From Pyropia yezoensis (lineage: Eukaryota; Rhodophyta; Bangiophyceae; Bangiales; Bangiaceae): a stretch of DNA of 64,000 nucleotides. Both the position numbers and the translations under genes were made by a program. Shown piece by piece: positions 1 through 64,000 of the stretch (the first letter of the stretch is position 1; each line of letters opens with the position of its first letter). The stretch covers positions 21,488,020 to 21,552,019 of the forward strand of contig CM020620.1 in assembly GCA_009829735.1 (NCBI GenBank), given 5' to 3'. The notes under the pieces are model-generated. The model made no database searches, was not told the origin of the DNA, and saw nothing but the letters and a program-made list of their open reading frames with translations.

Positions 1-585
1 GGGGTAGGCAGCCGACAGCTCTCCTGCGCGCCTCGTACGTTTTGCCGGTGCGGCGGGCGTGCGCCGCGGGCCACTGCGCCGCCTCCATGCGCCTCCACTC
101 TCTGGGGCCACTCCAGGGGGGGGGGGGGGGGGGGTTAGCGCATGCTTCCACACTGCGCCCGACACAGCAGGGAAAGATACACGGCCCGCGCGGGCACCGG
201 CGGTAGAGGCACCGCGGCCCCTGTAGCAGAGGCAGGGGCGGACGGCCGCCACCCCGCGTCCAATTCGATTTTTTTTTGGCCTCTTGCGGCGGTGGAAGGG
301 TCGTTTGGGCGAGCGTACAAGACTGTGCAGTGGAGGCCATCGTCACGGCGGAGGAAGATTGCATGCATTGCCCGCTTACGTGCTTCTTGTCCTCTGCACC
401 GGTGCCTGCCCACCCCCCGTTGGATCCCGTTGGTGTAGCGCTCTCTCCCTACCCCGCTCCACCCACACCGCTCCTTCCGCTTCCTTCCCCTCCCCTCTTC
501 TTCCTCGCACGCTCTGCCGGTTACGCTCTCGGTTGCGGACCGCGCGTTTCCTCTCCCCGCTGTCGCCTATCACAACCGCCCAGCG
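1..585. other. Intergenic / 5' flank, no gene recognised
   Basis: No convincing coding sequence is visible. A G-run of about 18 bases lies at 117-134. A CT-rich stretch upstream of 586 could be the promoter or 5' UTR of the following gene. Confidence 0.4.
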
Positions 586-1134
586 ATGGATTTCATCCCA
601 ACCTTTGTACCACAGACAGGGGTGGTGCTTGGGGGCTCCGACGCTCCCTCGCCCGCCGCGTGTACCTGCCGTGCGCTGCCGCGCCGGTCACTGCCGGCAG
701 CGGTGCCGCCAGCCGTGCGCATGGCGGCAGGCGCGCCGGCTCCCCCCCCCGGCGATGGTGGTACGAGTAACGCTGCCGACAAAGGTGATGGTGATCAGCT
801 GCGTGGCCGCTTGGAGCGGCAGCTGCTTTTGACGCTGGTGCCAATCAACGTGCACGAGGATGGAACGATGAAGGACGGCCGCACGAGCTGCCTGTGGTGC
901 GCCGGCTCGGGGCGGTGTAAGTGCACCTGGTGCAAGGGCACGGGGACTCGCCTGCAGACGGTGCTTAAGTCATGGGCGGAGCTGACCGAGGACATTGACA
1001 ATGCTCTCGCTGGACAGCCCGTGCCGCAGCCGGAAACGGTGCCCGTGCGGTGCAGCTGCTGTGATGGCACCCGCGAAATGCGGTGCTCCAAGTGCCGGGG
1101 TAGCGGCACGGGATCGTATGGATACGCTTATTGA
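586..1134 (+). CDS. DnaJ-type (CxxCxGxG) zinc-finger protein, possibly plastid-targeted
   Basis: A single 182-codon ORF starts at ATG 586 and ends with TGA at 1132-1134. The C-terminal half carries paired cysteine motifs of the DnaJ zinc-finger type: CLWCAGSG followed by CTWCKGTG, then CSCCDGTR followed by CSKCRGSG. There is no J-domain, so it resembles the small stand-alone zinc-finger proteins (BSD2/LQY1 class) that act as thiol chaperones or assembly factors in plastids. About 90 N-terminal residues are rich in Ala, Pro, Arg and Ser with few acidic residues, as expected for a transit peptide. A second Met at 721 is an alternative start. The zinc motifs are seen directly; plastid location and chaperone role are inferred. 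Confidence 0.7.
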   Translation: MDFIPTFVPQTGVVLGGSDAPSPAACTCRALPRRSLPAAVPPAVRMAAGAPAPPPGDGGTSNAADKGDGDQLRGRLERQLLLTLVPINVHEDGTMKDGRTSCLWCAGSGRCKCTWCKGTGTRLQTVLKSWAELTEDIDNALAGQPVPQPETVPVRCSCCDGTREMRCSKCRGSGTGSYGYAY

Positions 1135-2703
1135 TGCGCGTCGTGAGCGACAGTGCACAGAGGGGGGTGGCGCCGTGTGGCCGGCACATTACGTGCATAT
1201 ATCTTGAAGCCGGTCTCACGTGCTACGCTTCACTCTCCCCATACGGGGTGAACGTGTTCCCTTGCTTGTCTGCTTGACCACTGTCCCTTGTTCTTTCTTT
1301 TTTGTCGTTTTTGGGTGGCAGGGATGACCTTTTCACTGGGGTGTACGTTCTTTTATTTTCTTTTGTGGGGCGCGGGGGGGGCTGCGGCCTTTGTCAGGCT
1401 GTAGCCTCCGCCCTGTATCGTATGACTCACTTTTTCTTCATCTCTATCTTCACCCAAAGCAACTTCGGCCGGGCTTCTCAACGTCTCTTTCTATCCGTCA
1501 TTCGGCGCATCCATGAGGCTCAAGTTCTGGCCTCATGCGTGGCTTCTGTTTTGTTAATGCAGCCTGGAAAGGATTTGCTCGGCTAGTTCTTCCGCGGTGC
1601 GCCCCCGAGCGCGGGAAGTGTCACAGGGCGGATACATCGTCGAGGTGGTCTCTGCATGGGCGCTCCCTCCCCCTTCTCCTTTACGGCCAGTGGATTGTGT
1701 CGCATGTGACCTTCTTTTTTCGCGTCTCTGCGCTGGACGTCACCTTCATGGCGGCGGGTGTGACGCCCTATGGGGTGCTCGCCACTATCGCCGGCTGCCG
1801 CCCGTCTCAGTAGGGCGCGGCGTCCTTGCCTCAACCGCTGGCGGCGCGCCAGCGGCGGCGTCGGAGGACACGGCCGCCGCGGGCGGAGGTGACGCAAAGC
1901 GAAGAGCGGCGGCCGCCGAGGGCTTTCCCCGATACAGACCCGTCATGGTCTTTGAGGCGCCGTACTTAGAGGCGCCGTTCTTGGCGGTGCCTGCTGGGCG
2001 AGACGACCATGTCGCCACCGCCGCCACCTCTCTTGGCCGCTCCAGCTGCCGTGGCCGTCATCTTAGGCTCTCCCTGAGTCTCCTTTCCGCTGCTTTTTGA
2101 AGAGGCGTCTTACAAGAGGCGTGGCACAAAGACCGCCTGCAATGAACTGTCGACCCCACCCCCCGTCTGCCGCAGTAGCCCCCTCTATCCCCCGTAGAGC
2201 CCTGCAGCGGCTGCTTCATTCTCCTGCAAAGAGGAGAGAAGCATGAGTCTCGGCTGGGAAGGTCTTGTTGGAGGGATTCCGGCCCTCGTGATGGGTCCAT
2301 TGGCCCGGCTTCACGCCCCTAGACTCTCACGAAGCCATCACAACCTCTCCGCCGATTTCCTTGGGCGTTGGGATGGGATACTGTCGGCTGAGCGATACGC
2401 GACGGCACGTTGCTTGGGAAGCAGCATGATCCTCAACACGAAGTGCAGACGCAAGTGACATTGAACTGCAACACACTCCAGCGAGGGGAGAAACGGTTCA
2501 TGCCACAGCCTTTCGGATGCACGCTGGCGACACAAAAGCACATACCCTTACGAACATCACCACACCCCACACCAGCAAACACGAGGACAAGAATATCCAG
2601 TCTGTGAACCCGACCCGGCCTGTACTGTACAGCCACAAACGACTCGGCATCGAAGATTCACCAACACTCTCATGCTCCGGTCGGCTCGACTGCTACGTTG
2701 GAC
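1135..2703. other. Intergenic region between zinc-finger gene and GST gene
   Basis: The stretch is T-rich after 1,260. Short ORFs exist on both strands (about 1,597-2,100 plus and 1,785-2,027 minus), but none has a recognisable domain or convincing composition. It probably holds the 3' UTR of the upstream gene and the 3' flank of the minus-strand GST gene. Confidence 0.35.
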
Positions 2704-3575
2704 CTAAGCGGAGTACTGCTCGGACTCGTAGCGCTTGATTGCCGGGATCTCGGACATGGTCTGCATGACCTTGGCCAACCCCTTATACTGGTCCAGGCAG
2801 TCCTTCGGGATGCCATCAAGGATACCCGCCGTCAACCAGTACACAGCCGGTCGGAGAGCACAGTCCGCAATGGTCAGCTCCGACCCGACCAAAAAACCGC
2901 TGCCGTTCGCCTTGGCCGCCTCGTCCACAAACTTGAGCACCTTAGTCAGCTCCCCGTCCTCACTCATAATCTTGGTCCGCATCGCCAGCTGTTCCTCGCT
3001 CGGCAGGCCAAACGTCTTGGACAGGATGGCGGTAGTAGACCCAATGATGTCAACCATCTCGTCCACACGAAGCGCAGCAACAGGGTCCTCAGGATAGAGC
3101 CGGGGGGTGCCCAGCTTGCCAGCATAGCGCAAAATGGCGACGCTTTCGGTGACGGTAGTGCCATCATCAAGCGTAAGTACAGGGGCGGAGCCACGCGGGG
3201 TGGTGGGCTTGATCTCAGGCCACTCTGAAAAAAAGGGGAGAAAGGAAAGAAACGAAGTCAGCAAGGAGGTTCGAGGCAAGCCAGGGTCGAGCAAGTGCGT
3301 ACCACATAGCACAGCAGTAGTACAACAACGCACAGCAGTAGTACAACAACAGCTTGTCAGTGATATTGGGTCAACAGCAACAGAAGGCAGCGCAATGAAA
3401 AGAAACAGGATGTGGCCAAATAACGTAACGCAGCGCCCACCCGTACAGCCCTGGCACCACTCGCACACGTACCCCCGCGGGCAAAGCGAGCGTCCTCGAA
3501 TTCGACGCCACCAGCATGCAGAGCGAGGCGGATCATCTCAGCGCGGCCACGCAGGTCAAAGTACAGCAGCTTCAT
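2704..3575 (-). CDS. Glutathione S-transferase (sigma-like), two exons
   Basis: Exon 1 is 3575-3473 and exon 2 is 3224-2704, together 207 aa, the usual GST length. The intron has donor GTACGT and a T-tract ending in CAG, and it splits a Glu codon. The thioredoxin-fold N-terminus begins MKLLYFDLRGRAEMIRL, with the Tyr and Arg-Gly-Arg-Ala-Glu pattern of sigma/alpha-type cytosolic GSTs. Splicing gives the WPEIKPTTPRGSAPVL segment, and the TVTESVAILRY motif binds the glutathione gamma-glutamyl group. The alpha-helical C-terminal domain includes LTIADCALRP, the conserved N-capping/hydrophobic staple region. The enzyme conjugates glutathione to electrophiles, or acts as a peroxidase or isomerase, in the cytosol. 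Subclass is inferred. Confidence 0.9.
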
Positions 3576-5400
3576 GCTTGGGTTCGGGTAGGGTGAAGAA
3601 CGAGCGACGTTGCAGAGACAGGGGAAGACGAGAAGGCGGGTTGGCGGCGAGCGAGAGGACGACGCGGTGGAGGGTGTGGTACGAACAGGTGCCGTGCGAG
3701 GGGTACCAGAGGCGGCTGCCTCAAGTACGCGCGGTTGAGCATCCCCTTCGCCGAACGGCAGCTGGCTGGTACTCCCTCGAACCCAGAACAGGCGCCACCC
3801 CCGTCAGCAGAGCTCTGCAATCCCCCCTCTGCAGGGGGGATGTGACACCCACCACTCGGTGGCGACCTGGATGTGATACGTTCCTTGGCAAAAGGGTTTG
3901 ATCCCACGTGCTGTTGCCGTACAGTCCGATCGACAGCGCACCACGCGTAGCTTACAGTAAAGCTGTACGGGGTTCCATCCTGGCTGTGTAGGGGCTCCAT
4001 ATGATGCACGAATACATGGTCGGCATAGCCGCCGACACGGCACGGGCCGTGGCCCACGCCTCGAGGGCCTCACGCACCGCCGCCGCGACTTTGTGACTCG
4101 GCTGCCTTTTCTTTGCCACCACCGTCGCGTTTGCTTCTCCCGGGCGGGCGCTGGGGGGGGGGGGGGGCGCGGGGCGGGGCGCCGTCCTGTGGGCGGTTGC
4201 GCTCGTTGGAAAGGCCGACGCGGGGCTTCCGATGCTTGTGCCGCCCTGTGGATGCCGCTGCCGCCTCCACCGCCGCCGCCGTGCCGCGGGGTTGGACCCT
4301 GGGGGGGGCGTGCCGCGCCTGCATTTCTGGCCGAGGAGAAGGAGGACGCAGAGGCAGGGCGGCGGCGGTTCGTGGCGGCGGTCACGCAACTAGCGATGGA
4401 GTGGCCATCCCCCCGAACAGCGGTGGTCAAGACCGGCGGAACCCGCCCCCGACATGGACAAGACCGGGGACCCCCCTGACACTTCCGACGAGCGCGTGGA
4501 CTTTGATTGGAAGTCAACGACGACGGGTCTGACGGCGACGACCCGTCTGACGAGTCTGACGGTGAGGGGGACGAGGACCGCCTCACTGATGCGGTGGCGG
4601 TGGCGGTGGCGATGGAGGACGGGGGGGAGTTTGGCTTTTTGATCGCCGCTTCGGCAGCGTCGTCGGGAATGCTGCTGCCGCCCGCAGCGGCGGCGGTCGT
4701 GTGGGCGGTCCTTGGCAACACTCTCCTGCCGCCGCTACTATTTCGGCCCATCTTTCCTGCCTCCCGCCATAGGCACACGCAATGACGGGGAAGCCACACC
4801 AACGCTAAAACAGATGAGAGTCATAAACAATCTCGCTCAGCTCCATCTCATGGGCGACCCAAGAGCGCCAGTAAAGAGGCGCTGCGACGCGAGCTGCCAG
4901 AGGCGGTGGCGGCGCCCACATCGGAGTCTCGGCCCAGGTGGGACCAGAAAGTCAGTTACATATCGCGCGCTGCAATTGGGTGAGGAATGAGAACCGACGT
5001 CACGTTTTCGTTGTGCCACCTAACTTCTTTGGAAGTGACTTCACTTTTCACAATACCTCGGACAGCTACCCAAACTTTTGTGAGGGGGTTCGTGGGGGGG
5101 GGAGATCCCTCCATCTGGGGGACCTCGATGGTCGAGGTCGGGGTGGGGCTCCACAGGATCCGCCCACTTCGTCACAATTCTCCGCTCAACACAGTCTGCT
5201 TGCCTGACGACCCCGCACGTTTTCCATAGGGCAGTCTTCCTGGGGTGTATCTGGCGCGCCATGGCCGACGAATCGCACGCCATTCCCCCACAGCCACTTC
5301 CACATCCACACCGCCGCCTCCACCATCCTTCCCACTGTCCACCTTCCTGCCCCACTTCCACACCCTCCGTCTCCCGTTTGTCTCACACTCCGTCGCAGTC
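3576..5400. other. Intergenic between GST and first psbM gene
   Basis: Overlapping ORFs occur on both strands, with no recognisable domain. On the plus strand 4454-4785 reads as an acidic Asp/Glu/Ser-rich segment followed by a hydrophobic Ala/Leu/Pro stretch, but across two frames. On the minus strand the same DNA reads Ser- and Pro-rich. A small divergent gene cannot be excluded. The segment before 5401 is C/T-rich and probably the psbM 5' UTR. Confidence 0.3.
3820..3841. repeat. Perfect 9-bp inverted repeat with 4-nt loop
   Basis: ATCCCCCCT and AGGGGGGAT are separated by CTGC. It lies about 250 bp upstream of the GST start on the minus strand. No function is assigned. Confidence 0.5.
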
Positions 5401-6209
5401 ATGTACGCCTTTGCGCCGGCCGCCGGTGTGGCCGCCCTTCGCCCTGCTCTGGTACGTCCACACTGCCTACATGTCTTACCACCATCCATGCTTGTCATCC
5501 GTATCGGCGTCCGCCCCACCGTACATCGCTTCTGTTGACCTCGCTGATCGTTAAGCGTCGTTTACACGCACGCAGGTGAAGGGTAGATGTGTTCTATCTC
5601 ACGGGTGGCGTCGTTTTACTGACCCTTTATTCTCTCGGTCGACGCGTGATCTCTTGCTGGATCGGTCTGTTGCCTTGGTCTCCTGTTCGGGATGGTGCTC
5701 CCTTGGTTTTTGTACTACAGGCATCTGTCTCCCAGCGGTCGTTCGTGGGCGCCAAGGCGCCGGTGTCCGTTCGTGCCCGTCGCGCCCAGATGACAACGTA
5801 CGTTTGAACTGCGGTCTCAGGAGAACTAGGTCAATGTTGACGATCTCTTGCGGGATTAGGGCCTCGCCTGCTTGCACTCTGATGAGTTTCCTCTCCGCGC
5901 TTATGCTTGTGAGTGTTTGCACGCTGTGACGCTGACCATCGAATCGACCTCCTCCCTCGTGAACATCGTGCTCTTTGTGTGTCGTCTTTCCATTTTTTTG
6001 TATGCAGAACGGCGTCTCTCGAGCCGCTGGTGTCTGTGCCCCTGCCCTCTTCGCTGATGCTGGCAGACGGCATGACGGTCACCTTCCCTGCCTACCTGGC
6101 CATCTTCCTGGGCACTCTGATCCCGGTCGCGTTCCTCATCATCCTGTACATCCAGGCCGAGTCGAGGAAGGCGGGTGAGGAGAGCGTCCGTGGGAGCTCG
6201 GAGGAGTAA
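5401..6209 (+). CDS. psbM: Photosystem II reaction-centre protein M, nuclear copy 1 (three exons)
   Basis: Exons 5401-5451, 5721-5797 and 6008-6209 encode about 109 aa. Both introns begin GTACGT and end CAG. The C-terminal part contains the single transmembrane helix FPAYLAIFLGTLIPVAFLII followed by LYIQAESRK. This matches the pattern of cyanobacterial and plastid PsbM, which ends FLIILYVQTES or similar. PsbM is a small thylakoid-membrane subunit at the photosystem II dimer interface. The first about 70 residues (MYAFAPAAGVAALRP, then QRSFVGAKAPVSVRARRAQ) are Arg/Ala/Ser-rich with almost no acidic residues, like a chloroplast transit peptide. Exon structure is supported by the second copy at 7403, which has identical exon phases and lengths for exons 1 and 2. 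Confidence 0.85.
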
Positions 6210-6658
6210 ACCTCAAGGGGTAGCTTATTCTTTCTGGACGGAAAGCGCATCGCGACGCTGATGCGGAGTGGTGGCGGGGTGTGATGGCTGGCTACATGTC
6301 TGTCATCGATGGGCATTTGAGCCCCTCGTGTGGTGGGTTTGTCTGGGGACCGGTGCAGGTCCTGCGGGACTGGCTGGGAGCCAGCGCCTACCACTTTGCC
6401 CGCGTCAATGCTTGTCGCTTCATCCTAGCGCTGGTCTCGTCAATAGCTTTTCCAAACACCATTTCTTTTTTCAATCCGCGTGCTCATGTTCTCGCCAGCC
6501 TGCTCCGGGGTCACTGACATACATTTCATGCTTTACTCCACCATAACGGTCCTTTTCTCTCTGCCTGCGGCCCAGTCTCCTCAGGGTGTGACCCACCACT
6601 CTCGCTCAACGTGTGACTCCACTGGAAGCTGCTATTTGGCGTGGCCTCATGGTGGCTA

Positions 6659-6777
6659 TAGTGCGCCCCGTAAAAAGTGGACTTGCACGTGTCGTGATCA
6701 TGTCAAATATCGGCCACTGGACCGATCAAACCCACACTGCACGACCTGTGCACGTCCACTTTTTACGGGACGCACAA
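6659..6777. mobile_element. 119-bp MITE-like element with long terminal inverted repeats
   Basis: The left end reads TAGTGCGCCCCGTAAAAAGT and the reverse complement of the right end reads TTGTGCGTCCCGTAAAAAGT. About 33 of the 38 terminal positions match. TA dinucleotides flank both sides (6657-6658 and 6778-6779), as expected for a Tc1/mariner-type target-site duplication. There is no coding capacity. It lies between the two psbM genes. Confidence 0.75.
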
Positions 6778-7402
6778 TAACGCTGGCTGACCAGTTGCCA
6801 GCGCATCCTCTGTTTGAGTGTCTCACTCGACGCAGCAGCGAATAGGCAATAACCCGCCCCGAGCTTCAGACGATGTGTGGTGGCGTGGGCGGCAATAATC
6901 TCTTCCGTGTCGTGTGCGTATCTCGCTGACCCCCTCGGCATGAACGAAGTACCACAAATTGTGTGTATTGTATTTACTCCTTAAGAACAAGATGTCGACT
7001 TTTTCGCAGTCTTGTCCCGATTTTGTCACATGTGGGGCTGGCAGCCAGAGCCAAGCTTGAGTCGAGATCTCGCGAGGTCGCAACGCACCCACTGGGGCCC
7101 CCCCAGAGCAGTCAACGATAGAGCTACAAAACCCACGCGAGCACGCGGATGACACCTGTAGACGGACTTTTGAGGAGGGGACGCCCGTGCGTGCGTGCGG
7201 ACGCCCGTGCGTGCGTGCGTGCGCTTGCGACTCCCACCGCCCCCGCCTGCATCGTCACGCGTAGCCTCGTCCCTGCCCCAGCCGTGCCGACTCCCATTCC
7301 TGTTGTACAGCCCCCTGTACCTGCGCAGCTCCCTCCCGTTGCCGACGTGCACAACTCTTCGCTATCGGTGTCCACCGCCCCATCCCCCCCCCGACCAACA
7401 TC

Positions 7403-8251
7403 ATGTACGCGTTTGCGCCTGCCGCGGGTGTGGCTGCGCTCCGCCCGTCTGTGGTACGTTCTTGCTCTCGGTCGGCGCCTCTGTTCTTCCGCTACTATTG
7501 CCACTGCTGTGGGCGAGAACGTGAGAGGCTGATCTGCATGTGGCCGATCGCCACGGGTATGTGCGTGCCTCGCCCTCTGCTGGTGTTTTTGGGAAGCGTC
7601 CTGACCTCGTCCCCGCCTCTGCAACGGTTGGCTCCCTTTGTGCTTTTCTGGTTGTTTGGTGGTGAGTGTATACTCAGGCGGTCATCTCTCAGCGGTCCTT
7701 TGCGGGCACCAAGGCACCTGTAGCCATCCGTGCCCGTCGCGCGCATGTGACACCGTACGTTTGCTGTCGCTTAGGACCGAAGTGGTCATCTTTGTCTGGA
7801 AGTGGGTTGGCCGGTCGGGAGCGCCTGGATGAGCATCGTGGCACTGTTATCTCATGCTTTCGACGGCGGGCCGGAGCGTTTGAGCCCTCCATGCGAGGCA
7901 AGGACGCCCCGCTTTTCGGGGCGATTTAGCTTACTATTCTCCGCTGGTAGCTGTCGTGTTGCTCTGTTCTTCATTCTCCCCCCTCCCTCTGTGCGGTTGT
8001 CTCCCGCTCTGATTTTTTTTTTTTTTGCTGCGTGCCTTGCTGACGCCTACAGGACGGCGTCGCTTGAGCCGCTGGCGCCGCTGGCGGTGGTCCCTCCCCC
8101 GTCGTCGCTGCTGCTGGCAGACGGCATGACGGTCACCTTCCCTGCCTACCTGGCCATCTTCCTTGGCACCCTCATCCCGTGTGCCTTCCTCATCATCCTC
8201 TATATCCAGGCCGAGTCGAGGAAGGCGGGGGAGAACAGCATGCGGGAGTAG
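7403..8251 (+). CDS. psbM: Photosystem II reaction-centre protein M, nuclear copy 2 (three exons)
   Basis: Exons 7403-7453, 7678-7754 and 8053-8251 encode about 108 aa. It is a tandem paralogue of the gene at 5401: exons 1 and 2 have the same lengths (51 and 77 nt) and phases, and the final exon is 3 nt shorter. The leader begins MYAFAPAAGVAALRPSV and continues SQRSFAGTKAPVAIRARRAH, like the first copy. The membrane helix is the same except that VAF is replaced by CAF (LGTLIPCAFLIILYIQAES). Introns share GTACGT donors but are otherwise unlike those of copy 1 in length. The C-terminal tail after ESRKAGE differs. It is probably plastid-targeted to photosystem II, with redundant or condition-specific expression (inference). 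Confidence 0.85.
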
Positions 8252-8753
8252 CTTGCGGTGGGAGCAGCTCGGCCGCAGCTCGGCTGCAGCCCGCGGCGTG
8301 GCTTGGAAAGAAGGGGTGGGGGCATGGGGTGAAGGGCGCGGGGGCGAAACGGTCTGCCGATGGTGGTGGCGGTGGTAGGCCGGTTGTTGCGGTGGCAATC
8401 AACGCATGGTGTGGGGTGTGCGTGCGACGTGGCGGACCTCGTTGCTCTTTGTCCGCCCTCCGCGGGGTTCCCTTTCTTCTCTGTTTTTGTGTGCCTGTTC
8501 GCCCGATGAGCGCGGGGGAGCTCTTTTGCACCGGCCTGTGCGCGTTGTGCGCGTCGGTGACCACTGTGGTGACCCCACTCGCGGGGCGCCCCCAGTAGTG
8601 GTCCCGCACGCCGTCTGTCAGTGTCACGCAGGCTGGTCCGTCACCGTGTGGCTGTCCCCCTTCGCCTTTTACGGCGCTGCAGCTGAGCGGCGTGGCAACG
8701 ACAGCGCGCAGGCCGATAGAAGTTAAGTAGTTATCGAGGATAAGGGGGGCGCA
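8252..8753. other. Convergent intergenic region, psbM copy 2 / DP gene
   Basis: This is the shared 3' flank of the plus-strand psbM gene and the minus-strand DP gene. No convincing gene is seen. Confidence 0.4.
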
Positions 8754-9566
8754 TCAGGCGGGAAAGACGCCGCCCAGCCACGCCACCTCCCCCGCCTCCC
8801 CCCCCCGGTCATTGAAAAAGTCAAACGCGCCGTCCAGCGTCGGCAGGCCGTCCCCATACCCACAGCTGCCACCGCCGCCGCCGCCGGTACCCCCCCCCCC
8901 ACCAACGGCGGGGGCACCCCCACCCCGTCCGTATTGGACTCCCCCTCCACCGTCGCAGGAGCGCCCATCGTCGGCGAGGCTCTCCCCCGTGGCGAGCAGG
9001 AACTCATAGCACAGGTCGGCCGCACCGACGCCGCCGCCACCACCACCACCCATGGTGGTTGGGGGGGAGGGGCGACCCCCCCCGCCCCCCCCCGCGCCCG
9101 CCCCGCCATCGTCGTCATCGCCAATACCGCCGCCGCCGCCGCCGCCGCCCACCCCCCCCCCCCCCCCGCCACTGCCGCCGCCGGCGACGTGACGGGGCTG
9201 ACGGGGAGGCGGTCCAGGAGGAGGCGCGCCGCGCCGCCAACGCTGCCGCCGCCGCCGCCCCGCGGGGGCGGGGTGCCGCCCCAAAAGAGGGTCGACGGGT
9301 GCGGGGACGGGGGGGCCCCCCCTTCGGGAGAAGGCGGCAGCGCCGATGACACCGCCGCCGCCGCCGCCGCCGCCAACGGGCCCGCCACTTGCCGCCATGG
9401 CGTGGCGGGGGTGACCCCACCGGCCAGCGCCGCTCCCGACGTTGCGCCCGTATGAGGCGTGGCCGCGGTGGCGGCCGCCGCGGCCGCCCACGGGCTCCAA
9501 GGCGCCCGCGGTGCCCGCTGTGGCGGGCTGGACGGCTCCCGCACAGCGGGGGGAGGGGTGGTAGCC

Positions 9567-9597
<31 letters not shown>

Positions 9598-12489
9598 ACA
9601 GCGGCCGCCGCCGCCGCCGCTTGGGCGCCCCCCGCCGGTCCGCCGCCGCCCGCGTCAGCGGCGGGGTGGACATGACGGTCACGGCGGTGGCGACGGGGGT
9701 GGGGGCAAACATGGCGGCGCCGACGCCGCCGCCATGAGCGGCGCCCCCGCGGGCGGGCGGGGGGAGGCGCAGCAGCGGCTGGGGTGGCGGCGGGGGCGGC
9801 TGGGGGGGGGCGGCCGGCGGCGGCGCCCCGCCCGCCCGCCTGGCCGCCGCCCGAGCCGCCCGTGCCACGGCGGCGGCTGCCGTGCCACCCGCCGCCGGGC
9901 GCACCGCCGCCGCTGCCGCCGCCGCCGCTTGCCGGGACGTGACCAGCCGGTGCAGCGCGTCGCCGGGGACGAGCGTCGGCGGCACGGGGCGGCCGTCGAC
10001 GGCAACGGCGACGCCCACGTCGGCACCCCCCGGGGCCACCTCGAGGCGCACCTCTGCGCCGGTGGGTGCGCAGAGGAGCCAAAAGGGGAGTTGCAGCACC
10101 TCCCCCGACTCGGGCGGAGCGCCCCCCCCGCCCCGGCCACTGGCGGCAGTGGCGGTGGCGACGGCGGCAGCTGTGGTCGTTGTGGCCGCCGCCGCTGCTG
10201 CCGCCGCCGCCGCCGCCGCTGCGGCTGCCGTTGCCGCCGCTGCGGTCGTGACCTGCGCGTGGAGGGACGCTTCCGTCGCCACCCGGGCCGCCACCCGCCG
10301 CCGGGCGGCCGCCACTTGCGCGGCGAGGGCCACCGCCGACCCCACCCCGGCCGGCGCTGCGGTGGCAGCCACCGCCGCCGCCGCTGGCCGCGTGCCCCCC
10401 CCCCCCGCCGCCGCCGCCCCCCCCGCCGCTGCCGCCGCCATTGGCGGGGGCGGCAGGCGACCCCCCCCCCCCCCCCCCCCCCCCCGGTGGCCGACGCCCA
10501 GGTGGGCGGTGCCCCGCCAGACGAGCACCTTGCCCACCCCCCCGCCCCCTCCTCCCGCCCCACCACCCGCAGCGCACACAGCACCTGCAGCGCGTCGTAC
10601 ACCCGCCGCCGCACATTCTTTTCCACCGTTGCCGTCAGCGGCGGCGGCACGGCGGCGGCGCCCCGCGGCCCCGCCGCGGCGGCCAGCGTGGCCAGCGCCG
10701 TGCGGATGAGGCCACCCGTGACGGTCGCGGCGGGCGCCGCGCCGCCGGGCGCGCCGGCAATGGCCGTGGCGAGCGCCACCGACACGGCGCGGAGGTTCTT
10801 GTTGGCCGCCGACGCGGCGGCGGCCAGCGCGGCGGCCGTGCCGGCCGGCCGGGGGGCGGCGCCGAGGCCAATGGCGGCGCCCAGGGTGGCGCCCCGCAGG
10901 GCGGCGCCGCCCAGGCCGCCGCCGCCGCCCAGGCCCCCACCGCCGAGCGCCCCTACCGCACCCCCACCGGCAGCACCCCCACCGCCGCCGCCGCCGCCGC
11001 CGCCGCAGCCGTCAGCAGAACGCCCATCCCTGGTGCCGCCGGCCGCCGCCCCACCGCCGCCGCCCCACCGGCCGAGCCGCCCGCCCGACACGCGGGTGGG
11101 GGTGTGGTGCTCCCCCCCCCCCCCCCGACGGGCACGTACACCGGCGGTGCACCCAACGGGGGCGGCAGGGCGACGCGCGAGGGCGGCAAGGGGCGGCCCC
11201 ACCCGGCGGGCACGCCCGCCGGCCGTCCCGCCGGCGGCGCAAAGCGGGTGGCCGTCCCGCTGCCGCCGGTGCCGCCGCGGGTAGCGTCGGCAGCATCGTC
11301 GGGTGCCGACGCCGCCGCCATGGGCGGGCGCGCGCGGTGGCCGCCGGCGCTGCCGACGGCGGCCGCCACCAGGGGCGCCGCCGTCACGCCGGCGGCGGGG
11401 GGAGGGGGCGGCGGCGGCGGCGGCGGCGGGGGGGGGGCAACCCGCCGTGCCCGCCGGGCGGGCCGCCCCCACGAGGACGCGGCCGACCCGCCGGGTGACG
11501 GCGGCGGGGACCGCCGCCGCTTGACGCCCGCCCCCCCCCCCCCGCCGCCCCCCCCCCCCCCCCCCCCCCCCAACGCAGCCGCCGCCGCCGTCGCCGCCAC
11601 CGCCGCCGCCGCTGCCGCCGCGGCTCGTGGTCGTTGAAGCGCCCCACCCGCCCAGGGGGGGGGGCTTGTACGGCGGCGGCAGCACCGTCCACGCGGGCGC
11701 CGCAGCGGCAGCGGCAGCGGCAGCGGCAGCAGCGTCCGCGTCGCCACCCTGGTTGCCGCCCGCCGCCGCAGCAGCAACAGCAGCAGCAGCAGCTGCAGCT
11801 GCTGCTGCTGCTGCTGGTGCCCCGGCGCCAGCGGCGTTCCCGCTGGGCGCACGGGTCGCGGCAAACCCCACGCCACCGCCGCCCGGTGCGGGGCCGCCAC
11901 GGGCAGCAGCGGCGGCGACGGCGGCGGCGGCGGCGGTGGTGGTGGTGGCGGCAGCGGCAGCGGCAGAGGTGGCGACGGGCACAGACGACGGGCAGCCGAG
12001 GCCGCCGGCGGCCATCACCGGAAAGGGGTAGGGCACCGTGGCGGGGGTGACGGGGGAGAGGGTGTTGCCCCACGGGGGTGTCCCCGGCTGATGGTGGATG
12101 GTCATGGTGCCGCCGTCGGGCGGGGTCCCGGTGGATGGATGGGCACCAGGGGGGGGGGGAAGGCGAAGCGGGAGAGCTTGCGGGGGCGGTACGCGAGTGC
12201 GACGACGCGCGCGCGCGCGCGTGGAGGGGCGCGGCGGCGGGCGGCGAGCGGCGGCGGCGCGGACGGGGGAAAGGGGAACGGGGGGGGGGGAGGAGGGGCG
12301 CGGGGAGGGGGGGGGCGGGGGGCGGGGGACGGGGGGACGCGTCACGTCGATGGGCGTTGCCAACCGGGCGGGCTCGGGGTGGCCGCCGCCGGCGGCGGCA
12401 GCGCCGTCGGCGGCGGTGCTTAAACGTGCGCCCGCGGGGGCGTCGGCCGCCGCCGCCGCCGCCGCCGCCGCCGCGGCGGCGGTCCGCAT
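8754..12489 (-). CDS. DP-family transcription factor (E2F dimerisation partner), low-complexity, frames broken at homopolymers
   Basis: Near 10566-10626 the minus strand encodes EKNVRRRVYDALQVLCALRV, the diagnostic DP winged-helix recognition motif (RRRVYDALxVL). It is preceded by a helical segment starting NKNLRAVSVAL. After a one-base frame change in a G-run (about 10535-10550) the next frame gives KVLVWRG, matching the end of the DP DNA-binding domain. A helical dimerisation-like stretch follows, then LQLPFWLLCAPTGAEVRLEV and DALHRLV (about 9940-10110), which match the DP dimerisation domain core. A further switch near the C-run at about 9151-9167 leads to the likely C-terminus ending DGAFDFFNDR. 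Very long Ala, Gly and Pro runs inflate the protein. DP proteins pair with E2F to control S-phase genes. The start at 12489 and the exact frame of 10960-11540 are uncertain. Confidence 0.65.
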
Positions 12490-14098
12490 CGCACCCCCCC
12501 CCGCCCCCCCCCCCCCCCCCCCGGCATCCCCTGCTGCTCCTCCCGGCGGGCGGGCACGCCGCCCCTACCGACCAGGGGGGGGGGGTGCGGCGACCACCTG
12601 GGGGTGGGGCGCTCTCGCCTGGCCCCCCCCCCCCCCCCCCCCACCAACCCCCCCCGCGGCCACCCCCCCCCCCCCCCACCTCCCCCAGGTTACCCCCAGG
12701 CGGGCGCCTGTGCATGTGGGCTGCTGCTGCGGCTGCTGCTGCCTGCCGTGCACCCCCACCCACCGCGTGGCGCGGCGCGCATGGGGGGGGGGGAAGCGGT
12801 GGCGGTAGCGGTGGGGGGGGGGAAGCGGTGGCGGTAGCGGTGGGGGGGGGGGGGGGGGGGGAGGTGGTGGTCCCGCTGGTCCGTGACGGCGGTAGCGGTA
12901 GAGAGCGGTAGCGGTGGGTGCGTGCGCCTGGGCGTCGGTCGGCCGAGGGTGGGGAGGGGGGGGAGGGGGGGGAGGGTGGGGGGGGGGGCGGCGGTGGGGT
13001 AGTCAGCCGGGGATGTGTTTGGATTGCAGCGCGCCCCGCGGTGGTGGTACATAGCGGCGGGTGGCGGTGGGAACAAGGGGGTAGTGGGGGGGGGGGGGGG
13101 GGGATGGGGTGGGGTGGAGTGGGGGGGGGGGGGATGGTGGTGGTGGGGAGCGGGGCGTCGAGTGGCATGGCGGGAAGGGCTGGCGGCGGCGGCGGGGAAG
13201 AAAAAAAAAAAAAAAAATGGCGCGCCGCACGTGGCGGCGCCCCGCCGTGGCCGACCGTTTTTTTTGCTCCCCGCACGAGGGGGGGGGGGGGGGGATGGCA
13301 GACGCGAGGCGGAACGGAGGAACAGGGGGGGGGGGGGGGGGTGTGCAGACGGGGGGGGGGGGGGGGGGGGCGACTGCCGGCGGGACCCGCGCGGCGGCCT
13401 TCCCGCCACGCTGGCAATGCAACACGATCCCGCGGTGCGGAAGGGGGGGGGCTGGTGGGGGGGGGGGGGGGGGGTGGTGGCGGTGGTGCTCGTTGGCGCC
13501 ACGGCCACGGCGTCGGGGGGGGGTGGGGGGGGGGGGGGGGGCGACCGGGCCAAGGGCTGGGACGGCCGGGCGGCTAGGCATTCTGGGTGGCCACCCCCGC
13601 GCGGTGGGCGGGCGGCTCCCCTAGGCGCGCGCGCGCAAGGGCCGCCCCACCGACCTACCGTCGATACCTACTGCACCGGGGCCGCCGCGGTTGGCCGCCG
13701 CGTCTGCCAGAGGGGCCGCCGCCCCCCGTCCGAGTCTGCTCCGCCCCGTCACTCGCGCGCCATTTCAAGTACCGTACTGTATGTACTGACCATCCATTCG
13801 GGGGCATGGCAGTTGCCGCAGTCCCACAGGACTGCGGCAAGCTCGGGATGGCAGTGGGGACTGATGCGCCACTTGCCACGTGTCCGTACCTAGTACGTAG
13901 GTGTCGTACAGGGCTGAGCAGACCTGACACCGTCTCGAGTCCCCTCTGTCCATATGGATAGGTGTGTAGGACAGCGAGGGACGAGAGGAGGCCCACCGGC
14001 GGGCGGCAGATGTCCCGCTCCCCCGTGTTCCCCCTGCAGACGGCCCGCCGGGACGCCCGCCGTGCCCGCCGGCCTCCCTCCCCCCCCCGCGTCCCGTC
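12490..14098. repeat. G-tract-rich intergenic region between divergent DP and bZIP-like genes
   Basis: More than ten G-runs of 12 or more bases occur between 12,600 and 13,550 (for example near 12842-12861, 13091-13103, 13329-13341 and 13352-13370). A-runs at 13201-13217 and C-runs at 12630-12690 are also present. No convincing gene is seen; reading frames here are homopolymer artefacts. It sits between two divergently transcribed regulator genes and may include their promoters. Confidence 0.55.
13813..13840. repeat. Perfect 12-bp hairpin with CACA tetraloop
   Basis: TTGCCGCAGTCC and GGACTGCGGCAA flank a CACA loop. It is intergenic, upstream of the bZIP-like gene. A transcribed hairpin or palindromic binding site is possible but unproven. 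Confidence 0.5.
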
Positions 14099-14418
14099 AT
14101 GGCTCTCCCCCCGCGGCTGGGGCCGATGGCCGTTGCAGAGGTGGAGGCGCTCCCCGAGCTCCGCCCCCTCCGCCGCTCCCCCGCCGCCCGCGCCTGGCTC
14201 GCCCCCCTCTCCCCGGCGCTCCCCGCCGACCGCGGCCGGCGGGTGACCGCCGCGGACCTGCTCGGCGCCACCACCCCCACGGCCATGCGGCTGGCGGTGT
14301 GCCTGGACTCGGACCACCGCGCGCTGGGGGGGGGGGGGGGGGGGGGGACGCAGGAGCGCCGCCAATGGCGACCGCCGCGGCGGCAGCGACGGCAGCGGCT
14401 GCGGTGACGGCGGCGGCA

Positions 14419-14453
<35 letters not shown>

Positions 14454-15734
14454 TGCGGCGGCGGCGTCGGTGGCGTCGGCGGCGGTGCTGGCGGCGTCGG
14501 TGCGGATGCGACGGGATGGGACGTGGCCGCTGCGGCGGACAGTGTGCAGGGGGGCACCCTCGGTGCTCGCATTGCCCTCCTATCGAGCGTGTCGGTACCG
14601 CTTGCCACTGACGGTAGCGTCGTGATGGGCGCCATTGTGAATGATGTGCTGGTCGACGACCTGGCTGGAGGTGGCGGCATGAACGATACGGCCTTCCTCG
14701 GCCGCGTCGGCCGATTTGTGTTTGACTCTTCCACCGGAGCCCTGCTTGCGGTCACCCCCCGTGCCGACGGGCGGGCCGTTATGGTCTCCCACACGGTGAG
14801 CTGTGGGGGCTGTGGTTCCGACATGGAGTGGACCGTTTCTGTGTTTGAGCGACCGCTCTGGCGGGAGAGGGGGGGGGGCTCCGACGGCGGCACCGCTCCC
14901 CCGCCGTCCGACGCTGCTGACGGCGGGCGCCTGCCAACGCTGGTGTCCCGCCTCAGCTCTATCATGCGGCGGACGGAGCCGTATGGCGCGTCTTTGGAGG
15001 CCGCCGCCCGGGCGGCGGCCGCGGCGGGCGGCGCCGCCGACCCCGTGGGTCACTTTCGGACGCTTGCCCTCGTGTCGAGCACCTTTGGCGTGGCGGGCCC
15101 GCCCGCCGCGGCGGGCGGCGACGACGCTGCGGGCGCCAATGGCGGTTCCTGCCCGCTGACGGTGCTGTCGGTTGAGCCGAGCTCCCGGTCCGCCATCCAC
15201 CGGCTCACCACCCTCACCCTCTCGTGCCTGTCGGTGCAGCCGGCACGGCTGCGGGTGGCCCCGCCGCCTGCGACAGAGGGCGAGGGCGGGGGGTGGCCGC
15301 CGGCCCGCCGCCGGCGTCTGCTGCCGCTTGCGCCGGCGCCGGCGCCGGCCCGTGGTCCACCGGCTGCCGCGGGGGGGCTGGGTGTGCCTGCCGGTGCGGC
15401 CATCCCGGCGGCCGGGCAGCCCATCTGGGTGGCTGTGGCGCCGGCGACGGCTGCCGGAGCGGGGGTGCCAGGGGGGTCCACCGTGGCCACGCACGCAGCT
15501 GGCGCAGGCGCGGGCACGCCCGCGCCGCCGCCCACAGGCGGCCGGCGTCGGCACCCGGTGGACCTGGCGGCCATTACAGACCCAGTGGTGCGCGCGCGCG
15601 TCATGCGCAACCGGGCGGCGGCGAGGGCGTCCAACGAGCGGCGGCGAGCCACCCGAGCAGCAGCGCCGCCGCCACCGCCGCCCGCGCTGGATACGCAATC
15701 ACCCTTGGTCGACGGCAGCGCTGGTTCCCCCTGA
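14099..15734 (+). CDS. Putative bZIP-like basic-region protein, frame break at a poly-G run
   Basis: The reading frame from ATG 14099 (MALPPRLGPMAVAEVEAL) runs to a G-run at about 14328-14347. It appears to continue in another frame as a Gly/Ser-rich linker into GADATGWDVAAAADSVQGG and on to TGA at 15734, about 545 residues in total. Near the C-terminus (about 15570-15650) is DPVVRARVMRNRAAARASNE followed by RRR. This fits the bZIP basic-region signature N-x3-A-x3-S/R with flanking arginines. No leucine zipper follows: the protein ends in a Pro/Ala segment about 30 residues later. Either a 3' exon is missed or the motif is fortuitous. The middle is Ala/Gly/Pro-rich with no known domain. A transcription-factor role is tentative. 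Confidence 0.45.
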
Positions 15735-16060
15735 CTTGCATGCCTGGGACAGTACGTGCCGCGGCTCCTTGGGCCCCCTCTCCTTTTCTTTTGGTGCTTG
15801 CCGCCCGTTGAGGTCTGTTCTTGACGAGTTCCCAAGGTTTGTCTTGTGGGGTACCTCCGCAGTGGTATCCCTGTGGCTGCGAGCCAGAGGGCAACCCCTT
15901 GAAAAAGGGTATCGTGGTCAGGGGGCAGCGCGGCAGCGCCACTGCGTTGACTTGCATCAGGAGCACGGGTACCCAATGCCCAGCCGCGCCCGCCGGAGGG
16001 GATTCACATCAAGGGAGCGTGAAGAGGGACGCGCCGGCATGAAGGAACGATTCGGCCCGG
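15735..16060. other. Short intergenic region
   Basis: This is the 3' flank of the bZIP-like gene. No gene is recognised. Confidence 0.35.
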
Positions 16061-16393
16061 TTGGCCTCCGCGCCAACCTCTACAAAGTCGCCCTGTCGTA
16101 TCCAGAACTGGGCCAACTACGAGGTGGTGGTGTCGCGAAAGCTCCACGCCGGCGGCGGCCCTGGCGACGGCCGCGGCGGCTGCGGCGGTGGCCACGGCGG
16201 GTGGCGCGGTCGCCGCGGCGGCAGCCGTTGCGGGATAGCCGCGACGGCGGCACCGTCCTCGGCGGCGCCCTCGCCAGTACTGTATGTACAACCGTGCCTG
16301 TGGTGCCTCGACCCCTCGGTGGCCTTCCGCGCCAACGTCCGCCCTGCACGGTCGGCGGTGCTGACGAGTGCTACGCTCGTGCCGCGGCCATGA
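16061..16393 (+). pseudogene. Fragment of a RAD3/DEAH_2-family DNA helicase (FANCJ/RTEL1/DDX11-like)
   Basis: An open stretch reads NWANYEVVVSRKLH, a Gly/Arg-rich insert, then CLWCLDPSVAFRANVRPARS and AVLTSATLVP. The WCLxPxVAF...ARSxxLTSxTLxP pattern is the conserved segment before helicase motif IV in the FANCJ/RTEL1/DDX11 branch of XPD-like helicases. The preceding ANYEVVV resembles the family's DYRVVV strand. The frame stops immediately after TLVPRP, and no helicase motifs are visible upstream or downstream. It is therefore a fragment or decayed copy rather than a working gene. An unrecognised intron-rich gene is less likely given the lack of other motifs. Confidence 0.5.
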
Positions 16394-16948
16394 GCTGCGG
16401 CCCCTCTTTGTCGTGCTACTGTACAGTCTTGGAAAGATGACGTCACTACACGTTGCGGTACGACAACGCGTTTGTAAGTACAATCGGTTCGAATGTTTGG
16501 TGCCTCTCATGGGGACCACTTTCACGCATGAACGACATTCGCCTGCGTCGACGGCCTCGGCTCTCTCTGACGAAGCGAAGCCCCACGCCCGCCGTGGACG
16601 GCTGCCGTTGTCCCGCACGCCGTTGACCTCTCCCTCCCTTCCGTCGTCTGGCCGGCTCCGCTGCGCACTTCACCGGCGCATCCTTGGACGGTCACCCCCC
16701 CACCGTTGATACCATCTGCTCCTGTCGGTGAGAACACGTACTCGCACTGCCGATTGTGCTTTACCCTTTCACTGGGTGGGTGAGCTATTTGTCGCGCGTC
16801 GCCGCCCTCCACGATACCGCCCCGGCCGTGACGCTCGCGTGCGCACGCCCCGCTTATTGCTGTCGACCGGGTTGTTCGTATACTTTTGCTCTCTTGTCCT
16901 TCTTCCTGTTGAGTACCTGGCTCCTGTTCCTTGCTGTTCGCCTGCGCC
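16394..16948. other. Upstream region of the ubiquitin protease gene
   Basis: No gene is seen. The last 200 bases are T/C-rich and probably hold the promoter or 5' UTR of the gene starting at 16949. Confidence 0.35.
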
Positions 16949-19864
16949 ATGACGAATCGGCCACGAAGTGGGGATGGAGGCGGCGCGCGACCCAGACCCG
17001 CCTCCGGCAGGCCCCCTCTGGCGGCTCCCCTTCGCTGCGGTGACCTTTCCCTGGGCGCTCATACCCTCTCGCAATGGCGCTCATTACTGGATGCGCCTCC
17101 CTCCACCCTCGCCCACCTCTTGTTGTCACCGCCGGGACCCCCTTCTCCCCTCTGGCGGCCACCCCACGCGGCGGCGTCTTCTTTGCCAAGATCACCCGCG
17201 ACCACCCCCTCCACCCCACCCGTGGTTGCACCACCACAACAACCGCGAAAGCCCGCTCTTGTGTCAAGACCACCGGCGCCTGATGCCCGGGCTGCCGCTT
17301 CCCTCCCCCCATCTCCTCGACGTAAGGCGGTACCGACAGGAGATGGCGGTGGACCTACTGTCCATGGCGCTCTCCCCAACGGTACCCTCCCTGTGGCAAG
17401 CATTGAATTGTCGGCCTCAAACAGGACGGCTTACGCCAGCAGCACCAACAGCAGCGTCTCATCATCACAGAACCCGCCGACGACCCCCGTGCCAGCTGCG
17501 ACTGTGTTGCCTGCTGTCAGTGCCGCTTCGCCATCTGGTGCTGCCGCTTCCCCATCCGCGAGCGCAACAATACCAGCGGCCATCCCCGCTCCTGCCCCGG
17601 GCACGCCCAAGGCCTCGGCGTCGGGTGGGGCGCCCCGGTCGTGGGCTGCAATCGCCGCGGCCAGCAGCGCATCTGCCGCAGCCGCGGCGTCAGCGGCGAC
17701 TTCCTCCCCTTCCGCTCCCCAGGCGTCGTCGGCCGCAGCTCGCAGCCCATCTTTTCCGTTGCGCAACTCGCCTCCTGTGTCGCTGCCTCCTTCATCGGCC
17801 TGGTCGACGGGCCGGCCACTGGTGGTGGCAGATGAGGCCGCCGCGGCCGCGGCGGAAGCTGTGCTGTTTGGTGGTCGGACTGCAGCGGCGGCTGTACGGG
17901 CGCAGCTGGCGGCGCTGCGCGTGTCTCGCGGTGCACTGATGGCTGCGGCCGCTGAGCCGTGGCTGCCTCGGGGGTTGGTCAATGTGGGCAATGCGTGTTT
18001 TACCAATGTGGTCCTGCAGGCGCTGATGGCGTGCGGGCCGTTCCGGATCTTCTTGCGTGCGCTCGACACACCCGAGGTGGTGCTGCCTCCTACGACCGCG
18101 CCATTGCTATCTCGATTTGTGCGACTTGCGGCCGAGATGAACAATGCGGGTAAGCTGAAGGCCAATGCTTTTGGGGCGCCTCGCAGGGGTGGGCCGTCTA
18201 CCTCGGACTCCTCTGCAGCTGGGGGCGTTGCGTACCGTCCCAGTGGCCGCTACCTGAGCGCCGACGACGACGACGATGACGACGAGGAGGAGACGCAGAC
18301 CCACACCGATGCACCGAGGGCCACGGAGCCGACGACGGCCGCTCCCAAAACATCGAACGGGGCGGTGCCTGGGTCCAAGGTGGGCTTGCCAACCAGCGTG
18401 TCTGTCACCACCAGCGCGTCTAGCACCGACCGTACCGCCAAGAATGTCACAAAAGTTAGCGATGGCAGCGTTACCAAGGCTCGGACGTCCACGCGGAGTC
18501 CATCGCCTGCGTCGCTCCCGCCGCCCCCTTCTGGATGGGCCAGTAACGGAGGTCAAGGAGGTCCTGCCGACGGCGGCGTCGCGCTGGGCGCCCCCGCCGT
18601 CAAGCGGGGGGCCAAGGGCAAACCTACCGATGGCGGGCCAGCTCCTCCCAAGGGAGCTTCCGCCCACTCTGCGCGCCGGGTCATCCCATGTGAGCCGCTG
18701 CTACCAGACTATCTGTACGACGCTTTGCCCGCAACAGGCCCGTCCTCAGGTACAGATGGCGGCGGTGTGAGCGGTGCGCGCGGTCAACTGGGGTCCAGAA
18801 TACGGGATGAAGGTGCTGCAGTGCGGGACCTTATGGCTAGGGGCTCTCAGGAGGATGCGCAGGAGTTCCTCACTCATGTGCTCAACGCGCTGCACGAGGA
18901 ACTGGTGGCGCTTATTGCCACACCTCGCGCGGTATTTGAACGTGAGGCAGCTGGCACAGCAGGAGGCGGTTCGCTGACCAAGGTCGCGAGCGGCGTTGAG
19001 TCGAGCGGGTCGGACGTGGGCTGGTCCGAGGTGGGCCGTGGCGGCCGCACCGCCGTGGTGGTGCGTTCGGCTGGTGAGTTTGCTCAGTCGGTTGTGACGT
19101 CCATCTTTGGAGGTACCCTCCGCAGCGAGCTCATCCGCCGTGATGGCGCGTCATCGGTGACGCGGGAGCCCTTTCTGTGTCTGCAGCTGGATGTGGACCG
19201 GGGGGGGCTTGTGCGGGGCTTGCGCGACGCGCTGCGTCTCTACTTTGAGCCCGAGGCACTCGAAGGCTTCACGTCCGAGTCCACCCGCCAGGCGGTGGAG
19301 GCACGTAAGCACGTGACGCTGGACCGGTTGCCGCAGGTGCTCATCCTCCACCTCAAGCGCTTCGCACACAACGCGGCGACCGGAGCGCTCACCAAAATCG
19401 CTCGCGCCATTGAGTTCCCCGAGACGCTCTACGTGGAGCCGGGACTGCTCAGCTCCATCTCGGTGGCCCCCGCCACGGACCACCGTGCCTACGCGCTGAC
19501 CGGCGTTGTTACTCACGTTGGCCGTGAGACGGCGGGCGGCCACTACATTGTAGACGTGCGGCGAAGCGCCGCTGCCGAAGTACACGCGGGGGTGGTGGCG
19601 TCCTCCCCTCTGGCACCTCCAACTGCTGGCATTTCGGCGGGTACGTCTCCGGCCACCGCGGCGGCGCCACGGGGGGCACCGCCCAGCGGTGTTGGGGCTG
19701 GCGACGGGGTGCTGCCACCCCGGCCGCCTGCCGACGCGTGGGCCACCTGCGACGATAACGTTGTGACCGATGTACAGCCGGCCGCGGTGCTCCGGCGGCA
19801 AGCCTACCTCCTCTTCTACACGCGGAAGAGCCAGCTGTTGCCACCGCCCATTGTGGGCGGCTAG
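16949..19864 (+). CDS. Ubiquitin carboxyl-terminal hydrolase, USP10-like
   Basis: An intronless 971-aa ORF starts at ATG 16949. The first about 330 residues are Ala/Pro/Ser-rich and probably disordered. The catalytic Cys box GLVNVGNACFTNVVLQAL places the nucleophile at Cys350. QEDAQEFLTHVLNALHEEL is the QQD box, and IFGGTLRSEL with LHLKRFAHN follows. The His box GRETAGGHYIVDV has His865, and the acidic partner lies in CDDNVV (about residues 935-937). The segments ACGPFRIFLRAL, FVRLAAEMNN and CEPLLPDYLYDAL between the Cys and QQD boxes resemble the USP10/UBP24 subgroup. It removes ubiquitin from proteins by cysteine proteolysis. A roughly 300-residue low-complexity insertion separates the first two boxes. 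Substrates are unknown. Confidence 0.92.
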   Translation: MTNRPRSGDGGGARPRPASGRPPLAAPLRCGDLSLGAHTLSQWRSLLDAPPSTLAHLLLSPPGPPSPLWRPPHAAASSLPRSPATTPSTPPVVAPPQQPRKPALVSRPPAPDARAAASLPPSPRRKAVPTGDGGGPTVHGALPNGTLPVASIELSASNRTAYASSTNSSVSSSQNPPTTPVPAATVLPAVSAASPSGAAASPSASATIPAAIPAPAPGTPKASASGGAPRSWAAIAAASSASAAAAASAATSSPSAPQASSAAARSPSFPLRNSPPVSLPPSSAWSTGRPLVVADEAAAAAAEAVLFGGRTAAAAVRAQLAALRVSRGALMAAAAEPWLPRGLVNVGNACFTNVVLQALMACGPFRIFLRALDTPEVVLPPTTAPLLSRFVRLAAEMNNAGKLKANAFGAPRRGGPSTSDSSAAGGVAYRPSGRYLSADDDDDDDEEETQTHTDAPRATEPTTAAPKTSNGAVPGSKVGLPTSVSVTTSASSTDRTAKNVTKVSDGSVTKARTSTRSPSPASLPPPPSGWASNGGQGGPADGGVALGAPAVKRGAKGKPTDGGPAPPKGASAHSARRVIPCEPLLPDYLYDALPATGPSSGTDGGGVSGARGQLGSRIRDEGAAVRDLMARGSQEDAQEFLTHVLNALHEELVALIATPRAVFEREAAGTAGGGSLTKVASGVESSGSDVGWSEVGRGGRTAVVVRSAGEFAQSVVTSIFGGTLRSELIRRDGASSVTREPFLCLQLDVDRGGLVRGLRDALRLYFEPEALEGFTSESTRQAVEARKHVTLDRLPQVLILHLKRFAHNAATGALTKIARAIEFPETLYVEPGLLSSISVAPATDHRAYALTGVVTHVGRETAGGHYIVDVRRSAAAEVHAGVVASSPLAPPTAGISAGTSPATAAAPRGAPPSGVGAGDGVLPPRPPADAWATCDDNVVTDVQPAAVLRRQAYLLFYTRKSQLLPPPIVGG

Positions 19865-21825
19865 GTAGGTTGCCTTATCCTTTTTTTTTGTTTCTGCTCC
19901 GTTGGCTTTGTGTGTAGGAAGGGGAAGGGTGTCGGGAGCGAGCGGTTGGTCTGGCGTGCGCGCGGGGGGACGTCGTGCGTCGAGTCTGGTAGGGCATCTC
20001 GTGTCTCTCAGGGGGATCTACACGTCGGGTGGGTCGGGTCCACGGCCAGCTCGCCGCGCAGCGCCCGTGAGCACCCATGGCCGTTTTGGTTCCCTGGCGC
20101 CCCGCGCATGGTGGGTCACTCTACTTTATGGACGCTGCGTACCTGGTGTGGGCTTTCCCCGCATTGCCGCTTCATATCTTCACGCGCCCCTGACGGACCC
20201 CCCGGTTGGGAACGCCTCGCCCCTTACGTATGCCTGCTGAGCAGCGCCAACCAGGCAAGGCGGGGGGGGGGGACGTGCATGTGGCAGGGGCGCCCCGTCC
20301 CCCGCGCGCTGCGGGCGGTGACCCCCACCCGCCACGGAGGGGGGGGAGGGGGGGACGCGAGCGCCCACGTCGCTCCTCGCCCCGCTCCCCGCCCCTCCTC
20401 AACCGAGATGTTTGTGCGGTAATATGTGCACGCAAAGCAGAGACGGAATCCGAAAGGACCGGGACGGGCCGACGGCTCATGCAGGTGCGCACCTGCGGCG
20501 GCGCTCTACCACACGGAGCGCTGATCCACCTGAGACAGCGGAGGGCGGTGCGGAGGCCCCTTCCCCCCGCCCCCCGCTCACACCGCCACCCACCCCCCAA
20601 GACCTTGCAGCCAAGACCCCCCTCTTCTCACCGGTGGTGCACCCTACCTCCCTCCGCATGCAGAAACACGCCGCAGCAGAAACACGCCACGACACTGCCA
20701 GACAGAGGGGGGAGGCGTGCGCGCCACCCCACCGCACCCGCGCCGCCGCTGTGCTCGCCACCGACGCCGCACGCGGCAACCCTGCCACGGTCGGCGTGGA
20801 CGCGGCTGCTTTGGGGGGGGGGGGGGGAGGGGCGGGCCCGGCGCGGTAGGGCCGTCTGTCTTGCGAGCTCGGGCCGAGGTAGCACATCGCCCGCCCCCCC
20901 CCCCGCCCCCCCCCCCCCCCCTTCTTCCCCCACCCGCCGCTCCTCCCCCCTATTGCCCAACGCGGCTGCTGGTGCGTGCCCCCCCTGCGTCGTCGACTGC
21001 CGGGACGCCCCGCCCTACCCCACCTGGGGTGACCATTCCCCCGTCCGTGGTCAATGCCGCCCCCCCTGCACACGCCGCCGCCCCCCGCCATCGTGCCGCC
21101 GTTGCCACGGCGGCCGCTTGGGGCCTTCCCCCACCGCAATGCCCTCTGCGGCACACGGGCTTGGGGGGGGGGGGGGGGGGCAGCAGCCTTGACCGCGGCA
21201 GCGGCAGTGGCAGCGGCAGCAGCAGCGGCGGCCGCAGCGGCGGCCGCAGCGGCAGCGGCGGTGCCGGTGCCGGCGGCGCCCCCGCCGCCGCTCCTGCCCG
21301 CCCTTGTTTCCCCTTGCGTGGGCGGGCGGGGGCTCCCATCGCGCAAGCGGGGCGGTGCCGCCACCACCGCCGCGCCGGCGTCGGCGGCACAGCGCCCACA
21401 TGGGGGCGTGGTGGGCGGGGGATGCCCGCACCCGCGCCGTGCACCCGGTCGGGGGCGGGTGCGGCGCGGCGGCGTGCGCTCCGCGGCGTGGGGGGGGGCG
21501 GGCAGGGGAGGGGGAGCGCATATAGCTGCGGGCCGCCCGCCGGGTGGGGCGGGATGACGCGGCGGGTCATCTCTGCTCTGTAGCACCGTCTGCCATCTCC
21601 CCACCCCCTCTGCACTGCCGTCTGCTGGACCGGCGCCGCTTCCTCGCCGCACCCCCGCGCCCACGCCGGCAGCCGGTGCTTGCGTCGGCGCGGGTGGCCA
21701 ACGGGTGCCCGCGCACCTCGGCCCTCCCTTTTTGAAGTCTTGCGCTTCCTCCTTCGAGTCTGCTCGTGCCCCCCCCACCCCACCCCCACCCCCAACACCC
21801 CTTCCCCTCTTCTCCCCTGTCGAGC
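19865..21825. other. GC-rich intergenic region between USP and SURF4-like genes
   Basis: The region has many C- and G-runs (about 20813-20828, 20894-20922, 21163-21181). Long open frames on both strands here are homopolymer and composition artefacts with no domains. A TATA-like motif (GCATATAGC, about 21518-21526) lies about 300 bp upstream of the SURF4-like gene, and a C/T-rich leader (about 21760-21820) immediately precedes it. Confidence 0.4.
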
Positions 21826-22713
21826 ATGGACGCGGGCGCCCTCTTCAAGCGTGCCGCCTCGTGCGACTACCCCCCCTCCAACACGGGCTCCCTGGTCGTG
21901 CGGCGGCTGGAAGACACCCGCCGCGTCGTGCGGGCGCACGTGCCGCTACTGACAAAGGCGCTGCTGGGCGCCACGTTTGTGGAGGACGCCATCCGCACCC
22001 TCTGCCAGGCCGACGCGCAGCTGTACTTTTACCAGTCGGAGCTGGGCGTCCCCGCCGCCGTCGCGGGGCTCCTCATTGGCGTTGCCACCGTCGCGGGCCT
22101 GGGCGGCGCCGCGGCGCTGCTGGCGCCCGCCGCAGAGGACGGGGCGGTGGGGGTGCTGCTCGGGCTGGTCCTCTACCAGCAGCTCGCGTATGGGCGGCAC
22201 GCGCCCGTCACGAGCGGCAACGCGGGCTTCCTCCTCCGCAACGCGTGCCTCGCCGCGGCGCTGGCGCTCATCCCCGCGACCAAGCGGCTGGCCGCCGGCC
22301 GCAGCCTCCTGCCAGGCCTCCCCGCCCCGACGGCGGGCACCGCCGCCGCGTGGGCGGCGCGCATCTCGCTGGGCAGCCGGGTGCTGCTCGCCGCCCTCGG
22401 CCTCGAGGCGTTTGTGACGCTCGGCCCCCGGGCGGGGCTCCTCACCCTCCCGCTCGTTGCGGCGGTCGCGCTCGGCTTCCGCACCCGCCCCGCGGCGGTG
22501 GCGCTCATGGCGGTCTTTGCCGTCTCGTCGGTGGCGGCCACCCCGTTTTGGTCCGTCGTTGGTGACTCTGCGTATGCCGCGTATACCCGGGACGTGATGC
22601 GGTTTGAGTGCGTGCAGACGCTGTCCATCATGTCGGGGCTCTTCACCCTCATCCGCGCGCAGGTGAACCCGCTGAGCGTGGACGCGCAGCTGTGTCGCCG
22701 CAAGTCGTTCTAG
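21826..22713 (+). CDS. SURF4/Erv29-family ER cargo receptor
   Basis: An intronless 295-aa ORF starts at ATG 21826. It is a polytopic membrane protein with several hydrophobic helices. The N-terminal region TRRVVRAHVPLLTKALLGAT followed by FVEDAIRTL matches the SURF4 signature (LxRxxLxxTFLEDGIR). The C-terminal CVQTLSIMSGLFTL segment and PLSVDAQLCRRKSF resemble the family's QTLSVxGGLLL...S(V/M)DE end, with a basic tail that could act as an ER-retrieval signal. SURF4/Erv29 proteins cycle between ER and Golgi and load soluble secretory cargo into COPII vesicles. Length is close to the family norm (about 270-310 aa). The C/T-rich leader supports this start. Confidence 0.85.
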   Translation: MDAGALFKRAASCDYPPSNTGSLVVRRLEDTRRVVRAHVPLLTKALLGATFVEDAIRTLCQADAQLYFYQSELGVPAAVAGLLIGVATVAGLGGAAALLAPAAEDGAVGVLLGLVLYQQLAYGRHAPVTSGNAGFLLRNACLAAALALIPATKRLAAGRSLLPGLPAPTAGTAAAWAARISLGSRVLLAALGLEAFVTLGPRAGLLTLPLVAAVALGFRTRPAAVALMAVFAVSSVAATPFWSVVGDSAYAAYTRDVMRFECVQTLSIMSGLFTLIRAQVNPLSVDAQLCRRKSF

Positions 22714-24457
22714 GGGGGCACTACATGCTCCACGCTCGACGGCGGGATGGGCCCCTCGTTGGCCAGGCCGCCGACGCGGCAGCCTCCCGTGCGCCCACCT
22801 TACAACCCACGTTTGCCAAGCACCCCCGCCCATCGCTGGCGATGGGCGCTGATGGCCGCCGGCGTCTGGTGGCGCCTGTGCGCTGCCCGTTCCCGCTTGC
22901 TGCCGACGCGGCTCTGTACTGCGCGTGGCGGTTTGCCCGCCCATTTTTACACCTGCCCCCCTCTCCTCTTGTCAGCCCGTGGCATGTGAACCTGACTGTG
23001 CCTGCACCAATGAAGCCAATGAGCAAGTTCCTTTTTGTGCACTCGCACCTTTCGTAGACTAGAGCTGTCTCTGGGCGGCCTCATCCGTGGTCAGCCATCC
23101 CACCGCGCCCTTGGAACACGTGACCGTTCATGGCCACCACCTTTGCCGACCGGACGGGGACAGCCGGTGAGGGACTGCATGGCGGGGGGACTCCATGGCG
23201 TCAGCAATGCTGGCAGAACAGGAAAATACAAGCGGGGCCGGCCCCGCTTGTTTTTCCCTGACGGCCGGCCGTAGGCGACAAAGGCGCGGGCCGACGCCGC
23301 CGAACTTTGCGGCCACGTGTGCCAACAGGAAGCGGTCACTGACGGAAAACGCAGGACGCGAAGACAGACATCGCTCATCCTTCGCAGAGGCGGATCGTCA
23401 AGGCGCGGCCCTGGGCTTCGCACGTGAGGGGGCGTGTGACCGCAACGTGTCCTCGCAGACGATGCCGAAGATCTCGTTCGGGTGCTTTGGGAAACTGAAA
23501 TTACAGTCTAGTGCAAGTGTGTGCAAGACATCGGGGAGGGGGGAGTCCAGAGCGTGGTATCTGTCAGCTTCACGAACCAAGTTGGTGGACATCGACACGT
23601 GCCTCTTTTTCGGCTTGTTTTTGTCTTCTCGTTCGGCTTGTGTTTTTCTTCTCGTTACGAGCGCCTGCGCTGGCTTCCCGCCCTGCAGACATGCCTGCAG
23701 GTGTGTTTGGTTGTGGGGCCCCTCACCGATCAGCCACAACCATCGATTTCAGTAGCTTTTCAACAAACCCGCCACCGACGTGCGCACTGGCGGCCGAAGT
23801 CCCCCGTTGCCGTTGCGCGTGCTTCGGTGGCTGCGCGCGGGGTGCGCGCGGGGTGCGCGCGGCGACGGCGACGGCGGGCGCGGGACGGCCAAGGGGGGGG
23901 ACGACGGCGACGTTGGCGGCGGTGCGGCCGGTCGCGGTGCGGCAGTGGCGGGCGGTGCGCACGGTCGGGCGGGCGGGCGGGCGGGACGGACGGCCGGGCG
24001 GCGCTTGATCCCGGCGGGTGCGGTGGCGGAGGGGAGGTCGGGGTGAGGGGGGGCGGATCCCCGGCGTCTCGACGGTGGTGGTGGCCTTGTTGCGCTTCCG
24101 CCGCGGCGGTTAGGCGGCACGTCGCCGGGCTGGTGGAGTGTGCCGTCGCGTCGTAGGGATTCTCTCTCTCTCTCTCTGCAGATCTTTCCGTACACATACG
24201 AACGCCTTTGCCACCCCCCGCGCGTCCGAGTGGGATCGAAGGAATTTAGGCCGTCGAGGGACCGTCACTCCCGCCGTCCGCCTTGGGGTGTAACGAACCA
24301 AAGGTTGGCTGTGGAGGGAACCGGCGATTAGTTTTCTTCTCTGTTTGATCTGTACGCTCCATCCGCACTTATCCTCCCCCCCCCTTCTGTCCCCCTTTCG
24401 TTTCTCGTCCTTTCCCCCTGTCGTTTCTCTTGTCCTTTCCCTCTCCGCTTTCTCATC
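22714..24457. other. Intergenic region with palindrome and a possible 5' UTR intron acceptor
   Basis: No gene is assigned. A minus-strand open stretch (23739-23398) includes DVLHTLALDCNFSFPKHPNE, which looks protein-like but matches no family I know. GC-rich tandem motifs (GCGGGC repeats) lie at about 23968-23990. A (TC)n tract at 24161-24177 followed by GCAG looks like a polypyrimidine tract and splice acceptor, so the downstream SR gene may have a 5' UTR intron. Confidence 0.35.
23228..23251. repeat. 24-bp perfect palindrome, flanked by an imperfect extension
   Basis: ACAAGCGGGGCC is followed directly by its reverse complement. Flanking AAAAT and TTTTTCC extend the symmetry imperfectly to about 46 bp. 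No gene covers it. Confidence 0.6.
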
Positions 24458-25958
24458 ATGGCCGGCACCCGCATCTTTGTTGGCAACCTGTCCCGCCATG
24501 TGCGGACTCGGGAGCTAGAGGACATGTTCCGTCGCTACGGCCGGGTGGTGGACGTGGACATCAAGACGGACTTTGCGTTTGTGGAGATGTCAGACCCTCG
24601 GGACGCTGACGAAGCGGTTTACCAGCTGCACGGTCGCCGCGTGGACGGTGATCGGATGACCGTTGAGTTTGCGCGCTCCGCCGGCCGTCGTGGCATGGAT
24701 GGCCCTCCGCCCATGGGCGGGGGCATGATGGGCGGCTTTCGCGGCCCCCCACCGGGTATGCGTGGCGGTTTTGGTGGCGGCGGCGGCGGCGGGCCGGGGG
24801 ATCCGGACATGCGGTGCTACAACTGTGGGCAGCCGGGGCACTTTTCTCGAGAGTGCCCCAACGGGGATTGGTCGGATCGGTGTTGGCGGTGCGGTGACAA
24901 AGGCCATACCCAGCGGGATTGCGTGTCATCGTCGGTGATGCCGCAAGAGGGCGCTGCTCGCCGCATGCCTGGTAGCCCTGTGCGTCCGACCGGGCGTCGG
25001 AACGGCTATGGCACCGGCGGCAGCGGCTACCGCGATGCCGGCAGCGGTGCCGGCTACCGCGATGCCGGCAGCGGTGCCGGCTACCGTGATGGTGGCCGCG
25101 GGGATGGGTTTCGCAACGGCGGCGGCGGTGGCTATTACCGTGAGGGCGCTTATCGCGACAGCGGCGTCCGGGACTCGTATCGTGACGCGCGCGACTGGCG
25201 CGACGGGCGCGACGGGCGTGACAGCCGCGACGGTCGCGACAGCCGTGACAGCCGTGACAGGGGCCGGGACGGTGGCAGCCGCCGGGGATCCCCGCCGCCG
25301 CGCAGCCGCTCGCCACGGCGCAGCGACTCGCCGCTGCCTCAAGCTTCGCCTGGTGGCGCGCCACTGGCGGTGTCCGCGGCACCCGCAGCGCCCGGGGGCT
25401 CCCCGGCGCGCTCCCCAGGTGGGGCGGCTGCTGCGGGTGGCTCGCCTGACGGTGCTGCCGCTGGGGCGGCCGCGAGCGTGTCGCCTGCGGCGGGGGCGGG
25501 CGGCTCTCCCTCACCGCGGGGGTCGGCGCCAGTGGCCCGTGGTCGCAGCAGCAGCCGTTCGCCTGTCGGTTCGCCGGGCTCCTTTGGTCGTGGCGGCCGC
25601 GGCCGCGACCGCTCCCCGCGGGATCGGTCGCCGCGCGATCGTGAGCGGTCGCCGCGCGATCGTGAGCGGTCGCCGCGTGATCGGTCGCCCCGTGACCGGT
25701 CACCTCGCCACCATCGGTCCCCGCGCCGATCCTTGTCGCGCTCTCCGAAGCGTAAGTGCCTGTTCTTACTCTTGCCTCCTGTTCTGCTCTGCTCAGTTGT
25801 CGCGGCATGATTGTCGCTAGAGGCCTGGTTGCGCCATGACGGCAACGTGTCCTGAGCTCTCTTCTGACGTTGGATTGTTTTGTTGCTCTGTACGTTGGTC
25901 GCACCGCACCCACTTGCACTTTCTTCTTCTTTTCTTCTCAGGTTCCCGCCGCGACTAG
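24458..25958 (+). CDS. SR splicing factor with RRM, two CCHC zinc knuckles and RS domain (RS2Z-like)
   Basis: Exon 1 is 24458-25751 and exon 2 is 25942-25958, giving 436 aa ending SPKRSRRD. The intron runs from GTAAGT to TTCTTCTCAG. The RRM occupies residues 1-75, with RNP motifs RIFVGNLS and DFAFVEMSD. Two zinc knuckles follow (about residues 118-155): [14 protein letters not shown] and [14 protein letters not shown], separated by PNGDWSDR. This two-knuckle layout is that of plant RS2Z32/33 proteins. The C-terminal half has Gly/Tyr/Arg repeats, a run of [11 protein letters not shown], and an RS domain with SPRDR repeats, which SR kinases phosphorylate. It binds exonic RNA and promotes spliceosome assembly in the nucleus. 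The last intron could give alternative C-termini, because the unspliced frame stops soon after. Confidence 0.92.
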
Positions 25959-26945
25959 CCTCATACACGAGGGCTCGCCTTTCGTAGCGTTTAATAGTTT
26001 CGCCTGCCAGCCGGCGGCTCAAGGTTAGGGGCTTGCAAGGCTTCGGCGGACGAGTTGGCTTGCGCCTTGCGGAATGTTTTCCCGTCTAGTCCTGGCTTCG
26101 TTTCGATTGAGGAGGGATCGGGTACTGGTTTGTCGCACCTATCGAGAGGTGCATATATCCAGGTGCCTGTGCTTTTTGCGGCACATTATTTGCCGCAGAC
26201 TCGTCGCAGTGTTTGCTTGGCATGGGATGTTTTGCTTGTGTGGCTATACAGGCCGCTTCCACCATGGACGGCGGTCGTGCTGGTTGATGGACAACTATCA
26301 GCCTTGGGTGTCATGGTGCTCGCTTTTTTCAGGACGGTCCGTGCTTGCTTGATTTCTCGTGCCCTTTCCCTCCCCTTTGTTTTCGTTTGTTGTTCTTCAC
26401 GATTCTTGTTCCAGTTGTGCGCGCGTATGTCGGGGTTCCTCCGCGACGTACTCTTGCACACCTCCGTCGTTGACATCATCTCGTCGTTATTCTGCACGTC
26501 CTCGCGATGGGCGAGTGCGTCGCGCCAACCCCTGTGTACGTCCACGTCACGCCTTCACCGTTGTTGGCATCGCCGTCCTTCACCCCTGTCGCTGGGGATG
26601 ATGAATGTGGCACCCCCTTCCCCTTCCTGTCGTTCGGAAGTGCGTCGTATCTACGTTGGCGTTGTTCAACCGTGCCAACAGTCCTCCCCGTCCGCGTCCG
26701 TTGGCGAGCGCTTCGTCATTTGCAACCTGCTGGTGTTTCTGGGCGTCGCGCTTCCGCCTCGGTATCGTTGCCAACTGCGTGTTGGATCAGAAACCTGGTA
26801 ATGACTTGGCGTGTATACGACGCTTCTTGGCCAACCCGTTGAGCGAAAAGGGAGTGCTTTCGTTGGATGGCCTATACAAAGAAAAAGAGCTTCTCGTCCC
26901 TAAACAAGTCAGAAAAGCATAGCTTCAATACACACGGGCAACGAG
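25959..26945. other. Convergent intergenic region, SR gene / AspRS gene
   Basis: The sequence is T-rich on the plus strand. An open stretch at 26055-26801 shows no domain and is probably non-coding. The region likely holds 3' UTRs. Confidence 0.4.
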
Positions 26946-28613
26946 TCAGGGCGACAGGCGCTTGGGGTCGCGCGGGAATAGCGAGCACTCGCGCACATTC
27001 CCTGCAGCAAGGAAGAGCATCACGACACGCTCCAGGCCAATCCCCGCCCCACCGTGTGGCGGCGTGCCATATCGAAAGGCGTCCAGGTATGACGACAGTG
27101 AGTTGACGTCAATGCCCTTGGCCTCGGCCCGACGGGCGAGCATCTCCACATCGTGCACCCGCTGAGCGCCCGACACGATCTCCTCCCCCCGCATGAAGAT
27201 GTCAAACGAGTTGCTGTAGCGTTCATCCTCGGCCTCGGGCATGGTGTAGAACGGCCGCACCGCAGATGGAAAGCGAGTCAAAATGAAAAAGTCGGTGCCG
27301 TAGCGGACCTTGACCAGCTCTCCCAGCTTGCGCTCCACCTCAGTGGACAGGTCGTCGAAGTCGCCCTGTTCCACCCCAGCTTCGCGAAGCATCGCCACGG
27401 CCTGCGGATACTCGAGGCGCAAATTCTTGCCGGCCGGGGAGTAAACAAAGGGCTCAAATGGAGACTTGGCGCGAATAACCTCCAGCTCCCGGCTATGCCG
27501 CGCGTTAATGCCATCGAAGATCGACACAAACAGCCCGTCCAGGCAGTCGAGCACCTCAGAATAGTGCTCGGTAATCTGCAGCTCCAAATCCAATCCCGTG
27601 AACTCGCACAGGTGACGATGGGTCTGCGAGTTCTCCGCCCGGAAAACGGGGCCCACCTCAAACACACGCTCCATGTCCCCACAGATGGCCATCTGCTTGT
27701 ACAGTTGCGGGGACTGGGCGAGGCAAGCGGGCCGACCAAAATAGTCGAGCGTGAAGACATCGGCGCCGCCTTCGCTGGCACCGCCAATCAACTTGGGCGA
27801 ATGGATCTCCACAAACCCTGCAGCAGTAAGAAACTCGCGGAAAAGCCCCGACACGCCAGCCTGCACCCGCAAGATCGCCTGGTGTGGTGGCACGCGCAGG
27901 TCCAACACCCGTCCGTCCAGGCGGGTGTCGCGCCCCACCCGGGGGAGCACATCATCTGGGCCCGTCGGCTCGCCGCGGGCAGCGTCCTCCAGCGAAAAGG
28001 GCAGCGTCGGCGCCGCGCGAGACACGACGTACAGCCGCGCTACAGACAGCTCCACATCGCCCTGTGAACAGCTCTTCACTTCCGCAGGCGCCAGCCGGGC
28101 GCGAATGTCCACAATCGTCTCAACAGGAAGCTCCTTGGCTGCCCACTTGACAAAAGCGCGGCTGATGTCGCCGCCCTCGGCCAGCACTGCCTGAACAGTG
28201 GCGGTGGCCTGCCGGAGGACCAGGAATATATTGCGGCCGACAGACCGGAGAGTGTGCACCCGGCCACGCACCCACACCATCCCTTCCTCGTCAGCCGCCT
28301 CCATGCGCAGCGCGTCGACTCGAACAAACGTACGGCCCGAGCCGGCCGCCGGCGTGGTCGACTGGATCACCGCGTAGTCTCCGTACAGCTGCGTCGGGGG
28401 CGGCGCATCGCCACCAGAGTAGGTCACAGGCTGAAGGGGAGCAGCGGCGGCAGCAACGGCGGCGGCAGTGGCGGCCTTGCGGGCCTCCTTCTCGGCTTTC
28501 TTAGCCGCCTTTTCTGCGTCCTTTGCCGCCTTCTTCTTCTCCTTGTACGCCACACGTTCCTCCTCGGTCATCGCAGCCATGGCCGCCTTTTCGGCCGCCG
28601 CGGACGAGTCCAT
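26946..28613 (-). CDS. Aspartyl-tRNA synthetase, cytosolic
   Basis: An intronless 555-aa ORF starts at 28613 with the Lys/Ala-rich eukaryotic N-terminal extension (TEEERVAYKEKKKAAKDAEK), which assists tRNA binding. The OB-fold anticodon-binding domain follows (VWVRGRVHTLRSVGRNIFLV). Class II motif 1 spans the FLTAAGFVEIHSPKL region, motif 2 is VFRAENSQTHRHLCEFTG, and motif 3 is GGAGIGLERVVMLFL near the C-terminus, which ends NVRECSLFPRDPKRLSP. FRAE and RHLxEFT are typical of archaeal/eukaryotic AspRS. It charges tRNA-Asp with aspartate using ATP. It is intact, and it is divergent from the F-box/WD40 gene across about 400 bp. Confidence 0.96.
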   Translation of the reverse strand: MDSSAAAEKAAMAAMTEEERVAYKEKKKAAKDAEKAAKKAEKEARKAATAAAVAAAAAPLQPVTYSGGDAPPPTQLYGDYAVIQSTTPAAGSGRTFVRVDALRMEAADEEGMVWVRGRVHTLRSVGRNIFLVLRQATATVQAVLAEGGDISRAFVKWAAKELPVETIVDIRARLAPAEVKSCSQGDVELSVARLYVVSRAAPTLPFSLEDAARGEPTGPDDVLPRVGRDTRLDGRVLDLRVPPHQAILRVQAGVSGLFREFLTAAGFVEIHSPKLIGGASEGGADVFTLDYFGRPACLAQSPQLYKQMAICGDMERVFEVGPVFRAENSQTHRHLCEFTGLDLELQITEHYSEVLDCLDGLFVSIFDGINARHSRELEVIRAKSPFEPFVYSPAGKNLRLEYPQAVAMLREAGVEQGDFDDLSTEVERKLGELVKVRYGTDFFILTRFPSAVRPFYTMPEAEDERYSNSFDIFMRGEEIVSGAQRVHDVEMLARRAEAKGIDVNSLSSYLDAFRYGTPPHGGAGIGLERVVMLFLAAGNVRECSLFPRDPKRLSP

Positions 28614-29015
28614 GGTGCCTCACACACGAGGGGAGAGATCGCAACGACGTTGACCGCCCGTGAATGGGCCGGAGGGAAGGCGAATCGCGCGCGGGGGGAA
28701 GCTGGTGAAGGCAGCTCGCGGTATATGTATGATCGCATTGACAGCTTCGATGCTGCAGTGAGTGGAGGAGAGCACAGCGGCACCGTTAGCTGCAGCGCTG
28801 ATGACGTCGGTCGCGCGGGTCGGTCTATGACGTCGCTTGGCGGATCAAGGTTGTAGGCATTCTTGGTCGATTTGGAGACATTTTGTTTTCAATTACTCTG
28901 AGTGGACCTGGACTGGCGTGGAGCGTCTTCGCCACCGAGGCCACTCGACGAGAAGCGCTGGCTCGGGGGCTGTGGTGTATGGGTGGTAAGCTGCCCATCG
29001 GGGGCGAGGGCTGTT
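28614..29015. promoter_or_regulatory. Shared divergent promoter region, AspRS (-) / F-box-WD40 (+)
   Basis: About 400 bp separate two divergent starts. A GTATATGTA motif at about 28720-28730 is TATA-like. No other element is recognised. Confidence 0.35.
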
Positions 29016-31043
29016 ATGGGTTTATTGCAGGACAGCCCCCCACCCATCCACCCCCTCTACCCTTCCCTCCCTCACCTTCCCACTGAGTGTCTCGCCGCTG
29101 TTGGGGGGCACCTCGACTCGGCCGACCTCGCCTCGCTCGCGCGCACCGACACGGAGCTGGCACGGCACCTGGGCGCACTGCCGGGCGACGCCGCCCGCGC
29201 CACCGACCTGTGGGCCGACCTCTACGGCGCTGCCTATCGGGCGCGCGTGCCCGTCGAAGACGCTACCTGCAGCGGTGCCGGCAACGGACGGGGGGCGTCG
29301 GCGTCGGCGCGGCGTCGGCGGCTCTGCGGGCCGGCAGGCGGCCGCCCCCAACCCCCACTGCCATGCCGTGATGCTTACCTCCGCGCCGAGGCGGCTGCCC
29401 GTGGCTGGCGGCTCCGAGGTGCCCCCCCGACCCATACCTACGCCCTGTTTCCCGCCGAGGCGGGGCAGGCGAGTTCCCCCGCCGCCTTGTCTGCCGTCAC
29501 TGTGCTGCTGCCGCTCAGCGCCTCGGGGGGCGGCGGCGCCCCCGGCTGGAGCGGCGCCGCCGCCATTGTTGGCGGTTCCTTGGCGGTTGTCCCGCCGCTA
29601 CCTCCCCGTCGCGCGGCGCTGGCGGGCGCTTCTTCCACATTGACGCCAACCCAGCCAGCCCTCGTGCCGTCTGTTCCCGTCCACGACCTAACCTGCCTGG
29701 CCGTCGCGCCTCTCCGTGCGGGCGCGGACGGCGTGCGCCTGGTGGGCGGCGCGACGGACCGGTTTGTGAGGGTGTGGTCGTCTGAGCCCGACGGCGGCGT
29801 TTCGGCGGCTGGGCGAGCCGCGAGGGGGTGGGTGGGTGGTGGGTCACGCTCCCCCTCACGCCTACCCCACCCCCTCGGGGGCGTCTTCGGTGACGGCGGC
29901 GGCAGCGGCACTACCGCCGCCGCCGCCTCCGCCGCCGATGCGGCGGCCGCGGCAGTGGCGCACCCCCCCCGTGTCCTCCGTGGCCACACGTCGGCGGTCA
30001 CAGCCGTAGCCACCCACCCGGACGTGCCCAAATTGGCCGCCACCGGCGGTCGCGACGGCACCGTGCGGTTGTGGCGGAACAAGGCGGCGGGCGCACCTCT
30101 TCGAGGGGCTGGGGACTGGGTGACGGCGCTGGCGTGGGTAGGCGGCGGGAAGGCAGGTCCAGGGGGCGGGGGGGGGCGCGGCGGCGGACACCTTGTCGCT
30201 GGAACCCGGGGGGGGGCACTGGCGCTGTGGGATGTCACCGCTCGGGCGGCGGTGGCGACGGCCGCGGTGCCGCCGCCAGCCGGCGGCGCCTCCCCCCCCG
30301 TTGCCGTCTCGGGGCCAGTCGTTTACGCTGCCGCCGCGGGCGCGGCGGTGCACGTGTGGGACACGCGCGTGCCCGCCTCGTCGGCGGCGGCAGCCGTCCT
30401 CAGCGCACCTCCCGACGTGGTCGCGACGGGCCGCAGCCGCCGGCGGGTAGCCATCACGTCCCTGGCGGTCTCCCCAGACGGGTCGGTGGGAGTTGGCCTC
30501 TCGACGGGGGGGGGAGTGGCGTGGCCACCACGGGCGTCGTGGACGGGCTGGGCGTGCGCACCGCCCGGCTCGTCTGCGTCGGTCGCGGCATCGTCGCCGT
30601 CAATGGGGATGGCTGGCGGCCCGGGCACGGGCGCTGGGCTTCCGCTGGGCGGCGAGGGCAGCAGCAGCGGCGGTGCCCCTGGCCCGTCCACGGCGCCTTC
30701 CCCCCTGCACACTGTGGCGGTGTGTCGGCATCGGCTGGTCGGCGCGTGCGCCGGCGGGGTCCTCGCGTGGTCCTTGTCGGACCCCGAAGGGACATTGCCG
30801 GCCGTTGTGGCAGGCGGCGGCGGCGGGGAAGTGACATCGGCCGCCGTCGTAGAAGGGGGCGGGGGGGGCGCGGGGGAGGGGGACGTGCTGCTGGTGGGCC
30901 GGGGGGGAGGGACGGTGCAGGTCGTCGCCGTCGGCGCCGCCTCTTTGGACGTGCGGGGGATGGGGGGGGGGGTGCGCTTGGGAGGGGACGGGGGGCAGAG
31001 CAAGTTTTGGGCGCTCCCGCCAGTGGTGCGGGGCGCGCCGTGA
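29016..31043 (+). CDS. F-box / WD40-repeat protein, probable SCF substrate adaptor
   Basis: About 675 aa from ATG 29016. Near the N-terminus, LPTECLAAVGGHLDSADLAS followed by LARTDTELARHL and DLWADLYGAAY has the F-box pattern, which binds SKP1. WD40 blades follow: CLAVAPLRAGADGVRLVGGA then TDRFVRVWSS; LRGHTSAVTAVATHPDVPKL then ATGGRDGTVRLWR; WVTALAWVG...VAGTRGGALALWD; VYAAAAGAAVHVWDTRV; plus weaker C-terminal blades. Gly- and Ser-rich loops separate blades. F-box/WD40 proteins present substrates to SCF ubiquitin ligases. A possible 45-nt intron (GTAAGC at 28986 to TTGCAG at 29030) is in phase with this frame, so the true start may lie further upstream. Confidence 0.8.
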   Translation: MGLLQDSPPPIHPLYPSLPHLPTECLAAVGGHLDSADLASLARTDTELARHLGALPGDAARATDLWADLYGAAYRARVPVEDATCSGAGNGRGASASARRRRLCGPAGGRPQPPLPCRDAYLRAEAAARGWRLRGAPPTHTYALFPAEAGQASSPAALSAVTVLLPLSASGGGGAPGWSGAAAIVGGSLAVVPPLPPRRAALAGASSTLTPTQPALVPSVPVHDLTCLAVAPLRAGADGVRLVGGATDRFVRVWSSEPDGGVSAAGRAARGWVGGGSRSPSRLPHPLGGVFGDGGGSGTTAAAASAADAAAAAVAHPPRVLRGHTSAVTAVATHPDVPKLAATGGRDGTVRLWRNKAAGAPLRGAGDWVTALAWVGGGKAGPGGGGGRGGGHLVAGTRGGALALWDVTARAAVATAAVPPPAGGASPPVAVSGPVVYAAAAGAAVHVWDTRVPASSAAAAVLSAPPDVVATGRSRRRVAITSLAVSPDGSVGVGLSTGGGVAWPPRASWTGWACAPPGSSASVAASSPSMGMAGGPGTGAGLPLGGEGSSSGGAPGPSTAPSPLHTVAVCRHRLVGACAGGVLAWSLSDPEGTLPAVVAGGGGGEVTSAAVVEGGGGGAGEGDVLLVGRGGGTVQVVAVGAASLDVRGMGGGVRLGGDGGQSKFWALPPVVRGAP

Positions 31044-31748
31044 AGAGAGGGGGGCGGGCCCCCCACCTGCTTGTGTGCCCTCTCCTGGTCCCCAACCACA
31101 GCAACCCGGCCGCTTTTCTGCAGGCCGTTTTTGACTTTTACCATTGAAATATTCACTTCACAGCAGAAGAATGATTCGAGAAAAGAGATTTTCTACATCC
31201 CAAGAAGAAAAGCCTACGAGTTAATCAATTAAAAATTATGTTAAATTAATCTATTGTTTTTTGCTGGGCTTTCTTGACTTCCCTGCTGCGAAGCTGTGGA
31301 GTGCGCCCCTCTCTCCGTCGCCCAGACACTCCGCTCTACACGTGCTCGCTCCTCGCACTCTCCTTGCTAACCTTCTGGCCACCCAGGACGGAGCTGCAGG
31401 CGGCGAAGGGTCAGCCTCGGCCCTTGGCGTCGCGGCAGAGGCGCAAGAGCCAGTGGTCGTAGCAGTCGCGGCAACAGTGTTCTCAAGTGATGTATCGATT
31501 GCCCACTGTACATGGCGCGTGCTAGCATGAGAGTAAGACGGTCTGCGGCCAGGGCGGCGGCGAAGAAGTCTGCGGTGATAGTGCCATACGGGAAATTATG
31601 ACTGGTTATCCAGGCAAGACGCGGGATGTCGCGCCACTTGCCTGGTCATCCTGGCAGCGCGTTGGAAGGACGTGGAACGGTCCAAGGGCGAGCCTTTAAG
31701 ATCCTCCACTGTTGATCCGTAAGAAAACAGGAGCCAGTCGAACTTTAT
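31044..31748. other. 3' flank with an AT-rich island, no gene recognised
   Basis: About 31130-31262 is strongly AT-rich, in contrast with its surroundings. The remainder holds no convincing gene. Confidence 0.4.
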
Positions 31749-32218
31749 TGTGGTTAAAACCACTCGCACACACAGCACAGAAGTTGCGGTGGTGTACAAG
31801 GGCTGCCTCCCGTGTCGGAGGAACCGGACGAAGTGCAAGTCGCACACAAGCTATCCCTGTTGTGGGGCGATCCTCCCACCATGAAACAACATGGTGGTGT
31901 GTGGGCCAACAGCTTCTTGGTCGGGACGGGGAAGCGAGGCCAAGCCCCGCTGTCCCTCCCCTTATCCCTCGAGGGTCCCTCTCAGAATCTCGCCACTCAG
32001 AATCTCCCACCCCAGCACCTGCCCACTGGGCCACACGAAAATTCAAGACGATAAGATGCAGAAAACCCTCAAATCCATGTTGGATTTACTACTAAGCAAA
32101 GTATCCCTGTCTTAAGGAAACTCGAGATCGAATGCAAATGGGGAAACGGGTCAGACCAGCTGTCTCCCGCCCCCGTGTGGCGCGCTCTGTCCCCTGCGGG
32201 GGGGCCAGTTCTACCACA
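31749..32218 (-). mobile_element. Diverged solo LTR of the element 1 family, inverted
   Basis: A 470-bp sequence runs from TGTGG to CCACA. Its reverse complement aligns end to end with the LTRs at 33757, 53069 and 54100, but is clearly more diverged. No primer-binding site or internal sequence lies beside either end, so it is a solo LTR. Flanks TTTAT and GTTAC agree at only three of five positions, so the target duplication is eroded or absent. The strand shown is relative to the other LTR copies. Confidence 0.7.
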
Positions 32219-32548
32219 GTTACGGCAGGTTCACGGATGCCACTGCCTGATGTTCCGTGCTCTCATTGGCTGCGGAGAATCGATGGCCCATTCTGGTTGT
32301 GAGCCGGCTCGCTTGAAGCCGTTGATGTCGCCCGCGGATATAAACGAGTGGCCCGCGAGCCTTCCCATCGCAGTTGCCCGGCAGGCATCGCACTCCTGGG
32401 CTCCACGCGTCGCACCCCATCGACTGCCGCGCGACCAAGTCGTCCTCCCCCCCTAGGCCCTTTGTGTCCTTTCCCTGCCCCCCGCTACTGTATCTAGCCT
32501 TTTTTCGCCATTGTGCCCGCCCCACCTTGGCGCATCACCCTCTTCTCC
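32219..32548. other. Upstream flank of the Tnp2-like pseudogene
   Basis: GGATATAAACGAG at about 32335-32347 is TATA-like and lies about 200 bp before the transposase start. Terminal inverted repeats of the DNA transposon were not identified. Confidence 0.35.
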
Positions 32549-33756
32549 ATGGCCAACCGCGTGGACGAGCGACTTTGTGTATGCTGGCGGTGTTCGGATG
32601 ACGGGACTACCGCCGGCTGCACTGTTTCGCGGTCGACAATCTACAAGCACCGCGGCGACAAGCGGCCAAGAGCTGAAGGTGCTGAGAGAGGCGAGCGCGC
32701 AGCCGAGTGCAGCGGACCGGGCATTGTAGGCGACATGCTCGAAGTCGGCGACGGGGCTGACGTCGACCTGTTTCCCCGTGAAGGGCAAGTTGACGGAGGC
32801 CGTGACGAGTCGGAAGGGGGCCGGGAAGGACCTCGGGCGGGCCCTGCAATGGGGCATCCTGGGGCGGAGGGGTATGCTGAGGAGGACGGGCTGGATGAGG
32901 AGCTCGAGGGGGTGGGGCCTGTTGAGGACGGCGGGTGGCAGGGGGCGGGGGCGGGGGCATGAGAGGGGGGGAGGGTCCTGGACCTTTGGGATGGTGAGGA
33001 CGGGTTGAAAGACTGCTTTTTGGACGAGTATGTGGACGGGGAGTGGGTTGACGATGACGAGGGGGTGGGCGACGGTGGTGATGACGACTTGCTCGTTTTG
33101 CCCCTCTGCCTGCTACCAACGGGTCATCGAAGAACCAAGTGTGCCTCCCCGTCGACCAGTTTCGAACCGTTGCACACGACCTCGCTTTTTTCTCGGCATA
33201 GGTGCACCATCCGCTCTCCAGAGAAGCGGTTGGTAACTTTTTGCGTCTGGTGAGTCATCAACTCCGCTAACGTTCACCTTACCGGCACCAGAGGCTCGTC
33301 AACGCCACTGTGGACCTCAATGAGGTGCTCGTCGATACCTGCTGAAGTGGCTGTGTTGCGTTTATGGCCGGGAGGGCGACCATGTCCGCATGCGATGTTT
33401 GTAAGCAGTCGCGATACAAGCCCGGTTCCTCCATCCCTCGTCGGCAGGTGACCGAGTGGCCGTTGATTCCTCGGCTTACATAAATGCTGGCGTATCTGGT
33501 CCTCGGAGCGGACATGACTGCTGGCTCACGCACGCCCACGGGCGTCGCAGCCAATCAGCAGCTACGATGGATCAAAATTTCGAAACAGCGTGCAACGTGA
33601 ACTCTTTCGTTTCGACACCAGCGTGACGTTGAGCGTTTCCACCGACTCTATTGAAGCTTCGTGCCAACAAGGATTTCAACGGAGGCCCATTGTCGTTTCG
33701 ATTCTCGACCTTGACGCCAACTGTCGGGCAAGGATGGTCAACCAACTTCTTGTTGC
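32549..33756 (+). pseudogene. Tnp2/Plavaka-like (CACTA-type) transposase, N-terminal part, decayed
   Basis: ATG 32549 starts a frame with an N-terminal Cys/His motif (ERLCVCWRCSDDG, then SRSTIYKHRG) like that of Tnp2/Plavaka transposases. An acidic stretch follows, broken by an in-frame TGA at 32960-32962. About 33310-33480 reads VDTC-stop-SGCVAFMAGRATMSACDVCKQSRY, the conserved DxCxxxCxxFxG...CxxCxxxRY zinc motif. About 33600-33756 reads LSVSTDSIEASCQQGFQRRP followed by a segment ending MVNQLLV, matching the family's tDG...NLP...R block. The frame is cut at 33756 by the retrotransposon and resumes at 54571. Several stops and frame changes make it non-functional. Element boundaries were not found. 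Confidence 0.75.
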
Positions 33757-34227
33757 TGTGGCAGTATTGACCCCCAGGTAGGGGGGCAACACGTGCCATG
33801 CAAGGGGCGGCAGGCCACTAGCCTGACCCGTTCCTTCCCCTGCATTTGGGTCCATGTTCCCTAAGTTTGGGATAGTTAGCTTAGTTGTAAATCCAACGTG
33901 GATTTGAGGGTTTTCTGCATCTTATCGTCTTGAATTTTCGTGTGGCCCAGTGGGCAGGTGCTGGGGTGGGAGATTCTGAGTGGCGAGATTCTGAGGGGAC
34001 CCTGGGGGGGATAGGGGGAGGGACAGCGGGGCTTGGCCTCGCTTCCCCGTCCCGACCAAGAAACTGTTGGCCCACACACCATCTTCTTGTTTGTCAGTGG
34101 GGGGATCGCCCCACAACAGGGACAGTGTGTGTGCGACTTGCACTTCTTCCGGTTCCCCCGACACGGGAGGCAGCCCTTGGGCGCCGCCCCAACTTGGGTG
34201 TCGCGTGTGCGAGTGGTTTTTGCCACA
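33757..34227 (+). repeat. 5' LTR of element 1
   Basis: 471 bp, TGTGGCAG to TTGCCACA. The antisense strand carries an open frame with a Cys-rich motif (GCLPCRGNRKKCKSHTHCPC), also found in the other copies of this LTR. Confidence 0.9.
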
Positions 34228-34249
34228 TTTGGTGGAGCAGCAGGGGACA
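34228..34249 (+). promoter_or_regulatory. Primer-binding site of element 1
   Basis: Immediately after the LTR, TTGGTGGAGCAGCAGGGGAC begins with TGG, as expected for the complement of a tRNA 3' CCA end. The same 20 bases follow the 5' LTR of element 2. The primer tRNA was not identified. Confidence 0.7.
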
Positions 34250-34346
34250 GAGGTAAACTTTACCTCCGGGTGCACCGGGGTGTAGGGGGCCCTCTTTCCG
34301 AGAGGAACGGTGGACTTGGACCGTGTCATACGGATCGTTAGCCAAC

Positions 34347-36295
34347 ATGGCTGGTTCGGACCCCCCGTCGTCTGGGGAGAACACGGGTGACGCACGTACT
34401 CCGGCGCCTTTGAATACTGGTGAGACACAGGTAGGTGTACCTGGGGTCGCAGATGGACTGGAGGTCCCTCAAGCCAGCAGGACTGGGAGTACGGGCGGGC
34501 AACAGGCCACCCCGACTCAGTCGGGAGTTCATTCGGGTGACACTTCTGATGTTGGTGGGCCGAAGTCCGGCCACCGTGTGGTACACTCAACGGGAACGTC
34601 CCAAGGTGAGAGGACTGTCCCCGCGGGATCCACTCGGGTTGGAGCCAACTTTGGCTTGGAGCCGTCGCCAACTAGGCTTTCGGAGGACGGCGGACCTCCA
34701 TTGGTCGGCGATGGGCTCGCGCCCATGCCCCCGGTTGTGACCTCTGAGGATCGTGGATACCCCTCAGGTGGACTCCCGGAGGCGGATCGAGACTCAACTG
34801 GAGTCTATAATCCACTCCTCGCGGAAACTGTCCGTCGGGAGGCGACCAATGTGTTGAGGCAGACTTTGCCGGACCTGGTGGTCACGATGACAAATACTAT
34901 TCTGAATCAGGTTGTGGCGAGTTTGCCAGATGGCCTTAGTGTCCAGACCGGATTGGGGCTTTCGAGCCCGCAGGCGCAGGGGGAGTCCCTCCTCACGCCT
35001 ATCTCGGGTCGCCCCGAACAGGGGGCGACCCCTGTGACTCCCAACGAGGGAGCCACACTATTCTCGGAGGGGCGTACGTCCTTCACGGGGGAGTTCCCCT
35101 CAGAAAACGCCGGCGGCTACACCAAGCTCGCCGCGACAGACGACAGGCACTGTGGATCAACTCACCCCGATGCCTCAGTGGCGCTTCCCTCAACGTGAGG
35201 TGCCGCCCAAGATCCAGGTAGCCAACCCGGTCTACCAGAGGATCTTTGACTGTGAGACCTACGCCCTCCACAACAAGTCGGTGGCGTATGGTCCTATTCA
35301 GGCCCGAGCTATGGGCCGTGCCAAGAAGAATGCACTTCACTCTTTTGGGCACAAAGCTGAGTGGGATGGAACTCCCCCCCTCCGTGTCTTTGAGTTTCTA
35401 CGTCGTTTCACAAAAGCCTGTGACGACAATGCCATAAGTGAAGGCATGGCTTTCTACATACTACAGGAGTTTACCAAGGGCGACCTACGGACAGAACTCA
35501 TGTCCGCCATGCCCAGCTCCTCAAGTGGAGGCGCTGGTGAGGTGACGTCCTACTTGGAGCTCGTCAACTGGTTGTTGAGAGCTATGGTGGATGAAGCAGC
35601 GTTGGCTTCTCAAGTCGAGGAGACTACGCGAGCTCATCAGGAAGAGACTGAGGACGAGTTGTCCTTTGCGGAGCGAGTCCGTAAGCTCAACAATCTTTGT
35701 GGCTTTCTTCATCCACAAGCTGTGGTGAAGAGTCGGTTTGTGGAGGGACTCCATTGGTCAGTCCGTATGGAGACCCGGGAGCATAACACTGCCCGGGCGA
35801 CCCTAGCCGAGTTGGCCAGGTTCGCCTACCGCAGAGGTGAGGCCTACGGCAAGTTGCGGGAGGAAGAACGCCAGGAGCGTCAGGCCGCGTTGGCCAAGGA
35901 ACGAGAGGAGGCGCGCCAGGCCATAGAGCTACGAGAGGCACGCCGAATCCGCAAGGATAAGGTAGTAGCTGCCTTGGGAACTTCCCAGGGTACCTCATCT
36001 TCTTCCCAAGTCGGGAAGACTCCTCCGGGAACTGACCATCGGTATTAGAACTGCAACTCCGATGGACACTTTGGCATATGATTGCCCTATGTTGAGTAAA
36101 CGCATTCAACTACTCGTTAAGAATGCGAGTAAGAAGACGGCTACGAACGAAGTACGTTGACGCCGCGAGGGTGGACCTCGACCGGTAGTGGCGGTCGCCA
36201 CACCCTCGGCGGAGGGGGCGGACACGTCGTCCTCGGACTCGTCGTCTTCTCCTTCGCACTCGGATTCCGACGCCAAGTCGGCGGGAAGCGAATGA
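34347..36295 (+). pseudogene. gag: Gag of element 1, frames broken
   Basis: The frame opens at ATG 34347 (MAGSDPPSSGENTGD) and shifts near 35,100-35,198. It continues through a capsid-like helical region (LRVFEFLRRFTKACDDNAIS then EGMAFYIL) to a stop at 36046-36048. A CCHC zinc knuckle is recognisable across 36,043-36,090 but damaged: the first Cys codon reads TAT, the next codon is TAG, and one base is extra before GCATATGATTGC. The tail is a Ser/Asp-rich stretch ending at TGA 36293-36295. The block PLxVxxFLxxFxxAxDNAxxxEGxA is shared with gag of element 2, so the two are homologous. Confidence 0.75.
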
Positions 36296-39200
36296 CCGTT
36301 GGAGCTGGCCGTCCTAAGCTCACAACGGCAGCCTCGGCCAAGTGGGTCAAGAGGACGAACCAACCCTGCCAGATACTGCGCCGACCTAAGGGAGTCTGCC
36401 CACCTCGGGTAGGGCTCCCCAAGAACGTAAACCCACGTCGGGTCATCGCGGTGCTGACGGGTAAGAACTTCTGGGTGGCCGGCCGGGTGCAACTAGCCCC
36501 CGGCCGTGCCTGCTGTGCCCGTATCGTACTTGATACCGGTTCAGGAGCCTATTTGATACGCAGGTCGCTGTTACCCAAGGAGATGAAGCTCAAACGCTGG
36601 AGGTCTAAGGCCGACCATATGATCGACATCAATGGTGGGGTACTTCCCATTGTTGGTGCCGTAACCCCACCAAATAGGTTGGGAACCCATGAGGTCGACG
36701 TGACCTATGGAGTAGTCGAGAATATATCGGTACCCCTGCTTCTGGGTACCCCTTATGCTGTAACACAAGTGCCTCTGATTGGTGGCCCGGAGTATTGGGT
36801 CAAGTTGATGAATGGGGAGACCATCCCCATCCTTGGCAAGGGAAAGTCTGTGGCTCCTGTGACAGTCTCACAGTCGAAGCCTGTTTGCTCCGTGAGAGAA
36901 GGGTTTACTGCTACCCTGCGTTTAGCCCGTAAGGTCACGTTGCCCCCCAACTCGGTGGCGCACGTTGACGTCGTAACTGATTATACGGGGAACGGGTTGG
37001 TGCACCCCAACCCCCGTCTTGCTCGCAAGCACCAAGTGCATGTTGCCCTTGGCACGATGGACTCCAAAGCCGGAGTCCCGTGGAGGGATCAGGTGATGAA
37101 CCTGAGCTCTTCGCCCAAGTACTTCAAGTCGGGAGCCAAGTTCGGCTATATCGACCAACATGAGGGGCCAGTAGTAGCGGTCACCCTCAACGCGGGCGCG
37201 AGTAGCGACCCGAAGTCCGGAAAGGAGAAGCACCAAGCCAAGCCGGCCGCCTCTCCTCGACCCATGTGAACTTGGAAAATGTTCCACCCAGGTTGAGGGT
37301 TCAAGTAGAACGCCTCTTGGACCAATGTCACAAGTTGTGGGATGGTCAATGGGGCCTCATGAGAGCCACCGAACACCGGATCGAGTTGAAACCCAGTGCA
37401 CCCCCTATACGTCAACAATTTTATAGAGGAGGACCCCGTTCAAGGGCCCTCGTGAAGGAGCAAGTCGCTCGCATGGAGGCCCTCGATGTGATTGAGCCCA
37501 GCAACGCCGAGTGGGCGAGTCCGGTGTTCATTGTCTCCAAATTTGATGGGACCCCACGGATCTGTATCGACTACCGGAAGCTCAACGAGAGCACGGTAAA
37601 GGATAGTTATCCTCTCCCTAGGATGGACGACTGTCTGGACTCACTGAGGGAGGCAAACGTGTTCTCTACCCTAGACTGTAACGCGGGGTATTGGCAAATT
37701 TCCATTGCCCCGGAAGACAGGCATAAAACTACCTTTACCTGTCACTGTGGTACCTACTAGTGCAAACGACTACCATTTGGACTGTGCAACGCGCCGGCAA
37801 CTTTCCAGCGCGCCATGGACATGATTCTGGCAGGAGTACGGTGGCAGATCTGCCTTGTGTACCTAGACGATATTATTGTGTTCTCCCGAAGTCCGGAGGA
37901 GCACATTGTCCATCTTGGTCAGGTGTTCAAGCTACTTGCTGACGCCGGGGTGTCACTGAAGGCGAGCAAGTGCCACCTCTTCACTCAGGAGGTGGAATAC
38001 TTGGGACATGTTGTCCGTCCGGGGCGCCTCAGTGTCAACGAGAAGAACTTGAGGGCCATCCGTAAGGCTCAGTACCCTTGGACCCAGACCCAGATGAGGA
38101 GCTTCCTCGGGGTGTGTAACGTGTACCGACGTTTCACCAAGGGCTTTTCCAAGGTGGCGAAGCTGCTGAATGAGCTAGTTAGCTCGACGCTACCGAAGAT
38201 CCTGCTTCCCCCAAGTCGGGTGGGGCAGGAATCCTTTGTGACTCTTCCGGATCTACTGCTGAAGCCCCCTATCTTGGCTATTCCCAGGTTGGGAGGCCAC
38301 TGCATCTTAGACGTGGATGCTAGCTACGACCAACTTGGTTGGGTGTTGCTTCAGCAGCAGCCGGACAAGGAGTACTTGCCGGCAGGATACTTCAGCAAGG
38401 GGTGAAATCGGCTGAGAAGAACTATGGAGTCACCGAGTTGGAAGGACTCGCAGTGGTGTGGGCGGTGACGTCACTTCGTCACTACCTAGAGGTTGAGAAT
38501 TTCCTCATCCGCTGTGACCACCGCGCGTTGCAGTTCATCTTTAAAACAGATTGCACGAACAGACGCCTCAACAGGTGGAGGGTGCGACTGGGACCCTTCA
38601 ACTTTGATATTGAGTACCGTCCCGGCAGGCAACATGCCCTAGCCGACGGCCTTTCTCGGGTACCTACCGAGGGGCTGGACACTAACTCAGTCGATGAGGA
38701 CATCCCCATCGGGGGGGTAGTCACGCGCTCGGGTCAGGCGTTGAACCCCGAGGCGCCAGGGAACAAGAAGTACTTGCCCCTGTCCCTGGACGAGGTGGTG
38801 AAGGCCCAGGCCGAGGATCCCTTCTGCAAGTCGCAGAGAAATACACTAGATACAGTGGCGGAGACGCGGTTCTTTCTCGGAGACGATGGCCTCCTCTTGA
38901 GTAGGGGGGTATTCCAGGGGACCGAACAACTTGTCGTCCCCGCATCCCTCAAGGACAGTATCCTTGAGAGGGAGCACAACGCTCCCACGGGTGGAAACCT
39001 GGGGTCTAGTAAACTGTACCAGACCCTGAGGACCAGGTACGACTGGCCGTCCATGGTGGTGGACATCTACAGTTGGGTGGCTGCCTGCACAAGCTGTGCG
39101 CAGAACCGTCTGATGGAACGGCGGCCTACTACGGCTATTTTAGTGTTCCCGGCCAAGGAGCCCTTCGCCGCGTTGGCAATGGACATCCTTAAGCCCCTGG

Positions 39201-39959
39201 CAGTGACCGAGGATGGCAACCAGTACCTCCTGGTCATCTGCGATCGCTTCACGAAAACTACGCGAGCGATCCCTCTGGCAGAGATCACGGCCATGTCGGT
39301 CGTGTCAGCCTTCCTAGATCACTGGTTTGCCGCGTATGGCATCCCGGACAGTACACTGTCGGACAATGGACCGCAGTTTGCGTCCGTACTGTTTCAGGGA
39401 GTGCTGGATAAGTTGGGGGTTCAGGCAAACTATGCCACCCCCTACCACCCATAAACTAATGGGCAGGTGGAGCGCTTCAACAAAACTATTGTTCGACAGC
39501 TGCGCCACTATGTGAGTGAGCACGTGAAGACGTGGGACCAATACATTTCTATTCTTACGATCGCCTACAATTCGCAGGTTCACTCATCTACCGGGGAAGT
39601 ACCCCTCGCTTTTGTGACCCCTCGTCGCGTGCGGTCTATTGCCGTACGGCGGCCGCTCCCAACTAGGGAGGCCAATGACGGTACCCCTACTCCCACTGAG
39701 AGTAAGGTGGAGTTCGCTGCTAGACTCGAAATACTCATCCGTAAAGTCAGGGCTGAGATGGACAAAGCGCAAAAGCGCTGCAAGCGTACTTTCGACATGA
39801 AGGTGCGCAACGCCAAGCACGTCCCCGAGCAGGATGACTGGGTGCTGGATCACTCACTCACCCCAACTGGGGGTAAGTTGGTGTTCCAGACGAATGGGCC
39901 ATACCAGGTCCTTCGTACGGGTGGACGGCTGTTTACCATCGAAAGTGACTATGAGGTCC

Positions 39960-40322
39960 TGTAGCAATATGGTTGGCCGTATTGTGACCCTAATGTTAGG
40001 GGGGCTACTTCTAATCCTTGGCTTTCAATTTGAGAGTCCGTACTGGTCACGGTATCTACAAGTTACGTATGACCAGAGGGACTTGCATCTTGGGGTGGAG
40101 GGTAGTTAGTAGTGTCCCCGAGGGTTTATAACGAGGGGGCCGGCGGCGAATCCACCGCCGGCCAAGGCAGAACAACAAACCCCTCCCATTTGGGCTCCCA
40201 TCTTGGTCCCGTGGCTTGTGCTCCAAGGACAGCAACCTTGGCCTCCCGGTGACGTTGGTGCCGATCCCCCTTGGTGAGTGTTCCCTGAGAGTGGACGTGC
40301 GACGGATTCCTATTGTGCTACA
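39960..40322 (+). repeat. 5' LTR of element 2
   Basis: 363 bp. TTTATAA at about 40125-40131 is TATA-like. A 9-bp hairpin GGCCGGCGG / CCGCCGGCC (40138-40163) follows, probably in the transcribed leader. Confidence 0.92.
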
Positions 40323-40342
40323 TTGGTGGAGCAGCAGGGGAC
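40323..40342 (+). promoter_or_regulatory. Primer-binding site of element 2
   Basis: TTGGTGGAGCAGCAGGGGAC directly abuts the LTR and is identical to the site in element 1. Confidence 0.75.
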
Positions 40343-40547
40343 GGGTTTCCGTCACCCTTGTGGTGACGCCGTCTTCGGCCCTGGCACACGGATAGGGATC
40401 CGGTCCTTTTCTTGTACTCGTGGTGTTGCGACCTGATCGATTGTGTTGAGTCTTTACCTTTGACGGTGATCTACTGTTACTCTCCCCAATCTACCCCCTC
40501 GCTCTCTTATTCGTGGTGATTGTTACGTCGGTTGACTGATTGTGACT

Positions 40548-42978
40548 ATGGCTACCCAAGAGACGGGGAACGTTCAAGATGACGGATCGACGTCGACGCC
40601 GACCCCGGAGGTGACTACGGGAACCGGGATCGGGAACCCGATCGACAACATTGAGACGCCAATGCTTTCCGGTGCCGGATCGACGTTTGGCACGGCTCGG
40701 ACGGCAGGAGGCGGGGGTCCGCCTCAACTGCCATCGACCGACCTCACTCCGCCGCCTCCTTCACCAGGGGATTCCCTGATGGCATCATTGGCCCGCATCG
40801 AGGCCCGGTTTTCCGGGCTCGACGCCCGTCAAGATCGGACGGAGGACGCAATGGCAGTGTTGATGTCAACACGCCACACGACGGGACCCCGACGTGTTCC
40901 TCCCACACCGGTACGGTTTGAACCGGCCGGACTACTTCCGGAGTCCACCAGGGTCAACCCTGGTGTTGCTACTCTTGGACAACCCCCGGACACAATGGGG
41001 TATGGATCCGACTCGTCGGCAGAGTTGGAACGGAGTCACACGGAGCGATACGCTCGGAGCACCCGAAGCGGACTCCGCGGACACGACCCGGCGGATACTT
41101 ACGCCGGTTGAGAGTCGGTTATTGGGGGAGGGGGTGCCCTCTCACAGTACCCCCACGACGAAGGAGGCCAGGCGACTCGGGTTTCGGAGGTGCCGACGCC
41201 TGAAGTACCATCTTCAGTGGTGGAAGCTATGACCGCGCAGGTCACTGCGAGCCTATTGAAGCGGATGGAGTCCGATGAGTTTGCTCACCAACTGGCTAAG
41301 CGACTGGATATCCAGGACGCTGACACGGAGATCGTCAACGAGGTCTTCCGGTCGGTTCTTACTCCGGAACGTTATCGTTTGGAGGACCGCTCTACCACCG
41401 TATCGGAATCGATGCGTAATACGTCGCACCGAGCGATTCGCTCTATGCAGACCCTTATGAAGGGAGTCCCTATGTTCGGAGGGCCGAACGGACGCCCGTT
41501 GGCAGTCATCGGCTTCTTGACTAGCTTCAAGGCAGCCGCGGACAATGCGCTCGTCAACGAGGGGCTGGCCCTGGAGATCCTCCCGTTCTTTGTTGATGAA
41601 CGGGTGCGAGGCATTCTTCGCCAGGCATCCCCGATGCCGGGAATGAGGGTCGCGGCCACCCCCATGGATTACCGTGGGATTCTCAAGGAGCTGCTGAGCA
41701 GTTACCTCAGTGAGGACAAGTGCGAGGACCACTACCGGGCCCTGCGCACTGCCACCGCCCAGAGCTGGGAGGATGAGGAGATGTTTGGACGCCGGATCCA
41801 AGAGCTCGACTACGAGCTGGGGAAGCTCCTCGGAGAAGGGGAGCTACGGGCCATCCTGTTCGCAGGAGTACCCAACTACGTGCGGATATCCGCACGGGGA
41901 GCCAATACGGCCCGGACGAACTTCAGTCGACTGATGCACATGTGCAAGTCCCTAGGGGACGCCTACCGGGTGTTACACCCGGAATGTACCTTGGCCCCGA
42001 AGCCCAAGGGTGAGGGAGGCAAACCCAGTCTTACCCCGGTACCGAGGCAAGAGAAGGTGGAACGTAAGGCCGCACCAGTACTGGTGGCGACCGAACATAC
42101 CCCTATTGGTGAGGATGAACCTCTAGTCGACCAACAGGGCCACCTGTTGCTACCGGCGACGCCGGTGATTGATGAACATGGTACGGTAGCGTACATCGCC
42201 CCGGCTGGAACCCAGTCCCAGGTCAACGAAGGAACGGGACGGCGCGTCCCGTATGTGCGGACTACGGGGTACTCCCCGGTGACGGGTAACCAGGCAAGAG
42301 AAGGTGGAACGTAAGGCCGCACCAGTACTGGTGGCGACCGAACATACCCCTACGGGCGAGGGTGAACCTCTAGTTGACCAACAGGGCCACCTGTTGCTAC
42401 CGGCGACGCCGGTGATTGATGAGCACGGTACGGTAGCGTACATTGCTCCGGCGGGGACCCAGTTCCAGGTCAGCGAGGGCACGGGACGTCGCGTCCCGTA
42501 CGTACGGACTACGGGGTACTCCCCGGTGACGGGTAACCCTCACCAACCCTTGCCAACATGGGCGGTGCGCACGGAGGCACCCCCGCAGATTGCGGGCCGA
42601 CCCAACCGGTTGGGGGAGTCCATGTTCCGGTTGACCCAAGGACCCAAGGCCTACCAGGGAGCAGGCACTCGGGCGCCTGAGGGAGGCAACCGCAGCTACG
42701 GGGCTACCCCGATGAGAACTCAAGGGGGGACCGGCACGTCCGGATGTATGTTGTGTGGGGATCCCCAGCACTGGGTGTCTTCCTGCCCACTCATCCCCGA
42801 GGAGTCTCGGCGGGCAGCGGCGCAACGCAAGGCATCCACCGGGGGGTATCCCGCCAGAGCACCCGGACCCGCACCGGGTAGGCAGCCAGCTCCAGGTGGA
42901 GTACTGGCCGTCGAGGAGGCACCTCCTCAGCCGGATGTCCCGGCGGACAGCACCCTACCAAGGGCGGGAAACGAGTAA
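40548..42978 (+). pseudogene. gag: Gag of element 2, with in-frame TGA and frame-shifting tandem duplication
   Basis: The frame starts at ATG 40548 (MATQETGNVQDDGSTSTPTP). An in-frame TGA at 41109-41111 interrupts it, and the same frame continues to about 42291. The capsid-like helical region includes LAVIGFLTSFKAAADNALVN and EGLALEIL. A 247-bp tandem duplication (42045-42291 / 42292-42538) shifts the frame by one. The downstream frame carries a CCHC zinc knuckle, CMLCGDPQHWVSSC (about 42747-42788), and ends at TAA 42976-42978, eight bases before the pol start. Gag would form the particle shell and bind RNA; as written, no full-length product can be made without readthrough and frame change. 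Confidence 0.8.
42045..42538 (+). repeat. 247-bp imperfect tandem duplication inside gag of element 2
   Basis: Both units start AGGCAAGAGAAGGTGGAACG and end GTGACGGGTAACC. They differ at a number of scattered positions (for example CCCCTATTGGTGAGGATG versus CCCCTACGGGCGAGGGTG). The unit length of 82 codons plus one base breaks the gag frame. Confidence 0.9.
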
Positions 42979-42986
42979 GAGGAAAG

Positions 42987-45900
42987 ATGACCGGGGGGCG
43001 CTGGGGTAACCCAAGCAAGCCACCTCGGAGTACCGCGGGGAAAGCCCCACGGAGAGCGCGGTTGAGCCGACGCCGCATCAACCCCCGGGTACACCTTCCG
43101 GCCCCGACGATACGGCGTCAGGGGATTGATGGCCAACCTCCAAGGTTGGGAGGAGAGGACGGGAAGCCCCGTCACATGGAACCAGACAAGGGCCCTGTTC
43201 AGGATGCCCGAGCTACACCGGATATCGGTGTAGGCCACGTACTGTTCAACTTGGAGAACTTCAAGGTATCAGCTACACTGGGGGTTGACCCCCAGTCGAC
43301 ACGATCGTACTACCCTGTACTGGATACAGGGGCTGGACCCAACCTTATCCGGAAGGACACCCTCCCGGACAAGTGGCTTCCGCGAGTCAGAGTGACTCGG
43401 GGACCCACCATCAAGGACGCGAATGGTCGCCTCATTCGTACGACCGCAGCGATGTCGCTGCGGGTTACCATCGGGGAACTCACCACGGAAGTCGACTTCC
43501 TGGTGTGTGAGACCCTATCGGTGCCCTGCATACTGGGATGCACCTTCATCAACGTTCACGTGGATGCAATCCGGCCGGGCCGGAGGACCGTCGAGCTGCA
43601 AGAGGCCGACGGGACGAAGCGAGGACATACGGCTATCGTCAGGGACCTGACGCTGCAAGGGAGCCACGTTAACGTGGCTGAGGTGTACGCAAGCGTCGAG
43701 CCGAAGACACTTCGGTTGGCCAAGCGAACTCGCTTTGAGCCGTTGTCGGAGACAGTCCTCCCGGTTAACTGCGACCTCGCAGGCATCTGCAGAGTCCGGT
43801 CCAACCTGCGGACGTACAAGCGCCATGGGTTGACCATGGCCAACGGTCTCATAGACCTCCCAGCAGGAGGGTCGTCCCTCCTCGTGATGGCGAACTATCG
43901 TCGTAAGGCAGTCACCCTCCCGAAGGGAACTATCCTGAGGACTGCCGAGCTCTACGAAGGAGATATCCTTACCCCTGACAAGAAAGGTCAAGTGGAACCA
44001 CTTGAGGTACTGGCGGTCGCCGAGACCACCGAGCGGCAGCAACCCGATGACGGGAAGCCTAACCCATCGGCGGCTCCGGCGGACATGCCACCAAAGGACC
44101 AAGCAGCCTTGAAGGCACTGGCCGAGGCTGACCTCGACCACCTTCCCCCTTCGGTAGCCGAAGGGGTACGACGAATGCTAAGAAAGCATGACGTCATGTG
44201 GACAGGCGGGGCCTTGGGTACCATTGGGGCAACCCAACATCGTATAGACCTGGTACCAGGCGCACGCCCCGCCCGGTCACAACCGCACCGAGCGGGACCT
44301 ATGCAACGAGAGATCGTTGATGGAAGAGTGAAGAGGATGAGCGAAGCGAAGGTGATACGACCTTCGATGTCGGAGTGGGGTGCCCCAGTCGTTATCGTAC
44401 CGAAGAAGGATCAAACCCCTCGGTTTTGCATCGATTATCGACGCCTCAACTTGGTTACCAAGAAAGACTCATACCCTTTACCAAGGATGGATGAATGCAT
44501 CGACTCCCTGGGAAAAGCTACGGTGTTTACCACCATCGATTGCAATGCCGGATACTGGCAGATCCCAGTGGCGGACGAGCATATCCCCAAGACGGCGTTC
44601 GTCTGTCACAGTGGAGTGTACGAGTTCCTAAGGATGCCCTTCGGATTGTCCAACGCCCCCGGTACATTCCAGCGGGCTATCGACATTATACTGTCGGGGG
44701 TGAAGTGGCGTAACTGCCTAGTGTACCTCGATGACGTTATCGTCTTCTCGCGTAACATGAATGACCATGTGCAACATGTGGACGAGGTACTCACCCTTTT
44801 GCGGAACGCCGGGGTAACCCTGCGTCTGAAGAAGTGCGCCTTCTTCCAACAGACGGTCGAGTATCTGGGCCACCAGATAACCCCTGGTAAACTAGGGGTA
44901 CTCGAAGCCAATACCCGGGCACTCCGGGATGCCCGGTTCCCTAACACCCAGACGCAGCTCAAGAGCTTCCTGGGAATGTGCAACGTATACCGACGGTTCG
45001 TCAAGGACTTCGCTCGGATAGCTAAACCGTTGACGGTTCTTACGAGCAGTACCTTACCCAAGGTACTCCAACCCCCTTCGCCTAGCGAAGAGGAGGCATT
45101 CGAGTCGCTGAAGCGAGCCCTACTGTCCCCACCCGTCCTTGCGTTACCGCATAGACGGGGGACCTTCGTCATCGATGTCGATGCGTGCGATACACAAGTG
45201 GGATGCACCCTGTTACAGGGGGAGACGTTGATCGGTTCCGATAACGTTATCCCGGACCTACGTCCGGTAGGGTACTTCAGCCGGACACTCAACCCGGCTG
45301 AGCGTAACTATAGTGCCACCGAGCGTGAGTGCCTCGGGGTTATATGGGCAGTGCAACTGCTCCGTCCATACCTGGAGGGCTCCAGGTTCATCTTGAGGTC
45401 CGACCACGAACCCCTACGATGGCTCCTCAGCCTTGGTGACAAGGATTCCGATAGCCATGGGAGGCTAGCCCGATGGAGGTTGAAGATGGTCGAGCACGAC
45501 TACCGCACCGTGTATGAGGCTGGGTCAACCCACCACCTCGGAGACGCGCTGTCTCGACTCGACACCCCGAGCGGGGATACCCGCCCGGTGGACGAGGACA
45601 TCCTGGTGGTACCGGTCTGCATGGTGGGTAACGCTACCCAAGGTATGGTTGACCATACCATGGCACACCGAGCATGCCCACTGACCCTCGCGGACTTCCG
45701 CGAGGCACAAGCCAATGACGACGACTGTAGACGCCACCGCGCTAACCTCCTGGCCGGCACGGCCGGCATCTTCTCGGAGAATGAAGACGGATTCATATGC
45801 CGGCGGGCACCCGCCGATGGTCGACATCAAGTCGTGGTTCCCGTGTCCTTACGGCAAGCCGTCATGGAACGAGAACACGAGAACCCTACAGCCGGACACC

Positions 45901-47153
45901 CGGGGGGTTCACGTATGTTCGCAGCAATGCGAAGGTTCTTCTACTGGCCAGCAATGGCTGTCGACGTGGTCGACCACGTAAGGGGATGCCACCCCTGTGC
46001 ACGTAACCGCATGAGCCTACATAGGCAGGCGTCTGCCATGAAACTGTTCCCACCGGATGGGCCCAACGAGCAGGTCGCTATCGACATACTCGGGCCACTT
46101 CCGGTAACGGAAGAAGGGAACAGGTACATCCTGGTCATGTCTGACCGATTCACTAAGCTGTCACGAGCGGCAGCCCTCCCGAATGATACGGCACATACCA
46201 TAATGAACGCAGTGGTTGACCACTGGATCAGTGCATACGGAGTCATGAAGCAACTACTCTCCGACAACGGAGCAAACCTTACGTCAGCATTCTGCACTAA
46301 GGTCCTGGGCATGTTCGGCATCGAACCACGTCGGGCATCCGACTACCACCCGCAAACCAACGGGCAGGTGGAGCGGTTCAACCGCACCATCGTTAAGATG
46401 CTACAGTGCTACGTGGCCGAGCACACGAACACGTGGGACAGGCTTCTGTCCGTACTCACCCTGGCATACAATGCCAGGCCACATCGGAGCACAAACATCG
46501 CCCCACTGGAGTGGGTCATGCCGATGGGCGTCGGTAACCTGACGCTGCCACCCGGCAGGTGCACTCGGTACGATACACCGAAAGGCCGACCGGCCGAACG
46601 GATCCACTTAGCTTGGTTGGCCAAGCTATCGTGGATGATACCGAAGCTCAAGGGTGCCCTTGACAGAACACAACTTCGATACAAGAAGAACTTCGACGCC
46701 CGACTACGGGTGCGCAACGCTACCCTGATGACAGGTGACTGGGTCTACATCAGACACCAGAAGTTCCGGGGGAACAAGCTCATGCAACCGGTCAAGGGAC
46801 CGTACCAGATCTTACACAGAGATGATCACTCTGTCATGCTGCTCTCCGATACGGAGATACAACGCATCAACATCAATGATGTGACACCTGCTCCGAAGCC
46901 GGAACAGCCTCAGCCGGTACCGGCCGGGTTGCTACATGAAGCTCTTACAACCCACCGATCAGATGACCCGGTGGGACCGGATGGGATTCCATACCAAGTA
47001 GAGAGCGTGGTCGGACACACCGACCCGGACCTACCAGGACCCTGGTACGTCAAGGTTATGTGGGTCGGATACGACTCACCCACCTGGGAACAGGCGGCGA
47101 ATATACCCCGCCAACTCCTCATGCCTTACATGAGGCGACGACGCCTACCGTAA
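42987..47153 (+). CDS. pol: Pol polyprotein of element 2 (protease-RT-RNase H-integrase-chromodomain), intact
   Basis: One uninterrupted 1388-aa ORF from ATG 42987. Aspartic protease LDTGAGPNLI is at about residue 112. RT shows FCIDYRRLNLVTKKDSYPLP, LRMPFGLSNAPGTFQRA and the active site YLDD at 580-583. RNase H includes FVIDVDACDTQVGC, NYSATERECLGVIWAV and RSDHEPLRWLL. Integrase has the HHCC zinc domain (HENPTAGHPGG, then CHPCARNR) and a D1033-D1093-E1129 triad with the classic 35-residue spacing (DILGPL, LSDNGANL, NGQVERFN). The C-terminus is chromodomain-like (YQVESVVGHTD, WYVKVMWVGYDSPTWEQ), which targets integration to marked chromatin in chromoviruses. All catalytic residues are present, so it may be enzymatically competent. 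Confidence 0.96.
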   Translation: MTGGRWGNPSKPPRSTAGKAPRRARLSRRRINPRVHLPAPTIRRQGIDGQPPRLGGEDGKPRHMEPDKGPVQDARATPDIGVGHVLFNLENFKVSATLGVDPQSTRSYYPVLDTGAGPNLIRKDTLPDKWLPRVRVTRGPTIKDANGRLIRTTAAMSLRVTIGELTTEVDFLVCETLSVPCILGCTFINVHVDAIRPGRRTVELQEADGTKRGHTAIVRDLTLQGSHVNVAEVYASVEPKTLRLAKRTRFEPLSETVLPVNCDLAGICRVRSNLRTYKRHGLTMANGLIDLPAGGSSLLVMANYRRKAVTLPKGTILRTAELYEGDILTPDKKGQVEPLEVLAVAETTERQQPDDGKPNPSAAPADMPPKDQAALKALAEADLDHLPPSVAEGVRRMLRKHDVMWTGGALGTIGATQHRIDLVPGARPARSQPHRAGPMQREIVDGRVKRMSEAKVIRPSMSEWGAPVVIVPKKDQTPRFCIDYRRLNLVTKKDSYPLPRMDECIDSLGKATVFTTIDCNAGYWQIPVADEHIPKTAFVCHSGVYEFLRMPFGLSNAPGTFQRAIDIILSGVKWRNCLVYLDDVIVFSRNMNDHVQHVDEVLTLLRNAGVTLRLKKCAFFQQTVEYLGHQITPGKLGVLEANTRALRDARFPNTQTQLKSFLGMCNVYRRFVKDFARIAKPLTVLTSSTLPKVLQPPSPSEEEAFESLKRALLSPPVLALPHRRGTFVIDVDACDTQVGCTLLQGETLIGSDNVIPDLRPVGYFSRTLNPAERNYSATERECLGVIWAVQLLRPYLEGSRFILRSDHEPLRWLLSLGDKDSDSHGRLARWRLKMVEHDYRTVYEAGSTHHLGDALSRLDTPSGDTRPVDEDILVVPVCMVGNATQGMVDHTMAHRACPLTLADFREAQANDDDCRRHRANLLAGTAGIFSENEDGFICRRAPADGRHQVVVPVSLRQAVMEREHENPTAGHPGGSRMFAAMRRFFYWPAMAVDVVDHVRGCHPCARNRMSLHRQASAMKLFPPDGPNEQVAIDILGPLPVTEEGNRYILVMSDRFTKLSRAAALPNDTAHTIMNAVVDHWISAYGVMKQLLSDNGANLTSAFCTKVLGMFGIEPRRASDYHPQTNGQVERFNRTIVKMLQCYVAEHTNTWDRLLSVLTLAYNARPHRSTNIAPLEWVMPMGVGNLTLPPGRCTRYDTPKGRPAERIHLAWLAKLSWMIPKLKGALDRTQLRYKKNFDARLRVRNATLMTGDWVYIRHQKFRGNKLMQPVKGPYQILHRDDHSVMLLSDTEIQRININDVTPAPKPEQPQPVPAGLLHEALTTHRSDDPVGPDGIPYQVESVVGHTDPDLPGPWYVKVMWVGYDSPTWEQAANIPRQLLMPYMRRRRLP

Positions 47154-47602
47154 CAACCCAACCGACACCGACTTCGGCTGTTGGGGGGTGAGGCTTATAC
47201 CTACTAAGTAGGGTGTCACATGGACTCGGCAAGACTTAGGTTCACTAAGTTGGAGCGGACTTCCGCAAACTAAGTAAGCTACTGACTCTTACAAGTTTAC
47301 TTGAAGGAGATGACTAACTCCGATAATCTCAAAGTAACCTAAGGCTTACACCAAGGTAACCCTTCAGCCAGGAGGCAAGTGACGGACCAAGAAGGTTGAC
47401 CTTCATGAGTATTAACCAACCAGGATGGGTTGGGGGAGGCGGGAAAGAACCGCGGCAAGCCACGACTAAGTCAGACGGGGTACTCCCCAATGGCAGGCAT
47501 GGTATCATGCAAACGCCCCAGCGGGGGATGAGTTTATACTCACTACTACCCGGCCACCATAAGGGTTACCGGGGCCCTCTCCCTCGCAAACAATAGCCCT
47601 CC
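47154..47602. other. Spacer between pol and antisense ORF in element 2
   Basis: 449 bp with several ACTAAGT-like motifs between 47,200 and 47,300. It is the shared 3' end of two convergent frames. No coding sequence is recognised. Confidence 0.5.
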
Positions 47603-49906
47603 TCAGTCGGTAGACCCACTGCCCGAAGGAGGCCACTCACGCATAAGCGCGTATACCTCCGTGCTCCACCGGTCGGCAATCTCACGACGGTCAATCACCC
47701 GAGTTACCTCGGTGCATAGCTGAACGAGGGTGCTGCGGCCAGCCTCCACGTCCTCCAGAGCTCTCTGGAGGCGGTCAAGCACGCCACCGAAGCAACGCGC
47801 TGGCCCAACCAGCGCAGCACCTCGGGGGATATCCCCCCAGCTAACAGAGAGACCCTCCCGCATTGCGCGGGCAACAAGGGCGTCAACGCCCTCATACCAG
47901 AGACGGGGACTCCCGTCTTGTATGACAGGGGCGGGAGGGGACACTGGCGCAGCCAGAGGAGCCAGAGGAGCCGACACGGCCACCACCGGAGCCGGTGGCG
48001 CCTGATATGAGGCCCGGTAGGACCCCACCGAAGGGGCTCCACCGTAACCCCGGCGGGGCTCCGCCCGACGACGGGACACCTCACGCTCCCCACCCGCAGA
48101 GCCCCACTCTCGGGGACGACGGCCAACCGCCGCCGGTATCGGGTTACAGAACCACGGGGCAAGGACCTGAAGAGGGTCATGGATAACCATGGGAATACCC
48201 AAGTCAGCAACAGCCTCGGTGGACGCCCACCCATGGCAACAAGGCTCACCCGGCTGAGTGCGCCGGATACGCAACGAGTGACGAGGCAAGGGGGAAGCCC
48301 CAGCCTGCAGATCCCGGTACGGGGGACGGGACAACACCCCGGCCCAGTTCACGGCATCGTGAACAGCCAGCAGGGCCTCGAACTTCCGGGCCAACCCGGT
48401 CTTGGCGGCTATCAGGTCCACGCCCAACTGCGCGATGTGCCGACGGACACCCGTCGGAAGATGAAACAGGCGCCCCTGCCGGCGGACGGACAGCAAGGAG
48501 GAAGCCTGCCCGAGGGTAACCTCAAGGGTGAAGGTACCCTGCAACGGGTGGACCGGTCGGGAGGCCAACACACTCCCGACGTATCGGAGACAGGAGCCGG
48601 TGTCAAACCGGAAAGCAGGGGCGGGTTCCCACCCCTCCTGCCATAGCGGCGGGCGCACGGGAGTGTATACCGGCGCACGACCGTTGCCGGTCTGCAACGC
48701 ACACGTTATATCGGTGCGGAACGCATCCGCCATGACACCATGGTTACGTCGCCAGCTCGACGCCGACTTCAAACCCGCCATAGGCGGGTAGGGAGCCGTC
48801 AACGACAGATACGGGGATACCCCCGGGTAATAACCGAAGTCGGGATACCGACCGGTATCGCCCACCGTCTCCCCAAACGCAACCGGCTCCGCCGCCGCCG
48901 CAATCCCCCGTGCACTAGCCGGGTAGTCAACCTCCCGCGGCAACGCGGGGGCAATCAGGTCGCATACCCCGAAGGCGGGGTCGAGGTAGACCTCACCCCG
49001 TCCCACCCGGGTGCGCCAGAGCTGCGCATGCCGGTCGTCCGGCTGACTCAGGATCCAATGGTGTTCCACCCGCACCGCGTTCGGCTGGTTGACCAGCCGC
49101 ACTAACTCCCGCTCCCAACTCGGGTCCACCTTGACGCGCCGGGAGGACTCTCCACGGGGATGGGGCAGGTGGAAGTCCACCCGTATCCGCCCATCGGACT
49201 CCATTGACTCTTGCACAGTCAGGCCGCGAACCCGAGCCACCAAGTCGGACATCGACATGGCGGGTTGACCCGCCGCCACGGCGACGCCGCCACCCAACGG
49301 GGCAACCCGGGCAGGACCAGGAAGAATCGGGGGCGCCGGGGGAAGCCCCACCGGCAGATGGACCGGTGCCGGAGGTGCACGGGGCCGAGGAGGAAGAAGA
49401 AGGGCGGGCGCCCGCCCGGAGTAACTACCGGAGTCCACTGCCATCGGTGTAGACCCACCTTGACCACCAGACGCCCGCGGCACCGCGGGCAGAGCAACGC
49501 CGCCACCCGAGCCCGACGGGGGCACCTCGGGGGCAGCAGGGGTAGACCCGTGACCCGCAGCCGCGGATGAACCACCCGGGCGGGCACCCGCGCCGTCTTG
49601 ACCCGCCGTCCCGGTCGGGGTGCCACCATAACCGCCCGACACGCCGGCAACGCCGTCTTGAGGTTGAGCCGCGCCGGCACCGGCGACAGGAGCCATCCGG
49701 GCCGCCGGAGGAGTAGGGGTAGACGCAGCAGCTACCCGCGGTTGCCCGCCACCCGACGGAGCCGTCGTGCCGCTGCACACGGACGACAAACCGCCCGGAG
49801 CACCGTCCGGAGCCACGCGAACGGTCACCCGGTCGCCCTCGTCTTCGGACGAGCTCGCCAAGAAACACTCGGCGGCGGTGGCAGAGACGGGAACGTCGTC
49901 CACCAT
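47603..49906 (-). CDS. Antisense ORF of element 2, unknown protein (767 aa)
   Basis: A long uninterrupted ORF on the strand opposite to gag and pol, between pol and the 3' LTR. The start is ATG 49906 (MVDDVPVSATAAECFLASSS). The first about 220 residues are acidic, then Pro/Gly/Ala-rich and probably disordered. A more ordered region follows (MSDLVARVRGLTVQESMESD; RVKVDPSWERELVRLVN). A helical block near 48345-48590 includes CLRYVGSVLASRPVH, FTLEVTLG, SVRRQGRLFHLPTGVRRHIA and QLGVDLIAA. It matches a block in the antisense ORF of element 1. I recognise no known domain. Integrity over 2.3 kb, while gag is broken, suggests coding relevance or recent arrival. Confidence 0.7.
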   Translation of the reverse strand: MVDDVPVSATAAECFLASSSEDEGDRVTVRVAPDGAPGGLSSVCSGTTAPSGGGQPRVAAASTPTPPAARMAPVAGAGAAQPQDGVAGVSGGYGGTPTGTAGQDGAGARPGGSSAAAGHGSTPAAPEVPPSGSGGGVALPAVPRASGGQGGSTPMAVDSGSYSGRAPALLLPPRPRAPPAPVHLPVGLPPAPPILPGPARVAPLGGGVAVAAGQPAMSMSDLVARVRGLTVQESMESDGRIRVDFHLPHPRGESSRRVKVDPSWERELVRLVNQPNAVRVEHHWILSQPDDRHAQLWRTRVGRGEVYLDPAFGVCDLIAPALPREVDYPASARGIAAAAEPVAFGETVGDTGRYPDFGYYPGVSPYLSLTAPYPPMAGLKSASSWRRNHGVMADAFRTDITCALQTGNGRAPVYTPVRPPLWQEGWEPAPAFRFDTGSCLRYVGSVLASRPVHPLQGTFTLEVTLGQASSLLSVRRQGRLFHLPTGVRRHIAQLGVDLIAAKTGLARKFEALLAVHDAVNWAGVLSRPPYRDLQAGASPLPRHSLRIRRTQPGEPCCHGWASTEAVADLGIPMVIHDPLQVLAPWFCNPIPAAVGRRPREWGSAGGEREVSRRRAEPRRGYGGAPSVGSYRASYQAPPAPVVAVSAPLAPLAAPVSPPAPVIQDGSPRLWYEGVDALVARAMREGLSVSWGDIPRGAALVGPARCFGGVLDRLQRALEDVEAGRSTLVQLCTEVTRVIDRREIADRWSTEVYALMREWPPSGSGSTD

Positions 49907-50553
49907 CACCTCCTCCTCCTCCTCAAGCAGGAGGTCGTCCTCGCCTCCGGGTACCTAGGGGTCCGACATGATGACCGGGGTAGCAGGGGCGCCCCGTGCA
50001 GAAAAGCCGAGGCCGGCTCGACCCGGTACAAGGAACGCTCGCGCAGGACGAGCCAGGGAAGCGCGGGCACCCGCGCTTATAACCACACAGTTCAGCACGA
50101 GCGATACGGCAGCGCGGGACGACCCGCGCCAGCCGAGCTACGGGGGCGCTCCACCCAGGCACCTGGACCGGAGCCACGCCCCCTCCACACGGGGTAACCA
50201 GGGGGGTCACCCCCAACCGCCCCCACGCAACGCGGGCAACCCCGCCACCCACTCAATCGTCTCACGAGAGGGGCTCCCCTACCACCAGACACCTGGTGGC
50301 GGATCCGCTTGCCCACCCCTCGGAAAGGGGGGTCGTGAACAGACACCCGCATCGGGAATTTAACGGTCCGGAAAACGGATCGTGTGTGTACCACACAAAG
50401 GGGGGCACCCCCCTCAGGCAACCTCGAAAAGGGGTGTCTGTCGCGACGGGGCGCAAAGCCCCACCCGACTGGTAAACGGTCACGCGACCCACTTACATTC
50501 GGTAACCAGAATGCAACTCGACCCGAGGACGGGCCGAATCTAAGGGGGGGATA
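49907..50553. other. Region between antisense ORF start and 3' LTR, with polypurine tract
   Basis: About 650 bp with no supported gene. It would be the upstream (promoter) region of the antisense ORF. The plus-strand polypurine tract AAGGGGGGG (50542-50550) sits 3 bases before the 3' LTR and would prime plus-strand DNA synthesis. Confidence 0.6.
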
Positions 50554-50916
50554 TGTAGCAATATGGTTGGCCGTTTTGTGACCCTAATGTTAGGGGGGCT
50601 ACTTCTAATCCTTGGCTTTCAATTTGAGAGTCCGTACTGGTCACGGTATCTACAAGTTACGTATGACCAGAGGGACTTGCATCTTGGGGTGGAGGGTAGT
50701 TAGTAGTGTCTCCGAGGGTTTATAACGAGGGGGCCGGCGGCGAATCCACCGCCGGCCAAGGCAGAACAACAAACCCCTCCCATTTGGGCTCCCATCTTGG
50801 TCCCGTGGCTTGTGCTCCAAGGACAGCAACGTTGGCCTCCCGGTGACGTTGGTGCCGATCCCCCTTGGTGAGTGTTCCCTGAGAGTGGACGTGCGACGGA
50901 TTCCTATTGTGCTACA
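50554..50916 (+). repeat. 3' LTR of element 2
   Basis: 363 bp, differing from the 5' LTR at three positions by eye (near 50576, 50710 and 50830). GGTCC follows directly. Confidence 0.93.
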
Positions 50917-51301
50917 GGTCCGCACAGTAAACGGACAGGACGTGGTAAGCGTTGCACCACCTCCTGCAGGCGACCCGGCCTGGGCGCGTGCGCTGAAAAC
51001 GTGGCGCCTGCCTTCGCTACCTGCGGCCAAACAGTGCCCGCAGGAGTACGTGTTCGATAAGATCATCGACCGCGGGTGGGATGAGGACAGTAACCGCCTC
51101 ATTTTCAGGGTGCGTTGGTTCGGCTATAAGGCTAAGGATGATACGTGGGAATACGTGGACGACCTTCCCGCTGAGAATGTCCGGGCATACTGCGCCCGGA
51201 ATGATATTGACCCTAACTGCCCTCCCTCAACGTGAGGAAAGGCCAAGTGACGGTGCCAAGAGAGTGCGTCAAGTCGAAGTGGTACGCAGAGTGGCTCTTA
51301 C

Positions 51302-53764
51302 CTACAGCCCTAACCCACACACTCTCACATCAAAGGCAGCTGCCAACGAGGCACGCATGCTAGACTCCCCAACACCATGGCCCTTGCCCTCACATGGAGG
51401 CGAGCGGCAAGACCCACGCCGAAAACGTTCCCCACACGTCGGCGGGGGCGGCGGCTCCAAGTCAAAACCGTCGCGCCCATCACGGTCGCGCAAGTGGCGA
51501 CGACCGCGGCTACTCTTCTGCTTGGTCGTGCGCGCCAGTTGGCGACGCAGACGCCGGACCGACTCCGTCTCCGATGGGGTAGAGGACTCCGAGACGGAAT
51601 AAGACAGCTCGTTTTCCGACACGGAGGGAGATCGCCGCAAGTGACGGCGACGACGGCGAGGAGGCGAGTATGCCCGGATTGCCCGACGCTTGCCGCGCCC
51701 AAGTGGGGCGGGCTGGGGCACAATCGACCCAATACGAGCCAACTCGGTCGTCATGAACCCCGCTACCGACTCGCAACTCGCGGTCGCCACAACAGTACGA
51801 ACGCGCTCCTCAAGTTGAGGAGTCTCGGAAACTTGAAGGGTTGCAGCCGACGCGGCCAACCAAGAAATGGTGCGCACCAACATGGTGATCATCATCTCGG
51901 AGGTCAAGGGCGTGGCCGGCAGTACCAACTTGGGATAGACCGCGAGGGGGGTGGCCCCCAACTTGGGGGACATTGGAGTGGACGACTCAACGGCAACGCC
52001 TATCGGGATGTCCCCGTGCGGCTGGAAAGGGACAGGAGGAAGCGGAGGGGCTCGCCGAGTAGGCGGAGCCAAAGAGTAACTGCGACCCCTACTCGGGGCC
52101 CCCGCAGTGGGTTGAGTCACATAGCCATCGTGGGAGGGCACGGTTACCACGATTGCCTTGTCCGGGGGAGGCGCAGTGTGGCGTTCCACCCCCGGGGCAT
52201 ACGGGTAGTCCCCGATGCCCAGCCCCTCCTGGAGTACCACACGGCCGTCGTGAAGCTCACGACCGACCCAGACGAACTGTCGAAGTGTGCCATCGTCCTT
52301 GGGCCCGTGGGAGGATCGGCGCAACTTGTGCTCGATGCTCTCCCTCTCGATGAGCTTGTGGAGACGCAGCATCTCCTCGAGTAGAGTGAGCTGGCCCGAT
52401 GAGCACCCCTCAGCAACTAGCTGAGGGGTGAGCTGCTCCAAACCTTGGATAAGCCGGGGGGATACATGCCTGAGCATCTCCCGCCGCTGGACACAAAACA
52501 CCCAGGTCGACATGACCTCCAGGAGCCACTGGGTTGCCAACATGGCGAACACCAGGTGGTCCGGGCTAGCCGTCAACATGACGGAGCCGAAGTGGTCGAG
52601 CAACCGTGGTAGTAGCGCCAGAAACCCGTAGGGGACCTCGACTTGAGGCCACCACTCGGGCTTCTTGGGATAGTACTGCTCTTTGCTAGCAGGTGACTGC
52701 TGCGGAAACTCGAGTTGAGCCGAGGTCACCAAGTAGGGACCTCGCCGGTAGTCCTTCTCCATCCGCACATCAAAGTGATGAGTGTGCGGATAGACGTCGC
52801 GAAGGTACGGGGGGCGAGTTGCCACCGCGTCCCAAGTGAAGGTTGGCACGTCGCCAGTGCCCGAGATAGTACCCCCGCGGTCCTCCATGGCCTTTGCCCG
52901 CTGCACGTCTTCGACCTCGTCCTCATCCAGGTAGGCAATCTGGTCCGTCCTGAAGTCGGGAGGAGACCCGACCCTACCGGGGAACTTCTCCCGTAGGCGG
53001 TCCCATACGCGACTCATCGCTGTGCCAAGTCGGCCACAGCGGAGAACCGTCAACCCCTCCTCATACAGTGTGGCAGTATTGACCCCCAGGTAGGGGGGCA
53101 ACACGTGCCATGCAAGGGGCGGCAGGCCACTAGCCTGATCCGTTCCTCCCCCTGCATTTGGGTCCATATTCCCTAAGTTTGGGATAGTTAGCTTAGTAGT
53201 AAATCCAACTTGGATTTGAGGGTTTTCTGCATTTATCGTCTTGAATTTTTGTGTGGCCCAGTGGGCAGGTGCTGGGGTGGGAGATTCTGAGTGGCGAGAT
53301 TCTGAGTGGACCCTTGGGGGATAAGGGGAGGGACAGCGGGGCTTGGCCCTGCGTCCCCGTCCCGACCAAGAAACTGTTGGACCACACACCATCCTCTTGT
53401 TTGTCCGTGGGGGGTTTGCCCCACAACAGGGACAGAGTGTGTGCGACTTGCACTTCTTCCGGTTCCCCCGACACGGGAGGCAGCCCTAGCACACCGCCCC
53501 AACTTGGGTGCCGTGTGTGCTAGTGGTTTTTGCCACATACAGAGGCCAAGCGGGGTAAATCCACCGCCCCAAGGCCTCCCGTGGAACAGCACGGCCCGCG
53601 TCCGGGGGAGATCTCGCCGCCAACCCAAAGCCGGGTGGCGCGGGCATCCCATCGCCCGGAGCAACCGCGGAGCCCCCGCCGGAAGTCCCGGCGGGCGCTG
53701 CATCGTAGGACATATCCTCCATACGATCGTCGAAGGAGTCAGTCTCCACCCCCGGGGTCACCAT
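51302..53764 (-). pseudogene. Antisense ORF of element 1, unknown protein (about 662 aa), split by a solo LTR
   Basis: The frame opens at ATG 53764 (MVTPGVETDSFDDRMEDMSY), is cut at 53543 by a solo LTR, and resumes at 53068 (EEGLTVLRCGRLG), ending at 51302, 66 nt beyond the pol stop. Removing 53069-53542 (474 nt, exactly 158 codons) gives one continuous frame. The inserted LTR adds an in-frame TAG. The ordered centre has helices (PYGFLALLPRLLDHFGSVML; RREMLRHVSPRLIQGLEQLT). The C-terminal third is Arg/Ser-rich (GKRRAIRAYSPPRRRRRHLR) and may be nuclear-targeted or bind nucleic acid. No known domain is recognised. It lies opposite to gag-pol, in the same place as the antisense ORF of element 2. 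Confidence 0.7.
53069..53537 (+). mobile_element. Solo LTR of the element 1 family, nested in element 1
   Basis: 469 bp, TGTGGCAG to TGCCACA, flanked by exact 5-bp repeats TACAG (53064-53068 and 53538-53542). No internal sequence is present, so it is a recombined solo LTR. It is less similar to the LTRs at 33757 and 54100 than those are to each other, so it came from a different copy. Confidence 0.92.
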
Positions 53765-54099
53765 GGCTCTCCCCAAGTTAGGGAGAGACGACCTGGTTGC
53801 AGTTGCATGAGACCCACCTCAAGTTGAGGGGGGCTCGGATCGCGGGTAGATGGGTGGCCTCCCCAGCGTGGGGCGGCCCAGGGTAAGGTGACGGGGATGT
53901 CTTGGTGGTGGTGAGGTGAGTACCGATAAGAGCAAGCTGTCAAGTGAGCAATCTTGAGGAGAGGGGCGGTCGACGTGGCCGCCTCCACGTCCACGTCACG
54001 TACCAGGGGGACAGCAAGTCGCGCCCCCAACGCCGCGATGTGCGATTCTACACCCCATCGCAGGGCCGACCGGGTCGGTCGGAACTGAGGAGAAAGGAG

Positions 54100-54570
54100 C
54101 GTGGCAGTATTGACCCCCAGGTAGGGGGGCAACACGTGCCATGCAAGGGGCGGCAGGCCACTAGCCTGACCCGTTCGTCCCCCTTCATTTGGGTCCATAT
54201 TCCCTAAGTTTGGGATAGTTAGCTTAGTTGTAAATCCAACGTGGATTTGAGGGTTTTCTGCATCTTATCGTCTTGAATTTTCGTGTGGCCCAGTGGGCAG
54301 GTGCTGGGGTGGGAGATTCTGAGTGGCGAGATTCTGAGGGGACCCTGGGGGGGATAGGGGGAGGGACAGCGGGGCTTGGCCTCGCTTCCCCGTCCCGACC
54401 AAGAAACTGTTGGCCCACACACCATCTTCTTGTTTGTCAGTGGGGGGATCGCCCCACAACAGGGACAGTGTATGTGCGACTTGCACTTCTTCCGGTTCTC
54501 CCAACAAGGGAGGCAGCCCTTGCGCACCGCCCCAACTTGGGTATCGCGTGTGCGAGTGGTTTTTGCCGCA
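54100..54570 (+). repeat. 3' LTR of element 1
   Basis: 471 bp, closely matching the LTR at 33757. The terminal bases have mutated (CGTGGCAG instead of TGTGGCAG, and TGCCGCA instead of TGCCACA). The purine-rich GAGGAGAAAGGAG just before it is the likely polypurine tract. Confidence 0.9.
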
Positions 54571-57500
54571 GTTGGCTTAACTTCGAGAAACAAGCAGCTG
54601 GCGGACCTGGAGTCTTTCCTTCACCCATTGGCCGATCGTGGTATAAACTCGATTCGCTTCAGACACGTGTCAGTATCCCTTGGGGGAAAGGGACATGAAA
54701 GACAAAGAGGGGAATTACGAGATTGGTATGCCTGTTGCCTCACGGGCCTGTCGGCAGGGCCGACAGATACGCACGGTAGTACACGCGGGGAAGAGGAAAG
54801 CAAACACGCAGTTGTCACTTCCTGAGGGCGCGGGCTATGGGCGCCTCGCTGTCCCTCTTCACGTGCGTCTGGGAGGAGCCCCGGCACGTTGGCCCAGTAG
54901 CCCCCCTCCTAGCCCTGAGTGGTCCCGACCCGAGTCTAACCTCGCCAGGTCAGGGGCCACTATATCTACTAATTCTATTCTCCCTCTTTAATCTCACACT
55001 CAATTACCTCAAATCAAGTCCCTCACAGGTATGCAAAAACCCTTCAGGAGTCCCTCACTCACGTGTGGGTAGCGTAGTCCATCGCATCCCAGTGCTGGGC
55101 ACGGGCCACGGCGGCCAACCACCCTCACACGGCAGGTGTGTTCTGGCACCTGGTGTCCATTGGTCACAATCCGGGGTTGGCGCCAAGTCAGGGCCAGGGA
55201 TGCTACACCGAGAAGCTGAATACTTTGACAACTGGGGATCCAGGCGTCGAGGCTGCGGGTACCGCGGGAGAGCACACGCTACGGGGTTACACGCTACACG
55301 GATGCACCGAAATGCCAGGTGGCGACGAGCTCATAAACTCGACTGGACACAACGGACACCAGCCCAATCGTTGCCAGACCTGTGGAAGGTGGACTACAAG
55401 TCGCACACGTCCTACACCCCTGTGAAGCCAAGGTCCGGGGAGATGCTACTCGCTGTGCAAAGGTGCACAGCTCCCAGGCGCAGCGCCACTTTTTTTGCGA
55501 GCCAGGTCCACGATGTCGAGTCCGCTCGACTTGCCGGCAAGCCTCACACTCGCATCATGGAGTTCAGCTCGTCGTGCTGCAAGCGCTACTCCCTCTGTAG
55601 CTCGCCCAGCGCTGAGCAGCGACTCAAGTATCCTGAGTTGACGTACCTGTGGGACGGTGGCCCTGCTGTCAAGCCCGAGGACTGCATGCGTTTTTTGATA
55701 CTGAACTTCACGCCGCTGCTGTGGCTGGTCTTGCCTGGTCAAATTGGCGGCAACAGTGACGAGCCCAGGGACATGAAAATGACCCCCGCCGCTGTAGCGG
55801 AGATCGGGTGCGAGCTGCTAGACGCACGGGCTACTGTGCCTTGCTCGCAGGCACGGCCGCTGCGGAACTTTGCGGTCTTTTTCCGGTCCTACAAAGCCGT
55901 AGACTGTATGGTGCTATTACCATCGACAGCGTAGGTTGTCTTGGCTGTCTACATCGCCCAGGCGATATGCTCATGCACCTGTTTGGTGGTTGTAGACTGC
56001 TGTTTCGCCCGCGTCCTCTGTCGATGGAGGAGTTGAGCGCCGCGGAAGCAGGGCTGACACGTTCTTGCCCAGACGACCACGCGCTGGTGTACCGCAGCGA
56101 GGAGACCAGGCTGCCCTTCTGTCAGTCGACGATTGCCGCATTGCTGAAAATCTTCCCAAACATCCGCAGCTGCGGGCCTATCTGGACCCTTTGGCAAAGA
56201 AGCGGCTCATCGGCACGTTGCCAAGGCTTGTCCGATCAGGATCGAGTCCTTGTCCCAGTCTCGTCGAGTCGTTTTCGCGCAAGTATCAAGCGGAGCTGAT
56301 TACTGCTGTTGACAAAACGCTTCTCCCTGAACCTTTGTCACCGGCCATTGGGAAGCTTCGACATTCCGAGAAGTCGGCAGAGGAAACGTTTCCCATGCTT
56401 GGTGGATCTGACGTCGTAGTCTTGCCACCGCATCAGAAGGCCGCCTTTCGTCTTGGGGCGGAAGTCGCCGCATTGCACGCTGTACTGGCGGTTGTGGCCA
56501 GACCGGAACCGCACTGAGAGCTATGTATGCAAGGGGAGGGTTCAAGCACCGACCCGGAGCAGCACTGCCTTGTCAAAGGCAAGTTCACGATGCAAACTGG
56601 GATACGTTTAGACCTGCCGAGCATGGCAGTGGGTCGGCGGACCGCCGGTGGACATCCAAATGCCGCTGCCGGTCGGTACCGCCAATCCACCGACACGATC
56701 GATCCGACTGGATCGACCTGTCGTAAGAACAATCGAAAATCCCTCCAAAGCGACAAATGCATACGAAAAAAGAGATCAGCGCCCCCCGAAAGGGCTTGCC
56801 ACAATTCACGGGAAATCCCGTAAATAGTCATTGGAGGCACTCGGCCGGGCGATTGCCTCGCTGTCCTCCTTCGGGGGACAGCGAGGTGCGCGTGTGTGGG
56901 GTCTCGCCTTGACGCTCTGCTCCATCACGCCCGACCAATCAGTGTGCGGGGACGCCCCGCCCCCGGCCGGGGCACAACCACAGCTGGGCCATGCCCTCTC
57001 CTTAGCACCTGGGGCAAGCATTGATGGGACCGTGTCGGTGAGGGATGCCAGGCGCCCCTCCCACGACGCTCCCCCCGACACTGGCCCAGGCGCCCGTCAG
57101 GGAGCGGTGTCGGGGGTCATGCCACAGCCGTCGCGGGCTTCGATGCCGTGCCTGGACCCGTGCGCGCCGTTAAGTATGGCCAGGTGCGCCTGGACACTGA
57201 AGTGGTGGCTGGCGCCCATGCTGCGGCCTCAGACGACCACTCGACGAGGCCGCGCAGCAGTTTTGTTTGTATGCGGTCAACCGACCGCGTCGAGACGGAT
57301 TCTGGTGGCGTGGAAGAGGTGAGCGTCCACACGTACGTGCTTGTCTTGCATTACGTGTATGTTTTCGAGGGCGGGTCTCCACCTGCGCTTGCCTGCTTGT
57401 CCTTGCCAAGTGTGCTCGCACTGGGCGTGAACGACTCGGGAAGTATGGCACTCCAGGTACGCGCTTTGGGCTCCCTTGCTGTGGAGCATTCAGGAGGCAA

Positions 57501-57594
57501 CCGCGGTATGTCTGTCTTGCTGCCATCGACGCTGTTGTGGGCACGCTCTTCACCTCATATTCGACTTCCACGGGATCCTGTCGCAAGCTTTTGA
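54571..57594 (+). pseudogene. Tnp2/Plavaka-like transposase, C-terminal part, decayed
   Basis: The frame resumes as GLTSRNKQLADLESFLHPLA, continuing directly from the N-terminal half when the retrotransposon is removed. Further family blocks appear across frames. GHNGHQPNRCQTCGR, then YKSHTSYTPVKPR, is the GH...CRxC...YYxP block (about 55340-55430). YLWDGGPAVKPEDCMRFLIL, then NFTPLLWLVL (about 55645-55735), is the fPxDxMH...N...L block. FFRSYKAVDCMVLLP (about 55875-55925) is the KAxDWxxF block. ALLKIFPNIRSCGPIWTLWQ (about 56140-56200) is the H...I...GPxWxxW block. Around 57165-57460 a segment with KYGQVRL and a hydrophobic C-terminus may be the end. Multiple stops and frame changes are present. 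The 3' limit is approximate. Confidence 0.7.
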
Positions 57595-58188
57595 CTTCCC
57601 TTTTCCTGAAGGTGGAATAATGTGTTTTGGTTGTGTCTCTTCGAGTCATCCACCTTACCTTTTCTGGAGGGCTTCGGCGCATTGTCGACCGCACGCGGAT
57701 CTCTTGATGTGCTGGAGGGTGGAAAGATCCCGCATCTCGCCCGTGGCTCCGAGTGTTGCGGCATCCTCACGCTCGTCGACGGGCCGCTCCACGCTCGCGC
57801 GCACGGAAGCTGCTGGGCCGTCTTCGCATTTTTTTGCGGGCAGGGCGGGCGACGAGGAGATGATTGTAGGAGATCGTCTTCACAGCTTTGTGAAGGGAGG
57901 GAGACGGGGGAACGGCTACGTCAGCTGCTTCGGTACTCATGAGGGCGGCCACTTAGTGCTTATTGCTTTTGCGTGCTACAGCATGTACATGTCCTGACTC
58001 GCTCGTTTGCATACGCACGCCCAACTACTTTTTTTCGCTGTTGACCTTTTGCTGCTCCGTCAGGAGGCGGCTTGCTGACGGCCGCCTCCATGGCAGGCCT
58101 TCTTCCTTCCGTGAAGCCTCCCTCCCCCCCACTCATCACCAAGGCTGCAAGAGTGCGGCGTCTGCAGCGGTAGCCGCTCGTCACATGG
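57595..58188. other. Flank of the DNA transposon pseudogene
   Basis: No gene or terminal inverted repeat is recognised. The DNA transposon's right end probably lies here or beyond. Confidence 0.3.
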
Positions 58189-59133
58189 ATGGGCAACGCT
58201 GCGCCCACGCCGCGAACGGAAGAGCAGCCACACCCCAATCCTCCGGACGCGGCCATCTTCTCACGGCCGGTCACTACCCAAGCCCCGCCTCCTTCCTCAG
58301 TAGCGGCGTCCCCCAGCCGGACAGGCGGCGAAACAACGGCGCCACTGATAAATGGCGCGCTGTCCAACCATCGCACGGCAAGCTCGGTTTGGCCAGTCCA
58401 GGCTGCTGACGCCCGCGCTCTTCCTTCGGCGCCTGGAGCGACGCCTCGGCTTCCGGCGCCCGGAGTGCCGCCACCCTCCCGGTGTCTGGGGTGCAGCCAG
58501 CCTCTTCGTCAGCTGGTCTTTGCCCCCCCCCGCCCGCGGCTGGCGGTCCGCCCCCCGTCCTGGCGACTGGGGCGTGACCCCCACTCCTCGGATGCTGGCG
58601 CGCGGCCAATCCCCCCGACGGATGCCGCGCTCCGTACCGACGCTGTGGCCCGCGTTCCGCCGCATTCCCCTGCTAGTAGCATGGCGACCCGACGAACGGT
58701 GGCTGGGGTGCCACTTTCCCCCCTCGTGACCGGCGCACTCCCGCCCCGGCCGCGCATGGCAGGCCGCCCTTCTTCCTCGGCGGCCGTCGAGGCTCCCCTT
58801 CCACCGACGGTTGGCGCCTCTGGTGCCGAAATGGTGGCTGGCACTCCGTCTCTCACCCTGCGTGGTGGCTTACCTGCACCCCCGCCGGTGGCTCGGCTAC
58901 CGCTCTACCCGCATGCGATTGCCGTGTGCCCCGCTCCCGCCGCGGTTTGCGTGTCCACCGCTCCCCGGGAGGCTCTCACCCCCAACCCCCCTTCTCTGTC
59001 TGGTGTGCCTGGTGTGACGCCAACTCTTTGGGCAGGCAGCGCTTCGCGCTCTCCCCCGCCGCCTAGTGTGCCGCCGCTTCGTGTGCCGCGCCCTCTCCCG
59101 CCGACGCGGGTGCTAGGCACCGCGCAGGCGTAA
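58189..59133 (+). CDS. Hypothetical Pro/Ala-rich ORF (314 aa)
   Basis: An open frame from ATG 58189 to TAA 59131-59133. It is very rich in Pro, Ala, Ser and Arg. It has loosely repeated phrases of the type AGVPLSPLVTGALPPRPRMA and VAGTPSLTLRGGLPAPPPVA. No domain, signal peptide or membrane helix is recognised. It could be a real low-complexity protein or a composition-driven open frame, since opposing-strand frames are also open. The AT-rich segment right after the stop may mark a boundary. Confidence 0.3.
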   Translation: MGNAAPTPRTEEQPHPNPPDAAIFSRPVTTQAPPPSSVAASPSRTGGETTAPLINGALSNHRTASSVWPVQAADARALPSAPGATPRLPAPGVPPPSRCLGCSQPLRQLVFAPPRPRLAVRPPSWRLGRDPHSSDAGARPIPPTDAALRTDAVARVPPHSPASSMATRRTVAGVPLSPLVTGALPPRPRMAGRPSSSAAVEAPLPPTVGASGAEMVAGTPSLTLRGGLPAPPPVARLPLYPHAIAVCPAPAAVCVSTAPREALTPNPPSLSGVPGVTPTLWAGSASRSPPPPSVPPLRVPRPLPPTRVLGTAQA

Positions 59134-60504
59134 AACCACTACATGTATCACCCCCAGGTATCCCACGTGGGGATAAATAATAGAGACTTTCAGCAACCAG
59201 ATTCTCATAATAATCTCTTTAGAATATGAGAAACCCCTGCCACGTGCCTCCGAGGAAGGGACTTTTGTAGAGGTCCCTTATCTGGCCGTTTCTGGCCGTT
59301 TTATCATACAGGATGATTATGTGAGAAATACGGACTGAGGCGCCACACGGGAGTTCTTTTATCGACTCTAATGAATTACACGCTTTTCGCTCGGTGCAGG
59401 CTTACGGCATCTTGGCGCGCAGTGCTACTTTGTCAGCGAGACCTCCAGCTGCTCACTTCGTGGTGGCCTGCCTTTGTGCCACATCCCAGCCGGAGCCATA
59501 TGCTCTCTTCGGCTCCATCCACAACCACGGTCGTCCACACTCGCTCGCCTCCACAAGCTCCGCCGAGGATCCTCATCCCCGTTTCCCCTCTTCTGCTTGG
59601 TCGCCCCGTGTCCCCGGGGTTTCCGTTGCCCCTGTGCCCCTGTCTGTGCCACTCATTCCCTTCTGCCCTTAGAGCTGCGTAACCGAGCAGGTGGCCTCTT
59701 CCGCTTCCTGCCCGCGGCGCTACCATCCATCCAGGAGACATTGAGCTCGGCGCTGGTCAGGGGGCTACCACAGTGACTGGTGCGAGCGCGACTGCTGCTC
59801 CCCTACCGCCTGCTGACCCCCCCCCCCGCCTGCTGCCCCCCCCCCCGTCTGCTGCCCCCCCCTCGCCTGCTGCGCCCCCCCCGCATGCTGCTCCCCCCCC
59901 CGTCTGCCGTGGATCCCTCCCCCTCTTGTCGGATCACGTCGGCGCTCGGGCTCTCCGTCGAGCCCTTATCCCATAGAGGATGAGACAGCGGCGGGCGCGT
60001 CACCGGAAGGGAGCAAGAGGGGGGTGGAACGGCAGCGGGGGCGCGCGCGTCACTCATGGCGATGAGAAGGCGGGAGGTGTCGCCGGAGCGGCGGGCGCGT
60101 CACCGGCAGGGTGGGGGGAGAGCGAAGACCCGGCCAGGGAAAGGATGAGGGGGAGCGACGGCCCAGAGATCGTATCAGGAAGCCCGAGGTTGGGAGGAAG
60201 GCAAAGCAAGGTCCAAGCCAAGGAGAAGCAGGGCACACAGTGGCGGGAAAGGGCAAGCAAGAGGCTCGCAGCTGCGGTGAGCGGGAGATGAGGGCGGCGG
60301 GAGGTCGGGTGGTGCACATGAAAGCAAATAGCGAAAAAGCTACTGCGCATCGGAAGTGATGGGAGCGACAGCCGGCAAGAGCGCACGGTGGGGCGTTGTA
60401 CGCCCCGTACAGGGTGACCTCGGCGGCGCTGACAAAGAAGAACAATGAGAGGAGCCCGTGTGGCACACCGTGCGGAGGGGAGGTTCGTGCTGTACTCTGT
60501 CGTA
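59134..60504. other. Intergenic region with AT-rich segment and repeats
   Basis: About 59140-59380 is AT-rich relative to its surroundings, with TCTGGCCGTT repeated in tandem at about 59280-59300. A minisatellite follows at 59808-59908. CGGCGGGCGCGTCACCGG occurs twice (about 59989 and 60091). No gene is supported. Confidence 0.4.
59808..59908 (+). repeat. C-rich minisatellite
   Basis: About six imperfect copies of a 15-18-bp unit of the form CCTGCTG followed by a C-run, with unit length varying through the C-run. Confidence 0.75.
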
Positions 60505-62804
60505 CAGTCGGTAAGCAAAAATCATCGCCCGATCCGGAAACGAGCCTTTCGGCGGCCCGACTTCGCCGCGGCACACGCTCAGAGCGGCGAATCCTGTATC
60601 AGGAGGGAAGTGAATTTTGACGAGTGAAGCGCCACTTGTGCCCTTCCGGCCGCTATTAAGTCCTATTCCAGGGGCCCTGCTCCACTGGTCTACCTCCCGA
60701 CAAGCACGATGGTCGCCCAACGCACAAAGGTCACCCTGAGCCAGAAGGCTACCATTATTGAGCTCGCCACTAAGCGTTATTCCAACGGAGCCATCGCCGT
60801 CGCCACTGGCATCCCTGTCATCCGTGTCTCCTGGCTTGCTGCCAAGGCGCGCAAGGACGGTATGGCCAAGCAGCCAGAGACGCGGGGGCGCCCGGCTCTT
60901 CTGGGCCCCCGTGATGTGCGCGCTCTTGTGCGGCTGGCCAACGCCAACCGTTTTTTGTCGGCCGCCGGGCTGACTGGGGTGTTCAACCGTGGGCGCCCCG
61001 TGCCCGTCTCACGCCGGACGGTGCGACGCGCCCTGCGCGCGCAGGGCTACAAGTCTGCCATCCCCGAGCGCAAGCCCTTCGTGTCAGACAAAAACCAAGC
61101 GAGGCGTCGGGCGTGGGCCCGCACCCATAAGCACAAGGGGGCCGAGTGGGAGGCGGTTCTCTACACAGACGAGAGCAGTTTTGAAGTGCGCACAGTCAAC
61201 AAGCGCGCTCGTGTCTGGCGGCGCGCCGGGGAGCGCTTTACCCCCGCCTGTCTCCAACCTACCTTCAAAAGCTGCCGGCAGTCCATCATGGTGTGGAAGG
61301 GCTTCTCGGCGCGTGGTCGCACCACCCTGATGCTCGTCAAAGGCTCCATGAATTCGACCCAGTATGAGGGGGTCTTGGGCGACTCCAGCTTCCACCACGT
61401 TAAGGCCTATTTTGGGGCGCCTGACGCCGCCTGGCTTCAGGAGGACCTTGCTCCATGCCACGCATCCAAGTACAGCCGCAACGTCAAGGCCCAGCTCGGG
61501 TTTAAGTGCCTTCCCTGGGTAGGCCAGAGCCCAGACCTCAACCCGATGGAGAATGCATGGGACGAGCTCAAGCGCCGTCTGGCGGCCCGGGAGGAGCAGC
61601 CCGGGAGCAAGGGGGACCTCTATAAGGCCCTGTGTGAGGAGTGGGCGGCCATCCCTGACCCCTTCTTAGCCCGTCTGGTGGATTCGATGAAGCGCCGTGT
61701 GCGGTGTGTGATTGCCGCCGAGGGGATGGGGAGCAAATACTGAGCCGGGTATCCAACAGGCCTAGTTAAGAGGGCGTTTCTTGTGCAGCCTGGATTTCAC
61801 GGGCTCCCTTGACTCCTCATCGGCCAACGAAGATCAATTCGATCGCTCTGAGAGGCAATTCTGTCACAGCATTTGCTCAAGAGCGAGGTGTCAGGTCGTT
61901 TTCTTCCTTTGGGCCACAGGAAGTTGAAGAATGTACACGTGTTCACCTGCACCCGTTGTCGCGGCCGTGTGGGGCAGGTGAGAATAGAAAAGATTAGAAA
62001 AGAATGCATAGTGGAGAGTCAACCATTCGTCGAAGAACGGCTGCCGGAACGAAACACCACACCTTGGTGAAGTGCCACCCAGCCCACCTCATCCTCTCGC
62101 ACAGCGCCCAAAGGCCACCACCCTCGCCCGGGGCACCTCCCAAAGGCTCACTACCCGCCACACCCGGGGTTGGCGAGGTCAAATAGGGGTGGGCCCGGCG
62201 CAGGGGGCGTCATTTGACGTCTCGGGGGAGGGGCGGTCCCCCCATGAGTGTGACTCTACCACCTGTGGCGGATGTACGGTCCTCTGCATCTCGGAGGCTT
62301 TTCAACCCTCATAGTACATCTGCAGACGCTTCCCCAGGGCATATCAGAGATGTCTGAGAATGCCCGGGGTAACGGCGACAGGAATGGAGTTATTGAAGGG
62401 GGAAGGGCTGGCACCTTTAGACCCCGGAGGGGGGGCGGTTGAAGGGGGGGGCGTCAAGGCGACGGGAGGGGGGGGAGGGGTGGAAATGTCGTGCAAGGGG
62501 TTCGGTAGATTCAATCGCGGGGACACGCTCATGCGCAAAATCCGGGTGGCCGCGTCACCGGGGCTGCTCCAGACCGTCCCTCACAGCCTCTGTGGCCTGC
62601 GGTGAAAATTGGGGTCATGAAAAAACCCCAATTTTCTTCTCAGCCACTCACAGGGCTGCACGTTTCTTTGAGACGGTTGGTGTGAAGAATCCCAGGCTGC
62701 ACACCTTAACTAGGCATGCCAATGAGGCAACAATTTTCTTTGTGCACAATAAGTCGACTAGAGGTTTTGGATCAAATCGGGCAATGATTTCTGCTTACCG
62801 ACTG
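60505..62804 (+). mobile_element. Tc1/mariner-family DNA transposon, apparently complete
   Basis: The left end CAGTCGGTAAGCAAAAATCA and the reverse complement of the right end CAGTCGGTAAGCAGAAATCA continue in parallel for at least 29 bp with two mismatches. Both ends are flanked by TA (60503-60504 and 62805-62806), the Tc1 target. The 2300-bp element carries an intact transposase (60709-61743) and about 1 kb of non-coding right arm. The right arm contains a hairpin AAAATTGGGGT / ACCCCAATTTT (62605-62635) and an open but unrecognised frame. Confidence 0.88.
60709..61743 (+). CDS. Tc1-type DD34E transposase
   Basis: 344 aa from ATG 60709, uninterrupted. The N-terminal helix-turn-helix region (LSQKATIIELATKRYSNGAI) binds the terminal repeats, and a second HTH follows around RPVPVSRRTVRRALRAQGYK. 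The catalytic triad is D154 (YTDESSF), D246 (WLQEDLAPCHASK) and E281 (SPDLNPMENAWDELKRR), with exactly 34 residues between the second D and E: the Tc1 signature. In the second motif Leu replaces the more usual Asn (DLAPCH rather than DNAPCH). Length fits Tc1 (about 340 aa). With intact terminal repeats around it, the element may be autonomous. Confidence 0.93.
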   Translation: MVAQRTKVTLSQKATIIELATKRYSNGAIAVATGIPVIRVSWLAAKARKDGMAKQPETRGRPALLGPRDVRALVRLANANRFLSAAGLTGVFNRGRPVPVSRRTVRRALRAQGYKSAIPERKPFVSDKNQARRRAWARTHKHKGAEWEAVLYTDESSFEVRTVNKRARVWRRAGERFTPACLQPTFKSCRQSIMVWKGFSARGRTTLMLVKGSMNSTQYEGVLGDSSFHHVKAYFGAPDAAWLQEDLAPCHASKYSRNVKAQLGFKCLPWVGQSPDLNPMENAWDELKRRLAAREEQPGSKGDLYKALCEEWAAIPDPFLARLVDSMKRRVRCVIAAEGMGSKY

Positions 62805-64000
62805 TACACAAACAAGTTCCGAAGGACTCTCGGCTGGTCAGGTCAAATAATTTCGAGAACATCATATTCTTGGTTGCTGAATGTAGAGGGTTTTTGTCGA
62901 TCCGTTTGGTGGATATCTCGTGGATATCTCGTGGACATTTTGCGTTCCAGCAACGCTGGCAGCGGATCGGAAAACTCCTGCGCCCAGCTTGTTTTAGTCG
63001 ATTTGTTTTTGATGGAGTTTGCGGTTGTGGGTTTTCATTCCAATACAGTACTCGTTGGGTTGCCCCATATGTCACCGCCCAGTCTTCGTCCTCGCCCTCG
63101 TCTCCGCCCTCGCCCTCGTCCCCGCCCTCGGGCCCTCCCTCGTCCCCCTGCCCCAGTCTCCGTTTCGGTCCCGTCTCGCTTGAGCGGCCCGTTCTTGTCC
63201 TCGAAAGCAACCGGTTCTTCTGTAGGTAACAGCGATCCCACAGCCCTAAGGGAACAAAACCGCGACAAAACCGCGATGTCTGGCGTGTGGCACCCCGGAA
63301 CCGCGATCCACAAGCGCCCATCAGCGGATCACAGGGTCCTGGCAGCTGAGAAGACGTACAAGAGATTCTGATTGGCCCTCCAGAGAGTTCCAGGCTTTGC
63401 TGTCAGAATCATCCAGCTGATTCCAGAAACACGCAAGAATTCTCTGGAAGCATCCAATCAAAACTCGTGGAATCAAAAGACGGTGGTATTCTGCAGCGGC
63501 GCTGCGCACGACGGCTTGGGAGACATCCAGCTGGGCAGCGCCTGCACTCGCATGGGTATAAAGAACGACCCGGTGACGGCCAATGATGTGTTTCTTCGGA
63601 GGCACACTCGTCACCGCGTCTGAGCGCAGCACACTGGGTCACGGTGGGCAGCTCGTCGTGACCTCCTCGCGCCGCAGTTGCCCGCTTCTTTGCACCCCGC
63701 CACCCCCCCCTAGCCCGCCTCCCCCCCCTCTCTCTCCCCCTCGACACCCCTCCCTCTCTTTCCCCATCAACCCCCCTCCTCCCTCTTCTGCGAGAACGGC
63801 AATTCTCCCCCCCAAATGGCCAACCTAAGGGCTTGCTACTGTGCCTTGTGCAGCGGGGGGGTACAGGGTGGCTTCTCCTCTGTGCCTGAGAGGACCTGGT
63901 TTCAGCACCGCCAGAGAGCCAGAGGTCGCCTCCCCCGGCAGCGGACGCACGAGACGACAAGTGCTGCCCCCGCGGCGGCGTCCGCCGCGCGAGTGCGCCC
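62805..64000. other. Window end: simple repeats, no gene recognised
   Basis: A tandem motif of the form CGCCCTCGTCC runs from about 63080 to 63150. An interrupted inverted repeat (CCAGAGAGTTCC near 63381 and GAATTCTCTGG near 63436) is present. A C/T-rich segment covers about 63695-63790. Open frames on both strands here show no domains. Confidence 0.4.

Follow-up and report, generated by a model that had tools for sequence, protein, structure and literature searches.

What are the two long reading frames that run on the strand opposite gag-pol, in the interval from pol to the 3' LTR, in a pair of nested Ty3 elements of the red alga Pyropia yezoensis: chance openings in GC-rich DNA, or genes of the elements, and if genes, are they related and what could they do? 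The window, by which we mean the whole 64,000-nucleotide stretch that was analysed (contig CM020620.1, here C3, positions 21,488,020 to 21,552,019), comes from a genome of 107.5 Mb in 11 contigs and contains one copy of each frame, named ORF1 in the outer element 1 and ORF2 in the inner element 2.

Two nested elements with convergent pol and antisense frames

The features on which the argument rests are the following.

33758..54575, plus strand: element 1, Ty3, measured between its two LTR matches and broken up by element 2 and a solo LTR
39960..50916, plus strand: element 2, from LTR to LTR, nested in element 1, with the duplication GGTCC
42987..47153, plus strand: element-2 pol, with protease, RT, RNase H and integrase plus a weak chromodomain; pol and ORF2 are convergent
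47606..49906, minus strand: ORF2, the antisense frame in element 2, 767 codons when counted from the first ATG
49955..49969, minus strand: start of ORF2 in its relatives (MSDPQ...); in the window copy, codon 5 here is a stop
49970..50553, minus strand: candidate region for an antisense promoter, from the start of ORF2 to the 3' LTR, proposed from position only
50927..51235, plus strand: last part of pol in element 1, including the chromodomain (28.2 bits); pol and ORF1 are convergent
51305..53068, minus strand: main part of ORF1, the antisense frame in element 1, with 588 codons up to the window stop; relatives stop at codon 574
53069..53537, strand unassigned: solo LTR of the element-1 family, splitting ORF1, with the duplication TACAG at 53064-53068 and 53538-53542
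53543..53764, minus strand: N-terminal part of ORF1, 74 codons, ATG at 53764, upstream of the solo LTR

The LTR matches of element 1 (33758-34232 and 54101-54575) differ at 13 of 475 positions and the LTRs of element 2 (39960-40322 and 50554-50916), which the GGTCC duplication flanks, at 3 of 363. The original prediction had assigned the antisense proteins to a chromodomain element, and this description fits element 1, whose match to Pfam PF00385 (28.2 bits) exceeds the cut-off of 25.1, better than element 2, whose match is weak (14.0 bits); the corresponding scores at loci L044 (21.0 bits) and L042 (12.3 bits) also fall below the cut-off.

Elsewhere in the window, a 247-bp direct tandem duplication, 92% alike, lies near the gag-pol junction of element 2 (42038-42531); an extra inverted copy of the element-1 LTR (31749-32119, 89% complementary to 33857-34227) sits just outside element 1; and a very GC-rich stretch (8723-13553, GC 0.835 at 10001-12000) has, on each of its strands, open frames of 600-936 codons that overlap.

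Natural boundaries of the antisense frames

Both antisense frames exist as predicted, and comparison with relatives revises the limits of each. ORF2 consists of a P/A/G-rich N-terminus, a core at about residues 217-587 that is its conserved part, a basic linker and a helical-looking C-terminus. Among the 20 copies compared, which were the top 20 by score of 59 scored matches, 18 could be read at the start, and 16 of these begin with M(S/W)DPQ (MSDPQ in 15, MWDPQ in one), the other two, the window copy and L018, having a stop there. Upstream of this motif the translations diverge between copies as if frame-shifted, and downstream of it the reading frame is kept. Because the window copy is stopped at codon 5 of its relatives' frame, its 767 codons begin at a later ATG; the predicted ORF is thus present from that ATG, and the relatives start further upstream. 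From the window ATG onward 14 of the 20 copies are free of stops and six contain them, and the sole internal indel measures 3 bp.

For ORF1, the N-terminal part beyond the solo LTR matches the N-termini of the relatives L010-L016 and of the protein P0007. A stop 574 codons past the LTR site is shared by all seven relatives fetched (L010-L016) and is missing from the window copy, so that the predicted length of 662 codons overstates the natural one. Further stops occur in five of these seven, which like the ORF2 copies were chosen by score, and L012 and L013 are otherwise free of stops across the 588 codons. Both window copies are therefore imperfect representatives, ORF2 by its codon-5 stop and ORF1 by its solo LTR and the loss of the common stop.

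Copy number, layout and relatives

The genome contains at least 59 scored copies of ORF2 and at least 74 of ORF1, and a P. vietnamensis query gave at least 67 matches; only the best 59-74 candidates were scored in each search, so that a single-copy host relative could be hidden beneath them. Forty-four of the best 59 ORF2 copies are stop-free. ORF2 as a whole falls into at least three types, A (the type of the window, 93-98% identical among the best 59), B (L038-L040, 83-89%) and C (L037 and L041, 64-67%). The A copies converge with pol in 18 of 20 cases, the exceptions (L027, L031) having the LTR of another element where pol is expected, and an LTR lies at the expected distance in all 20; the same convergent arrangement of pol, antisense ORF and LTR recurs at one B locus, one C locus and one recent ORF1 locus. 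At L044, which represents a recently amplified ORF1 subfamily, the antisense ORF has 40 scored DNA matches, itself included, all of which round to 100% identity over 2,172 bp, and we conclude that elements with this gene amplified recently.

Beyond this genome, relatives of ORF2 occur in the bangialean red alga Pyropia vietnamensis at 42-53% identity and account for six of the 11 proteins that the profile search found. The search with ORF1 found one outside protein (85% identical) and none assigned to another named species, and conservation between species is consequently a statement about ORF2 only. Three of the P. vietnamensis protein models (P0005, P0006, P0009) are without inner segments of a fourth (P0003), with a join at VSAFLL in P0006 and P0009; the missing segments may reflect either true splicing or artefacts of the models.

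Several copies are grouped in ways of their own. Three ORF2 copies on contig C1 (23856879, 23867632, 23878385) are spaced exactly 10,753 bp apart, like tandem whole elements sharing LTRs. Beside a type-C locus, L045 has at 1201-1701 a second, inverted stretch that is 90% like window 47275-47776, which places ORF2-bearing elements side by side there. At L047 (C2:9882900-9887100) a tandem array has a 3,489-bp unit of LTR and antisense ORF region, without gag or pol, with matches at C2:9880067, 9883556, 9887045 and 9890534. We considered whether this unit is a non-autonomous mini-element that keeps only the antisense gene and rejected the idea: the stretch after its LTR differs from that after the window's 5' LTR, and the junction of LTR and ORF is spanned by four of 40 scored matches, all within the array, so that a local tandem duplication is more likely.

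Purifying selection on both frames

The antisense strand at 47154-50553 contains a stop-free run of 783 codons, the longest there, compared with at most 448 codons in 1000 Markov-1 resamplings, and the 588 open codons at 51305-53068, a stretch that was picked because it is open, compare with at most 539 in as many resamplings. Across the 20 ORF2 copies a Nei-Gojobori count gives dS 0.0605 and dN 0.0208, a ratio of 0.344; the complementary sense frame gives 0.414 and the remaining four frames 1.29-1.48. For pol the ratio is 0.197, from the 12 of the 20 copies with a full-length match. ORF1 yields 0.383, and its complementary frame 0.451, across eight copies (the window and L010-L016). The low values of the complementary frame in both families are explained by the third positions that it shares with the ORF frame.

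For ORF1 against its L044 relative, dN/dS is 0.220 (bootstrap 0.167-0.286), and the ORF2 core gives 0.20-0.27 between subfamilies, with 0.200 (0.099-0.357) for A and B and 0.252 (0.182-0.344) for A and C. Outside the core, constraint between A and B is weak, at 0.598 (0.403-0.925) for residues 103-216 and 0.759 (0.367-2.112) for the C-terminus. When changes are sorted by codon position, those common to two or more ORF2 copies number 35/30/80 and those private to one copy 79/75/108, distributions that differ (p 0.025), as would be expected if private changes mostly represent decay after insertion; for ORF1 the shared and private counts are 30/25/72 and 74/62/104 (p 0.051). Purifying selection across copies, one of the checks that the original prediction had named, is thus present in both families.

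One protein family in two element families

We compared a profile of 11 ORF2-family sequences with one of nine ORF1-family sequences and obtained a match over 182 columns at 24% identity (probability 87.8, E 3.3e-6, score 55.0). Shuffling the columns of the ORF1 profile 200 times produced scores of at most 24.6, and reversed profiles scored 24.2 and 24.5. Further matches between ORF2 and ORF1 came from hhalign (E 5.6e-5, probability 66) and BLASTP (E 0.001). The shared block joins residues 335-525 of ORF2 to residues 55-246 of ORF1, numbered from the LTR site; the block of about 20 residues first noticed in the sequence is real and forms part of a considerably longer one. We also considered kinship with the gag or pol of the same elements and rejected it, as pieces of these score at most 20.6 against either ORF family. 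The profile match and the purifying selection together bear out the prediction that two distinct Ty3 families share a homologous antisense protein that has been conserved, and we hold with high confidence that ORF1 and ORF2 are genes of one homologous protein family.

Features of the proteins

Pfam scans of ORF1, ORF2 and their relatives found no known domain. Two candidates were set aside, DUF6214 (best E 0.014, in two of 12 ORF2-family members) and RGS12_usC (E 0.11, in one of 12), both below the cut-off and over the low-complexity linker. The best matches to solved structures (E 0.26 for ORF2, 0.64 for ORF1) are not convincing, two structure predictions of ORF2 gave no usable fold (mean pLDDT 29.7 and 31.4), and two peptide patterns each, which make for weak negatives, found no viral or prokaryotic relatives in IMG/VR or GTDB contigs.

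ORF1 has a strongly basic, SR-like tail with the motif RRRRR and a net charge of +12 in residues 421-480, through which binding of nucleic acid by ORF1 is plausible and which could also bring the protein into the nucleus; ORF2 has a milder basic linker and, by the patterns used, no clear nuclear signal. The highest mean hydropathy over 19 residues among the five products scanned is 1.42, and no transmembrane segment is evident; the customary limit for such a segment is a mean of 1.6. This maximum and the antisense orientation speak against the envelope-like product that had been among the suggested roles.

Exchange of the ORF2 body between elements

The ORF2 types differ from one another in a manner that we did not expect. 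Comparing pol from one locus and the ORF from two loci per type, we find that A and C have an integrase dS of 0.247 (0.191-0.316) and a dS of 0.768 (0.636-0.895) over ORF2 residues 216-764. Between A and B, the core dS of 0.131 resembles that of integrase (0.171), and residues 103-216 reach 0.339. Sliding windows show type B to be mixed: over residues ~69-166 it is 87-91% identical to C and 63-69% to A, from about residue 167 to the stop 91-97% to A and 66-85% to C, and beyond the stop again 93-98% to C and 73% to A. These dS contrasts and the mixed identities of B lead us to conclude that the ORF body moved between element backbones by recombination; in the loci compared, it has passed as a cassette from one element to another that is closely related.

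A bolder reading of the exchange, which we regard as improbable, is that the protein serves as an interchangeable mark of identity, a factor that would act only on the RNA or DNA of elements of its own type. Such a factor would explain why A and C differ by a dS of 0.77 in ORF2 and 0.25 in integrase, and why in type B the core is A-like, with an N-terminus and a 3' flank that resemble those of C. If it were true, the factor could serve copy-number control, the exclusion of rivals or the withholding of help from cheats, and recombination that swaps the ORF body would make new compatibility types.

Discussion

Our findings, taken as a whole, are best explained, with somewhat better than even confidence on our part, by an antisense accessory gene of bangialean Ty3 elements with a nuclear regulatory role. 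Under this explanation the gene would be transcribed from a promoter of its own, situated in the few hundred bases that separate the 3' LTR from the ATG; its protein would enter the nucleus, bind nucleic acid through its basic stretches, which are clearest in the ORF1 tail, and act in trans on its own family, tuning expression or integration. That the protein is a nuclear regulator is the more tentative step, one we rate below an even chance; we place it ahead of other roles because of the basic tail of ORF1, the lack of an evident transmembrane segment and the precedent of Grande gene23, which, according to the review PMC7264820, is nuclear and has a separate promoter.

Among the alternatives, a structural or packaging product encoded on the antisense strand, including an envelope-like factor, is unlikely: envelope genes do sit between pol and the 3' LTR, and ORF2 has long parts that are P/A/G-rich or look helical, but the hydropathy maximum of 1.42, the lack of a gag match and an antisense mode of expression that is unusual for a particle protein argue against it. 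Slightly less probable still is that the working product is an antisense RNA, the protein being secondary, which would pair with the genomic RNA and feed small-RNA silencing or restrain translation. The layout would make the antisense mRNA complementary over its full length to the genomic RNA, in the 3' part of the latter, and such a role is raised for plant elements in the review PMC7264820, but pairing needs conservation of neither amino acids nor reading frame; the two roles could also coexist. We give an equally low chance to a host gene captured by the elements, a source compatible with the failure of two peptide patterns each to find viral or prokaryotic relatives, although the copies with flanking sequence in view lie within elements, with the LTR at its expected distance in 20 of 20. 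We consider it very improbable that the protein belongs, in divergent form, to the plant family of Retand TRP28 proteins, which shares place and orientation with the red-algal genes in the account of Retand elements in PMC11963269, but whose domain PF04195 was matched in Pfam scans by neither ORF1 nor ORF2 nor any of 12 ORF2-family members; a search for TRP28 in the Pyropia genome also gave no match, but its controls were equally silent. Chance open frames without a product, a reading that the GC-richness of the region (0.684 at 48001-50000) and the 448 and 539 codons reached by same-composition shuffles might invite, are refuted to our satisfaction by dN/dS values well below 1 in both families, and stand equally at odds with the start-codon boundary and the homology between families and between species.

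The preferred reading, an accessory gene with a regulatory product, can be set beside systems already described. In plants, antisense ORFs placed after pol and before the 3' LTR form an established class, and the fungal element Boty is also reported to have one (PMC7264820; PMC11963269); plant Ty3 examples of this class, termed aORF-3R, include maize Grande gene23, rice RIRE2, Silene Retand and PvRetro13 (PMC7264820), and algal elements and the aORF term are treated more generally in PMC12477816, PMC2864245 and PMC8220671. The red-algal frames lie antisense to pol and before the 3' LTR in the window, in the A copies and at the B, C and recent ORF1 loci, and they are conserved like other element proteins, ORF2 at 0.344 compared with 0.197 for pol and ORF1 at 0.383 or 0.220. 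They further resemble the plant genes, as reviewed in PMC7264820, in their many copies and in having no known function. They differ in their host, which belongs to another kingdom-level lineage, and in proteins for which no sequence match to the plant ones was found. Retand is moreover described as a non-chromovirus, whereas of the red-algal elements element 1 has a clear chromodomain and element 2 a weak match to one. The resemblance to Retand TRP28 extends to the DNA-binding regulatory role suggested for that protein (PMC11963269) and ends at PF04195. Boty brtn of Botrytis is likened here by its description as an additional antisense gene of a non-plant Ty3 element (PMC7264820; PMC8365987), and HTLV HBZ and APH-2, antisense-coded nuclear regulators of a retroelement (PMC11963269), offer an analogy only.

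In titles and the beginnings of abstracts, from literature mostly outside subscription journals, we found no earlier report of an antisense gene in a red-algal Ty3 element. The novelty claimed in the original prediction is to be narrowed: the protein family and the red-algal host appear new, and the class of gene was already known from Grande, Retand and Boty. A single 107-Mb genome contains two homologous families that have diverged widely, several subfamilies, cassettes swapped in nature and recent copies, by the dozen, that are almost identical, and the function of such a gene becomes testable by comparing them. The red-algal proteins appear to be the same kind of gene as those of plants, with a protein family of their own in a new host group, and if this family is, as it seems, unrelated to theirs, Ty3 elements would have acquired a gene at this site on more than one occasion, a sign of some general need that they have.
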